A stretch of 64,000 nt of DNA from Isoetes taiwanensis (taxonomy: Eukaryota > Streptophyta > Lycopodiopsida > Isoetales > Isoetaceae): assembly GCA_021234155.1 (NCBI GenBank), contig JAJEKV010000025.1:14880867-14944866 (forward strand), given 5' to 3'. The translations under genes were made by a program, and so were the position numbers. The notes under the pieces were generated by a model that saw only the letters and a list, made by a program, of their open reading frames with translations, was not told the origin of the DNA and searched no databases. Shown in pieces: positions 1 to 64,000 of this stretch (positions are counted from its first letter, which is position 1; each line of letters begins with the position of its first letter).

Positions 1-231
1 TTGCATGGCAAGGAATCTTGACATTGTTCAAGACTTTTACATTGGAGAGAAGCTACCAGAATCCGACCATAAGCCCTCGTGATCTAGTGTCAAGCAAGTG
101 CAAAAATCTGAAATCCAAAGAAATTATTTTTCACCCGAGATTGAAGATAGACTATAAAGTAAGTAAAAATTATAAAAAGAGAATTGAAGCACTCCTCGAA
201 CATGTCAGTTGGACGGGAAATCTGAATACTG

Positions 232-1801
232 ATGCAAGCTCTTTCTCTCATTCACCAAGCTGCAGGAGAGGTATTTGGATACACGAAGAAATCTGTAAAG
301 AATAGACCATGTAATGCTTGGTGGGATGCAGAATGTCATGTTGCAAGAACGAAATTGCCGCGGAATTGTATTCACAAACCTGCATGGTACAAGAATTTGC
401 TGAGGAATAAAAAGCGCGCATTTTACAGACAAAAGCAAATAGAGCTTAGTGAGCGGCTCAAAAAGAGCCCTAAAACCTTTTGGACATCGCTGAAGGGAAG
501 ATCAGAAAAGCATACTTTAAAACTAGAGGCATTGCTAAAATTGGTACATGATATCTATAATAAAGAGGGCGCAGGTTGCATGCAGGTTTCAGCCACACAA
601 ACGGATTTGTTTACAGAGATAGAGGTAGGAGATATTATTGCTGATATGGAAAATAACAAAGCACAGGATCTAGAAGGACTTTGTGTAGAATTGTTCAAAT
701 GGGGAGGGCAGAGGACGTTATCTTCTCTTACAAGATTGCTAAATGGTTGCATCAGACAAGGATTGCCTGAAAACTGGAAGATGAACCGTGTCCACCCAAT
801 CCATAAATCAGGGGACAAGAAGGATGCAAGCAATTACAGAACTATACTAATTGGGAGTGTTTTTGCCAAAATATTAGGCAGCTTATTGGAATGCAAATTG
901 AGCACATGGGCAGAGGCAAATAACAAGCGTTCCTTTTGTCAAGCAGGTTTTAGAAGAGGGCATAATACACTTGACCATGTCTGACATTGCGTGTGCTCGT
1001 TGAGAGAGCTAAAAGGCCAAATAAGGTATTATATGTTGCATTTATAGATTTCGCCAAGGCATTTGATACTGTCCCACGAAGAGAACTAGGCGAAAGAATG
1101 GCACAAATTGGAGTTCCAGTAGAGATGAGCAGCGCTATTTCACAGCTATACGCTGAAGTGCTTATCAAATTATCAAGTGATTTGGATACGGTAGTCAAGA
1201 ATACCATAGGAGTGCGTCAGGGGTGCCCATTGTCTCCAACTTTGTTTGGCCTCTTCATAGAAGAATTGGAAGAATGGATGTGTGATCGCTCTTTGGCTTG
1301 GAGTCCTTTTGTGAGGAGAAGACAATGCGAGTAAATACATCAAAATCAAAGATAATGGTCTTTGGAACAAGGGACAGGCCAACATTTGTCTATCAGGGAC
1401 AAGAACTAGAAACAGTGGAGAGCTATAAATACTTGGGGCTAGATTTCTCGGCAAAATATAATTGGAAGGAATGTATTAAGAGAAGAGTAACTGGAGGAAA
1501 ATCTGCTCTATATAGTATGCTTGTAAAATGCTCAAAGGCATCACTTTCAGATTGGGGGCTCAAAAAGATCTTATATAAGACCTTAGTGCAACCGGTTTTG
1601 CTTTATGGAGCACCTATTTGGGGGCCAAGTATCTCATCTAAGCTTTGGGGACAGATTGAATCTGTGCAGAAAGTATTCATACGAGAGGAGTTAGGCATCA
1701 AGGCACAGACACCATATGCAATAATGCTTGCGAAAAGAGGGATGTTCCCACTTGAGCTTGAAGCATTATTTCAGTGCAATCAATTTTGTCAATCGTGGTG
1801 A
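232..1801 (+). pseudogene. LINE reverse transcriptase, frameshifted and lacking the catalytic box
   Basis: Three overlapping frames (232-984, 987-1334, 1298-1801) together read as the reverse-transcriptase region of a LINE ORF2. Visible landmarks are HPIHKSGDKKDASNYR-type finger sequence near 790-845, FIDFAKAFDTVPR near 1040-1080, GVRQGCPLSPTLFGLFIEELEEW near 1210-1275 and a thumb-like YKYLGLDFS near 1423-1450. The protein would copy the element's RNA at the target site. The FADD/YADD catalytic box expected between the GCPLSP block and the ESFCEE segment is absent: the text passes from CDRSL directly into ESFCEE at about 1297. This implies an internal deletion of very roughly 100 bp. With the frameshifts the copy cannot be active. 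Confidence 0.85.
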
Positions 1802-2105
1802 AGAATCAAGCGCCGGATCGCATATCATATCAAGCATTTGTGTCCACGGATCAAAGCGAGGATGGTTACATGATCTGAAAAATTGGGCAAGTAAATGGGG
1901 AGTAACCGATACGAATTGGCCGTAAAAATAAGGAAGACACAAGGACATCGCTTGAGCAAACTTTCCATTGAACGCTTATGGGCGCTTCGGTATGCCAATG
2001 GCTAACACATTACATATCATGTGTAAATTCAATCGAGTATAAGAGTCAAGACTATATAAATGCTAACATGCCAAAATATTTTAAGCAAAAATTCTTAGCC
2101 GATAC

Positions 2106-2369
2106 ATGACGAGTTCACACAGACTTGCAATGGAGACAGGACGTTGGTATAAAATCCCGGTTGAGGAGAGGTTATGTAAAGTTTGTGAGTCAGATAGCAT
2201 TGAGGATGAGCATCATGTTTTACAGCTGCCCCCCGCTTACAAGGAGATAAGAGACAAGTTCGGCATTCAAGCACCTGATTTTAAATCTTTATTTCAGTTG
2301 TCACCTCTAACATTAGGTTCATATTTTAAGGCGGTAGATTCACACCGTTCTTTATTAGTGCAGTTGTAA
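2106..2369 (+). pseudogene. LINE ORF2 C-terminal segment with Cys/His motif
   Basis: An 87-residue ORF downstream of the reverse transcriptase. It contains RLCKVCESDSIEDEHHVLQ, a C-x2-C...H-H pattern resembling the C-terminal knuckle of plant L1-type ORF2 proteins. The second LINE fragment at 14570-14761 carries the same pattern (CTEGVIEDEEHVFLTC), which confirms that the two belong to one family. The usual final cysteine is replaced (LQLPP for a CP-type ending). The stretch 1926-2105 between this ORF and the previous one is out of frame. Confidence 0.7.
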
Positions 2370-2453
2370 ATTGCTTAAACCTGTACTTGGAAGCTCCATG
2401 GTCTTTCAAGGCCCAAAGTGAGCTTGACTAATACATTACATTACATTACATTT

Positions 2454-2674
2454 TAAAATTGCTTGATAATTTTTGCATGCCAATTTTATACATGTTCTAT
2501 TATTCTATTCTATTATCTAGTTACAGCCAACGGGCTCGAAAATGTAACAAGCTCGAAAGGAAGTTATGCTAGATATAAAGCATCCCACTTTCCACGGAAT
2601 ATACCAATGTAACGATTGAAAATAGACACTATTTTTTTAGCTGTATTCCATCTCAACAAGCATGCTTTCCAGAA
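2454..2674. other. 3' flank of NAXE-PNPOx copy A
   Basis: No gene. This stretch recurs next to the same pseudogene at about 12441-12640 and 62640-62860, so it is the conserved downstream flank of the gene that was duplicated along with it. Confidence 0.6.
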
Positions 2675-5610
2675 TTATGGAGACAACCGTTCCATTTTCC
2701 ATGAGAAAGTCCCCATTGGTTTCTGACCTTTTGAACATCAACCTACAAATAAATGGAATCGACTAGTGATGAGTAAAGTTCCAAGTGCTAAAACTCAAAG
2801 GAAAAGCATATTTGCCACTAAAACACCTGTCATGCAGTAGCGACTCTAATCTAAACCTACCCCAATATTCTGGCTTTGGAATTACACGATCCCTGCAATA
2901 GAAATGAGAAATGCCTCAGCATGCTAGGAATGAACAGTAACAAAACATGTAAGCAATGATTGGTCAGAATGCCAAAACCATTGGCATATTTTGACATGAG
3001 ATCTGCATAAGTCTGATCCAGAACATGCGGTCCTTCAATTACAGAGCTCTGCACAATATCCAATTGGATATACATCACGATTTTTCACTAGTTGCACCAT
3101 GAAGAGCATGTCACAAGAAATTTGTTCCTCATTTTGCACTTCTATTAGAGATTATTGGTCAAAACCGCCACTAACACGTCATAAATGAAAAGCACCAGCT
3201 GCAAAGATAAAACAACATCATGACAAGTGAAGTTCATATCTGTAAAGCTCCAATTTGACTCGTCATAAAAAAAAGCACCAGCTACCTGTGAGCTGACTAA
3301 AGCTCCAATTTGACTTTCTATCGGGCGACTTTGAATATTGAATAGACTCCTCAAAAACCTTTGCCACAGACCCTTCAATGCGCACCTGCAAAATAAATAA
3401 ACACTTCGAATTTCAAGGTACATGCAGACTTGAAACTACAAGTGAAGTCCATAATTGACACTGGTGAGAAGAAAACATTGAATAAGCTTAACATACTTGA
3501 CGATGCAATTTCTCCCAGAAAAACACCAGCGCAGCACATGGATTAGCAATCCGTTCTTCTCCTTTTCAACTATTATAATTAGTATACCTGAACATTTAAG
3601 GTAAACAACAGTTTAAAGGGATAAATTTCATCACCATCATGTACAGATGGGGCTCTTACCACACAAATCCTCTTTCATCATAACCCTTAAGTAGCAGCAA
3701 CTGAGCAGATCTATAATAAGGAAAGGAAATCATTAAACCACTGGCATCTCAATTACAAATAGTTACCATATAAAGCATGGTATGCAGATATCCAAACCAT
3801 AAAAGACTTTTGACATACAGATGTCCTCCTTGGTCCGCCGTAGCAAGTTATCATTGCATTGGGTTCTGAAACACCAGCAGCAACGGCTTCTTCAAACCAC
3901 ACTCGAAACTGCCAAAGTTGAAATACATGTTTTGGTAGTCTAGGCAATAGTAATAACCCAATAGCTACTTACCTGCAACATTGGATCCTTTTCCACATGC
4001 CCCTCAAGCAAATATGCACCAACATAATTTTTCCTGAGAGCAGCAACATCAATGTCCGTGGGCTTTCTAATCCGTACACACTATGATGTACCCGGGTATT
4101 GAGATAGCTTCAAACTGAACTTTTCAACGATAGCAGGCGGCACAAACCTGCCTCCTAAAAAATGATGAGGATCTCTGAATGATTTTGCACATAGTTTTGG
4201 TGCAGTCAATGAAATCTAGCATTAACCATGCGGGACAGATGCATAGGAAAAATGGAGTTGAAAGTACAAGCACTAAATCAATATTGGCAATGTGTGGCAA
4301 CTCCTTGACTGATATAAAAGGGACTGATAAGCTGTTCAGCTGCCAAGAGATCATCTATTAAAATAAACGCTGAGCATATCTCATGATAACATCACATTGA
4401 CCAAACTTAAAACACAAACTTTGTCATGTACAAGTTTAAAGACATTAGAATGGCTGGTTTCTTGAGTGCAAATTTCGTGGACATAAACATAAAGTATTGA
4501 CTTTATCCAACTGTGTTGCATGTCTTCACATGCAGCAATTGTATTGTAAGTTATCAGCACACAAGGTTTTAAAGGCTGTTCATACTCGACCTCCTTGCTC
4601 AAGAAGGAATCGGAATCCAAATTTCATGGCCATGATCAAACTTACTGTCATCTAGCTCTTTCCTACGATTAAATAGTGTCATCGAACTGGTTGACCTCAG
4701 CAGAAATTATCAAGAAACAAAAGCAAGGCATCTCTTATATGCTTCATATAATAACAAATTATAAGTTTTAGGAAATTTCCACGACAAAGTAAATTATCCA
4801 ATTCAAATTAAATCCAGAGAAGGTGAAAATAAGGAGAACATTTTTATCCTTCCTCCCGTTTCGATTTCTATGTACATTCACTTGTGGGAACTTTCCTGCT
4901 ATATGCCAGTTCAGTGGATAGAGTAATACTAGGCAGTTGTAGCTATCTTTTGCAATTCAAACTCAAGGTGAAGACATAATGATATCTACTTTAAAGCCAT
5001 GAGAATTAAAAGACCTTCAATGGTTTATTCTGCTCGAAACATGGAATGTGCATTGAGAACCAAAATGAGAACTTACTTGTGTGACAAGGCCTGCATATGC
5101 ATGGCTTGTTTGGGGTAACATATGCATGGCTTGTAACCAAAATGATGAAGATGCCGAGCTGCAACCAATCCATCCCCGCCATTGTGTTCCAGGGACCACA
5201 TAGTACAAGGACACGTTTATATTCAGCTACAGGATACACCTGTGAAATGCCAAAGCGAGTTGGACACAAAATAAGATTGTAAAGGCAAGTGCCTACTGGA
5301 GACAAGGTACTATCAAGTGCTGAGCCGTGAAAGATAGAATAATTGAACGATATTTACATAGTTATAAGTATGTAATACCTCTGAAATAGCTGAAGCAACA
5401 CTCAAACCTGCAAGCTCCTGCTCAATAAATAGATAGAACATAAGTATGAGAATGAATGACAATAATGTTAAAGTTATTAAAAAGGAAGAAGAGCACCATC
5501 AGCTGATCGATGCTAAAACCCAATGGCCCCATAAGCATTTCATCAATAGAAACCGCAGCAGATTGTGTAATATAAGATACATCGTCGAAACTTTGTGAAG
5601 CATTCCTGTG
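2675..5610 (-). pseudogene. PDX3: NAD(P)HX epimerase-pyridoxamine phosphate oxidase (PDX3-like), copy A
   Basis: Minus-strand, multi-exon remnant of the plant bifunctional protein that joins an NAXE (YjeF-N) domain to PNPOx. The family repairs damaged NAD(P)H hydrate and makes pyridoxal 5'-phosphate, usually in plastids. GT-AG exons I can place: about 5497-5610 (SIDEMLMGPLGFSIDQLM), 5379-5417 (ELAGLSVASAISE), 5077-5239 ([10 protein letters not shown]), about 4290-4339 (SLSVPFISVKELP), about 3800-3920 (FRVWFEEAVAAG), 3286-3385 (RPIESQIGALVSSQ), 2979-3048 (DQTYADLMSKYANG), 2829-2892 (PKPEYWGRFRL) and 2675-2742 (ends WKMERLSP, stop). The 5077-5239 exon is 163 bp, against 168 bp in copy B, so the NNGGDG nucleotide loop is frameshifted. 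The PPFDGLIK exon is missing, P4 is shortened, and 1-bp shifts occur in P2 and the last exon. No upstream start codon is in frame. Not functional as assembled. Confidence 0.85.
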
Positions 5611-5913
5611 TTTCCAAGGAATTCGTCATATTCTAAATGCCACCAACCCTGTGTTACTTTCTGCTTCTGTTTCTGCGAGCATGTTAATGTGTTTGTGCAT
5701 CAACGGGCCGGATAGTTGGCTTTGGGATCGTGCCAACATCCGACGGGCAGCAGACAAATATCTGGGCTTTTTCCTAATTTAGATCTCGCCTTTTTCCCGA
5801 AAGCCAGGAATAGAACTGATATTTTAGAACACGGAAAGTGCAGAGTCAGACACAATTACAGAGGTATAAGAATGTCTGCATTTGCATTGTGTTGGCATTA
5901 CAGAATTCTGAGT
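5611..5913. promoter_or_regulatory. Divergent intergenic/promoter region between NAXE-PNPOx and kinase, copy 1
   Basis: The first recognised NAXE exon (minus strand) and the kinase ORF (plus strand) are head to head. About 100 bp separates them if the kinase starts at 5716, or about 300 bp if it starts at 5914. The arrangement is repeated exactly in copy 2. I infer a shared or bidirectional promoter from geometry only; no TATA box or transcription start can be assigned with confidence. Confidence 0.4.
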
Positions 5914-6885
5914 ATGGAGACGGAGACGCAGGAGACAGATGAAGAGCTTCTCAACTACACTTACTCTGCTTTATTTCCCAATCTTTTGGAGAGCTATGAT
6001 ATGCTTAAGGAAATCGGCGAGGGTGGCCAAGCTACGGTTTTCCTCTGCAGAAGTAAAAGAGGAGGTAAGAAAGAGTTTGCTTGCAAAATCATCTGGGTAG
6101 GAGACACAGAGCCGATCAAGGAAATGGAGATCATGCAGAAATTAGCCAGCAGCCCTGGCATAGTGCATATACACGAAGTAATCAAAGACGAGGGATTCTG
6201 GCACTTGATCATGGAATTGTGCGAATGTAGCTTGCTTGATGTAATCGTCAAGAAAGGCAGGCTATGCGAAAAGGAAGCGGCTCTTCTTACTCGAAATCTT
6301 GCTCTAGCTATACAGGATCTTCATCAAAAGGGTATCATCCACCGGGATCTGAAGCCAGGCAACGTTCTTGTGACCTCAGCAGCAAAGCCCTATGATGTTA
6401 GGGTTTCGGATTTCGGCATATCGGATCGTTTTTCAGGTTCTGCTCCCAGTTTTACATCCAGAGTCGGAACACCAAGATATTTCGCTCTAGAGGTTGTGCA
6501 GGGATATTATTCCACAGAGATAGACATATGGGATCTGGGTTTGATCCTGTATGAGGTGCTTACTGGGAATGATCACTTCTCAAGTCTAGAAACTGCGCAA
6601 ATTCACGAAGAACTGCTTCATGGCGAGGATTTGGCTGCCTCACACTTGCATTGGCCAGTTGGGTTGGTGTCAGAGGAAGCAAAGAGCCTTGTTTTGGCAA
6701 TGTTGCAGCCTGATCCAGAGGAAAGGATATCTGTGCAGCAAATTTTGGCACACCCCTGGGTTGCCAAATATTCTAGTACTAGTACAAGGGCGCCTCAGAG
6801 CTTAAAACGTAAGAGGCCATGCTTCAAATATGGTGTTCCTGCTAAGCTCATCAGAACAGTGAGGCCCTCTGAAATTGCCTGCTGA
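5716..6885 (+). CDS. Serine/threonine protein kinase (CDPK/SnRK-like catalytic domain), copy 1
   Basis: Intronless ORF of 389 codons, essentially one kinase domain. Residues: glycine loop GEGGQATV at 101-108, ATP lysine K124 (FACKII), catalytic HRDLKPGN at 209-216, DFG at 232-234, then GTPRYFALE, DIWDLG and a C-terminal AHPWV typical of CDPK/SnRK-type kinases. No EF hands, NAF motif or membrane segment follow the domain, so it would be a small soluble kinase; the substrate is unknown. The conserved APE triplet reads ALE: the sequence at 6484 implies CCA to CTA, a C-to-T change at a CAG site. The longest ORF starts at 5716. The first 66 residues have no recognisable domain, and the Met at 5914 (METETQETDEE) would give a 323-residue protein, which I think is the likelier start. 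It is divergent from the NAXE-PNPOx copy. Confidence 0.8.
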   Translation: MALGSCQHPTGSRQISGLFPNLDLAFFPKARNRTDILEHGKCRVRHNYRGIRMSAFALCWHYRILSMETETQETDEELLNYTYSALFPNLLESYDMLKEIGEGGQATVFLCRSKRGGKKEFACKIIWVGDTEPIKEMEIMQKLASSPGIVHIHEVIKDEGFWHLIMELCECSLLDVIVKKGRLCEKEAALLTRNLALAIQDLHQKGIIHRDLKPGNVLVTSAAKPYDVRVSDFGISDRFSGSAPSFTSRVGTPRYFALEVVQGYYSTEIDIWDLGLILYEVLTGNDHFSSLETAQIHEELLHGEDLAASHLHWPVGLVSEEAKSLVLAMLQPDPEERISVQQILAHPWVAKYSSTSTRAPQSLKRKRPCFKYGVPAKLIRTVRPSEIAC

Positions 6886-6959
6886 AAGGAATCAAAGGGC
6901 AACAAGGGACATTCTTCTCTACATTTATTTGCCACTCAAGAGACTTGGCATTAAACTAG

Positions 6960-7135
6960 ATATCAGGTTATGCCACCTTCGTGACATAGAGTATTATATT
7001 TTTTGAAGACAATTATTTGTAGAGGTTGGCTTCTTGACATATGCCACCTTCAATGATATTTTTTTTGAATACAATACAATTATTTATAGAGGTTGGCTTC
7101 TTGACAAACGCCACCTCCGTGACATATTTTTCCAA
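6960..7135 (+). repeat. Short tandem repeat downstream of kinase, copy 1
   Basis: Roughly 65-bp units containing GAGGTTGGCTTCTTGACA and a GCCACCTTCGTGACAT-like segment, about two and a half copies. The same array lies behind kinase copy 2 at about 25626-25801, so it predates the duplication. A short ORF here (7034-7234) is repeat-derived and not a convincing gene. Confidence 0.7.
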
Positions 7136-7550
7136 ATTAATTGTTCGCTTTGCCGAGCTCTAGCCAATATGGATTTTGGTTGCTCTTTTTGTTTACACAT
7201 CTTCAAACTTTTCTTCCTTTTTTGCATTGTCTAACTCAAATTTTTGCTTTCTAGTATTTGCATCTTGTGATCTTTGATACTATAACAAGCTTTGTTTTAT
7301 GCTTTAGCATAGAATATTGTGGCTTCAGAGTCTCTTCTATTGGCAAGCACTGCCATGTTGCCATGTGCAGACACAATTTGTTATAATAGTTGGAAGATGG
7401 ACGATGTTCTTGAAGTTGGGGATTTTCGGACTTTTAAATGCTGTGGTATAGAAACATATTTGTCATTTTTATTGTAAGTGAGTGGACATAGAGTATAGTA
7501 GATCATTATGCAATTGTCAGAGTTGAGCACGTCTATAACAATGTGATGTT

Positions 7551-7789
7551 CCCGGGGGATTCACCTTCGTTATAAGGGATATGCCACCTGCGTGCATAGG
7601 GTAGCCGAAAAACCCCTAGTATAGGTGTTCCTGATAGGCAAATTTGACCCCTTTCCGTATCGTTTTACAACTAAAAGAACATCCCAAAAGCCCTATGACC
7701 CCTAGTATACATACGGAAAAGGGTAAAAAATCATCCCCTCCCATTGACGCACGTGGTTTTGACAGGTTCCACAAGGTGACGCCCCCTTG
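7551..7789. mobile_element. hAT-like MITE (non-autonomous DNA transposon)
   Basis: A 239-bp insertion absent from the otherwise matching position in copy 2 (about 26212). It is flanked by an 8-bp direct duplication GTGATGTT (7543-7550 and 7790-7797). The ends are imperfect inverted repeats: left CCCGGGGGATTCACCTT, right end reversed CAAGGGGGCGTCACCTT. An 8-bp duplication and short inverted ends suit the hAT superfamily. No coding capacity. It must have moved after the segmental duplication, or been lost cleanly from copy 2. Confidence 0.85.
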
Positions 7790-7895
7790 GTGATGTTAGG
7801 CATTGTTATGAAGAAAGAGCTCAATACCTTATACGGTGGTGTGGCCATGTGACGTTGGGGTATTTTTGATACAAATATTTACGTTTGGATGTTGG

Positions 7896-8585
7896 AATAT
7901 TACGTCTGTATAAATATGTGCCACGCCTCTATGCCTGATAAGAATTTCTGAATATGTACATCTAGGAAAGAACTATGATTGAAGTGTCCCAAGTGCTCAT
8001 GCCTCTGTCATGTATGAGATTGATAAAGCCAAATAGTAAGACAAATACATCATTTATGAAGACTAATGTACATAAGGAAGAGTGAGATTTCTACAGCTTC
8101 TTGTTCTTTGACTCTTGCTTATATGTGCATACCGTCATGCTTATTGCCAATGCCATAGCAATTGTGTAATGAAGCAATCAACCACATGAATGTTCAAAGC
8201 ACAAAAAGAACTATAAGACCATCTTCTAAGAAAATGGGAAACATCCTTACCTTTTCAAGCATTGGGGCCAAAGCAAGTAAACAAATTAAGTGAATAATCA
8301 TACGACAATCAATATTGCAGATCAAATGGAGCAAGGGCAAGTAATATGAGCGAAAAGACAAAAGGACCAACAACAATTGTGCCTATTATTGCAATCCAAG
8401 GAACAAATATTGCAAGAATGGTCTGTAAAATGCAAATAAAAAGAGGTAAGAATATGTATCTCAATAAATAGGCCACTGGCGCACACAATATTGAAACCAT
8501 GATAGTTTTTTTTCATGAAGCAGAAAAGAATGCACAAATTTATGGTATTGCCAATAACATGATAATAGTTAGTAAACATGCCTAG
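7896..8585. other. No gene recognised
   Basis: AT-rich sequence between the end of the duplicated block and the Ty3 fragment. Overlapping minus-strand ORFs at 8194-8579 are hydrophobic by composition, share no recognisable motif, and look like chance frames. Confidence 0.5.
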
Positions 8586-8604
8586 AGTAGGAAGGAAAGC
8601 GTGA

Positions 8605-9640
8605 GTATGGACTTCATAGTCGCACTACCTAGAACTGCTAGGCAACATACTCAGATTTTGGTAATAGTGGATCGGTTAACCAAGTATGCTAAGTTTATAG
8701 CATTGAAAGGGGAGGCTACGGGGCATGACGTAATATGCAAAACATATTTCCAACTTTTGGACTTCCCTTGTCCATTGTAAGTGATCGAGACACTAAGTTC
8801 ACGGGTCACTTCTGGAGGGACCTCATGAAAGGATTGAGGATCCGATTATACATGAGTAGTGGTAATCATCCACAAACGGATGGGCAAACTGAGCGCATAA
8901 ACATGATCTTGGAGGACATGTTGCGAAGTTTTGTCCATAAGAAGCAGTCTAGATGGGAAGATTATCTACCCTACCTAGAGTTTGCTTATAATAATAGCCA
9001 TCACACGGGAATTCGGATGACTCCCTTTGTGGCTATGATGGGCCGGAACCCAAGGGCTTATTCTGGGATGCATAAGTACCTTAGAACCGAAGTTGCAGTA
9101 CACATGCTGCATGATATGGATGCAATCTTGCGGCAGTGCAAGCAAGCATTGCGAAAAGCTCAAGATAGGCACGAAGCGCCCGCCAAATATAGCGAGATAT
9201 TTCTTATGCGGAAGGTGATTACGTGTTTTTTACTGGTCGCTTATCCTTCGGGCGCTAAGAATGAACACATTGCGCCTTTAACCAAAGGTCGAAAGTGCCT
9301 AAACTTACTCATGGTATGCCGGGCCTTTTAGGATTACTAAAGGATCGGGGAAACAGCGTACGAGTTGAACTTACAACAGGAAGTAGGGATCCATCCTGTG
9401 TTTCATGTAAGTCAACTAAAGAGGGCTATACTGGATACCGCTAACGTGGTTAGTCCGCAAAGTATACCGATCGTCTTAAACTCCTCAGAACGCTTGAACG
9501 TCTTTTAGATAAAAGAGTTCGCAGCCGCCATAATAGGGATGTGGTAGAACATCCGTTCGGTGGTGAGGACCCGTCTCAGGATGCCACCGGGAGGCGGAGG
9601 AATTTGTGCAGCAGTTCCCTCATCTAAAGGATCAACCTTG
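8605..9640 (+). pseudogene. Ty3 integrase plus chromodomain remnant
   Basis: Integrase would insert the element's cDNA into the genome. Frame 1 (from 8605) gives SMDFIVALPRT and VIVDRLTKYAKFI; after a shift near 8732 the 8735-9331 ORF gives LSIVSDRDTKFTGHFWRDL, NHPQTDGQTERIN and the LEFAYNNSHHTGIRMTPF segment. D and E of the catalytic triad are visible in these blocks. Another shift leads to HPVFHVSQLKRAILD (about 9390-9435), then DKRVRSRHNRDVVEH (about 9508-9552) and EEFVQQFPHLKDQP (about 9596-9640), which resemble a chromodomain in two frames. Chromodomains direct such elements to particular chromatin. At least three frameshifts make it non-functional. Confidence 0.85.
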
Positions 9641-9668
9641 AGGGCAAGGTCCAAAAGGAGGGGAGGAA

Positions 9669-10740
9669 TGTTACAGTGTGCTCCCAAAGGGCATAGCCGA
9701 ATCGGCCCCTTGACGGACGCCCATAAGCACGGAGTACTATTGGTCGCGATTGACACGCGCCCAGATTCAATGGGCCGTGTTGACTGTAATCAGTCTACGG
9801 TGACGAGATGCGAAGTAAATGGAATTAATGGCTAGCGGCGGGTAATGGTCCGCTAGGGGGCGCTAATATTATTAATATTAGCGCGACAAGAGCTAGCAGA
9901 GATTGATCGGGTCAAGACCCGTAAACTTACATGGTTAACATCAGTTGTTAATGTTAATGTAAGGCCCTAGGGGCAAATGTATTTAAATGTAAGTTAAGCT
10001 ATGGTTTTAATATGTAGTATTAAAGTGACACATGGCTTACATTGGCTCGATGGGTCTTGTAGAGACTGTTATATCAGAAAACAGAATCGTGGAGAAGGCC
10101 CGGCTGTCAGATCTCGAACAGAAGCTCTAGTGCATGGATTTGGATCGAACAAGGGCCTGATCTGGCCGGATTCAAGCATGCAGAACTGTTGGTGAACTCA
10201 AAGATGAGTTCTATAAAGCCCAAAGGTCGAATTCAAGCAGCACAATTGAACCGACGTTTCTGCCTTAACCGGTTGCTGTAGAATTCATGAATCAGGCTAT
10301 AGGGTCGGAATTGGATTCCAAAACTAATAGTGAGGCTTTGAGGGCAGTCTGCTACTGCCAATAGCCGGATTAAATCAGACCCATAGGGTCGGGTTGCAGC
10401 CAAGAGCTGGGTAACTGACCACAGGAGCAGTTTGACTCTGCCAAAGGTCGATCTGGATAAAGCCCCTGGTAGGTGCTGACGTCAGAGGGATTTCTTGAAG
10501 AAATCTGGGCTTGTGTTGGTGTTTTCTTAGCAGCAAGCCGACAAGTCTAGCGCGGGGGATCCGAGATACAAGGAGTGGGTGGTAGCTAGACGACGTCAAC
10601 ACGCGGGCGGGGATTATTTCTAAGGGAAAAATTTCTGCCGTGTAATAGTACGACCTACCCCGGTTCTCAAATATTTTTAGACTGTACGCACACCCAGTAA
10701 AGGAATACTCAATTCTGTCATGTTCTAAATATTCCAAACA
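9669..10740 (+). repeat. 3' LTR of the chromovirus fragment (right end approximate)
   Basis: Begins with TGTTACAGTG directly after the purine-rich AAAAGGAGGGGAGGAA. The 5' LTR is not in the window, so the boundary cannot be confirmed by comparison. Short ORFs inside (9560-9835, 10001-10195, 10375-10737 minus) are LTR sequence and not genes. Confidence 0.5.
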
Positions 10741-10891
10741 TTAAATATTATTTAGCTGCATTTCAGAGTCAACTACACACAATTCACATGCTGCATACAG
10801 TACACCACAATCACTGTACAACACAATAACCACTACATGACCACACTAAGCACCATAACTAAGAAAACATGAATAACAGAAATAAACTAAC

Positions 10892-11083
10892 CTGTGATTC
10901 CTCCAGATAGTGGGCAGCATGTTCTTCTCTTACATTTCTCTCCAATTTTCTAGTTCTAACATCCTTTGTGTTAGGAGACACTCTAGTGTTCTCAATCCAA
11001 AAATTTTGAATCTTTTCTATCTGTTCATCTGAAATTGCATCAAATCTTTTTAGCCCTCTTGTAAGAAACCCATTTCCCACCAT
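10892..11083 (-). CDS. Unidentified first-exon-like ORF, possibly transposon-derived
   Basis: A 64-codon reading frame on the minus strand starts with Met at 11083 and ends at a plausible GT donor (GTTAG) at 10891-10887. It is strongly charged and protein-like: FDAISDEQIEKIQNFW, ENTRVSPNTKDVRTRK, REEHAAHYLEESQ. I cannot assign a family with confidence. The VSPNxKDVRR...EEHxxHYL pattern makes me suspect a repetitive plant transposon-associated protein. No second exon was found; the sequence downstream on this strand is the chromovirus LTR, which may have interrupted the gene. Confidence 0.4.
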
Positions 11084-11099
11084 TGTAATCGATCTCTTC

Positions 11100-11830
11100 C
11101 CTCTTTTTTTTTTTTGCCTTTTGCGGGTTTTTCTTGGGTGGACACCTAATACCTTTCCAAGATCTCACTGGCTAATTTTGTCACTTGTTTCGAATGCGCC
11201 TGCTGGGTACGTATACATTGCAAGGCAAATATTCTTGGTCTGCTAGGCGGTCATTGCCGGTAGAGAGTTTCCTGCGATCGCATGGAGTCCCGTGAGGATC
11301 CTTATAACGATGCTCTTGGCTTCCAAATATTTTAATTCTTCACCTATAAATTTTCCAATGTTTTATCCCTCAAAACTCAAGTAAAATTTCTTTCTTCATG
11401 CTATCCTCAATTCTTTTGGTCCGCTTTATGAAAAGACATTAGCAAATTAAGGACAATACGGCGTTTCATCGCTTGCACTTCTTGATGAACCTGGATCCTT
11501 CGCCAGTGCGCAAGTTCCAATTTTTCTTCTCTTCTTCTTTTCCTCTGCGTCTTTTCTTCAACATTTCTTCTTCCTTGGTTCTTCTGCGTTTTCCCACGTG
11601 CGAAATGCCGGTTTGTGGACAGATTACCTCATTGACATCCATATCCACAATGGATTGGAGCTTGCAGCAGGGAGCGAGCGAAAGAACAGGACGTAGGCAA
11701 AGAACAGGAAGGGGCCAAAGAATAGGAATTTGAATTTTAGTTTTTGAAATTAGAATTTCCCCCACAAATTGGGACTCCATTCTTAAATAACGACAGTTGA
11801 GCGGTGCCATAATTATACTTTCATACCACA
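11100..11830. other. No gene recognised
   Basis: Begins with a poly-T stretch at about 11106-11116 and otherwise looks like single-copy intergenic sequence. Overlapping ORFs at 11466-11831 (minus) and 11473-11733 (plus) occupy the same pyrimidine/purine-skewed tract (11520-11580) and are low-complexity, so neither is convincing. Confidence 0.45.
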
Positions 11831-11831
11831 A

Positions 11832-12440
11832 AAGTGGCTGCTTTGCATAATAGCAAGGTGCAAGAGAGACTTTGTGGTGAAGGGGCTAAGCCCCGATCAG
11901 AGCCCATTTACGGCAAATAAGCCTATTTATTTGCCATAATGGGCAAGCACGAGATTTAACCTCTTCAACCAACAAGTTTGAGATAATTTTTTCTCCATAG
12001 GTGCTATAACCATAATCACGAACAAAGAAGAGGTTTCTGGCAAGCTCGAGGATAGAAGCAAGTTTTTGGGCTGGAGCAACTAAACCCAAATTGTAATTCC
12101 TACTCATCCTCTCAACTATAAAGCTTGATCAGACCAACTTTTGCACGAAAATGGTTTCATCATTCCATATGGATTCAAGGCCTCATAAACAATAAACAGT
12201 TTATCATGATAAACAATTCATAGCCCGTTTATCATAGCATGTATGTGGATTATGGCTAATAATTAATTGACTTGAACTCGATGGCTAGGATCTATAATCT
12301 ACGAGGACCTATCACCTTCCGCCTAAGGTCATTTGACACAGTATTCCCTTGCCTTACATTGCATAAAGACAAGGTGCAAGCATCAGACAAGGTCATGCAT
12401 CCATTTAGGTTTTGATCTGGTGCTTATATTTTCTACAACA
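11832..12440. repeat. Dispersed repeat R1, copy 1 (unoccupied hAT site)
   Basis: Starts TTTGCATAATAGCAAGG and includes CAAATAAGCCTATTTATTTG and a TTTATCATGATAAACAATTCAT inverted segment. The same block occurs at 16185-17760 (there split by a hAT-like element) and at 62040-62640. Here and at 62 kb it adjoins PNPOx 3' sequence, so it travelled with that gene. The short minus ORF 11886-12107 is only the repeat. Confidence 0.75.
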
Positions 12441-12975
12441 TTTTAAAATTGCTTGATAACTTTTTCATGCCAATTTTATACATGTTCTATCTAGGTACAG
12501 CTAACCGGCTCGAAAATGTAACAAGCTCGAAAGGAAGTTGTGTTAGATATAAAGCATCCCACTTCCCTAGGAATATACTAACGTAGGCTAACGATTGAAT
12601 ATAGACGCTATTTTTTTAGCTGTATTCCATCTAACAAGCATGCTTTCCAAAATTATGGAGACAACCGTTCCATTTTCCATGACAAGTCCCGTTGGTTTCT
12701 GACCTTTTGAACATCAACCTACAAATGGAATCGACAAGTGATGAGTACAGATCCAAGTCTAATCCAGAACATGCGGTCCCTCAATTACAGAGCTCTGCAC
12801 AATATCCAATTGGATATACATCATGATTATTCACTAGTTGCACCACAAAGAGCATGTCACGAGAAATTTGTTCCTCATTTTGCACAGTAGCAGGCGGCAC
12901 AAACATGCCTCCTAAAAAATGATGAGGACCTCTGAATGATTTTGCACATAGTTTTGGTGCAGTCTCTGCCTAGCA
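12441..12975 (-). pseudogene. NAXE-PNPOx fragment E: 3' (PNPOx) exons with internal deletion
   Basis: Homologous to 2454-3140 of copy A and then, after a deletion junction near 12890, to about 4125-4205. It retains the last PNPOx exon region (about 12650-12725, with a different small indel from copy A) and part of the SSVIEG exon (about 12770-12800). The intervening PNPOx and linker exons are gone. On its left it joins repeat R1, the same order as at 62.6 kb. Confidence 0.75.
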
Positions 12976-13078
12976 TTAATGTAGCATCATATATAAATCA
13001 AATTGCCAGATAACCATTACAAAACTCTTTTTTTGTATTACCAAAAATTATCCGAGGCACATAAACAAACTAACCCGG

Positions 13079-14112
13079 TTATTTCATGTCTCAACTAGCG
13101 GCTTTAATGAGCCCATCAAATGGGGGCTGGTTCACCTACAAATATCTATCGGTAAAGACGTGGCAAGGCAATGCATATTTATCACGTTATTTCAAAGGAC
13201 ATATAGTCCCTAGTCTACCGTTGTGGTTGCCGAATCGATAAAACTATATCCAAGATTCTCGCTCCATGCAAATGGGCAATTTGAGCTTGTTAAGTTAATA
13301 TATCTCTAAATTCTGGACTCTATTTTGAAGAACTAAATAAGCCCATATCCAAGTTGGCACCAAAAAAATGGGCATTTGAGCGTGCTAATGTCTAGATATC
13401 TCTAAAATAGTATACCATGTTGAAAAACTAAATAAACGAAAAGCAAGAATAGAAACAATTCGAACTCGCACCATTTTTTATCCCCTATTTTAAGTTGTAT
13501 CTCTCCAACTACACAACAGACAAAGAAGATCCTAAAGCTAAGAAAGGACATGCTCGTCATGAAATGCTAAGATCGGATAAGACACCGGTTTTCCACTTTG
13601 GAGAGTTATTGTGAAACATTACACGCACTTCCATTCTTGACTTATGCATAAACAGTTAACCGGCATTTCGGATCGAACTTTGTGTCATTTACATCACCAT
13701 CTTCAACATGCCAAGCGTAAGGAACATCAACCGAGACCATGTGTGGTGTCTCAACTAGCGGCTTAATGAGCCCATCAAATGGGGGCGTGGTTCACCTGTA
13801 AATATCTATCGAGAAAGACAGGCAAGGCGTATATTTGTCACGTTATTTCAAAGGGACATATAGTTCCTAGTCTACGGGTTGTGGTTGCCAAATCTAGAAT
13901 AAAACTATATCAAGATCTTTGCTCCATGCAAATGGGCATTTGAGCTTGTTAAGTTAATATATCTCTAAATTTTGGACTCTATGTTGAAGAACTAAATAAG
14001 CCCATATCCAAGTTGGCACTGCAAAATGGGCATTTGAGCTTGCTAACGTCTAGATATCTCTAAAATAGTAGACTTTGAAGAACTAAATAAACGAAAGCAA
14101 GAATAGAAACAA
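13079..14112 (-). pseudogene. NAXE exon and intron modules of fragment E
   Basis: Contains a recognisable NAXE exon on the minus strand at about 13640-13795: PPFDGLIKPLVET, MVSVDVPYAWHVEDGDVND. This corresponds to the epimerase core after the nucleotide loop and is absent from copy A. It is flanked by two copies of an intron-derived module (about 13135-13610 and 13795-14112) that also occurs at 18775, 19480 and 22505. The right end is interrupted by the second LINE. Confidence 0.75.
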
Positions 14113-14841
14113 CAAACACCTTATCAAATCATGTTAGGATTGTTGCCACTGGAAGTGGAGGCGCTGATCCAGACTATCACTTTTGTGAACAGATTATGTA
14201 GTACTTTCGATGATGATCAACTCCCAAGAAAAGCAATGGAAGCATCCACGCACACGGGCTGGTATAGAGATGTATTAGATTGGGCTTCTGCCTGGGGAAT
14301 CAACAGAACAAGCTGGCCGGATACAGAAATAGGTGTGCGGGATATGGTACAGTCACAGGCATTGAAGCGGATCTGGAATGAACCTGGCACTAAAATGGCT
14401 TATTACATGAAAGAGATCAATCCGATGTTGGTGTACTTAGATCAGACATACCTTCGCACCGGATCTCACGACACATGAGGCAAACCATTGCAAGATCTTC
14501 GGACTGCTCGCATAAGCTCCAAATAGAGACAGAAGATGGGCTGGTATTCCAAGAGAAGAACGGATTTGCTTGATGTGCACAGAAGGCGTTATTGAGGATG
14601 AAGAGCATGTGTTTCTAACATGCGCATCTTATGCAAGAATTAGAGAGTCTTTTGGTATCTGTTTTAGTAATTTCCATAGTCTCCTAGAGGTAGATCCAAA
14701 GCAACTAGGTTGCTATCTCAAAAAGGTCGAGTCACATAGATTGTTTTTGACTCAAATATGATCAAACATGTAAATGTAACTGCTGCTCCATGACCTCAAG
14801 GTCCAAAAGGGGCATGATAAATACTATTATTATTATTATTA
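14113..14841 (+). mobile_element. LINE 3' fragment, same family as the one at 1-2453
   Basis: A 5'-truncated LINE inserted after GAATAGAAACAA of an intron module. ORF 14131-14478 (LGLLPLEVEALIQTITF) matches the region after the RT thumb in the first LINE, and 14570-14761 carries the CTEGVIEDEEHVFLTC knuckle-like motif. It ends in an ATT/TTA microsatellite tail at about 14819-14841, unlike the TTACA tail of the first copy. The 5' truncation is typical of target-primed reverse transcription. Confidence 0.8.
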
Positions 14842-14844
14842 AAC

Positions 14845-15170
14845 TTTTGTTGAGGTACTTAACTACTACAAATGGCATTTTGTCAACTGATAATGGACAT
14901 ATTTTGTAAAAATGTTCTCTATCTACTTAAACACAAGGTTTGTTCTTTCATTTTCCCCTTCACATCTTCAAATATGACAAATCCACAACTGCACAACTAC
15001 CACACATCACCCATTCCACAAATCCACGAGCATCGCTAATGCATGTTTCTAGTACAATATAGTTAAAACGGACAAACAATGTTGATGATTTTTTCCATGA
15101 ATTGTATCTAGAGGGCATATGTTGGGTCCTTTCTACTTTATATATCTCGTATGAGAAAGTTATAGGCCCT
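14845..15170. repeat. Dispersed repeat R2, partial copy
   Basis: Contains TTGAGGTACTTAACTACTAC and continues to CTCGTATGAGAAAGTTATAG. It matches the right part of the fuller copy at about 40050-40600 and overlaps the copy at 18400-18690. No coding potential. Confidence 0.65.
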
Positions 15171-16184
15171 AAAATGATAGGGAAGTGCAGGAAGTAGTTA
15201 TTTGAAAAGAGAAGAAGAAGAAAATTTTGGCCTACATTCTGTCATTTATCATGTGCATAGGTTCTCATACAAAAATGTATGCCCCCCATGAGGACTTGAA
15301 CATGGGGCGGTAAATGATAAGGAAATTGTAGGAAGTATTTATTTGAGGAGAAGGAAAAGGAGAAGGAGAAGGAGAAGAAACTTGGGCCCTCGCTATTTCA
15401 CCTTGTTTCCCATGGGTATAAGTTCTCAGATGGATTAAATTGATAAGGGAATTGTAAGAGGAGGAGGAATTGGAGGAGGAGAAAGAACAAGGTGCCAGGG
15501 CATACTAGTTATATGACATTGGACTCATTTCCTCCCAACAAGGTGGGGATTCGAGAGTGTCCCCAATTATCTCGTCAGCGTGATCACATGTCACACGACT
15601 ACTCCAAAAGAGGAGGATAGGAGACACCTTACATTGTAGTCCCCACGAGGCCTTGAACATGAAGCCCTACAGTTGAGTTACATGTTATAAAATAATGCAT
15701 AAGCAGACAAAATACGCAAAAAATACTTTGACCTAACCATCTTATCAATGAAAATGAGGAAAAGTAAAACAAAAACAGCATAGTCTTTGACCCAAATCCA
15801 CGAAATTTTTTATATCTCTATGCCACATGTATTACCACCTCCTCCTGCTCAAAGATTTCAGAGAAGAGAATACAATAAGGAAACCCTTTTTATGCTTAAA
15901 AGTTAAAGGAAAGAGGAAGAGGAAGCCATTTCATATTGGCAGCATCCGATTGGACATATGAGGACGAATACACCACATCAACATTGTTTTGTTGCGTCCT
16001 GCCCTAACCACCTTACATTGAATGCAACTCGGTGGCCTCGAACTCGAGACATCGTTTGTCCTAAGACTACTGTGTTAGGATGAAACATGGCTTGTTCGCA
16101 TACAATGATGAAAAAAAAGGCCTCGGAAGTTCATGAGCTCATAGTATGTAAACATACACTTGTTGAAATCACAACACTATGCCT
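15171..16184. repeat. Dispersed repeat R0, copy 1, with GGAGAA-rich tract
   Basis: Includes a purine-rich GGAGAA tract at about 15340-15385, an AGGAGGAGGAATTGGAGGAGG tract near 15460 and a conserved CCCAACAAGGTGGGGATTCG segment near 15534. Related, more degraded copies lie at 59800-60260, 61190-62040 and 63615-64000. In the 61-62 kb copy it is also followed by R1, so R0-R1 is one duplicated block. No gene. Confidence 0.7.
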
Positions 16185-16224
16185 TGCTTTGCATAATAGC
16201 AAGGTGCAAGAGGGACTTTGTGGT

Positions 16225-16258
16225 GAAGGAAGGAAGGAAGGAAGGAAGGAAGGAAGGG
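16225..16258. repeat. (GAAG)n microsatellite
   Basis: About eight GAAG units. The other R1 copies have a single GAAG at this position, so this is a local expansion. Confidence 0.95.
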
Positions 16259-16286
16259 GCTAAGCCCCGATCAGAGCCCAATTACG

Positions 16287-17352
16287 CATGGTTACCCGGA
16301 ACCGGAACGGGAACCGGAACGGCACCCCAAATTTCGGAACCGGAACCGGAACACTTCGGAACGGGAACATCCAACTTTGGAATTTTTAAAATTTGAAAAT
16401 GGATTTGGTGTTCCCATGAGCTAATTAACCTATTGAACTAGTTTTCAATTTTAAAATGTCAAAGGGTGATGTATAATAATGGCCAAATGAAAATATGGCT
16501 CTACCGTATTACATATTCTTATAAATGAACATAAAAACACCACATAGTTTAACTTTTATGACGAATATATCTTAAGCCATCATTATAAAACAGAAATCTT
16601 CTATTATAGCAAATATATGGCATGATGTGCTCTGCTTCTTCTTCCATTTAATTAAAGAGCAATAAACAAAACAAATGCACGAAAATCAATCAATCTATGA
16701 GTATGAATGAAATAAATAAATGCTGAAGAACATACCTTAAGATCATTCAATCAATGTAACTATTATGTGTGTTATGTGGCAGCAAATGGAACTTCAGTTC
16801 TCCCTGGCTGGCTTTCAACAATGATACAGATTTACTACTTATTCTAATGAAACAGAAGGAAAGAAAGAAAAGGAGCGTTTTGCTTGCTCTCTACCTATTC
16901 TCTGGAGTCTGACTGGAACTGGAACTTTAGAAGGGCTGCGTTGCTGCTTGCTTCTCTCCTCCTCTGGCGAAAGTGCTCGGCCATCAAACCAAATCGAGCT
17001 GACTGATCGAGAAATTTTGTATCCATACTATCCGGCCGGCCACTTTCGGTGGAAATGAAAAGAGTGGAGAAAGGGCTTTTACGCCTGCTATTTAATGAAT
17101 ATCGAGGGCCCAAACCTTTGCAAAATCAAAATTTGCAAAAGAAAAAGTGAAAAATAAGAAAAAAATGAAGGAAAAGGTCAAAACAAATTTTATAGTTGGG
17201 AACAACGTTCCCAACTTACCGGAACATTGTCGGAACGGCGTTCCGGGTAACATACACATTTGGAACGGGAACAAATGTTCCGGGAACGTGGCATGCCCCG
17301 GAACCTGTTCGGAACCGGAACGGCGTTCGGAACGCCGTTCCCGGTAACCATG
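16287..17352. mobile_element. hAT-like non-autonomous transposon with GGAAC subterminal arrays
   Basis: A 1,066-bp element bounded by an exact 8-bp duplication CAATTACG (16279-16286 and 17353-17360). The termini are inverted: CATGGTTACCCGGAAC at the left, CATGGTTACCGGGAAC for the right end read in reverse. The unoccupied site is visible in R1 copy 1 near 11908. Both ends are packed with GGAACC/GGAACG/TTCCGG motifs (16296-16380 and 17195-17345), the right end including nested GGAACGGCGTTCC palindromes. The 8-bp duplication points to hAT; subterminal motif arrays are where hAT transposases bind. The interior (16390-17190) shows no transposase. A minus ORF at 16895-17113 has no recognisable domain. 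Confidence 0.85.
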
Positions 17353-17780
17353 CAATTACGGCAAATAAGCCTATTTATTTGCCATAATGGGCAAGCACGA
17401 GGTTTAACCTTTTCAATCGACAAGTTCGAGATAATTTTTTCCCATAGGTGGTATAGCCATAATCACGAACGAAGAATTTATGGCAAGCTCGAGGATAGAA
17501 GCAAGTTTTTTTTGCCGGAGCAACTAAACCCAAATGTAATTCCTACCCTTCCTCTCAACTATAAAGCTTGATTAGACCAACTTTTGCAAGAAAATTGTTT
17601 CATCATTCCGTATGGATTCAAGGCCTCATAAACATTACAGTTATCATGATAAACAATTCATAACCCGTTTATCATAACATGTAAGTGGATTATAGCTAAT
17701 AATTGACTTGCACTCGATGGCTGGGATCTATAATCTATGAGGACCTATTGCTTAAGAGAGGTATAGCATCTTGAATGAGG

Positions 17781-17845
17781 GTGTTATGCCCTATTATAAC
17801 AAACGAGGGCCGGAGGCCCGAGTTTATTATAGTAGGGCATAACAC
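17781..17845. repeat. Long perfect-like hairpin
   Basis: GTGTTATGCCCTATTATAA pairs with TTATTATAGTAGGGCATAACAC across a centre containing CGAGGGCCGGAGGCCCGAG, itself a GC-rich inverted repeat. The stem is about 25 bp plus an inner GC stem. It lies exactly where R1 homology ends. It could be a foldback-element terminus or a junction palindrome; function unknown. Confidence 0.8.
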
Positions 17846-18400
17846 ATGAGTTCTAGGATGTTATCCGCCTTAACAACCTGGGCCCGAGAGTATTGCTTAG
17901 AAGGGCATTGTGGAGAACCAGCCAAGAAAAGGCTTTGATCTTTGGGCAGGAATAAGAATTCCAGCTGGAGGAGAGAGTCTTTTTGAAAAATTAAGGGCAT
18001 GCTTCCGATCCTTCTCAGGGAGGCAAGTGTGGTAAATTTTGGAAACTTTATAACTTCTTTTCGCTTTGAAAAACCAGTTAAAGGGGGAGTGACTCTCACC
18101 CTTAACATCCTTACCCAGAAACGGGGAGTATGTCAAAACTACATGCTTATAGATGAATCTATGAGTGCCACTCCCACCCACTCTTTTTTTAATCTCTTTT
18201 TTTTTAATCTAACAAACTGAGTATCATTTGCCATCTCACTTTATCTCTTGATTTTTCATTCTTCCCCAAACAAAAGATAGAATGGGGAGAATAAAAGATG
18301 GGTGCATTGTTGTTCTCTAAGAGACGTCCTTTGACTCCCAAACTTGCTCTATGGTTTATGTTGTATCCTTTCTAAGCACAATGGGCAATTCGTTCGTAAG
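17846..18400. other. Unclassified sequence after the hairpin
   Basis: Overlapping ORFs on both strands (17827-18108 and 17897-18181 minus; 17999-18220 plus) show no recognisable domain. T-rich runs near 18184 and 18200. It may be the body of an unknown element whose end is the hairpin, but I see no matching opposite terminus. Confidence 0.3.
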
Positions 18401-18690
18401 TGGCGCATTGGATAAAGATATTATCATTCTTGCAACTCAAAATTTGTTGTCTAGTAGTTTGTAATCTTCCAATGCTTGTATGTAATTCTTGTAAGCTCCA
18501 TATCTAAAACCACATAGCCACAATATCTAAGATTCTAGCATTCACCCTCACAACTTTTGAACGTGGCATTTCGAGCCTAAACTAGAAGTCTTTCTTACTC
18601 TTGTTTTAACCTTTTGTTGAGGTACTTAACTACTACAAACGGCATTCTGTCAACCGATAGTGGACGTTTTTGTAAAATTAGTTACGAAAC
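18400..18690. repeat. Dispersed repeat R2, left part
   Basis: Matches 40055-40340 (CAACTCAAAATTTGTTG, TTTGTAATCTTC, CAATGCTTGTATG, TTTTGAACGTGGCATTT). The same family as 14845-15170. No gene. Confidence 0.7.
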
Positions 18691-21655
18691 ACCGGCAAAT
18701 AAAGAATCCGCTTCTTCAAACCACACTCAAAACTGCCAATGTTGAAATACATGTTTTGACAATGTCTCCTGCAAATATCTATCAGTAAAAACAGGCAAGG
18801 CAGTGCATATTTATTACGTTATTTCAGTGCACATATAGTCCCTAGTCTACGGGGTTGTGGTTGCCAAATCCAGAATAAAACTATATCCAAGCTACTGCTC
18901 CATGCAAATGGGCATTTGAGCTTGTTAAGTTAATATATCTCTAAATTTTGGACTCTATGTCGAAGAACTAAATAAACCCATATCCAAATTGGCACTGCAA
19001 AATGGGCATTTGAGCTTCCTAACGTCTAGATATCTCTAAATAAACGAAAGCAAGAATAGAAACAATTCCGAACTCTGCACCATCTTTTTATTTCCTATTT
19101 TAAGTTGTATCTCTCCAACTACATATCAGGACAAAGAAGATCCTAAAGCTAAGAAAGGACATGCTCATCATGAAATGCTAAGATCAGATAAGACACCGCC
19201 CCAATCGAGTTATTGTGAAACATTACAAGCACTTCCATTCTTGACTTATGCATAAACAAACTAACGAGCATTTCTGGATCAAACTTTGTGTCATTTACAT
19301 CACCATATTCAACATGCCAAGCAGAAGGGACATCAACTGAGACCATGCGTGGTGTCTCGACTAGCAGCTTAATGAGCCCATCAAATGGGGGCGGTTCACA
19401 CCGCAAATATCTATCAAGAAAAGACAGGCAAAGGCAAAGGCATATTTATCACGCGTTATTTCAAATAGACGTATAGTCCCTAGTAAAAACAGGCAAGGCA
19501 GGGCATATATCACGTTATTTCAGTGGACATATAGTCCCTAGTCTACTGGGTTGTGGTTGCCAAATCCAGAATAAAACTATATCCAAAATAATGCTCCATG
19601 CAAATAGGCATTTGAGCTTGTTAAGTTTATATATCTCTAAATATTGGACTCTATGTTGAAGAACTAAATAAGCCCATATCCAAGTTGGCACTGCAAAATG
19701 GGCATTTGAGCTTGCTAACGTCTAGATATCTCTAATAGACTACATGTTGAAGAACTAAATAAACTAAAGCAAGAATAGAAACAATTCCAAACTCTGCACT
19801 ATTTTTTTTATCCCGTATTTTAAGCTGTATCTCTCCAACTACACATCAGGACAAAGAAGATCCTTAAGCTAAGAAAGGACATGCTCATGATGAAATGCTA
19901 AGATCAGATAAGACACCAGTTTCCACTGGGAGAGTTATTGTGAAACATTACAAGCACTTCCATTCTTGACTTATGCATAGAAACATCTACCATAAACAGC
20001 ACAAAATTAAAAGGCAGAGACATCTTCCACAATGAGAAAACATGACAGTGTTGCAGAACCAATGTAAATACGGCTTACAAAGGCAAGATCGCTGATTTCA
20101 AGTTAAGAAACTAAACAACTTCCCAATGTCAATAGTACTTTGCGGATTACACCATGCGGGACAGATGCATACGAAAAATGGAGTTGGAAGTACAAGCAGT
20201 AAATCAATATTGGCAAGCTCTTTCCTTTAATAACGTTATTGTGAATTCACATACATTTAAATGAAAACACAAATATAGCATCGATAACGTGTCAAAGTTT
20301 AAAGAAAGATTGTGTGGCAACTCCTCGACTGATATAAAAGGCCCCTGATAAGCTGTTTAGCTGCCAAGAAATAGTTTTATCAATAATCTAGATAACAAGG
20401 GCAGTCTATTAAAATAAATGCTGAGCATATCTCATGATAACATCACATTGACCAAACTTAAAACACAATCTTTGTCGCGTATAACTTTCAGGTTTAGGTT
20501 TTCAATGTTGAAGACTAAAGACATTAGAATGACTGGTTTCTTGAGTGCAAATTTCATGGACATAAACATAAAGTACTGACTTTATCCAACTGTGCTGCAT
20601 GTCTTCACGTGCAGCAATTGTATTATAAGTTATCAGCACACAAGGTTTTAAAGCTCAGATTCCTGTTCATACTCGACCTCCTTGCTCAAGTAGGAATCGC
20701 AATCCAAATTTTATGGCCATGACCAAACTTACTGTCATCTAGCTCTTTCCTATGATTAAACAGTGTCATCGAACTGGTTGACCTCAACAGAAATTATCAG
20801 GTAACAAAAGCAAGGCATCTCTTATATACTTCATAAAATAACAAATTATAAGTTTTAGGAAATTTCCACGACAAAGTAAATAATTTTTATTACCAGTTCA
20901 AATAAAATCCAGAGAAGGTGAAAAGAAGGAGAACATTTTTATCCTTCCGCCCGTTTCGATTTCTATGTGCATTCACTTGTGGGAACTTTCCTGCTATATG
21001 CTGGATAAGGTAATACTAGGCAGTTGTAGCTATCTTTTGCACTTCAAACTCAAGGTGAAGACATAATGATATCTACTTTAAAGCCATGAGAATTAAAAGA
21101 CCTTCAATGGTTTATTCTGCTTGAAACATGGAATGTGCATTGAGAACCAAAATGAGAACTTACTTGTGTGACAAGGCCTGCATATAATGATTTTCCAGTT
21201 TGTTTGGGGTAACATATGCATGGCTTGTAACCAGAATGATGAAGATGCCGAGCTGCAACCAATCCATACCCGCCATTGTTCCAGGGACCACATAGTACAA
21301 GGATACGTTTATATTCAGCTACAGGATACACCTGTGAAATGCCAAAGCGAGTTGGACACAAAATAAGATTGTAAAGGCAAGTGCCTACTGGAGACAAGGT
21401 ACTATCAAGTGCTGGGCCATGAAAGATAGAATAATTCAACGATATTCACATGGTTATAAGTATGTAATACCTCTGAAATAGCTGAAGCAACACTCAAACC
21501 TGCAAGCTCCTGCTCAATAAATAGATAGAACATAAGTATGAGAATGAATGATTGAAAAAGAAGAGCACCATCAGCTGATCAATGCTAAAACCCAATGGCC
21601 CCATAAGCATTTCATCAATAGAAACCGCAGCAGATTGTGAAATATAAGATATAAG
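18690..21655 (-). pseudogene. PDX3: NAXE-PNPOx copy B (best-preserved epimerase exons)
   Basis: Minus-strand unit with exons: N1 about 21569-21655 (SIDEMLMGPLGFSIDQLM), N2 21471-21509 (39 bp, ELAGLSVASAISE), N3 21164-21331 (168 bp, in frame: [37 protein letters not shown]), N4 20255-20360 (FISVEELPHNLSLNFDT in frame after a local disturbance), N5 about 19262-19408 (PPFDGLIKLLVET, MVSVDVPSAWHVEYGDVND). A stub of the PNPOx exon (complement of CTTCTTCAAACCACACTC) survives at 18712-18760; the rest of PNPOx is gone. The glycine loop reads GPWNNGGYG where the family has GPGNNGGDG. N4 lacks one base needed for DTLIDAIF. The intron between N4 and N5 carries duplicated modules. No kinase follows this copy. 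Confidence 0.85.
18775..20000. repeat. Repeated intron modules in copy B
   Basis: Two copies (about 18775-19260 and 19480-20000) of a module containing AACAGGCAAGGCAGTGCATA, AGTCCCTAGTCTAC, GTGGTTGCCAAATC and GGGCATTTGAGCTTGTTAAG. Further copies are near 13135, 13795 and 22505. Inside each module the GGGCATTTGAGCTTG phrase is itself doubled about 120 bp apart. This reiteration drove unequal exchange in the array, I infer. Confidence 0.75.
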
Positions 21656-21659
21656 ATTG

Positions 21660-22504
21660 TGAAAGTACAAGCAGTAAATCAATATTGGCAAGCTCTTTCC
21701 CTTAATAACGCTATTGTGAATTCACATACCTTTAAATGAAAACACAAATATAGCATCGATAACGTGTCAAACTTTAAAGAAAGATTGTGTGGCAACTTCT
21801 CGACTGATATAAAAGGGACTGATAAGCTGTTCAGCTGCCAAGAAATCGTTTTATCAATAATCTAGATAACAAGGGCAGTCTATTAAAATAAGTGCTGAGC
21901 ATTCTTCATCATAACATCACATTGACCAAACTTAAAACACAAACTTTGTCCTGTACAACTGTCAGGTTTAGGTTTTTAATGTTGAAGACTAAAGACATTA
22001 GAATGGCTGGTTTCTTGAGTGCAAATTTCGTGAACATAAACATAAAAGTATTGACTTTATCCAACTGTGTTGCATGTCTTCACATGCTGCAAGTGTATTA
22101 TAAGTTATCAGCACACAAGGTTTTAAAGCTCAAATTCCTGTTCATACTCGACCTCCTTGCTCAAGTAGGAATCAGAATCCAAATTTTATGGCCATGACCA
22201 AACTTACTGTCATCTAGCTCTTTCTTATGATTAGTGTCATCGAACTGGTTGACCTCAGCAGAAATGATCAGGTAACAAAAGCAAGGCATCTCTTATATAC
22301 TTCATAAAATAACAAATTATAAGTTTTAGGAGATTTCCACGACAAAGTAAATAATTTTTGTTGCCAATTCAAATTAAATCCAGAGAAGGTGAAAAGGAAG
22401 AGAACATTTTTATCCTTCCTCCCGTTTCGATTTCTATGTACATTCACTTGTGGGAACTTTCCTTTCCTGCTATATGCCAGTTCAGTGGATATAGTAATAC
22501 TAGG
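21660..22504 (-). pseudogene. NAXE-PNPOx partial unit D (exon N4 and intron)
   Basis: A fused partial unit beginning directly after copy B's first exon. It contains exon N4 at 21730-21834 with an intact SLSVPF coding phrase and proper GT donor (GGTATGTG), but the same missing base before the DAIF segment as copy B. The following intron matches 20380-21000, and it is cut off at 22504 by an intron module. Plus-strand ORFs here (21892-22197, 22358-22672) are intron shadows. Confidence 0.7.
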
Positions 22505-23225
22505 CACCTGCAATTATCTATCAGTAAAAACAGGCAAGGCAGTGCATATTTATCACGTTATTTCAGTGGACATATAGTCCCTAGTCTACCGGGTTATGGT
22601 TGCCAAATCCAGAATAAAACTATATCCAAGATACTGTTCCATGCAAATGGGCATTTGAGCTTGTTAAGTTAATATCCAAGTTGAGCTTGTGAAGAACTAA
22701 ATAAGCCCATATCCAAGTTGGCACTGCAAAATGGGCATTTGAGCTTGCTAACGTCTAGATATCTCTAAAATGGTAGACTATGTTGAAGAACTAAATAAAT
22801 GAAAGCAAGAATAGAAACAATTCCGAACTCTGCACCATTATTTTATCCCCTATTTTAAGCTGAAGATCCTCAAGCTAAGAAAGGACATGCTCATCATGAA
22901 ATGCTAAGATCAGATAAGACACCAGTTTCCACTGGGAGAGTTATTGTGAAACATTACAAGCACTTCCATTCTTGACTTATGCATAGAAACATCTACCATA
23001 AACAGCACAAAATTAAAAGGCAGAGGCATCTTCCACAATGAGAAAGCATGATAGTGTTGCAGAACCAATGTAAATAGGCCTTACAAAGGCAAGATCGCTG
23101 ATTTCAAGTTAAGAAACTAATTCCCAATGTCAATAGTATTTTGCAGATTACACCATGCGGGACAGATGCATAGGAAAAATGGAGTTGAAAGTACAAGCAG
23201 TAAATCAATATTGGCAAGCTCTTTC
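22505..23225. repeat. Intron module between units D and C
   Basis: Matches 19480-20215 of copy B, including GACACCAGTTTCCACTGGGAG and ACCATGCGGGACAGATGCATA, with a small internal rearrangement near 22675-22700. No exon is recognisable. Confidence 0.7.
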
Positions 23226-24276
23226 CCGTTTTAAAGCTCAAATTCCTGTTCATACTCGACCTCCTTGCTCAAGTAGGAATCGGAATCCAAATTTTATGGC
23301 CATGACCAAACTTACTGTCATCTAGCTCTTTCTTATGATTAGTGTCATCGAACTGGTTGACCTCAGCAGAAATGATCAGGTAACAAAAGCAAGGCATCTC
23401 TTATATACTTCATAAAATAACAAATTATAAGTTTTAGGAGATTTCCACGACAAAGTAAATAATTTTTGTTGCCAATTCAAATTAAATCCAGAGAAGGTGA
23501 AAAGAAGGAGAACATTTTTATCCTTCCTCCCGTTTCGATTTCTATGTACATTCACTTGTGGGAACTTTCCTGCTATATGCTGGATAAGGTAATACTAGGC
23601 AGTTGTAGCTATCTTTTGCACTTCAAAGTCAAGTTGAAGACATAATGATATCTACTTTAAAGCCATGAGAATTAAAAGACCTTCAATGGTTTATTCTGCT
23701 CGAAACATGGAATGTGCATTGAGAACCAAAATGAGAACTTACTTGTGTGACAAGGCCTGCATATGCATGGCTTGTTTGGGGTAACATATGCATGGCTTGT
23801 AACCAAAATGATGAAGATGCCGAGCTGCAACCAATCCATCCCCGCCATTGTGTTCCAGGGACCACATAGTACAAGGACACGTTTATATTCAGCTACAGGA
23901 TACACCTGTGAAATGCCAAAGCGAGTTGGACACAAAATAAGATTGTAAAGGCAAGTGCCTACTGGAGACAAGGTACTATCAAGTGCTGAGCCGTGAAAGA
24001 TAGAATAATTGAACGATATTTACATAGTTATAAGTATGTAATACCTCTGAAATAGCTGAAGCAACACTCAAACCTGCAAGCTCCTGCTCAATAAATAGAT
24101 AGAACATAAGTATGAGAATGAATGACAATAATGTTAAAGTTATTAAAAAGGAAGAAGAGCACCATCAGCTGATCGATGCTAAAACCCAATGGCCCCATAA
24201 GCATTTCATCAATAGAAACCGCAGCAGATTGTGTAATATAAGATACATCGTCGAAACTTTGTGAAGCATTCCTGTG
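23226..24276 (-). pseudogene. NAXE-PNPOx copy C (first three NAXE exons only)
   Basis: Minus-strand exons N1 (24163-24276), N2 (24045-24083) and N3 (23743-23905) are identical in layout to copy A at an offset of 18,666 bp. They share with A the same 163-bp frameshifted N3 and the same CATGCATATG direct repeat inside it. Downstream (23226-23640) is intron sequence closer to unit D than to A. All PNPOx exons are absent, so this is a truncated pseudogene whose value is mainly as the 5' neighbour of kinase copy 2. Confidence 0.8.
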
Positions 24277-24579
24277 TTTCCAAGGAATTCGTCATATTCT
24301 AAATGCCACCAACCCTGTGTTACTTTCTGCTTCTGTTTCTGCGAGCATGTTAATGTGTTTGTGCATCAACGGGCCGGATAGTTGGCTTTGGGATCGTGCC
24401 AACATCCGACGGGCAGCAGACAAATATCTGGGCTTTTTCCTAATTTAGATCTCGCCTTTTTCCCGAAAGCCAGGAATAGAACTGATATTTTAGAACACGG
24501 AAAGTGCAGAGTCAGACACAATTACAGAGGTATAAGAATGTCTGCATTTGCATTGTGTTGGCATTACAGAATTCTGAGT
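24277..24579. promoter_or_regulatory. Divergent intergenic region, copy 2
   Basis: Duplicate of 5611-5913, base for base as far as I can follow. Whatever promoter activity exists upstream of kinase copy 1 should therefore be present here too. Confidence 0.35.
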
Positions 24580-25551
24580 ATGGAGACGGAGACGCAGGAG
24601 ACAGATGAAGAGCTTCTCAACTACACTTACTCTGCTTTATTTCCCAATCTTTTGAGAGCTATGATATGCTTAAGGAAATCGGCGAGGGTGGCCAAGCTAC
24701 GGTTTTCCTCTGCAGAAGTAAAAAGAGGAGGTAAGAAAGAGTTTGCTTGCAAAATCATCTGGGTAGGAGACACAGAGCCGATCAAGGAAATGGAGATCAT
24801 GCAGAAATTAGCCAGCAGCCCTGGCATAGTGCATATACACGAAGTAATCAAAGACGAGGGATTCTGGCACTTGATCATGGAATTGTGCGAATGTAGCTTG
24901 CTTGATGTAATCGTCAAGAAAGGCAGGCTATGCGAAAAGGAAGCGGCTCTTCTTACTCGAAATCTTGCTCTAGCTATACAGGATCTTCATCAAAAGGGTA
25001 TCATCCACCGGGATCTGAAGCCAGGCAACGTTCTTGTGACCTCAGCAGCAAAGCCCTATGATGTTAGGGTTTCAGGATTTCGGCATATCGGATCGTTTTT
25101 CAGGTTCTGCTCCCAGTTTTACATCCAGAGTCGGAACACCAAGATATTTCGCCCAGAGGTTGTGCAGGGATATTATTCCACAGAGATAGACATATGGGAT
25201 CTGGGTTTGATCCTGTATGAGGTGCTTACTGGGAATGATCACTTCTCAAGTCTAGAAACTGCGCAAATTCACGAAGAACTGCTTCATGGCGAGGATTTGG
25301 CTGCCTCACACTTGCATTGGCCAGTTGGGTTGGTGTCAGAGGAAGCAAAGAGCCTTGTTTTGGCAATGTTGCAGCCTGATCCAGAGGAAAGGATATCTGT
25401 GCAGCAAATTTTGGCACACCCCTGGGTTGCCAAATATTCTAGTACTAGTACAAGGGCGCCTCAGAGCTTAAAACGTAAGAGGCCATGCTTCAAATATGGT
25501 GTTCCTGCTAAGCTCATCAGAACAGTGAGGCCCTCTGAAATTGCCTGCTGA
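24382..25551 (+). pseudogene. Protein kinase copy 2, catalytic motifs scrambled by paired frameshifts
   Basis: Same length (389 codons) as copy 1 and identical over most of it, with HRDLKPGN retained. Two stretches read out of frame. A 1-bp loss near 24654 is compensated by a 1-bp gain near 24722, replacing the GEGGQATVFLC loop with unrelated residues. A 1-bp gain near 25074 (TTTCAGGATTT against TTTCGGATTT) is compensated by a 1-bp loss near 25152, replacing DFGISD and the activation segment. The second pair restores frame just before PEVVQGYY. As assembled it would bind ATP poorly and could not catalyse transfer: a pseudokinase or pseudogene. Because two of the four indels fall on CAG contexts and one in an A-run, sequencing error must be excluded. 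Confidence 0.75.
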
Positions 25552-26288
25552 AAGGAATCAAAGGGCAACAAGGGACATTCTTCTCTACATTTATTTGCCA
25601 CTCAAGAGACTTGGCATTAAACTAGATATCAGGTTATGCCACCTTCGTGACATAGAGTATTATATTTTTTGAAGACAATTATTTGTAGAGGTTGGCTTCT
25701 TGACATATGCCACCTTCAATGACATTTTTTTTGAATACAATACAATTATTTATAGAGGTTGGCTTCTTGACAAACGCCACCTCCGTGACATATTTTTCCA
25801 AATTAATTGTTCGCTTTGCCGAGCTCTAGCCAATATGGATTTTGGTTGCTCTTTTTGTTTACACATCTTCAAACTTTTCTTCCTTTTTTGCATTGTCTAA
25901 CTCAAATTTTTGCTTTCTAGTATTTGCATCTTGTGATCTTTGATACTATAACAAGCTTTGTTTTATGCTTTAGCATAGAATATTGTGGCTTCAGAGTCTC
26001 TTCTATTGGCAAGCAATTGCCATGTTGCCATGTGCGCACACAATTTGTTATAATAGTTGGAAGATGGACGATGTTCTTGAAGTTGGGGATTTTCGGACTT
26101 TTAAATGCTGTGGTATAGAAACATATTTGTCATTTTTATTGTAAGTGAGTGGACATAGAGTATAGTAGATCATTATGCAATTGTCAGAGTTGAGCACGTC
26201 TATAACAATGTGATGTTAGGCATTGTTATGAAGAAAGAGCTCAATACCTTATACGGTGGTGTGGCCATGTGACGTTGGGGTATTTTTG

Positions 26289-28038
26289 ATACAAATATTT
26301 ACGTTTGGATGTTGGAAATGGATGAGTGTAGTTATGCTATGCAATGTGACTTCTTTCATAGTTGGATATAGATGAGTGTAGTTATATAGGACAATAATTC
26401 TTGCTTTTGAAGGGCATGTTATTGAAAGTTGAGGAGTATTAAGGCTATGTGATGTAAAGTCTTATATAGTTGATACAATAGGTTGAAACATATAATTGCC
26501 TAAAGAAAAGATGTATTGCATGTACCTGAAAAATTGCCTAATCTCTATTGCCTGTGTTATCTTTAGCAATGGTCAAGTTCAACCAATTCTTGAGTACTTT
26601 AGAAGGAAAGGGCCTATTTAACCAATTCTTGAGTACTTTAGAATGGAATGGCCTTTACATATGGAAGGGCCTATTTACCGTGTCAAGTTTAAATGCAAGA
26701 TATATTGCGAAAATACTTAGGCATGAGAACCTCATACTTTGAAGGTCGATGAAAGCCTTGTCACTTGGACACTTACTCTTGGACATTCAACCTCAGGCAT
26801 AATAAGATTGATCACTTGCACATTCTTCTTGGCACATCCCTTTTGTTAGGAACCAGTTGATTCAGGTTACCTTCATAATTTTCCCAGTACAAAATTTCAG
26901 TGGTCTCGTCGTCCGAAATTTAAAATAGGAAACCCTTTCCGCTTTTAGAGAAATATGGAAGGGTTTTCATATTTCGAGGTTTTATAACCCAAACGGTTCT
27001 GAGATAGTTTCAGCAATCACAGTCCCTACCCTGATTATGTATTTCGTTTAGATTGGATCACGTAGTGGACCATAAGATCCGAGCCAAGGGCCAAGCACCA
27101 TTCCCACCTATACCTTTTTGACGTGACAGAAATGTCAACATGTTCTCTCAACTGACATGCCATGTAGTACTTATTTCAAACATAGACTATAAATCCTGGT
27201 TGAATTCCTTAGGCAGTCTAAGAAACTAGAAGTTTGTGATTCACATGCTCTTTTTGTTGAGTATAAAATTTTCAGGAAATGTAGGATACATCCTACACCC
27301 TCTTAATCATGCCCAACCTCTTCCACATAACTTTTTGAAGGAGACGTTGCAGATCCTCAATAGGTACAAATATTTACGTTTGGATGTTGGAAATGGATGA
27401 GTGTAGTTATGCTATGCAATGTGACTTCTTTCATAGTTGGATATAGATGAGTGTAGTTATATAGGACAATAATTCTTGTTTTTGAAGGGCATGTTATTGA
27501 ATGTTGAGGAGTATTAAGGCTATGTGATGTAAAGTCTTATATAGTTGATACAATAGGTTGAAACATATAATTGCCTAAAGAAAAGATGTATTGTATGCAC
27601 CTGAAAAATTGCCTAATCTCTATTGCCTGTGTTATCTTTAGCAATGGTCAAGTTCAACAAATTCTTGAGTACTTTAGAAGGAAAGGGCCTATTTAACCAA
27701 TTCTTGAGTACTTTAGAATGGAATGGCCTTTACATATGGAAGGGCCTATTTACCGTGTCAAGTTTAAATGCAGGATATATTGCGAAAAGACTTAGGCATA
27801 AGAACCTCATACTTTGAAGGTCGATGAAAACCTTGTCACTTGGACACTTACTCTTGGACATTCAACCTCGGGCATAATAATATTGATCACTTGCACATTC
27901 TTCTTGGCACATCCCTTTTGTTAGGAACCAGTTGGTTCAGGTTACCTTCGTAGTTTTCCCAAAGACAAAATTTCAAATGGTCTCATCTTCCTAAATTTAA
28001 AATAAGAAACCCTTTCCGCTTTTAGAGAAATATGGAAG
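26289..28038. repeat. Tandem duplication, period about 1,075 bp
   Basis: 26289-26957 recurs as 27364-28038 with few changes. The first unit begins inside the segmental duplication (TACAAATATTTACGTTTGG), so this duplication arose later. Each unit contains an inner 42-bp-type tandem of AACCAATTCTTGAGTACTTTAGAA, which yields 64-codon ORFs at 26548 and 27623. These are repeat translations; I see no protein family. The spacer 26958-27363 occurs once. Confidence 0.85.
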
Positions 28039-28338
28039 GGTCCCACCCTCCAAATCAGCCCTTCAATTTCACAAGCTAGTCCCACACAATCCTCACAAGT
28101 GATTCAAATATAAGTATACTTATTCTAGCTAATTTCTCTAAGATATATGATCTTTTTGCTTTGACATGCAGTGCCATTTGGATTCTCTAGATACCTTCTA
28201 CCATTTGGATGCTCTGGATACTTTCTGCCAGTTCATTGGCATGCGAGGTAACTTGCCCAAGACTCAGGCACTGCCCGCCTCATTCCCGCACCAGTCAATG
28301 CCTCCTTCACTTACCAGGCCCAAAATGTAAAGGTCACA
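28039..28338. other. No gene; left flank of the LTR retrotransposon
   Basis: Contains a short repeated phrase (CTACCATTTGGATGCTCTGG near 28198 and a similar one at 28174). Nothing else is recognisable. Confidence 0.4.
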
Positions 28339-28343
28339 TCCAC
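28339..28343. repeat. Target-site duplication, left (TCCAC)
   Basis: TCCAC immediately before the 5' LTR start TGTGACGG, matched by TCCAC at 40043-40047 after the 3' LTR. A 5-bp duplication is the normal integration footprint of Ty3/gypsy elements. Confidence 0.9.
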
Positions 28344-29996
28344 TGTGACGGTCCAGGGGAATATACGCCATAAATACGTATATTCCTGGATCCGTCACTA
28401 TACAAGTCTATCTTCATAGCCTTGTATACCATAGATTGTGGCATTAGGGGGCATGGCCAAGTTATTCTCATAACTTAGCCAACCATAGGTTAGACCATTA
28501 TCCACGTGGCCTTAACCTATTGGGGGCACCCGCCACACAGGATTCACCCGATTGGTGCCACGTGGCATCCTAGGTGGACCTAACTTATATAGGTCTGAAA
28601 CCCTAACCCTAGGCCTCTTTCCAGCCCTAGCACCCGTGGGGACTCACCTACTGCGTTCGAAACCCCGTTTCAACATCGCTTGTTGGCATAGGGTGGTGCA
28701 AAGAGCCCCAGCCAGGGTAGACTTGTTCTTGGAGTAGGAGCAAAGATCTCGTGAGTCAAGACCATGGAGGCACACCTGATCTGGAGGGAGAGCTTCAGAG
28801 CAGGTGTATGTAGGATAGTAGTTGTGATAGCTTATCCGGAATTAGCATTCCGTATATGCTAGTATCTTGTATCTAGAGTAGAGCCATCCTAGAACAACGT
28901 ATTCAACATCTTGAACCCTAATCAATGAACCCTAACTATTAGTTAGATTTGTATGATTAGGTTAAGATGTTCTTCTTATGATTATTCTCATGATGTGATG
29001 ATTATGTGATGATGGTTGATCATGTTTGCTCCTCTTGTATTGGGAAGGGGGGGTAGAGACCTAGAGCCATATGTAGTATGCTTCTAGATTAGACCCCTTA
29101 GTTCCTATTAGTTGCGGCTCAGGTATAGGAGCCCGCCAAAGCTATCGAGGCTATGTTATGACTCAGCACCACATAACGGGCTAGAGGGAAAGTGGAGGGA
29201 GGATCCCCGCCGAAAGGGGGCTTCGGGGATCCCATAGTGGGCTAGGCTTATGGTCTGCCACTTCGCAGTGGGCCGGCATGGGTCCGACACCTCCCGGGGC
29301 AATGGTGTTGCCCTCCGCCTCGAGAGCTGCAAGTGTTGGCTTGGCTCTCGCTTTTGGGGGTCAAGTCGCACGAATCGGTGTCGCCACGATTCTCTAGCCG
29401 CCACGGCAACACCTCTAGACCCCGGGAGGGGAGATGCAACCCTTCCCGCCTCATCCACCGGGAGATGCAACCTCGAGTAGTCCCGATGGGTGATGCCATG
29501 GGATTGCGTGTCCCAGGAAGGCTAGAGTCATGCCGAGCCTGATTTAGCCCATCCGCAGTATGCACGTGAGGGGCGGATGGAGTGGTCAACCCTAGCCATT
29601 GTCTATAGCCAGCCCGCCATTGTTATGACTCGCCCCGCTTCTATCTTGAGGCTCTAGCTACCGGGCCATCCTCCTTATGAGTCTGAGCCATGGGTAGGAG
29701 CTCTTATGTTTCATGGCATAGGATTATCTTCTTTGCGCTTGTGGATATGTGATGGACTACCCTTCGAGGTAGTATGTTGTATTGTTATTGCTAGTTCTGA
29801 CGTTGTTTATGCTTCCGCCGTGATAGGAGCCCATAGGGAAGGGCGCCAGAGACACCTTCGAAGTCCCCCCCGCCTCCAAGACTAGATTCTTTCAGAAAGC
29901 GGGTTAGACTGAGGGCCCATGCGTTTGATGGACCTGGATGGGGGATTTCCTACCGAAAGTGTACCACCGCACCGTATATTTAGCAGGGGCGCCACA
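28344..29996 (+). repeat. 5' LTR
   Basis: Starts TGTGACGG, ends GCGCCACA. It pairs with 38419-40042. A TATA-like ACTTATATAGG lies at about 28584-28593, followed within 10 bp by AAACCCTAACCCTA, a telo-box-like motif. ORFs at 29156-29589 on both strands are LTR sequence. Differences from the 3' LTR are concentrated at CAG/CTG sites. Confidence 0.95.
28583..28612 (+). promoter_or_regulatory. LTR core promoter candidate (TATA plus telo-box)
   Basis: ACTTATATAGG followed by GAAACCCTAACCCTAGG; the same pair is present in the 3' LTR at about 38657-38685. Teloboxes (AAACCCTA) are known near plant promoters and are bound by Myb/telobox proteins. That the LTR uses it is inference. Confidence 0.5.
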
Positions 29997-29997
29997 A

Positions 29998-30010
29998 TGG
30001 TATCGTGAGC
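29998..30010 (+). other. Primer-binding site, tRNA-iMet type
   Basis: TGGTATCGTGAGC two bases after the 5' LTR. The usual plant PBS complementary to initiator-Met tRNA is TGGTATCAGAGC. The only departure is CAG read as CGTG, the same kind of change seen at CAG sites between the LTRs. Confidence 0.8.
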
Positions 30011-30869
30011 AATGTTCTTGGTTGACCAAGAGCTAGCACTCCACCATATCCCCTCAATAGGTAGACTAACCGGCCTAGCTATGGAATGGAATGAGAATTC
30101 CAGCCTTGAACCAGAATATGGGAGAATTTTTTTCCCCATTAGCGGGGATCGTAATTAGATTAAGTATAGTCTAAGTGGTAGAAATAATATAGTCAAAAGA
30201 AACCTTTCTAGTAAATTTGAGCTCAAGTTGTTCATGAACCGCACCTTCCAAGCAAAAAATTGAACGAAAATCGCCAAAAGAAAGCTTGAAAGAAATGGCG
30301 AAATGACCACTACTTGGCCCAAAAAGGAATTAGGAAATTTTGAGAAATAGTTAAGGATTAGGGAAGTACCTTTAATTATTAACCCATAGTTATAATAAAT
30401 TTACTCTTAAGAAAAGTATCTAATAAACCTATGGAAACACCTCTACTCCCTAGAAGTTCCCCAAATGGTAGCTTGAACCTCTCCCTTACCCTTGTAAAGC
30501 CTAATTAGAAGCTAATCTCCTGAAGCTGCCATAAGAGTGTCCAACCTAACCAACAAAATTTACCCAGATCGACCCAAAGGAGCCGGAAGATAGAGGCAAG
30601 ATCGCCAAGAGGCCACCATCAAGGAAGCTGCTGTTGGGAGGGACCAAACAAGTAGCTAGGAAGGTCGAAGCTCCAGCTTGGTAACCGAACGCCGGCACTC
30701 ACGTGGGCGACAAGCAAATTCTGAGGCTCTGCTTGTAGGCTAGACCGACGAACTTGGCCACTCAAGCTCTCGCATCTAATCGCTTTTTACCGTGAGGAGG
30801 AGCAAATCGACTTAGCACTTCAGCGTAATGATCGCAAGGTCAGGAAAAATTGAGATCGCGGGCGCTCGC

Positions 30870-31130
30870 CGGCAAGGGAAGAGCAAGTAGCGAGAGCAAC
30901 CGGGCAACAGGGAGCAATCCCAAAGAACAAGAGAGAGCAGAGAAGAGCAAGTAGCGAGCAACTCGGAGCAACGCAAGCAAATCCTTAACGGGGAAGGGAG
31001 AAAGTGGAAGAGCAAGTAGCGAGAGCAACGAGCAATCTAAGGAGCAACCCCAAAGAACAAGGAGAGCAGGAGAAGAGCAAGTAGCCAGAGCAACCTCGGC
31101 AACAGAGCAACCCCAACACCAGAAGAATAG
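30870..31130. repeat. Tandem GAGCAAGTAGCGAG-type repeats inside the element
   Basis: Units of roughly 70-100 bp built from AGAGCAAGTAGCGAG, CAAAGAACAAG and GAGCAACC, about three degenerate copies. Minus-strand ORFs 30812-31342 arise from this periodicity (leucine/serine-rich) and are not genes. Confidence 0.7.
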
Positions 31131-31309
31131 GGGAGCAAAGAAGCAAGAGGGAGCAACCCTCAAGAATACGAAAATAACCCATGCAAAGAGAACAAAGAAG
31201 AAGGCGAAGCGAAAGCAACCAATGCCAAGAAAAGCCGCATAAAGAGGCATGAAGCTAGGGCGAGGGAGAGCATGGTTATCGAGAACCACAACTGACGAAT
31301 CGGAGGAGG

Positions 31310-31860
31310 ATGAGCCCGAGGAAGAAGGACCAAAACGGGCAAGGGGCTAAAGAAGAAGAGGAGGAGGAGGTCAAGAAAAGACGAGGCCTACACGCCTGCA
31401 AACCATATCCAATGCAAATTAAGGAGGGCAACATCAGCGAGAAGCTACTTAAAGCTCAAGCAAGATATGGAGTAATGAAGAAGAAGGCAAGATACAAGAT
31501 TTATCTCCGCCAAACAATCCGACAAGGCAACACTAGAGTCGAAAATCAAGCCTCCACCACCTTGACCCGATTCCCCAAGAACGTCCCGCCATGGGCCAAA
31601 TCCCCAAAGACAAATAGAGCTGCTCAAAGATATTCGACATTGCCAACATCATACCACCGATGATCCGTAAACTCTCTTTCGAAAGTGCCTACATCAAAGG
31701 TCTATTGAGGAGTTCAAGATGGGCCACCGACTACGGAACCACATCAACGATGGCGGGATCTCGCCGAAGCGGCCAAAGCCGAGGAGGCCAAGATCCGCAC
31801 CATTCATGCCAAGAGGATGACCATTACGCCAAGAGCATGAACCTAGCACCTAAGGATTAG
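31310..31860 (+). pseudogene. Possible gag remnant
   Basis: ORF 31310-31663 is rich in Lys, Arg, Glu and Gln and lies where gag should be, downstream of the PBS and leader. It continues with a second short frame to 31860. No zinc knuckle is visible. Assignment rests on position and composition only. Confidence 0.3.
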
Positions 31861-32085
31861 AAAAAAAAAAAAAAAAAAAAATGAATGAAATTTAGGAATC
31901 TTTGAATAAGATTTTGAACTTGTATGTATATATGTTCCTAGAATTAATGGTTATATGTATATATATGGAGTCAAAGTCAACTCGGGTTGGATCATGCGAA
32001 AGGCCTCTCGTCGCCGCTAACGCAGCCTCATTTTTCGCTGGCAACCCGGTTTGCAAAAAAAAAAAAAAAAAAAAAAAAAAGTCAA
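31861..32085. repeat. Two poly-A tracts bracketing a short segment
   Basis: A-runs of about 22 at 31861-31882 and about 28 at 32056-32083. The segment between ends with, and the one after begins with, GTCAAAGTCAACTCGGGT-like sequence, so the stretch looks like a small duplicated or retro-inserted piece. ORFs here encode lysine runs and are spurious. Confidence 0.7.
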
Positions 32086-32385
32086 AGTCAACTCGGGTCC
32101 CATCACAGAAACCCCTCACAACCCCCCTTGACGCAGGGGCTATTTCTCGCGACGCCACCCGATTTCGGCATTTTGACAGTTATAGGTGTCCAATTTGAGT
32201 AATAAAAGTTGCTAGTTAGGTTAGAATCATGCTGAAAAGTCATGTTAGGATGTTTAAATTCCCAAAAACCCTTCATAGGAATAGAATTGACCCGAAACCG
32301 GGTCGCATCGCTGAAACCACTTTGCGCTTCCTTGACGCAGAGCCCTTTCATGACGCCACCCGATTTCGCCCAATTTTGCCTAAAT
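31974..32385. repeat. Three diverged copies of a GTCGCATC...GACGCCACCCGATTTCG module
   Basis: The phrase 'CGGGT(C)-CATC...GAAACC...CTTGACGCAG.GC...GACGCCACCCGATTTCG' is recognisable at about 32093-32167 and 32298-32370, with a more degraded version at 31984-32055. Their role within the element's 5' region is unknown. Confidence 0.55.
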
Positions 32386-32639
32386 TGACCAATTTTGACC
32401 CAACAAATTGCCATGTAGTGTTTCTTGCTTTGCTTTGTTTAGAATTGCACTTCATGGTAGCTCATTTGGACAACCATGGCTATAGATTCGAAGTCCGCCC
32501 CATCGAACCTTTTGTGCACGGAACCCGAGGTACCCTAGTCTATAAAAAGGGCCCTCATTTGTCATTTTCTCCCCATCAATCGCTCTCGCCTCCTTTGGCG
32601 ATTTTCTAGCCCTTTGCTTAATCCCAAAGAAATTTTTTT

Positions 32640-35600
32640 TTCATAGCTATCTCTCGCTCAATGGCACCATCAAGCTTTGTTAGATGGTACGAGGAGGGGC
32701 CGAGCAAGCCTTCCATGTATTTGATCATCTTTTTGATCTCCATGCCATTTTGACTACAACTCCCTATTACAATCACATCAATTGCCAATATGACCAAGCC
32801 TTATAGTTAGAACCAAGATCCTTAAGCTAGATAGAGACAAAGATTCACTCATCACAGCCTTAGTTGTCGCCTTATCTTGCTAAGTGTCTTCTTGTCTACA
32901 TATAGGTAGTATAATTAAACCTTTTCCTTAGAAACCCGGCTAGTTGCTAAGGCCTTAGAAATTGTTGTCACACGTTGGTATGATACACCAACACACGTTA
33001 TAGGTGCACTATCATCAAGTGTCTTCAGCCATACCTTTGTATCATAGATAATTATCTAGAAATTCATCCTATCTAGGTAATTCAGTCTAGCACACCAAGT
33101 ACACCCAAAGGAATGAGTCTCCTTCTACCACCCCATGATAGTAAATAAGTACCTTTTCGCTTGTTTAGTAGAGTGCCAAATGCCAAGTGGGTCATTTGAG
33201 GTAGAGTGGATAAAGGTATAAAAATAGGGTTTTTAAAGTAAGTAGCCATAAATAATTGTTGTGTGATAGTATTAGTTGCCTTGTGCGTAGGGCAGTAATA
33301 TAGGGTAGGAGAATCACCTTGCGCATTTCTCGACGGGAGCCACTCGACAACATCAACGAATCGAAAGAGCGAGGGCAACCTTATGGAGGAAGCTTCAGCA
33401 AATCAAAGGCCAAGATGGTGTACAGGAAAGCACGAACACGAAAAATAAAGGAGAGCCTATAGGAAGAACGATTGCGACATCAGGATTAGACACAAGACTG
33501 CCAAGAGGGCTATGCAACAGTCAATGGGCATCATGGCACTTACAAAATTGCTCACATTAGGGGAAGGGTATCTCCTAGTCAAGGATATTCTCCAAGTGCC
33601 ATATTGCCTCGAGGAACAACCCCACATCGATGACTGATGTCACAGCTACGCCACCAACAAGTAGACTTCATCGACTTATGACCCCTAAAAGATGAGACTG
33701 GACAAACCTCCTCGGAAGGGAAATTATCATAGGTATCCAGGCCATAGTAGTATCAGATTTGGACTTCAAGCAAACATGCTTGACTAAGGAGGTACTACAA
33801 GCCAGCAAGGGTGGGCTTCTCAGGAATAGGAATTTCTTCCTCATCAGCCCGATACTTCAGAGCAGCTGCATCAACCTCGACAGCGCCATCTCAAGATCAC
33901 GACAATCTTCTGCTGTAGAGATTGGAGGTCAAGCACCATCAAGAAGAGGCATCATGAGGGACCAAATACCAGAATTAATTGATCACCAAGATTAGTCCTT
34001 GTAGATGGATGCACATAAACTCCTCTAAGCAAGAGAAGTTGCACAGCTTAGAAGTGGTAAAAGCACTCAACATTGTCATCACCTTATAACAACAAAGATG
34101 CAATCAAAGCGAGACGAAAGAATAGAATCGACAAGGTCAACACCACAATATCAATCCAGGAGTTAGAAGAATCATCCTCGAATCTTGTAACCTTCAAGGC
34201 AGATGAGTCAAACACGAAAGATTCTACGCAGTGGTGAACATGACCTCCAAGCCTTTGGGATGCAACACCGAGCCTTATGTCGCCACTACATCAGCAAGTC
34301 CACTAAGAGGGATAATGTTAATGAAGATAATCAACATCAACATTTAGGACGAGAAGAGTCAAGAGTCAGAATATGTTCGACAAAAGGAATAGGGCAATGA
34401 ATGATTATACAACAACCCAAGGAGACCAGATCTTTTCAACAACTTATGAATCATCGCCTTGCTACCCAACGACTAACGACTATACCAGCTTTTAAGCAAG
34501 CTAGGGGACCTATTAGATAGTTGAGCTTCTTAGAATTATGGGTGATAACATCCATGATGGGATGGGCAATGAAATTTCGAGTAGATTTTTTGTCTTTTCC
34601 TTTAGAAAGATGGACCCAAGAATGGAGCAAAGCTTCAAGTATTGGGAAGAAAATGTATGGAGTACAATAATTGTATACATTGCCGGCAGATATCCAACAT
34701 ATTGGAACCTCTTCGTGAGTTTGATCACCTCGCTAAGAAGGATTCAATAATAGGATAACCGTCGACCATGTATATGACGAAGTACTTCCGCAAATATAAG
34801 GGATAATCCACCAAATGAAGAGAAGCAATCTAATAAGTCCGGCCAACTTCTTAGATGGCATCAACTCAAAGGTGGGGCTATTTCAAGAGGGCAATAATTA
34901 AGAAAGGGTAGATCCTAGAGTATAGATTAGATCTAAAACAAGAATAATTATCTAATCATATAGTTTTCTATGTGTGCCCAAAAGTAATGTCATGCCGACT
35001 AACTTGTGGCCATAGGATTTATGTAAGTAGTTCTTTAACTTGTAATTTTGCACCTCCTAGATGATCTTGGACATCTTTAAGAGCAAGACTCTTAAGTCTA
35101 AATCTAGGCCAGTAATTAAGCCAAGGCCAAGTAATTAGCAGCACCAACGGAACAAGAGTCAAGTTCGACATCAACCTAGAGCGAAGCAAAGTAGAGCATC
35201 GGCACCAACTTATGTACATTAGCAATTATGACCTCACAATAAGCATGCAATATTAAAGCTGGCTAAAGCAATAATTGATTATTATAAGCAAGAGATACTT
35301 ATCCCAGCACTAAAGGGCAAGTACCTTATAATTTAAGTTAAGTAATTCCAATCGTGCAACGTATGTCAGTAAAGCAATTACTTAAGTGCATCATGAGGAA
35401 TGAGGTCATACACAAAGCTACAAGTTGTCGACCCAGCCCAATAATAGTAAGAAGGAAGATGCTACTTCTTGAACAAATTTGCCTTGGGCAATTTCTAAGT
35501 TAATCAAGAAGTCCCATGATATATCTCCAGGTGAAATTTGAGAGCTTTTGCTCTATAGAGGCATAGAGTCTGAAATCACTCTTGCGACCGGGAGGCGAGC

Positions 35601-35840
35601 CGATCAGCAAGGCTCTTTATAGAATCAGCACTTCCAGAGCTAGCGAGCTCAAGAAGCGGTTGTAGGAGTGGGGATCCTTTCGGCCAAGATGGAAGTTTAA
35701 AGGTGTATATCAACCATGGGCAGCTCAACAAGCAACGACATAATGGATCAGCCCCAAGAAGCGGGATTCTTCTACAAAATCGACTTAAGCAAATAAGGAT
35801 GAAGGGGAAGATAATTATAAGACTCCTTCAAAACTTGGTA
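32640..35840 (+). other. Decayed internal region of the element, no domain recognised
   Basis: Expected to hold gag-protease and the start of reverse transcriptase by position. Plus-strand ORFs at 33759-33995, 34203-34400 and 34538-34750 show no motif I can name. Confidence 0.4.
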
Positions 35841-36000
35841 TGGGCACTATCACTTCACGGTGATGCTCTTGAGTCTATGGAATGCTCCACCAACTCAGAT
35901 GCATTTGAGGGACATCTTGAAGATTCCTTGGATGATTTCTTCATCAATTCTCTTGACGACATCGTGATCTACACAAATCAATGGAAGAGCATGCAGCCAT
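35840..36000 (+). pseudogene. Reverse-transcriptase core remnant
   Basis: Two frames recall the Ty3 RT palm: FTVMLLSLWNAPPT (about 35854-35895), equivalent to FTVMPFGLTNAPAT-type sequence, and NSLDDIVIYTN (about 35949-35981), equivalent to YLDDILIYS with the tyrosine replaced. A frameshift separates them. Enough to identify the domain, not to function. Confidence 0.7.
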
Positions 36001-36429
36001 GGAGATGTTAAGACGCCGCCACTCATTGGCAAGCTTTTGAAGCAGCAATTTGCAATGCCATCTCCACTTGTGGCTTAATTCGCAAGAAGATAGAAGAAGC
36101 CATCTTTCCCAACATGGAGTTCAAGCACATGATGGGCTAGTCCTTACAAGAGTGCAAGAAACGGATTAAGAAAGAGAAACCTTCAAATATTTTAAAAGGA
36201 AGGTAATCTTTAATATCAAAAGAACAACTATACTCAAAGCATAAGGAGTAAGAAAAATTTTCCAGGACACGCATAATAGCCCTATTTCGGCTATGCAAAA
36301 TTTATAAAGGTCTACTTCAAGATTAGAAGTAGCTACTTCGGCCGGACATGAAGAAGCGATATAGTCGATATATCCAACAATGTCAAGGTGGCACCGCCAG
36401 ACAAAGGGCGGTACAACTTAATTTTTAGG

Positions 36430-36830
36430 AGTTTTGGAACCTTGGGGTGCAAGGCCAAGTGGGAAGTCTTCAGCATGGGTTTTATAGTTGGCCTTCCAAG
36501 GACAACAAGAAGCTTTGAAGCCTTGATGGTTGTGGTATATAGTTTATCAAAGGGCACATACTTGCCATGCCACACCATAGACACGACCTTGGATCTAGCC
36601 ATGGGGTCTACATAAGAGTTAGTTTAGGCTGCATGGAAGGCGTTAGGTCCATCATCACCAATAGAGATCCGGGAGTTCTTTAGCGGCGTTTAGCAACACT
36701 TCTTCAACATGAGCTGCACCAACTTGTTGATGGGTTTTGCTTATCTTTTCTTGTCAAATCAGCAAAGGGACCGCACCAACACAATTTTGGAGAGCTTCGT
36801 TGAGGAACTATGATTGGAACAAGTAATCCA
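36430..36830 (+). pseudogene. Integrase core remnant
   Basis: FIVGLPRTTRSFEALMVVV with SLSKGTYLPCH (about 36481-36576), VRSIITNRDPGVL (about 36642-36680) and QQRDRTNTILESFVEEL (about 36763-36812) follow the order of a retroviral-type integrase core, corresponding to the first Asp region, the second Asp and the Glu helix. At least two frameshifts and an in-frame stop separate the blocks. Confidence 0.8.
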
Positions 36831-37091
36831 AATGGGCGAGTACATCCACCGGGTCAATTACGTACAATAATATAAAGCAAGAGTCATCGAAGATGTCTCC
36901 CCATGATCGATTCTGATTATCAATGCTTGACCCTAGTTATGTGGCATACTCTAGTGCCCTAGGTGGGAAGTTTCTCAACAACGGCGGCATGTATCTCAAG
37001 AGCTTTTGGTAGAAGTGTGAGAACATCTTCAACAAACATGGGCACATCCGAAGAGTCTAGCAGATAGACATAAAACTCCTGGGGAGTTGTT

Positions 37092-37343
37092 TTGTTGTGG
37101 CGTATAAAGTTGGCTCAAGTAAAGGTTAAGCAAGGGAAGCTTCGCATCGGCAATTGTAAGAAGCTCGCCCTAGGTGGGCCGGTCCATTCAGGATCTTGGA
37201 GAAAAGTGGGCTCTCAAGCCTACAAGTGGAATCTCTTGGCCCACCTTAAGGTCTTCCATGTAAGTTTATTGAAAAGGCACGATCCTAACCCTGAGGAGGT
37301 TTGGCTACTCAACTTTGTTGGAAATGACGGAGGATCAACTTGA
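37092..37343 (+). pseudogene. Integrase C-terminal module
   Basis: LKVFHVSLLKRHDPNPEEV (about 37246-37302) matches the HPVFHVSLLK box at the end of plant Ty3 polyproteins, preceded by GPFRILEK in another frame. No chromodomain was found after it, unlike the element at 8.6 kb. Confidence 0.8.
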
Positions 37344-37599
37344 AATTGTGCCTGAATTGCTTCTTGATAAAGTCATTCAAGAGGACTAGGTGCTCTCAAT
37401 TCCTCCGATTTGGTCATGTAGAAAGCACTTACCCGTGGAAGGCAAGATGGGTATTGAAGTAGGATTTGGAGAAACAATACCCAGAATTTATGAAGGAGTT
37501 TGATGGGTGAGTCGTCTCCGACTTGGTCGACCCCGACTTGCCAGGTGGTTAGCTAGTATGTTGTTAGTTAGCCTTAAGCCTGGCGCATGCATTCTAGTT

Positions 37600-38080
37600 A
37601 GTAGGGTGCATGTGCGGGGAAACTTGGATCGTGTGGGCGATGATGGGATACCTTTAGGGCATTCTCTGAGCCACACGCACCAAGAGGTGCGCATGACCAT
37701 TAGGGTCATGTGAGTGAGGAATGAGGCATGGTGGGCGATGATGGGACATCGATCCCGGATGATCTCTATGCCACGATGCGAGAATGCGCACACCTGGCCG
37801 TAGGAGGGTCATGGTGAAGGTTAAAGTGATCATCTTGCGATGATGGGATGGGATGAGGCGTTCCCTAGCTGAAACCCTCGGGGCATGATGCCTTTGGGGT
37901 GTACTCGATCCGGGGATGGGTGTACAAGGTAGCACTTCGATCATGGGCAATGATGGGAGCATCTTAAATGATCCCTAAGCTCAAATCCGAAAGGGCCATG
38001 ATCTTGGGCAAGGTAGTAGGACAACCTTGAGCGATGGTTTCGCTCAAGGAGGTAAGGGGGGTGGTCCCCTAAAACCACAA
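37600..38080. repeat. Degenerate tandem repeats around GATGATGGGA
   Basis: Four or so units of about 100 bp, each with G(G/C)GATGATGGGA followed by a CCCTAAGCTC/GAGCC-like phrase, at about 37638, 37735, 37836 and 37948. Located between the end of pol and the 3' LTR. Confidence 0.6.
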
Positions 38081-38407
38081 ATTATTAACTAAACTAACGT
38101 AATGTGCTCCTTTTGCAGGCAAGTAGAAGGAGGACTTCAACGAGGAGGCGTTACGAGAAGATAGGGGGAGCCATAATTTAGATTATGAACCCTAATAACT
38201 CTTATAATAGTATTTTGAATTATTATAAGAAATAACGGTGTTAAGGCTATATAATTTTGTATAAGTACAAATATAGCCTAAATTTTGACCTTTTAACTAA
38301 TAAAACTTGATTGCTAAACTAAACTAAAGGTTATGACATGTTGTTGTTTTGCAGGCATAAGGTAGGTTCGTCACCTTAGCGCAATCTTTGAGGGGCGGCA
38401 TTGTCCT

Positions 38408-38418
38408 AAGGGGGAGAA
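38408..38418 (+). other. Polypurine tract
   Basis: AAGGGGGAGAA directly upstream of the 3' LTR; primes plus-strand DNA synthesis in LTR elements. Confidence 0.9.
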
Positions 38419-40042
38419 TGTGGCGGTCGAGGGAATATCACGCCATAAATCACGTATATTCCTGGATCCGTCACTATACAAGTCTATCTTCATAGCCTTG
38501 TATACCATAGATTGTGGCATTAGGGGGCATGGCCAAGTTATTCTCATAACTTAGCCAACCATAGGTTAGACCATTATCCACGTGGCCTTAACCTATTGGG
38601 CACCCGCCACACGGATTCACCGATTGGTGCCACGTGGCATCCTAGGTGGACCCTAACTTATATAGGCTGAAACCCTAACCCTAGGCCTCTTTCCACCCTA
38701 GCACCCGAGACTCACCTACTCGTTGAAACCCCGTTTGAACATGGATTGTTATTGGCATAGGCTGGTGCAGCGACCCCGGGGTAGACTTGTTCTTGGGTAG
38801 GGCGGCATCTCGTGAGTCAAGACCATGGAGGCACCGGATCTGGAGGGAGAGCTTCAGGGCAGGTATGTAGGATAGTAGTTGTGATAGCTTATCTGGAATT
38901 AGCATTCCAGATATGCTAGTATCTTGTATCTAGAGTAGAGCCATCCTAGAACCCGTATTCAACATCTTGAACCCTAATCAATGAACCCTAACTATTAGTT
39001 AGATTTGTATGATTAGGTTAAGATGTTCTTCTTATGATTATTCTCATGATGTGATGATTATGTGATGATGGTTGATCATGTTTGCTCCTCTTGTATTGGG
39101 AAGGGGGGGTAGAGACCTAGAGCCATATGTAGTATGCTTCTAGATTAGACCCCTTAGTTCCTATTAGTTGCGGCCTGTGCATAGGAGCCCACCAGGCTAT
39201 CGAGGCTATGTTATGACTCAGCACCACATAACGGGGCTAGAGGGAAAGTGGAGGGAGGATCCCTGCCAGGGGGGGGGGGGGGATCCCATAGTGGGCTAGG
39301 CTTATGGTCGGTCACTTCATTGTGGGCGGGCATGGGTCCGACACCTCACAGGGCAATGGTGTTGCCCTGCCTCTCGAGAGCTGCAAGTGTTGGCTTGGCT
39401 CTCGTTTTGGGTCAAGTCGGGTGCGAATCGTGTGTCGCCCACGATTCTCTAGCCATACGGCACCTCTAGACCACTGGGAGGGGAGATGCAACCCTTCTGC
39501 CTCATCGGACCAGGGAGATGCAACTTTGGAGTAGTCCCAGATGGGTGATGCCATGGGATTGCGTGTCCAGGAAGGCTAGAGTCATGCGAGCCACATTTAG
39601 CCCATGCGCAAAGTATGCACGGGGGCGGATGGAGTGGTCAACCCTAGCCATTGTCTATAGCCAGCCCGCCATTGTTATGACTTCGATGCGCTCTATCTTG
39701 AGGCCTAGCCAGTCGGTCATCCTCCTTATGAGTCGAACCATGGGTAGGAGCTCTTATGTTTTATGGCATAGGATTATCTTCTTTGCAGTTGTGGATATGT
39801 GATGGACTACCCTTCGAGGTAGTATGTTGTATTGTTATTGCTAGTTCTGACGTTGTTTATGCTTCCGCTGTGATAGGAGCCCATAGGGGAAGGGCGCGCA
39901 AGACACCTTCGTGTCCCCTGCCCGCACTAGGATTCTTTCAGAGTGCGGGTTAGACGGAGGGCCCATGCGGTTGATGGACCGGATGGGGGATTTCCTGCCG
40001 AGTGTACGGCCGGGCGCCGTATATTTAGCAGGGAGCGTCACA
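38419..40042 (+). repeat. 3' LTR
   Basis: Starts TGTGGCGG, ends GCGTCACA, followed by TCCAC. It is slightly shorter than the 5' LTR (1,624 against 1,653 bp). ORFs on both strands at 39248-39802 are LTR sequence. A G-run of 14 or so occurs at about 39270-39283 where the 5' LTR has CCGAAAGGGGGCTTCGGGG. Confidence 0.95.
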
Positions 40043-40600
40043 TCCACCTACAAGCATAGTACTTGTGGTAGATATTATTGTTCTTACAACTCAAAGTTTG
40101 TTGCCTAGGTAGTTTGTAATCTTCTAAATGCTTGTATGAAGTCCTTGTAAGCTCCACGTTTCAAACCATATAGCCACAATATCGGAGATTCGAGCATGCA
40201 CCCTCACAATTTTTGAACGTGGCATTTTGAGCCTAAACTTGAAGTCTTTTTTACTCTTGTTCTTAACCTCTTACTGAGGTACTTAACTACTACAAATGGC
40301 ATTTTGTCAAATGACAGTGGACATGTTTTGTAAAAATGTTTTCTATCTACTTAACACAAGGTCTGTTCTTTCATTCTACCCTTCACATCTTCAAACATGA
40401 CAAATCCTCTTTTGCACACCGACTACCACACATCCCCCATTCCACAAATCCATGAGCATTGTCAGCACATGTTTCTAATACAATATAGTTAAAATGGACA
40501 AATAATGGTGATGATTTTTTCATGAATTGTACCTAAAGGACATATTTTGAGCCCTTTCTACTTTACATATCTCATATGAGAAGGTTATAGGCCCTTAAAC
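40043..40600. repeat. Dispersed repeat R2, fullest copy; right flank of the element
   Basis: Starts with the right TCCAC target duplication. Covers both the part seen at 18400-18690 and the part seen at 14845-15170, showing these are pieces of one repeat. The retrotransposon inserted at its left edge. Confidence 0.7.
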
Positions 40601-41579
40601 CTTGGTCCTTGCAGGTTCTAGGGATCAAACCGCTATCCAACGTTGGATTAGGGATTGGTTACATCATATAACCTCTTGAATATTCTTTTAAAGAAAGTAT
40701 TCCAGTGATTATTTGCAATAACATCTTGGCGCCCAGGGTGTAGGGATTTTTACGGTTTCGGAAGGGTTTACTTGGATTTGCTAAGGGGTTAGAAATATGT
40801 TTGAGGGCCGGGAATCAAAGGTCACTGACGATATCGTTTAAGGATCTTTGGTGTTTTAGTGTAATATACTATAGATTCACATGGAGCTTTGGAGGTATGG
40901 GAAATAGGAGCTAACTTGTGTTATAATGTTTGGTGGCTCATCTTCTCAAGGTAAATAAGGCATCTTATATCTTTGTTTTTTGAGTTTGCAAACATTTTTA
41001 CACTACTTATCCTTGAGCTTGGAAGCAAAGTGGCAAATCCACCGAAATGAGTTGTGGAGTCCCCTCTTTTTCATGAGGCCTCCCATTGCGCTATCTATAG
41101 CTGCAGCATCAGCACATTCAAACGCCAGGTAACCCACTTGATCTTTGATTCAAATTCATTTTCTTATAGTTATTGATTTGTTTTCTAGTCTAGATCCTTA
41201 CCTTCATCTAAATGTTTTGTATTGTAATCTGATTTTGTCATTATATGTCTACTTTTAACGAAATGATTGTGCAGCACCATTGTCGTGCCTGTGAAAGAAG
41301 TCTATGTGCTGAGCATTCGTCAAACGAGATGGTTCGTTCAACTTTGAGAATTAATTTATCTACCTGGCATGATGATAAATTAGAAGAACTGATTATTGAA
41401 TAGTAGACCATTCTACCTATTTTAGAGGCTGGAGCTCAATGGACCTTTAAAGTTTGACACATTTCATCATGATCTATGCCTCTGTAAGTAATATCTTCTC
41501 TTTTCATGGTCTACTGTTTATCTATGGCGAATAATCTCAGTTTAAGTGGTAGTGCTTATTAATTGGTCTGTTAATTCCA
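40601..41579. other. No gene recognised
   Basis: Sequence upstream of the TOPLESS-like exons. A few GT/AG-bounded stretches (for example around 41060-41130 and 41275-41330) could be decayed exons, but I could not match them to a protein. Confidence 0.35.
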
Positions 41580-42180
41580 GGCTGCCGTGTTAAAGACCTT
41601 GTTGTTCAAGTCAATAGGGTAGTTTTGAGTCCAGATGGAGGCCTCTTAGGTATGTGCTGCCTATATGTGTATATACATGTTTGTGTTAATCATCGTGTGA
41701 ATAATGTCGCTTTCATGCCATCTTCAGTGGCATTTGGAAAGGTGTCTTTGCAATGGTTTTTAACAGGTGTGGCATTTTAATGCGCGTGGCTTTCTCCAAG
41801 CATGTGGTTTGGATTTACCAAATATGATGGTGGGAGTGACTTGCACAACACTTAGAAGTATGCATGGACTAATGACTTCTAAGACCAACTATATAATGTA
41901 TAAATAACTCAAAACTTGTTGTGATGTAGATCGATGCACATATTGGTGATGTTAATGATCTCGCATTTGCTCATCCTAACAAGCAGTTTTGCATTATATC
42001 CTATGGGGATGATAAAACCATAAAGGCGCCCTAAAGTTTTGATAAGAAGTAGTTTATTGTTCAAAAACTGGTGTGCTATTAGGTATGGGATGCGATGTTT
42101 ATCACGCAAGCTATATACTTTTGAAGGGGCCTGTCTATTCTATATGCCTTCATCATAAAGATAATATTCCCCATAAAGTT
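41580..42180 (+). pseudogene. TPL: TOPLESS-type WD40 corepressor fragment
   Basis: Exon-like pieces of the WD40 part of a TOPLESS/TPR protein, a Groucho-like nuclear corepressor. About 41583-41649: VQVNRVVLSPDGGLLG followed by GTATGTG; about 41788-41830: VAFSKHVVWIYQ; about 41931-42018: IDAHIGDVNDLAFAHPNKQF and GDDKTIK; about 42120-42165: PVYSICLHHKDNI. The order and phrases follow the Arabidopsis TPL WD40 segment (SVNRV, DAHVGGVNDIAF, HPNKQLCVVTCGDDK, PVYSICPHQKENI). Frameshifts break the first two exons, 'IK..W' is lost at 42030, and the LisH/CTLH N-terminus is not seen. The sequence 42200-42745 reads as ORFs without recognisable domains. A dead fragment. Confidence 0.8.
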
Positions 42181-42786
42181 ACTTTCTATATTCCTCTCCT
42201 TTTGCTTTGCAGAGTGCTCAAATACTTGAGGACATATAACAGACCAGTCTTTGAAGTATCCAATCTAAGGCATCTACACGCAATAAGTAAGTCCTCTGAA
42301 TGATCTTCTTGCCATCTGTATGCATCATTTCTATGATACGGGACTACTTTTATTCTGATCTTCCATTTTCTTCTATATTACCATTGCTTACAAATGCATG
42401 TTCTTATATGCTCTACAAGAAAAAAATACCCAGTGTTGTTGGGCTTTTCATCAGAATCAAATTGACAAATAAACGAACGTCTAGTTGGGCATATATGTTA
42501 CAAATTATTTTTGTTATTCCTTTAAATTTTTATATTTTCTCATTTTTGGAGCATGTAGGTTTTATAAATTACCTTTTCAAAAGTCGTATCCTTACATCTA
42601 TGATTTTTATTACATATGTTGCAAGGACTTTTAACACCATGGAAGAATCGCCCAACTTAGTAAGCAATTTTGACATTATGAAGCACATCAAGTTTCCAGC
42701 AATAAACAAAATGGTAGGATTTTTTATTACTTTGAGCATTTAAAAATGCTAACAAAGTTAACATACAAGAAATTTATCGCGATGGC

Positions 42787-42903
42787 TGTAAAGTTGATAA
42801 AGTCCTCAGCTAAATTCACATGATTCCTCCATAGTTACATAGCCGCATTGTAAAGTTGATAAAGTCCTCAACTAAATTCACCTGATTCCTTCATAGTTAC
42901 ATG
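42787..42903. repeat. 62-bp tandem duplication
   Basis: TGTAAAGTTGATAAAGTCCT followed by ...AAATTCAC.TGATTCCT.CATAGTTACAT occurs twice, 62 bp apart, with a few substitutions. Confidence 0.9.
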
Positions 42904-45900
42904 AACTTTGTTTTTACATAATTCTTTTTACAATCAAAAGCCTTTGTAAGTTTTACAAAAATCCTTTAGGCATCTTTGGACCGCACCCCATATCAAAGCC
43001 TATCGAGCCATGTCAATAGGTTGGAGATTGGTTCCTACCATATAATGATGCGGGGTTGCTTCAAAAATCCCGGGTATTATATATATGGAGAATAACTGGA
43101 CCACATCTCCCACCTTTCTTCCACTATTTCAAACTTGCTAAACTAAAAACAATATCAAAATAATGGGGTTTCAAGAGCCATGTATTCGAAATAGGTTTGT
43201 TATAAAAAAAATTGGTTAAGATAAAAATAATCACGTTATGCCGGGGTTGCCTTATTAGGACATTGAGTTATTTTGGTGGAGGTTCACAAAAATTCTAAAA
43301 CCTGAAGATGGTATTGATATATAAAACCTTAGGCAAACTCATGTTGGATATGGTGCCCCAATCACCATATCAAAGCGAGAGGTGCCCTCCAACATATAAT
43401 TCTACCATTTCAATCTTGCTTAACTAAAAACAAAGCTCAGAATTACCCAAACATAGAACTACCCATATCATATGCAAAACTATAATTTTTTTCCTATGAT
43501 GCATTGCTAAATAAATTAGCAGAAGATTGATCAAACTTTTTTTTAGTATGGCAGACAAAGTAGCACATTTTACTAAAGCTTAAATGATATGGCCACTAGT
43601 CCTTTAAGATTAGCCCAACATATACGTTGCTCCTTTAGCCCTAAGTCCTTGACTACTTTGCTTCAATGGCAGCCAATGTGAAGATGAAAAACATGAAAAT
43701 GGAAAACACCTTTAATAATGTTGTCGTTGGATGTTTCATTAGAGGAAATAAATGTCTTTTCATTAGAACTCAAAGCAATACACCTCTTCCTTGGTCATTG
43801 TTGAAGTTCCTCGGACCATCATTGTAGAATGCTCGTTTTATGACCATTTGAAGATCTTGTTCTTCAACTAAGTATAATTGTTCAAATCTTATAAATAGAC
43901 CCTGGCATATCTAATTTATAGCATAGATCGCATCAGTTTAACCAATATCGAAAATTAACAACACCTTCTTCACAAAAGAGAACCATAGATAAATAAACAA
44001 TGCCTGTAAGAAACATTTTTGCTCAACATCAACCTGTGTGAAATTCGTATCAGTTATCACCATAATTGCAAGATGATAGAAGCTATTTATAGAGCTTTTT
44101 GCTGCTGGATCAATATATCGCCATCCCATTGAGCAAAAAGGTTTTATCTAGAGATATAGAGGTAGAATGTGTAATCACTTTGTCAGATTGTTTTCCTGTA
44201 TTATTCTTTTCATCTCTCAAAACTACAATTTCTTTTGTCCTGAAAGCGCTGGGTTCACATCTAAGATGGATTCAATAAATGAAAGAGGCAACAGACAGGT
44301 GTGGAATGTTGCAGCCATTTGCTGTTATCTTGCGAGATCGCTTTAGCAACCACTTTCGCTTTGCATATTGAGTTCTTTGTCCCTGCATTTTGTTCTATCA
44401 AATCATATCATTCCAAATTTTGAAAAAAAAAGCTTGGTCCATGATATATTACATGCCATGAAAGCTTCAACAAATGGACAATGCAAAAAGAGCTATTTGT
44501 GCTTGTGGGCTATTTTATTTAGATACGTTTAAGAACCATTCAAATATTGGCACTAACCTATAGCATGAGCATGTCAAAGTCAATCATGACCACTTTCTTT
44601 ATAACCATTAATGTTCCGCAAACTAATAAACTTTGCCACTGGCCAAGGGGAGCTATACTTAATCAAAAGACCACACAGGAGCTGGCATGATACATTCAGA
44701 TGCTTATCAACAAAATTTTACCTAATGAGCTTGAAATGGATAAACCTTCCGCTCTAAAGTGCATTACCTTCTTGTATTCCAGTTTCTAGACTTGCATTGT
44801 TTCTCTCATGTTGATCATGTCTAATGGGATGTTATGAGGTTCTTGCAGATCCTCTTTTCTAGCACAAGAACATAGCCTCTCCTTGAAATGATGGATCCAA
44901 TTACTTTCTCAAAGGACAATCTTCTATATTTCTTTTTCAATATTTATTTACTTGCATTATCAGTCATTGGACATCCTTGTATTTATTTGACACATGTATT
45001 GCTTGGCCCTAAAAAATCCTGATAAATAACTCAGATAATAAAAGCATTTGAAATAAATGGGTTAAAACAATGCTACTAAAGAAGATGAAGCTATACCTTC
45101 TTTCAAAACCATGCCTTATCAAAGGCCCTTGTCTTTGGATGTAAATATTCACCTTGTATTGTGCATGACGATTCTGAGTATGCTTGGTTGTCAGAGTACA
45201 AGAGCATATCAAATAAATAGCAAGAACAATGCAACTGAAGAACACAATGACATACCTTGCAACAAGTCAAATGGATGAGCAATGTGCTCATAATCCTTCA
45301 AATAGCATCTATTGCACATCTTCGCAACTGTTTAAAACATGCAGCAAATGCAAATGTTGAGTCATGGTTGCAGTTGTATAGGGGTATGGTGCTGACCCTA
45401 ATCAAGTAATTTAGAATGCACCAACATGCCTTTTAAAATTCCTCTATCATAAACCTCTCATGTGAGTATTTCGTTTCAACTGGCAAGAGTTTGTTTTCTT
45501 TTAGATTCTAGCACAATGTAATTGTCACAGAACTTACATTGAAAGCTACAAATTATAAAATCTAGTAGCACAATCGTGACGACCGCCAGTGGCAAGCTAG
45601 GGGTGGTGCTAGCACTTACATAAATTCATTATATGCTTGAGTTGCTCTTGGTTAGCAGTAATGACCTATAATAAGAAAGAAGCTAAACCAACTTGAAATG
45701 CAGTCCCATATTGTGAAATAATGGAAGTGTGTAACGTGTTGCACTACTGTTAAACATTGAAGATTGGGCACGAGCATAAATACTGTAAATAATGCTGCTT
45801 GAAGTGTTGCAGGTTGCTCACTTGACTGGAAATATGAAATTACCAATGAAGTAGGCATCAAATTTGCCAATGAAAGGACATTCAGGTCTGTGCTGAATAA

Positions 45901-46100
45901 CTTTTCTTCTTGACCAGAACGATATAGTGGGACTCCAAAATCACCTGCAGCCTTATACCCAAATCGATAATTGGCACCTGCAAAAATAAAAGCAGCGAGT
46001 AATGCATCTAATCAATCTGAAACTATCGTCCACAGACCTGCAATAATTGCTTTGACCTTTAGATCCTTTACTAATTTCTCGACAAAATCATTTAGGACTA
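42904..46100. other. Intergenic sequence without recognisable genes
   Basis: AT-rich. Short ORFs (43938-44129, 45009-45245, 45103-45291, 45652-45870, all minus) have no family signature. No transposon boundaries were detected. Confidence 0.45.
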
Positions 46101-46159
46101 AGATGTTGTATGTTTGCAAAATCAAGTGATACTTCAAACAAAACTAAATCTCCACATGA

Positions 46160-47000
46160 AGATGACCAAAGGATATGACCCTAAGCCCAATCACGAGGTG
46201 CAACAATTGGAAACACATCCATCCATTTTGCCGAGGAGTTAGCCAATGAGGCCAAGCCCATTCATAATGATTATATTAAATACCATCCAGTCAAGACTCA
46301 AGCTTGGATTGACACACCTATGAGGCAAGAGGGCAATATCGGTATGGATGTGGCCAAGCAAGAGCCAAATAATGACATATTCATTGTTGCCCCATCAATA
46401 GCAACCCACAAATGCATGGGCAAATGCTAGGAGAAGGACCAATATCAAATGACCTGAATATGGGCAGTCATGAGCATACTAGTACCACATGCATGGCTGG
46501 TCCATCTCGCGGTAGCCCTACAAATGCAAGAGAGGAAGACCCATTCTTTTTGGCAGCGAGCTCAGCATTCCCTAATTTATCTCAGCCCACAATCCGTCAA
46601 GGCAATAATAAGCATAAAGAGAATGATAGCCCACGATCTAAGAGGAAAAGTGCATGTCACAAGTGATGAATTTTTGTCATTTATTAATAAAAGGAAAAGG
46701 CGAGATTTGGAAATTAGGTTGAGGTATGAGCGATATTGCCACCAAGAAGATGGAGCAACAAAAGAAAGAAAAGCTGAAGCGATCCCGAAGCCATGAAGAG
46801 GGCACATGAGAGGAGAGGAGAAAGAGGCATAAATAAGAAGGCACATATGGAGCTTGAGGCATCAACCAGGGGAGGCTTAGACATCAATTATACCTCAATG
46901 TAAAGTCTAGTGTGGCTGAAATTTTTGGGCAGCAAAGACCCTTGAATATGGAGGCAAGCGGGAGGAGACTAATAGCAAGAAATAGGCTTAGATCGAGGAC
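46160..47000 (+). other. Broken coding-like region of unknown origin
   Basis: Overlapping plus frames 46412-46666 and 46470-46796 give hydrophilic, Ser/Lys/Arg-rich peptides; 46667-46930 continues with GAGG-rich charged codons. The base composition is more protein-like than its surroundings, but no motif is recognisable. It could be an ORF1 or nucleic-acid-binding region of a degraded retroelement. Low confidence. Confidence 0.25.
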
Positions 47001-47187
47001 AAGGCTTGCCTCTATTGGAGATGCATGGAAATGTTGAGGGAGGTGTCAACCATAGAAAGGATTATGACAGAAATTCATCATGCAATGTTAAGGAGGAGAT
47101 GGATAACGTTTGCTTCAATTGGCATGCCGTTGAAATGAATTTGGTATCAATCTTTGATTGATTTATTTTTGTCTTTTTGTAGTTGCC

Positions 47188-47260
47188 CGGAGAATGATGC
47201 AATTTTACAGTTCCACGATGAAGAAGAGTCACAATTTGAAGATGCACTTGATAAGCTTGG
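47188..47260 (+). other. Isolated exon-like segment
   Basis: A pyrimidine-rich acceptor (TTTTTGTAG at 47175-47183) precedes an open frame CPENDAILQFHDEEESQFED followed by ALDKLG and a GTAAG donor at about 47260. The acidic peptide is compact and bounded by consensus splice sites. I do not recognise the family, and no neighbouring exons are evident. Confidence 0.3.
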
Positions 47261-47639
47261 TAAGTCTTTCATGCAAAGTCAAAGATGTAGATGACAGAGA
47301 ATCTCTCATAAAATTGTTGTATTTGTGATCACGGGGGTACATAGGAATTCATTAAATGACATCTTGAATTGCAAACTTCTTTTGTTTCTAAAATTATATC
47401 ATGGTGAGGTGTGTTTTGTGTTGCAACTATGGAGCGGGTTTTGTTGTTAAGGTTACTAAAAGTTGTATGGAGAATATTATGCTTAATTCATATGTGCACA
47501 CCTGTGCAATATATAAAAGTGTGCATATGGGATAAACAATTCATTAGTTGATAATGATTCAGCTGCCAACAAATCCGTTCAGATTCATTTGTTGCTGCTT
47601 CACCTACATTCTAGGTAGGACTCGCATGGGAAACCAACA

Positions 47640-48620
47640 AAGCGCGAGACTTGCTTCTCATTCATCTCATTGATTTTCTACAATGGTGGATAGTGGGTAG
47701 CCTTTTACATACAAACTACCCATAAAAATAAAGGGAAAATCAATTATATCATTTGGACCCCAACAAAATACAATGCTAATAGGGGGCTTATCAAGGTTAA
47801 AACGCTTTGGGTTTTGAGGAAAAACCTAGTGATAAACTGTGGCCGAAAAGAGAATGGAACAAGCGTAAGGCATAAAATGCATCCCCAAAGGCCACGAGAT
47901 GGAAGGGAGTGAGGGGATCTTGGCTAAGCTAGCACGTACACGCACATCACCAACAAAACAACAGAGACAAACCAAACCTCGAGTGGAGGGCTGGTCTGGC
48001 GTGCCGCGATAAAATCGATAACAAAGAAGGGGGAGGGTGGGTTCAAAGGGAATAAGGTCTTGCTGAGAGGCGCCGATGAAGTCGAAGCTGACCCAGCCTC
48101 GTCGCGAACTCCGAGCCGAGAGCGGACATCGCGTCGCCCGCGTATAAAACATCATGCGTCCCATTCTAGAATGGCGATCCAGATGTCTCCGGATCGATGG
48201 GATTAGAATGGGACTACATATATCAACAAACCTTAGAATACCAAAGGACTTCCTTAACAAACTAGGATGGGGCCGAAGGTCGCGAGGGCCAGAAGGCTGG
48301 TAGGAAAAGAACTGACATGGCGCCAAATTAGCCCAAACTAGGCGGAAGAAGCCCCTCCACGTGGAAACAATTCAAAGGCCAGAGTCACTGGCGAGAAGAG
48401 CTCATTCATCTCGTGATTTCACCAATGGTGGGCCGGTGGATAGCTACACATCGCGAACTACCCACAAAATGAGGGAGAAAATCAATTATAACATTTGGAC
48501 CCCAAAACAAATCTGATGCTAATAGATGAGTAGGCGTGTACTGCTTAGAAGCTTATCGCAGGAGTTAAAAAACCCCGCCCTTTCGGGTTTTGGGAAAACC
48601 CTAGTGATAAGCCGACAAGG
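47640..48620. repeat. Diverged tandem duplication, period about 770 bp
   Basis: A block with AAAATCAATTATA.CATTTGGACCCC, AATGCTAATAG and CCTAGTGATAA..., AACAAGCGTAAGGCATA occurs at about 47730-47880 and again at 48470-48640. The minus ORF 47826-48326 (166 codons) lies in the spacer and is Pro/Ser/Arg-rich without a domain. Confidence 0.65.
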
Positions 48621-48894
48621 GGCTGAACAAGCGTAAGGCATAGAATGCGGCTCCAAAACCAGCGCGTGGAGAAGTCAAAGCGGTCGTATTTCGCCAAGCA
48701 ATATGCACATCACCAACAACAAACGAGAAACATGCCAAAGAATAGCATCACCCGATTGGGTGGAAAAAAGCATCCTGCCAAGTTGGAAAAACATGATCAT
48801 GAGACTTGTACAAAATATAGTAAACAAGAAGGGGGAAAGGGGCGGGTTCAAAATAAAAGTCTCTTGAGAGAAGAGGAAAGCCTTAGATGAAAGC

Positions 48895-49695
48895 TTGTCG
48901 ATGAAGAACTTCGCAATAAGTATGGCGCTAACTTGTGAAACTGACTAAAAGCATCGCGATGATGCATGCATCTTGGCCTGCTCTGAAATGCATACATGCT
49001 ACGTCATGAAACAAGAATACCCGGTCGCTCTGGTGAATCAGCTGACGATCTTCTGCTACATTCGCATAAAACCAACAAAGCGCCCGAGATACCAAAGAGC
49101 GGGAGAAGCGTAGATGAAAGCGTCGATGAACTAAATAAGTAGCAAGCGTAACTGGCCCGAAACTGACCCAAAAGCGCTATCGCGATGCAGCCATCACGGC
49201 GCGAAATGCATGCATGCTAGATCTTAATGAAACAGAATGCCGGTCGCTTCACGAATCGGCCCGACATTCTTTTGCTACTGACTTCATATGAAACCAACAA
49301 AGCGCCCAGAATACCAAGGACTTCCTTAACAAACTAGGATCGAGGGCCGAGGTCCGCGGGATGAAGGCTAAAAGGCGAAAAGGACAGCATGAAACAGCAT
49401 AAAATTGGCCAAACCGGGCCGAGGAAGAAGCCCCTCCCGCACGGAAACAAAATCAAGAGAATAAAGTGCTGCTTAGAGGAAGCCGCCGTCAAACGTCGAT
49501 GAAGAACTTCTGCGCAATATAAGTAGCAAAGCATGCTGGCCCGAGCGGCTAAAGCATCGCGATGCATGCATCACGGCGCATACAATGCATCACATGCTGC
49601 GTCTTGAGCAAAGGAATCTTGGGTCGCTTCTGTGAATCGGCGACGATTCTTACTGCCCCACCTTCATGAAACCAATAAAGCGTTGGGATTGTGGA
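48895..49695. repeat. Three-unit tandem repeat with heavy indel divergence
   Basis: Units beginning GAACTTCGCAATA/GAACTAAATAAGTAG and running through AGCATCGCGATG, ATGCATGCATC, GGTCGCTTC..GAATCGGC..GACGATTCT to ATGAAACCAACAAAGCGCC are seen at about 48905-49088, 49130-49305 and 49505-49685. The CAGCTGACG of unit 1 is CGGCCCGACA and CGGCGACG in the others, again a CAG/CTG-centred change. Confidence 0.7.
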
Positions 49696-49699
49696 AACT

Positions 49700-52380
49700 T
49701 TGAACTTGTATTTTGAGTGCGCAAAAGCCCAAACATATTACCTTCTGAGCTCAAGCGACAATTTGCATAGCGGATAGAAGGCCTCCTCTTCGTCCCGTTA
49801 CCTCTTTATATAAATGTAAGCGTCCACAAGGTGGAATTTTTCTTGTTTTTATCATCTTCTTTATTAAAATGGGATGGCATTGTTGATATTTGTGCACGGA
49901 GCGTCGCTATCACGGGCGCGTCTTGACATTCCTTCCCGCTGCGGGAACGCTCTGATAATACCAATTCAATTTCTTGAATCAAAATTTTCTCTTTGGCGGT
50001 TTCCAGCCTACAAGCTCGGATTATCTGAATAGATCATATGTTGTGGTAGCATCCCGACTGCTTGGGAATGCATGTTTGCATACGATGCCATATCAGGTGC
50101 CTTGCACGAGAGATCTTTCTTAAGCGTGAGATTGTTTATCTTGATTTTTGTGGCATCAATGGGCGCGGTTGTTTGTGGCATCAATTTTAAAATCGGCGAG
50201 GGTTTTTCTCTCGGAGTAATACAATGGATACAACAATTGTTTGGCGGGGTTTATCTGACTACTTTTCCGGCTAATATAATGGATCCATTAAATTTTTATC
50301 TTGACTCCAATTATATACAGCCTTTCTTCATTTCTTCACAAGTTCTAGCAAACCACTCCCTTTCCTTTCTTGCTTTGAACTTGGTTTTTGGCGCTAGATA
50401 GCAAAATTTGGAACCGGGGACTCCTGATGGATTTAATTTTCAGCTACTTACTTGCACATGTCCTTTGCCAAGCAGGCTCTCTATTTTTACGCAATAGAGG
50501 TCTCTATTTTCACCAACATAGGTCTCAAGAAGAGATCTTCCTAGCCGATTAATAGTTCTATGTATTTGCATACATTCTTTAATAAAACTATGAGCATGGA
50601 ACATCCTGAAGTATTATATGCGAGGTTTTATATATAGCTATTACAAATGCTGACTAGTGCATTTTGCTCTATATTGCATTTAGTATTCCTTGCTTTAGAC
50701 GATATGAGGTTAATAGTTTCCGTTACATTTTTAACAGAGTACTAATTCTTGGGGCATTAAGCGAGTTTAACATTCTTTTGCATGCCCTTCTTTGTGAGAG
50801 GCGGCTTAAGTGGAGCAAGTTTATAGTTCCTTGGTCGGATCAAGCTTCCGCGAGATCAGCCGATTTTGATGCTCGGAGGTACTTCATTGTGAAGTTTTTC
50901 TCTTGAAAGTATTTTACAACATAAGCCGGCTTTTTAAGATTTGTTGGCCGAGGAAATATTCATCGGTGCGGGTAGAACCGACCATGAAACCTTTTCTTTA
51001 TGTTCTCATGCTTCTATTATGTATCATACTCACCTGGTTTTGCCTTTACGAACATGAAAGAGCTTGGAGGAAAGGCGGTTGGGACTGGCCCGGTAAATTA
51101 ATCGCGGTGTTTGGCTCTTCAAACCCGGTTTGAAACGTTTTAGTTCTGTTGAATTGCCACACAACTTCATTATCTATCCTCAAGCAGCAACGTCGAGCAT
51201 GGCATAGAATCAAAAGCGGTGTGCCAAAATGGCGGCATTTGTGGGATAGTCGGCATCTTAGCAAAACTCTTTCTTGCAACAAATGTCAAGGTTCGTCGAC
51301 AAAATCTTCTTTCTTTGATGGACTACATTTTTTAAACTCATATTATGTTTCTTTTGTGATTGGTGACTTAGACTTATTAGCTTACCAAATTGTTCTTTAA
51401 TGATGGGGAAGATGGTTTCTACAAGTTGCCTAATTGCTTTGATAGAGGTACATTGCTTGCTTCCATGGATAATTTCCAATTTGCTTTATTTCAATGGTAC
51501 CCATTTTCAATTGTCAAAGAAAGCCTTTATCGAAATTAAGGTTGTAAATGAATTTTACGTTTTGCAAATTGATTTGAACTATGGTGAGGACTCCATGGGC
51601 CCGATCATTATTAGTTTATTTCATAATTGTCAATTATGTATCTTAATTTCCTTAATTTGTTGTAAAGTCACGATTGTGAATCATTAGCTTCTCCAAAAGC
51701 TTTTAAGGCAGGCGCATGCTTTGAAGCTTAAGATTGTGTTCTACATTCTACACAATGTATCTCGCGAATGTTTTTATTTGCTCTATTACTTTCTGAGTTA
51801 TGAGTTTTTCTTGATATTTAAGATGGAAATTTGATGTTTTAGAGATATATTACATCGTATAGTACAAAGTCATATGATGAGTTTATCTCGCACATGATCA
51901 CGATGAATTGAATGTTAGCACATTATAACTATTGTACACATGTGCCAATATAGGATAGTGACTCCTTCCTTGGATGGAAGAAGAATCTATTATAGTATTG
52001 TCGACACCACATGGATATTCCATTATGATGAGTGAAATTGGAGCTATACTTGCTAATTTGAGATAAATATTAGACACCTCTAGCGGACAAAACTTTGTGG
52101 CCCGGTGTGCAGGTCGCGATGTGCGGTAAAATTTGAGCCCTTTACGCTGGCCTTCAAGATGTGTTGTGCATGTTGATTTATGTGGCCTTGAATTGGATAT
52201 TGTAGCTAGCAACGGATCACGGGGACTCTCAAGCTGCGGCTCCCATTTCCAAAAGAGAGTTCGCGACAACATTTGTAATTATTATTCTTGAATTAGAAAC
52301 AAAATGCCATATTATCATTTGCATTGTTTCTTGTTATTGATCGAGGGAAGCTAATATGCACTTTCACGGTCATATGTACG
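49700..52380 (+). other. Region with open frames but no recognised gene
   Basis: Plus-strand ORFs at 50072-50401 (hydrophobic first half), 50664-50906, 50903-51133 (one predicted membrane-like segment, FLYVLMLLLCIILTWFCLY), 51149-51400 and 51400-51687 follow one another in different frames. This could be the remains of one decayed gene or element. Minus ORF 51898-52272 overlaps no recognisable motif. Confidence 0.25.
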
Positions 52381-52765
52381 CCAAGCTTCTTTTTTTCTTT
52401 TTTTTTTTTTTTAGCGGTTTTAGCCTATATAACTTCTATAATCTCCATAAGTATAATTACTTAAAAATAAGTGGATCGCCACGAAAATGATGGCGTATCT
52501 TCTATTCTCGGCTCTATTAGCTTGGATTTTAAATCCATTGCCTTAAATCTCAGTCATTGAGATGTCTTAAGATGCTACTTGAGGTTGATCACAGTGCGGA
52601 GTCCATCTCCTATCAAATAAAGTTTTTTGTCTTGCATGTACCTAGGATATTGTGAGTATCGGGGAAAAATTAAGCATACTATATATTTTTTCATAAAAGA
52701 TGGTTTGGCTATTTTTTTTAAATTTATAGTGTTTTGTGATATACATTTGGCTAAAGTTATTATTA

Positions 52766-55630
52766 GGGTACCTTCGCACTTTCGTAGTTAAGTTAGGATT
52801 AGTTAAGATTTTAAGCTTGAATTTGCCTTCCACCACCACTAGTTAGGTTAGTTTTGCATTAATCTTTTATTTAGCATTAGTTAAGTTTTAAATCTAAAAG
52901 TATTAACTTAGAATTGGATTCACACTAGTTTCCATTAAGTTAGTAAATTAAACCAAAGTTAACCCAAAATTAAAATTACCGAAAATTAAAGTGACCGAAG
53001 GTCACTTTATTTTAACAGAGCGAGTTATTGGCTTTGAAATAGTGAGACCGAATAGCCTTCCGAAGCGAGTCGACCCTCAAAATCTTGGAGCTCAGTCGAG
53101 GTGTCGAAGCGGTGTAGTCACAGTTCTTTAGAGCATGTTAACTTTGTCAAAACTTATTGCTTTAGAAGCTGGTAGAAGCGGCATAATATCAAGCTTAGGG
53201 GATCTCATGCCTCCATGTTTTTCTACGCATTGGTTGCCTTGACATTCTTCCAATATCTCAATCAAGAAAATTTGCTTCTGAAAAACGAAGGTGATTGTCT
53301 TCACGAAGGGAACTTGATTGGATACCCGGCTTTCCTGAGATCGCTATCTATTGGGAGAAATTGAGTAGTTTTGCATATTATTCTTTGGTAGCGAGGGCGT
53401 TTTACCCGCAGTCGAGCGGGGATCGGCTTCTAAGTCTCAAAAGTCTCACCTTTAGAGCCACTTTCATTCTTTCCATGCACGAAGTGCCGAGGCTTGAAGC
53501 CAAATATAGATTTATAAAGGGCTCTTGGCATAGCAGAATTTTGAAACTATGGGGCAATCTGAACTTACTCCGGCTTGAAGTCCTTGAGGATTTGGAAATT
53601 CAGGACACATCTTAAGTCTCAATATCAATCCCATCACCTTTGCTTTTGGAGCTTTAAATTTCGGGATCTTCAAAGGAGATCATTTCCTCGAATTCCACCG
53701 GGAAGGGCGGTGTCATTGCAAATAAAATAGCAACTTCGAGAACATTGTGTGGATAATAATGAGTAGTATAAAAACCAATCTATCATAGGGGCTGTGTGAA
53801 AGCCTGAGAGGTCTAGCGAGAGAGTTCAAGGCGGATGATGATCATAGGGTCTATGAGTTCAAAGAGATGAAGAAAAACAAATTACGCTCAACCCCGCGAA
53901 ACAATGCATTGAATGTTTACTATGCTTTCATGTCCCTTGAAGCATTTGCTTCTTAAATTTGTTGATAATATTTACATTAAGCTTTGGAGTAGACCACGGG
54001 TGTTGGATCAGATCTTTTAGGCGTCAAATTTGCTGAAGCATTTGATCGCTCACGCCTTAAGTGGCAAAAGGTTTGTTTCTCCACATCCTGCATTATGGAA
54101 ACTAAAAAAGAATGTTTAGCATAGGCTCACGGAGAGTTGAAGAAGGCCATCAAAGTGGTAGATGAATTTGCATCTTACGTCATCTGAGAAGGGAAAAATT
54201 GGCGAGGTTAAAGGGCAATAAATTCTGAGGAAAACCATGACTTATTGTCAGTTGTGGCTGGAGGATACCTCGACAGAAGTTCTTGAGAGATAATAATCCT
54301 TGACTTTATTCTTCTTTGGAAGAGATACAAACTCTGTCGGCTTGGCTTGGTTCTTTTGGCACCTATCTTTTAATCCCACCAGAATTGGGAAGGTGATTTA
54401 CAAGAGATAAGCGGTGTAAGCCACATGGATTCAAATCTTGGCCATTCTCAAAGGAGCAGATTTAGCTTTGAAGGTGAAGGAAATGCATTATATGAATCAA
54501 TGAAGTTATATCCTGTTGTTCCAAATGACACCAGGTTGCGCACAAGATGATATTTGGGAAGATGGAACCGTAATTAGGAAGGGTATGAGAGTGATTTATA
54601 GTCCATATTCAATGGGAAGATCTAAGAAAATATAGGAGAGGATTGCTTGGAATATAAGCCTTGAGGAGAGATGGATCGGAGATGGACAATTTGTGCAATG
54701 ATCCTTACAAATATCTATTCCAACAGGTCCAAAATTTGTTTAGGGAAGGAGATGGCCACTATCTACGGATGAAGTATGTTGCAACGTATATATTAAGTTA
54801 TGTCGATGGTAGAAGCGTTAAACCACAATGTCTTGTCACGGAGTTCATAGTATGAAGATGGATTACCGATGAATATCGAGGCATAAAATATCCAAAGGGC
54901 TGATCTCTATGCCTATACATCTGGCGATTGATTACGCATTATTTCTTATACTTTGTTTATATAGTACTCTAGGATAGAAGAGGATTCCAATATAAGTGTA
55001 GAGGCTATATGTGTGATTAGCGTGTAATTTCTTTGTAACAAGCGTGATGCATCTAAGCGAAGCCTATTGCATTTTTTTGAAAATGCCTTTTTTAATACAT
55101 CTATGTCATGAAGCCTACATCACATTGGTGGAAATTTACCAAAAATATACTAAGTTCAAAGTTGTTCACCTAGATATAAATATTACTTGATTGAGAGGGT
55201 ACCTAATTGGTTAGGATATTGTTGGCTAAATGTCAGTTCTTGTTGTCGTAGGCCCACCAGCGGACTACAATATTTATCTTCTATTTTATCAAAATAGAAG
55301 ACCACAAAGAAACGATTTAGCAGGCATGTCACCGACACTTGGCGGATTGAGATTAAGTTAGACTAACTTGTAGAGCATATATCTGAAACATTAGCATTAA
55401 GTTAGCACTAACTAACCAAGACATGTCTTGAACACATTTTATTTTGTCGTTAAGTTAAAAAAATAACCTAAGCATTTCTTACGATAGAAGAGTTTAACTG
55501 GTTTGGTTATCTGCCAAAGTCTTAGCGAGGAAAGTTAACTTGAATCTTGGTCTTGACGTAAAGGTCATTGTATTTAGCGGCCCGTTAAAAAAATTAACTA
55601 ATCCTAACTTAATGGTGGATTGAAGGTACC
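52766..55630. mobile_element. Mutator-like (MULE) transposon candidate with long inverted ends
   Basis: Outer ends are inverted: GGGTACCTTC at 52766 and GAAGGTACC ending 55630. Just inside, TTAAGTTAGGATTAGTTAA (left, about 52789-52807) pairs with TTAACTAATCCTAACTTAA (right, about 55594-55612). The TTAAGTTAG motif recurs through roughly 200 bp on both sides. Flanking 9-mers TTATTATTA (52757-52765) and TTATCATTA (55631-55639) differ by one base, consistent with an old 9-bp duplication typical of Mutator. No transposase motif is recognisable inside. ORF 53295-53615 (106 codons) has unknown character and might be captured host sequence. Confidence 0.6.
53295..53615 (+). CDS. Hypothetical ORF inside the MULE candidate
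   Basis: A 106-codon frame: aromatic-rich first half (EIAIYWEKLSSFAYYSLVARAFYP), basic second half. I recognise no family. It may be a piece of transposase, captured host sequence, or chance. Confidence 0.2.
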   Translation: MSSRRELDWIPGFPEIAIYWEKLSSFAYYSLVARAFYPQSSGDRLLSLKSLTFRATFILSMHEVPRLEAKYRFIKGSWHSRILKLWGNLNLLRLEVLEDLEIQDTS

Positions 55631-55639
55631 TTATCATTA

Positions 55640-58600
55640 CATTTATATATATTTAGACTTATGGCGAAACTTTTTAGAATTAAGGAGTACTAAAACTTTC
55701 ACTTTGCTATTTTTTTCTAATTAAAACTAAAATATAAATTCTATAACTTTAGATATATTTACAATTACAAATAATAATCAACAATCCCGAGGACCATACA
55801 ATAATATTAAAAGCTTTTAGCGACTCACAACATAGCTTATAGAATCCATAGTCGAACTACATTTCTATTTTAATGGCGTCTTCTAGATATGATGCTCAAA
55901 TTGCACTTGTCTCTAACCCTTAAGGGAGAAGATATTATGCAACCAACTTGCTTGGAGCATCTAGGGGATCATTAGCCCATCTTATAATTCCTTTTTAGAT
56001 ACATATATATGAAGGTATATGTATTAGAAATTCATAGTCGAGAAAATCTACTAACACTAATGATCTTTGGTGAAGTAGGGATGTGTAAAATCTATAATAA
56101 AATTCATTTTATTTGGCTGTAATGATTTAATATATAATTATTGTAATACAAAGAAGGCTAATCCTTCTTTCTTTAAGGAGAAGGGGAAATGGTTGGCTAA
56201 TCTTAAAAAATAATGAATTACTTGTTTTTAACTATGACCATTTTATTTTTTTTTTTTTCAAAATCCCCCTTCATAAAATTGACACTTAAAAATCATCTTG
56301 ACCCCCTAAAAAATTGCCATTTGGCTATTAATAGCCACTGTCTCTGCAGCTGGAGGTATGCATCTAGGATCTATCAAATCACAGTTTATTCATCCCTTTT
56401 AATCATGGCTCCATTAGTTTTACTTATTTTATGTAAGGTCACAAACGCTACTTGACATCGAGGATATGACATAATAACAAGCTGACATAGCAAAGCAAAG
56501 GTTCTTTGATTCGATGATTTTCTTGCCAATAGAAAACAAGAAGTTTTTGCTTGTAGAATGTCTATTTATTTGTAGAATGTAGACAAAGGGCATGCAACAT
56601 TTCTTACTTGATTCATTTTGTACTATGAATAAAATGCAAATACTATCATTTCATAATTTCTCTTATTGATGGGAGGCTAATATGTACTTGCGATCATATA
56701 CACTTGGCTCAATTTTTTTCTTTTCGCCGCTTTTAACTATGGTCCCCGGAAGCATGATTACTTAAATTAGTCGTCTTTTCTTTTTCAGCACACCACGGTG
56801 GAAAGGGTTCAAATTATCTTGAAGTAGAAGTGGATATCACGATGTGTGCGAAGTTGACTTCTTGTCTCCCAAATTGTTATTGTCATGTGCAGTGTGGAGA
56901 AGATGAATTAGTTATGGAACATGAAGACATATTGGGTGTCCTATATTTTAACATCGACTTAGCAAATATCTTACATGTTCTAATATAATACCACCTAATT
57001 ATCTTCACTCTACCCGCAAAATTAAAGGTCCTTTAAGCATGTATTAAAACCAATGCGACAATTGATGTTTCTCATCTGGTCTAATGCCACTAATTGATGT
57101 GGTCGCCGGGTCCCCCTAATGCCATTGAATGTTTGTTCCATGAATCATCTAATAAATCATTGTCTGATCCTTTTTATTACTTTCAATATCACCGGACTTA
57201 ACAACCTTGCCCTATCAATCTTCATGAACAACTCCAATCCTTCCATGATTCAGTCAATATGCAACTGTTAATACAACATAATTTTCATCTTATCTATAAA
57301 TTTGAGATGGCTTATACATCAACTCTCACATTCATCAGCATTTATCATTTGGGGTGTATTATTGTTTAGGGTGTCTCACAATTTTTGTGACCATTAAGAT
57401 GTTGTATCATAGAATATTCCATGGCACTCCTAAATCAAGATGGGGTCAAACAGCCCAAGTTGACCGATTTGCAAGGAGAAGCATTTAAAAGCATAAATCT
57501 AATGGTTATCATTCTCACATCAAGCATTACAACATAGTAAGTCTTTGAACTTCTCCGCGACAAACCATTCTTTGCTTCTATTTCTTGAGGAGGAATTGAA
57601 CCTTAAAAGCCGAGAACAAAAAGAATTATATGGACAATAGGCCCTAAACAAACACATAGAAATAGAAGAACGGTCATTGCCGAACGCAAATCCCACCCTT
57701 CTCCCTTTGCTTTCGTGACAAATGCTTGAATTTAACAAGGTTAGGCCCTAACAAGATTTACTATTACGTGAAAACCTCATTTCTTACTCAAACAACTGAG
57801 AGCAGTATGTAGACTTCTCAAGGGGTACAAAACCAACAAAGAGATTTGGGAACTATTAAAGACCCACTATCCATGTCTCAATAAAGGCTCCAATCGTTTA
57901 TGGTTCAATGGAGGTTAATTAATGGATCCTTGACTAACGTTTAGATGTCCACATAGTGCATGTATAGATGTAGATGCATGTATAGGTGTTTTTATTCAAG
58001 GCTTCTCATGTTTTCTTTGGCCTTTATTGACCATAATTGATGTAGATCATGGGGCACTATACACCCTTTGTACATTGGGGCAGAAATCCTAAGCCAAGTT
58101 GGTGATTATGGAAGCTTACAGTTCTATTAAAATATAAAATAGTATACGACATACTTAAATAGGAAAACTAAATGCATTATTAGATAAATGATCCTCGAGT
58201 TCTTTGGATTATGTTCTTCATGATGGGAATCTGATGAGGCTTATGAACATATGCTCTATAGTTTTTAGATTACCAAAATATTTTCTATTTGTGTGTAAGC
58301 CCGAAATTGTTTTGTTTAATATTTGGTTAAAAGTGATTTAATGCGACATAACTAGCAATTGTTAAACCCAAGAACTAAACATGCTTTTACGAGTTTGTTC
58401 ATACTTTAGCGGTAGTATTTATTCTTTCTATAACATTCTATTGCATCCATAACATATATAGTCATAATCTTGATCCACTTGCCCAACAATGCGACATCGG
58501 CCAAACACCATTCTAGTTTTTGTTTTAAACGGTAACCACCTTGGTGGTGCTATCGTAGACTACCAATCAACCACAAATCAACCGTTTAAAACATAACTTC

Positions 58601-58700
58601 ATCAAACAATAGTTCATTTCAAACACTAGTAGTTCATTCAAACACTGGATTGAAGAAGTAGCTCCTTTAGGTACTGGATTACGACATTGGCTCAGCAGAG
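55640..58700. other. AT-rich intergenic region
   Basis: Mostly without coding signal; poly-T run at about 56250. One segment at about 56788-56950, after a TTTTTCAG acceptor, reads HHGGKGSNYLEVEVDITM in an open frame, which faintly recalls the NYLEVDVDI block of plant EDR2/DUF1336 proteins; too short to call. Minus ORF 57520-57738 is unremarkable. Confidence 0.35.
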
Positions 58701-58707
58701 CAGTAGT

Positions 58708-58985
58708 TTTGGAAATTTCCCGCGACAAAGTAAATAATTTTTGTTACCAATTCAAATTAAATCTGAATGGGGTGAAAGAAAGGAGAACATTTTATCCTTC
58801 CTCCGTTCGATTTCTAAAAGCATTCACTTGTGGGAACTTTCTGCTATATCTTTTGGATAAGGTAATACTAGGAGTTATAGCTATCTTTTGCACTTCAAAC
58901 TCAAGGTGAAGACATAATGATATCTACTTTAAAGCCATGAAATTAAAGACCTTCAATGGTTTTATTACGCTTTCGAAACATGGAG
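58708..58985 (-). pseudogene. NAXE-PNPOx fragment F (intron before exon N3)
   Basis: Matches 23420-23700 (and 4765-5045): AAATTTCC.CGACAAAGTAAA, AGGAGAACATTTT.ATCCTTCC, CTTTAAAGCCATGA. It stops where exon N3 would begin (after GAAACATGGA). Only intron sequence is retained. Confidence 0.7.
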
Positions 58986-59369
58986 CGTTGCCCTTAGTTG
59001 AGAGCTTAGAGTGAGGAACGTTGCCCTTAGTTGAGGCTTGACCACATACAGAGGCAGTAGTTTTATCTGGAAGAAACTATTGGGCTGCCTCAAATTTTTG
59101 ATTTCTTGATGCTTGCTTCAATTCTTCCTTATTTTACGCCATAGCTCGGGTAGCTATCAGAACACACTTTCGGACCAAAAAGAGTTTTAAAAGGAGAATT
59201 CCAACCCTCCCTCCCATGAATTTTGCTATAATTCCCTTTCGAGGAGCTCTAAAATAATAAGATAGAATAGAATGAGTGGAGTGAATTGAATTGAATTGAT
59301 TTGGTTTTATCGTCCGCGCATAGACTAGGTGGTCTATAGGACCCAAACAAAATAATAAAAGCAAGCGTG

Positions 59370-60830
59370 TGCACTGAGATTAAAAAACCCTCATCTGGAG
59401 GTTTTAGAAACAGGAGTAGCAAGGGATCTTGAGGAACTATATACAATGATATGACAACGACACATTCTTTGGTGTGTCTCAATACATCGTCAGATGGTTC
59501 GGCTGAGAATGCAGCATCCATGATGTCGAATAAAGATCTAAGGCCTTGACATTGTATCCAACGGTACATGCTTTGTGGTTTGGCCGAGGATCAAGTCATC
59601 ATATCTAACCGAATATGAGATATTCCGAACAATGCTTGCCGAGTGTAGCTTTCATCTTCAATGTCACCTTGTTGCCAAGCGGAGGGCACAATCTATCCTT
59701 ACATTGCCTCAGAGCCCCATCTGCCTATCTCAGTGCATGAAGTGATGTGCACGATGCGAATGGAAGCTATCAATCTAGCTTTTAAGGAGTTGTAAATATA
59801 TATTTGAAGAGCACATATGAAATATTTATTTGAAGAGAAGGAGAAGAGGATGAGGAGGGGAGGCGCCACACCAATATAGCTCCCACAAGCTCGAACATGA
59901 GGCTCAAAAATAGTGGGAATTGTAGGAAGAGGGAAGGGAATATAGTTCTATAGGCCATGCCCTTCACCTTAAATGTATGCCCCCATGGGGACTCGAACAT
60001 GAGGTGGTAAATGATAAGAGAAAGTTGTAAGTGTTTATTTGAGGAGAAGAGGAGAAGAAAAAATTTGGCTCAGCTATTTCATGTCGTTTTCACATCGGTA
60101 TAAGTTCCAGATAGATTAAATTGTGAGAGGTGTAGACATAATTTGGCCCCGGGAGGAGGGAAGAGGAGGAGGTGAGGAGGGAGAAAAAGCAAAGGTCTTG
60201 AGGGCATGCGGTTATATGACATTGGTCAGATTTTCTCCCAGCAAGGTGGGGACCGAGAGTGTCCCCAATTGTCACCGTCATCTATATTTGCTAGGTTAAA
60301 AACCCTCATCTGGAGGGGTTTTGAGGAAAACAGCGATGTGAGGGATCTTTGAGAGGGCTACAATGATATATGACAATGACACATTGCTTGGTATTGTCTC
60401 AATGCATCGTTCGAGGATTATAGGCGAGTCTGAAAGACATCCATGATGTCAGATAAAGATCCTGAAACCGACATTGCAATTATCAATTTCTTGGATTCCG
60501 CCGGGGATCAAGTCATCGCAGGAGGATAAGGAGACGCCACAAAAAGCGGGTTTTCGTCGAGGTGTAGAAGAGGGATAGGTCATCAAGGACCGAACAGGTG
60601 AAGTAAATATTAAGGCATTATTGAAGAAGTCAGGTCGGGCTCGAATAAATTGTTTTTTATAAGTCCACACGGAGACCAATGCGGCCTGGGACCCAATACA
60701 AAAGCGTGATCCACATTCTTGCTGGTTAAAAAACCTTAGCCGAAGGGTTTCGAGAAGCAAGTGGCGACAATAAAGGCTAACGACAACGATCAAATGGTTG
60801 GCTGAGGGGTATGCTCGAACCCTCAAGTCG
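59370..60830. repeat. Repeat with AAAACCCTCATCTGGAGG head, up to three copies, interleaved with R0
   Basis: Copies start at about 59388, 60298 and (weaker) 60726. Each contains a GGATCTTGAGG/GGATCTTTGAG, ATATGACAA.GACACATT..TTGGT, CATCCATGATGTC segment. R0-like sequence (59800-60260) lies between the first two. Minus ORFs here are repeat-derived. Confidence 0.6.
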
Positions 60831-61189
60831 GTACTTCTGAATGTATGATGGAATTAGGCATATACCCAGTAGTTACCCGATTATCGTAATGGCATGACTC
60901 ATCGAGGTCTAATCAGGCATAGTGTCCAGAATCGATCATATGCGAGGCTGACTGCAGAAGTCGATACTCATCCTCAAACGACTCTTATCGGCGGTAGCGA
61001 CAAACCCTATCCTGCGGTGGCTCCCAATCCATCGACATGTCTCAATTAGGAGATAATTGCGACACCTAATCTTGAATGGAAGCCCGATATGCTGCCTTTT
61101 CATGGGAAGATGTGAAAGGCGATAGGTATGGCTGGTAATTCCAGCTCTAATGTGGGATTATGTGATGCTGTAATGTCTTTGTTGAAGGC

Positions 61190-62040
61190 TCTCGGGGCCT
61201 AAAATCTAAACTTCTTTGGAGAGAAGAGGGAGAAAGAGGGAAGAGGGGAAGGGGAAGAGGGAAGGGGAAGGAAGGAGAAGGAGAAGTTGGCCCTCGGTAT
61301 TTCATGTGGTTTTTCATGGGTATAAGTTCTCAAATAGATTAAGCGGCGGAGGGGTGGCGTGAGTTATTCCGGGGAGGAGGAGGAGGAATTCAAAGAGGAG
61401 AAAAACAAGGTCTTTGAGAACATCACGGTTATATGACAGTAGTCCATTTTCTCCCAACAAGGTGGGGATTCAGTATACCTCTAGATGGGTTATTGATCAT
61501 ATCCCCTTACGACTACCCTAGAAGAGGAGGATAGGAGACACCTTACATTATATGTCCCCCGCGAGGTCTTAGACATGAGGTCCACCACAATTGAGTTACA
61601 CGTTGGCGAAATAATGCATAAAGAGACAAAGTACACAAAAAATGCTTTGACATAACCACCTTGTCGATGGAAATGAGAAAAAATAAAACAAAAAGCGACA
61701 TAGTCTTTGATCCACATCCACGAATATCTCTATACCCGCGGAGTAATACCACCTCCTCCTTCGAGGAGAATGCAACAAGGAAAGAAAGAGACATTAAAAG
61801 AGAAAGAGAACAAAGAAGAGGAAGCCATACCACATTGGCGGTGTCAGATTGGACATATGATAACAGAACACACCACATCAACATTGTTTTGATGGGTGGA
61901 AAACCTTATATTGAATGCGGAGCAGGATATCTTGAATTGTTAAGATGAAACATAAGCTTGCACGCATACATATTGGGAAAAAGTCCAGAAAGTTCATGAG
62001 CTCATAATATATAAAGATACAATTGTTGAAATCACAACTA
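61190..62040. repeat. Dispersed repeat R0, copy at 61-62 kb
   Basis: Corresponds to 15330-16184: GAGGGAAGGGGAAGG purine tract, CCCAACAAGGTGGGGATTC, AGAAGAGGAGGATAGGAGACACC, GACATATGATAACAGAACACACC. Many small indels relative to the 15-kb copy. Overlapping ORFs at 61490-61948 on both strands are spurious. Confidence 0.7.
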
Positions 62041-62640
62041 TCTGCTTGCTTTGTATAATAGCAAAGGTGCAAGAGACTTGTGATGGGGTTCAACCAAATG
62101 CGAGAACCCATTCACGGCCGAGATAAGTTTATTTATTTGACGCAATGGAAGCTGACCTGAGGGATTTAACCTAAAGCAGCTTGAGTTGAGAGATAATTTT
62201 TTTCCCATGTTTGCTATAGCCATAATCACAAAGCGAAGAAAGGTTTACGGCAAGCTCAATGATAGAAAGCAAGTTTTTTTGACCCGAGTAGCTAAACCAA
62301 ATTGTAATTCACGCTCTTTATATGGCTATAAACCAACTTTTGCCTGAAAATGGTTTCATCATTCCATATGGATTTAAAGGCCTTATAAACATTAAGCGGG
62401 TTATCATGATAAACAATTCATAGCTTCGTTTATCATAGTGCAATATGGATTATGCTTCATTATTGACTTAAAATCAACGGCTGGGATATATAATCTCTAC
62501 GGACCTATTGCTAAAGGTCATTTTGACATTATTGCCCTTTTGCCCACATTGCGCAAAGACAAGGTCATGACATCGAGACAAGGTCATGCATCGATTTAGG
62601 TGTTGATCACAGTTGCTTATATTTTCTAGCAGTTTAAAAT
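62041..62640. repeat. Dispersed repeat R1, copy 3 (no hAT insertion)
   Basis: Matches 11832-12440, with CCCATTCACGGCCGAGATAAG at the hAT target position, so unoccupied. Directly followed by PNPOx 3' sequence as in fragment E. Confidence 0.7.
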
Positions 62641-63610
62641 TGCTTGATAATTTTTTGCATGCCAATTTATACATGTTCTATTATTCTATTCTATTATCTG
62701 AGATTCTGATAGCAGACTCCGAAAGATATGGCACAAGCTCAAAAAGGAAGTTATGCTAGATACCAAGCTTATCCCACTTCCCTCGGAATATACCAATGTA
62801 AGCGATTGAAAAATATGACACTATTTTTTAGAAGTACGTATTCCATCTCAACAAGCATGCTTTCAATTAGCTGGGTAACCATTCCATTTCCATGAAAAGT
62901 CCCATTGGTTTGATCTTTTGAACATCAGCCTACAAATGAAATGGAATCATTTAGTGATGAGTATAGTTCCAAGTGCTAAAACTCAAAGGAAAAGCATATT
63001 TGCCACTAAAACACACATCATCGCATTAGCGACTCTAATCTAAACCTACCCAATATTACGGCTTTGGAATTACCGCGATCCACCGCAATAGAAATGAAGC
63101 CTCGGCATGCCTGGAATGAGCAGGTAACAAAACATGTATGATGATTGGTCGAGAATGCAAAACCATTGGCATATTTTGACATAGAGATCGCATAAGTCCC
63201 CGATCGAACATCACGGTCAGCTAATTCTGAGAACTCGCACAATATCAGTGGATATATCGATTTTCACTAGTTGCAATTCCTGAGAAATTTGTTCCTCATT
63301 TTGCACTTCTATTAGAGATTATTGGCCAAAACCGCCATAACCGTCATAAATAAAACACCGGCTACAAAAGATAAAAACAACATCATAATGAGTGAAGTTC
63401 ATATCGTAAAGCTCAGTGACGTCATAAAAAAGCACCGGTACACGTAGTGACTAAAGCTCAATTTGACTTTCTATCAGGCTGACTTTGAATATTGAATAGA
63501 CTCCTCGAGAAACCTTTGCCCACAGACCAGCTAATGCGCACACCGCAAAATAAATAAACCGCCAATTCAAAGGTACATCACCCGGAGACTTGAAACTACA
63601 AGTGAAGTTT
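62641..63610 (-). pseudogene. NAXE-PNPOx fragment G (PNPOx 3' half, heavily garbled)
   Basis: Colinear with 2454-3440 of copy A: last exon region about 62850-62930, GRFRLES exon about 63035-63085, the YADL/MSKYANG exon about 63165-63240, and RPIESQIGAL-like region about 63440-63540. Exons are broken by many 1-5 bp indels, most at CAG/CTG positions of copy A. It ends where R0-like sequence begins at about 63615. Non-functional. Confidence 0.75.
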
Positions 63611-63614
63611 TTGG

Positions 63615-64000
63615 CCCCTTAGGGGCCTTAGGAACCAATTTATTTGAGGAGGAGGAAGAGGAGGAGGAATTCAAAGAGGAGAAAAACAAGGTCGCGGGGG
63701 CATCTTGGTTATATGACATTGGTCCCATTTTCTCCAACAGGTGGATTGAGGTGTCCCAATTGTCCTGCGTCGGAGTTGTGATCATGTCCCTGCGAATACC
63801 CTAGAAGAGGAGGATAGGTACCTTACATTATATGTCCCGAGACTGCTTGAACATGGTCCACAATTGAGTTACGTTGTAAAATAATGCATAAGCGAATAGA
63901 GAATGCATAAAAAGCCACTTTGGCCATAACCACCTTGCTCGATGGAAATGAGAAAAAAATAAAAAACAAAAAGCGACATGATATTTGATCCACATCCATA
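63615..64000. repeat. Dispersed repeat R0, partial copy at window edge
   Basis: GAGGAGGAGGAAGAGGAGGAGG tract followed by TATATGACATTGGTCCCATTTTCTCC and AGAAGAGGAGGATAGG, as at 15460-15640 and 61375-61530. Cut by the window end. Confidence 0.65.

Follow-up and report, generated by a model that had tools for sequence, protein, structure and literature searches.

Altered CAG and CTG words in an Isoetes taiwanensis retrotransposon are most likely sequencing artifacts at methylated cytosines

The two long terminal repeats (LTRs) of a putatively Ty3/Gypsy-like retrotransposon in a stretch of 64,000 nucleotides from Isoetes taiwanensis (GCA_021234155.1, contig JAJEKV010000025.1; hereafter the window) differ preferentially at CAG and CTG (CWG). 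We put at about 0.93 the probability that these differences are sequencing artifacts, in which 5-methylcytosine (5mC) at CWG was misread as CG-like words and left unrepaired in repeats. The scrambled CAG/CTG is most likely not a real feature of the genome.

Structure of the element

The element occupies positions 28344-40042, with all of its parts given on the plus strand, and its two LTRs, target site duplication, TG...CA ends, and primer-binding site (PBS) are all present. Altered CAG/CTG sites set the 5' LTR (28344..29996) apart from both the 3' LTR and the copies elsewhere in the genome, while the altered CAG/CTG of the 3' LTR (38419..40042) lies mostly at other sites. The 5-bp duplication TCCAC is perfect on the left (28339..28343) and on the right (40043..40047). 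As judged from its sequence, the element looks very young, because the LTRs are nearly identical more than 4 nt from any CAG, CTG, or CG. The internal region (29997..38418) is split into short open pieces, the longest of 145 amino acids on the plus strand; reverse transcriptase-like and integrase-like pieces were recognized by eye only, and their frames are broken. Pfam searches with nine internal-region pieces gave one weak Tf2-1-like SH3 match at 37074-37340 (E 4.1e-4, below the cut-off) and two further matches at chance level (E 0.09 and 0.2), and no reverse transcriptase or integrase match was obtained with 10 transposon pieces. There were no inverted repeats of at least 14 bases in 28340-30040, and Rfam (gathering scores) and ARAGORN gave no matches in the window.

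The PBS (29998..30010) reads TGGTATCGTGAGC, the plant motif being TGGTATCAGAGC (PMC7215508), and thus shows the same alteration, as an earlier note made from the sequence alone had observed. Among genomic copies of the element, it was broken at the CAG in 8 of the 17 in which it was found; the 21 of 37 downstream flanks without TGGTATC at the expected place were left aside, so that this count does not pick up a PBS with changes upstream of its CAG. A broken PBS, which is templated by a tRNA, fits an artifact, as do the damage that is not inherited and the spared region of a kinase gene (see below). Together with the assembly of native DNA by Oxford Nanopore sequencing (ONT), these results support the base-calling or consensus error that the earlier note had proposed, with the methylation itself being what we infer.

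Differences between the LTRs

The alignment of the 5' and 3' LTRs contains 159 differing columns, grouped in 74 clusters. CAG or CTG occurs in 32 of them, against 9.6 ± 2.8 (maximum, 19) in 2000 random placements, which bears out the claim that the differences concentrate at these words; when CG is also considered, the figure rises to 54 (random placement, 23.3 ± 3.8; maximum, 36; 2000 placements). The 20 clusters of 74 with neither CWG nor CG were counted against an artifact. All 13 strings quoted in the earlier note are present, those from the LTRs appearing as differences in the alignment and the PBS string just inside the element. Most lie at most 2 bases from where they had been placed, but CCTTCCCGCC is found at 29441 instead of about 29451, and TTCCGTATA/TTCCAGATA, formerly grouped with 28833/38889, at 28848/38905.

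More than 4 nt from any CAG, CTG, or CG, the LTRs differ in only 8 of 780 columns (1 mismatch and 7 gaps), compared with 151 of 902 near them (71 mismatches and 80 gaps). Because CG is itself a product of the changes, masks that include it depend in part on the outcome. A mask drawn from CAG/CTG alone gave 21.2% of different columns near these words (2 nt) and 6.6% far from them. Counted by trinucleotide, 35 of the 59 CAG/CTG words in one LTR were changed in the other, compared with 9/157 for CAT/ATG and 17/101 for CAA/TTG. The CHG context originally put forward stands for CAG/CTG, which is primary, but not for CHG as a whole. CCG/CGG was as discordant as CAG/CTG (51/81) because the altered forms are themselves CG-rich; CWG was swapped for CG in 20 clusters and the reverse happened in 2, and CG arises largely as a product of CAG/CTG alteration.

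The LTR pair has 72 mismatches in 1595 ungapped columns, an apparent substitution of 4.5%, whereas away from CWG and CG a single mismatch remains among 773 ungapped columns, so that insertion dates would be greatly inflated. LTR-LTR divergence, the detection of transposon proteins, and repeat libraries derived from this assembly would all be distorted, and perhaps likewise those from other R9.4.1 assemblies of native plant DNA.

Sequencing technology and origin of the errors

CWG is the context of CMT3-type methylation. Under the artifact reading, transposons would carry 5mC at CAG/CTG on both strands, and the R9.4.1/Guppy 3.1 model, familiar with 5mC mostly from CpG, would read the shifted current as CGG, CCG, CG, or CGT. 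Such an error would be systematic, leaving racon unable to outvote it, and in diverged repeat copies the 150-bp reads used by pilon would not be reliably placed, so that each copy would keep its own mix of right and wrong words. Besides the misreading of methylation, this account probably requires that short-read polishing failed in repeats. Also counted against an artifact is that both LTRs present the same words, on which a strictly deterministic error would fall alike; the account needs, in addition, a consensus that is stochastic or polishing that was partial.

The assembly containing the window (1,658,258,908 bp, 1110 contigs) fits Isoetes taiwanensis v1, for which native DNA was sequenced with ONT R9.4.1, LSK109, and Guppy 3.1 flip-flop, assembled and corrected with miniasm/racon/pilon, short-read polished, and gap-filled with LR_Gapcloser (PMC8566536). 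The plant's Illumina reads derive, according to that paper, from the same batch of DNA. Guppy training did not include plants according to PMC7501810; a 2022 account describes later Guppy training data from all kingdoms of life (PMC9749173), which was counted against an artifact.

There are precedents for such errors. ONT consensus errors caused by 5mC at CCAGG/CCTGG (Dcm) have been documented in bacteria (Wick et al. 2019, PMC6591954). As proposed here, a 5mC in CWG context that was absent from training led to a large share of the errors, ca. 70% with the then current ONT basecallers and default models in a K. pneumoniae benchmark, whereas in Isoetes any CAG/CTG is affected, in a plant, and with a concentration in repeat-rich DNA. 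The Modpolish work on modification-mediated errors (PMC10687267) similarly reports an untrained modification at GCAGC and GCTGG with errors surviving polishing, although those of Listeria were mostly mismatches, while changes of length and of several bases are common in Isoetes. Both of these motifs contain CWG. The Isoetes errors share with this class the use of native ONT reads with a model untrained on the presumed modification, the centering on a short motif, and the lack of inheritance. For native plant DNA, a lower basecalling accuracy has been put down to methylation patterns missing from training (PMC9749173, PMC7501810); the terms CHG and CAG have no occurrences in the accessible text of the former, and that of the latter describes neither CAG/CTG-specific words nor effects on LTR comparison. 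Among the matches listed in a literature search, we noticed no report on CHG-linked consensus errors in plant transposons.

A general failure of repeat polishing, or gap filling with raw reads, independent of methylation would suit an assembly that was gap-filled with LR_Gapcloser and short-read polished, and the spared domain could just be better polished. We consider it very improbable, since unpolished reads should err more widely, yet columns away from CWG and CG are almost perfect, and conservation among 38 LTR copies is 92% for CHH words that lie away from CWG but 65% for CWG. Such a failure would still need a CWG-specific source of error. Raw-read gap filling was rejected in view of the near-perfect columns far from CWG and CG.

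Copies of the LTR across the genome

Of 6830 candidates, 40 were scored, and the copies come from the 40 matches listed: 37 were fetched, two correspond to the LTRs of the window itself, and one partial match at the end of the list was left out. One copy holding N (L018) was excluded from the 38-copy comparisons of word states and included in the 39-copy pair comparison. Over the 741 pairs of 39 copies, mismatches and gaps amounted to 3.3% far from and 13.1% near CAG/CTG/CG. CAG/CTG was the least conserved word among the 38 copies, with states that depend on the multiple alignment.

The choice of damaged sites is unrelated to the kinship of the copies, and the damage is not inherited. The discordance of damage had a Spearman correlation of 0.04 with the distance between copies (703 pairs; these overlap in the copies compared, as do the 741 pairs above, so that they lack independence and the correlation is descriptive), and in the 16 pairs with a mismatch of <0.05% in far columns it reached 0.446, with 0.43 under independence. 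Over 28 CWG sites, the intact fraction was 0.39 in the 5' LTR (first 1257 bases only) and 0.54 in the 3' LTR, and the two were discordant at 0.50 of the sites. Among eight LTR pairs judged to belong to one element, by spacing on one contig only, three had a 2.2-3.4 fold gap in intact fraction (0.79/0.25, 0.86/0.39, and 0.61/0.18).

Real mutation at CHG-methylated cytosines, e.g., by error-prone excision repair of 5mC, might also produce small indels and substitutions at transposon CAG/CTG; the context and the regional contrast fit methylation, and damage private to each copy is expected of events after insertion. Still, this is even less probable than a general polishing failure. Dozens of separate events, each changing several bases, would have had to strike LTRs that elsewhere show 1 mismatch in 780 columns, damaged states show no sign of following the kinship of the copies, LTRs of presumably the same age differ as much as described in three of the eight pairs, a gain of CG is not obviously predicted by 5mC excision, and the assembly technology by itself predicts such errors. 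We give just as little credence to an ongoing indel process directed by CWG methylation that would scramble Isoetes transposon copies independently and be faithfully reported by the assembly.

Damaged and spared domains of the window

The pattern is not confined to the element. In the window's other damaged pairs, 133 of 163 CWG were changed, against 42 of 398 in pairs from the spared parts. These pairs have copies in common and are thus not independent, and they were sorted by the CWG profile, as were those of the duplication described below. The domains were picked by eye from the same profile, which makes their CAG contrast partly a matter of construction. Their borders are rough, with altered words reaching to about 3340 in the copy at 2449-3448, yet 2800-7000 counted as spared. 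A 3-kb duplication carries a kinase gene, and its copy 1 (4576..7550, plus strand) serves as the first spared control, where the differences show little CAG/CTG excess (discordant CAG, 6/96, and CTG, 2/92, against 181/5943 for all words). The observed/expected CWG per kb was 0.94-1.10 from 4001 to 7000 and 0.46 at 7001-8000. The second is a low-damage domain that includes copy 2 (20001..26217, plus strand), where the ratio per kb stays at 0.84-1.15 between 20001 and 26000. A search with the kinase protein gave no named plant relative among the matches listed (120 of 2039).

Ordinary decay of CHG methylation (5mC to T) over a long transposon age would agree with the depletion of CAG/CTG and slight rise of CTA/TAG and CAA/TTG in damaged domains and with the spared pairs, which lose CWG mostly by C>T (20/42), but it is as improbable as real mutation in view of a young-looking element and of C>T-type changes in only 2 of 35 cases in the LTR pair (G>A included) and 19 of 267 CWG losses in the 38 copies, the other 248 not being C-to-T. 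These outcome counts ruled out deamination as the source of the LTR-pair differences, and the earlier note had rightly set it aside. Part of the CWG depletion may nonetheless be old, real C>T decay, and deamination may contribute to the depletion in older repeats. CAG/CTG depletion and scrambling might provide a crude, candidate readout of CHG methylation for assemblies that lack bisulfite data.

Two further observations were counted against an artifact. The sparing of CCAGG, a signature of training on Dcm, was sought in the domains of the window and not seen (0.42, like other contexts). The 5S rRNA was mostly intact at CWG, with three of its four sites intact in 10, 9, and 9 of 11 chosen copies and the fourth in 6; it is a weak external yardstick, since most of the copies picked had low scores. 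Of 20 random genome stretches, three were all N. In L053, the two extreme low-CWG bins overlap a 19-bp satellite, the unit of which contains no CWG.

LTR differences are concentrated at CAG and CTG

The LTRs of the element at 28344-40042 (5' LTR 28344-29996, 3' LTR 38419-40042) are flanked on both sides by a perfect TCCAC duplication, and their alignment of 1682 columns contains 72 mismatches and 87 gap columns. These differences form 74 clusters, 32 of which hold CAG/CTG (hereafter CWG) and 54 CWG or CG (20 have neither), while random placement gives 9.6 and 23.3, respectively, and reached the observed values in 0/2000 placements. The earlier note had described garbled LTR differences at CAG/CTG; the strings it quoted were all found, most of them no more than 2 bases from the place given, with three displaced by 10 to 16 bases, and the enrichment of CWG among the clusters bears out the description. 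Columns ≤4 nt from CAG, CTG, or CG in either copy differed in 151/902 cases, against 8/780 (one of them a mismatch) farther away, a mask that is partly circular because the altered words themselves contain CG; with a mask of CWG alone (2 nt), 21.2% of near and 6.6% of far columns differed.

Altogether, 35 of 59 CWG occurrences were altered in the other LTR, by indels (15), transversions or multiple changes (12), other transitions (6), and C>T/G>A in only 2, in agreement with the prior claim that deamination is not the pattern. Where CWG number was unequal between the LTRs (31 clusters), the CWG-poorer copy was CG-richer in 20 and CG-poorer in 2. Naive LTR dating would give far too old an age for this element. 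Its interior consists of open pieces, the longest of 145 aa on the + strand, and Pfam searches of nine of them gave one relevant match, under its cut-off, which is what indel errors spaced a few tens of bases apart would produce.

Altered words in genomic LTR copies

The genome searched comprised 1,658,258,908 bases in 1110 contigs (the window is C1029:14880867-14944866). We compared 39 LTR copies, 37 from the 40 matches listed for the first 1257 LTR bases plus the window's two. Over 741 pairs, columns far from CAG, CTG, or CG showed 2.45% mismatch and 0.88% gap, and near columns 6.67% and 6.47%. Among the 19 pairs with zero far mismatch, the near difference was 8.8 to 18.3% in 18 and 3.2% in one, L010/L011. 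These two copies, on separate contigs (G000:C1048 and C1049), were much closer near CWG (1.77% mismatch, 1.44% gap) than other near-kin pairs, perhaps through recent duplication, a retained haplotype, or shared polishing.

In 38 copies (L018 was left out for N), CAG/CTG was the least conserved word, with a mean of 0.65 over 20 sites (493/760 cells intact), compared with 0.96 for CTA/TAG; away from CWG, 5550/6004 CHH and 928/1140 CG cells were intact. Among the 267 lost cells, 91 had changed in length; the substitutions were of C>T type in 19 and of other kinds in 157. A census of 34 sites found 2 to 15 words per site, the commonest altered ones being CCG (104) for CTG and CGG (39) and CG (29) for CAG.

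A mutation handed down in the element's lineage should leave close copies sharing altered sites. Discordance between intact and altered states at 28 sites was 0.446 in the 16 pairs with far mismatch <0.05%; the two following distance classes gave 0.464 and 0.430, and distant ones 0.384 to 0.449, around the 0.43 expected of independent copies. Its Spearman correlation with distance was 0.04 over 703 pairs, which are not independent of each other. When both copies were altered at a site, the word was identical in 990/4038 cases. By these comparisons, damage at CWG is not inherited between LTR copies.

Private mutation after insertion also predicts no dependence on distance, but it is hard to reconcile with nearly unchanged columns elsewhere and with very unequal loads in LTRs of one age. 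In eight same-element pairs, assigned by spacing, intact fractions were strongly unequal in three (0.79/0.25, 0.86/0.39, 0.61/0.18), 0.79/0.46 in another, and closer in four (0.71/0.61, 0.75/0.64, 0.57/0.43, 0.54/0.39).

Primer binding site and 5S rRNA

In every replication cycle of a retrotransposon, the tRNA primer serves as template for the primer binding site (PBS). TGGTATC stood at the expected place in 16/37 downstream flanks, with nine full PBSs and seven altered from CAG onward; with the window's own, whose change the earlier note had pointed out, 8/17 were altered. The plant PBS used for reference is TGGTATCAGAGC, as given in a passage of PMC7215508.

The 5S rRNA is a weaker yardstick. 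Of 47 matches, 12 were taken, mostly for their low scores, and 11 aligned; 6 of these 11 kept the CCAGC site, and the remaining three CWG sites were unaltered in 10, 9, and 9 copies. Most CWG cells were thus correct even in this selection. Equal-scoring and altered copies are mixed in the clusters G000:C13:282836-304975 and C907:40703529-40709441.

Regional distribution

Judged against their dinucleotides, no trinucleotides in the window were scarcer than CAG (0.61) and CTG (0.66). The depletion was regional, with 1-kb bins of 0.84 to 1.22 at 3-7, 10-11, and 20-26 kb and, among the remaining 53, 44 at 0.25 to 0.72 and nine at 0.73 to 0.92. Observed/expected CAG was 1.04 in 11.2 kb of spared domains versus 0.43 in 34.6 kb of damaged ones, both picked from the 1-kb CWG profile itself. 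Paralogue comparison, which the earlier note had called for, gave the same picture: in spared pairs, CWG was altered between copies in 42/398 cases (20 by C>T), and in the remaining damaged pairs in 133/163, where C>T accounted for just 24. When a spared copy was set against a damaged one, the spared copy's CWG was altered in 29/50 cases and the damaged copy's in only 5/26.

In 17 usable 10-kb stretches from elsewhere in the genome, CAG/CTG again ranked last among 32 trinucleotide classes (0.78), with 5th to 95th percentiles of 1-kb bins at 0.41 to 1.16. Another stretch, L053 (G000:C1100), carries at 2492-4118 about 87 units of a 19-bp satellite, GCCACCTAGGCTCCAACAT, without CAG/CTG in its unit.

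Origin of the damage

The pattern is real as a property of the Isoetes taiwanensis assembly and is not a biological novelty. The damage is specific to CWG, yields CG-rich products, mixes indels with substitutions, spares whole regions, and is not inherited, and an artefact is supported. The previous suggestion of base-calling or consensus error at CHG-methylated cytosines thus stands as to artefact and needs amending as to context, which is CAG/CTG, with CG as product. Against this reading counts that both LTRs present the same words to the basecaller, so that a fully deterministic error is excluded. Spared domains could reflect methylation or polishing, and a CWG-specific error source is needed under both. 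Real C>T decay has probably affected older repeats too.

For the genome, Wickell et al. 2021 (PMC8566536) describe native DNA sequenced with SQK-LSK109, R9.4.1, and Guppy 3.1 flip-flop, and assembly by minimap2/miniasm, racon, pilon with 2x150 Illumina reads, Bionano, and LR_Gapcloser, with a total length of 1658.30 Mb made up of 204 scaffolds plus 909 contigs left unplaced (together 1113). The proposed source is cytosine methylation at CWG, poorly covered by the basecaller's training, with errors in repeats then left unrepaired by short reads. There are precedents: in a 2019 benchmark of ONT basecallers, ~70% of the consensus errors fell at the Dcm sites CCAGG/CCTGG (PMC6591954), and in Listeria an untrained modification at GCAGC/GCTGG is described as lowering assembly quality (PMC10687267). 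Broader training of Guppy is mentioned for 2022 (PMC9749173). The pattern is useful as a caution and might also give a rough indication of methylation.

Other genes and fragments

Kinase genes at 5716-6882 (+) and 24382-25548 (+) lie in a 3-kb duplication 98.4% identical. The second copy has four small indel sites, forming two compensating pairs, that change the Gly-loop and DFG/activation stretches and keep the 389-aa frame (Pkinase scores of 186 against 135 bits); it is either a pseudokinase or carries uncorrected errors. A LINE-like reverse transcriptase occupies overlapping open pieces at 226-1331 (+) (RVT_1 E 7e-13 at 975-1331 and E 0.01 at 226-981), and a fragment at 45655-46011 (-) resembles the C-terminal region of a phospholipid-translocating ATPase, with an E of 2.2e-5 that is under the curated cut-off.
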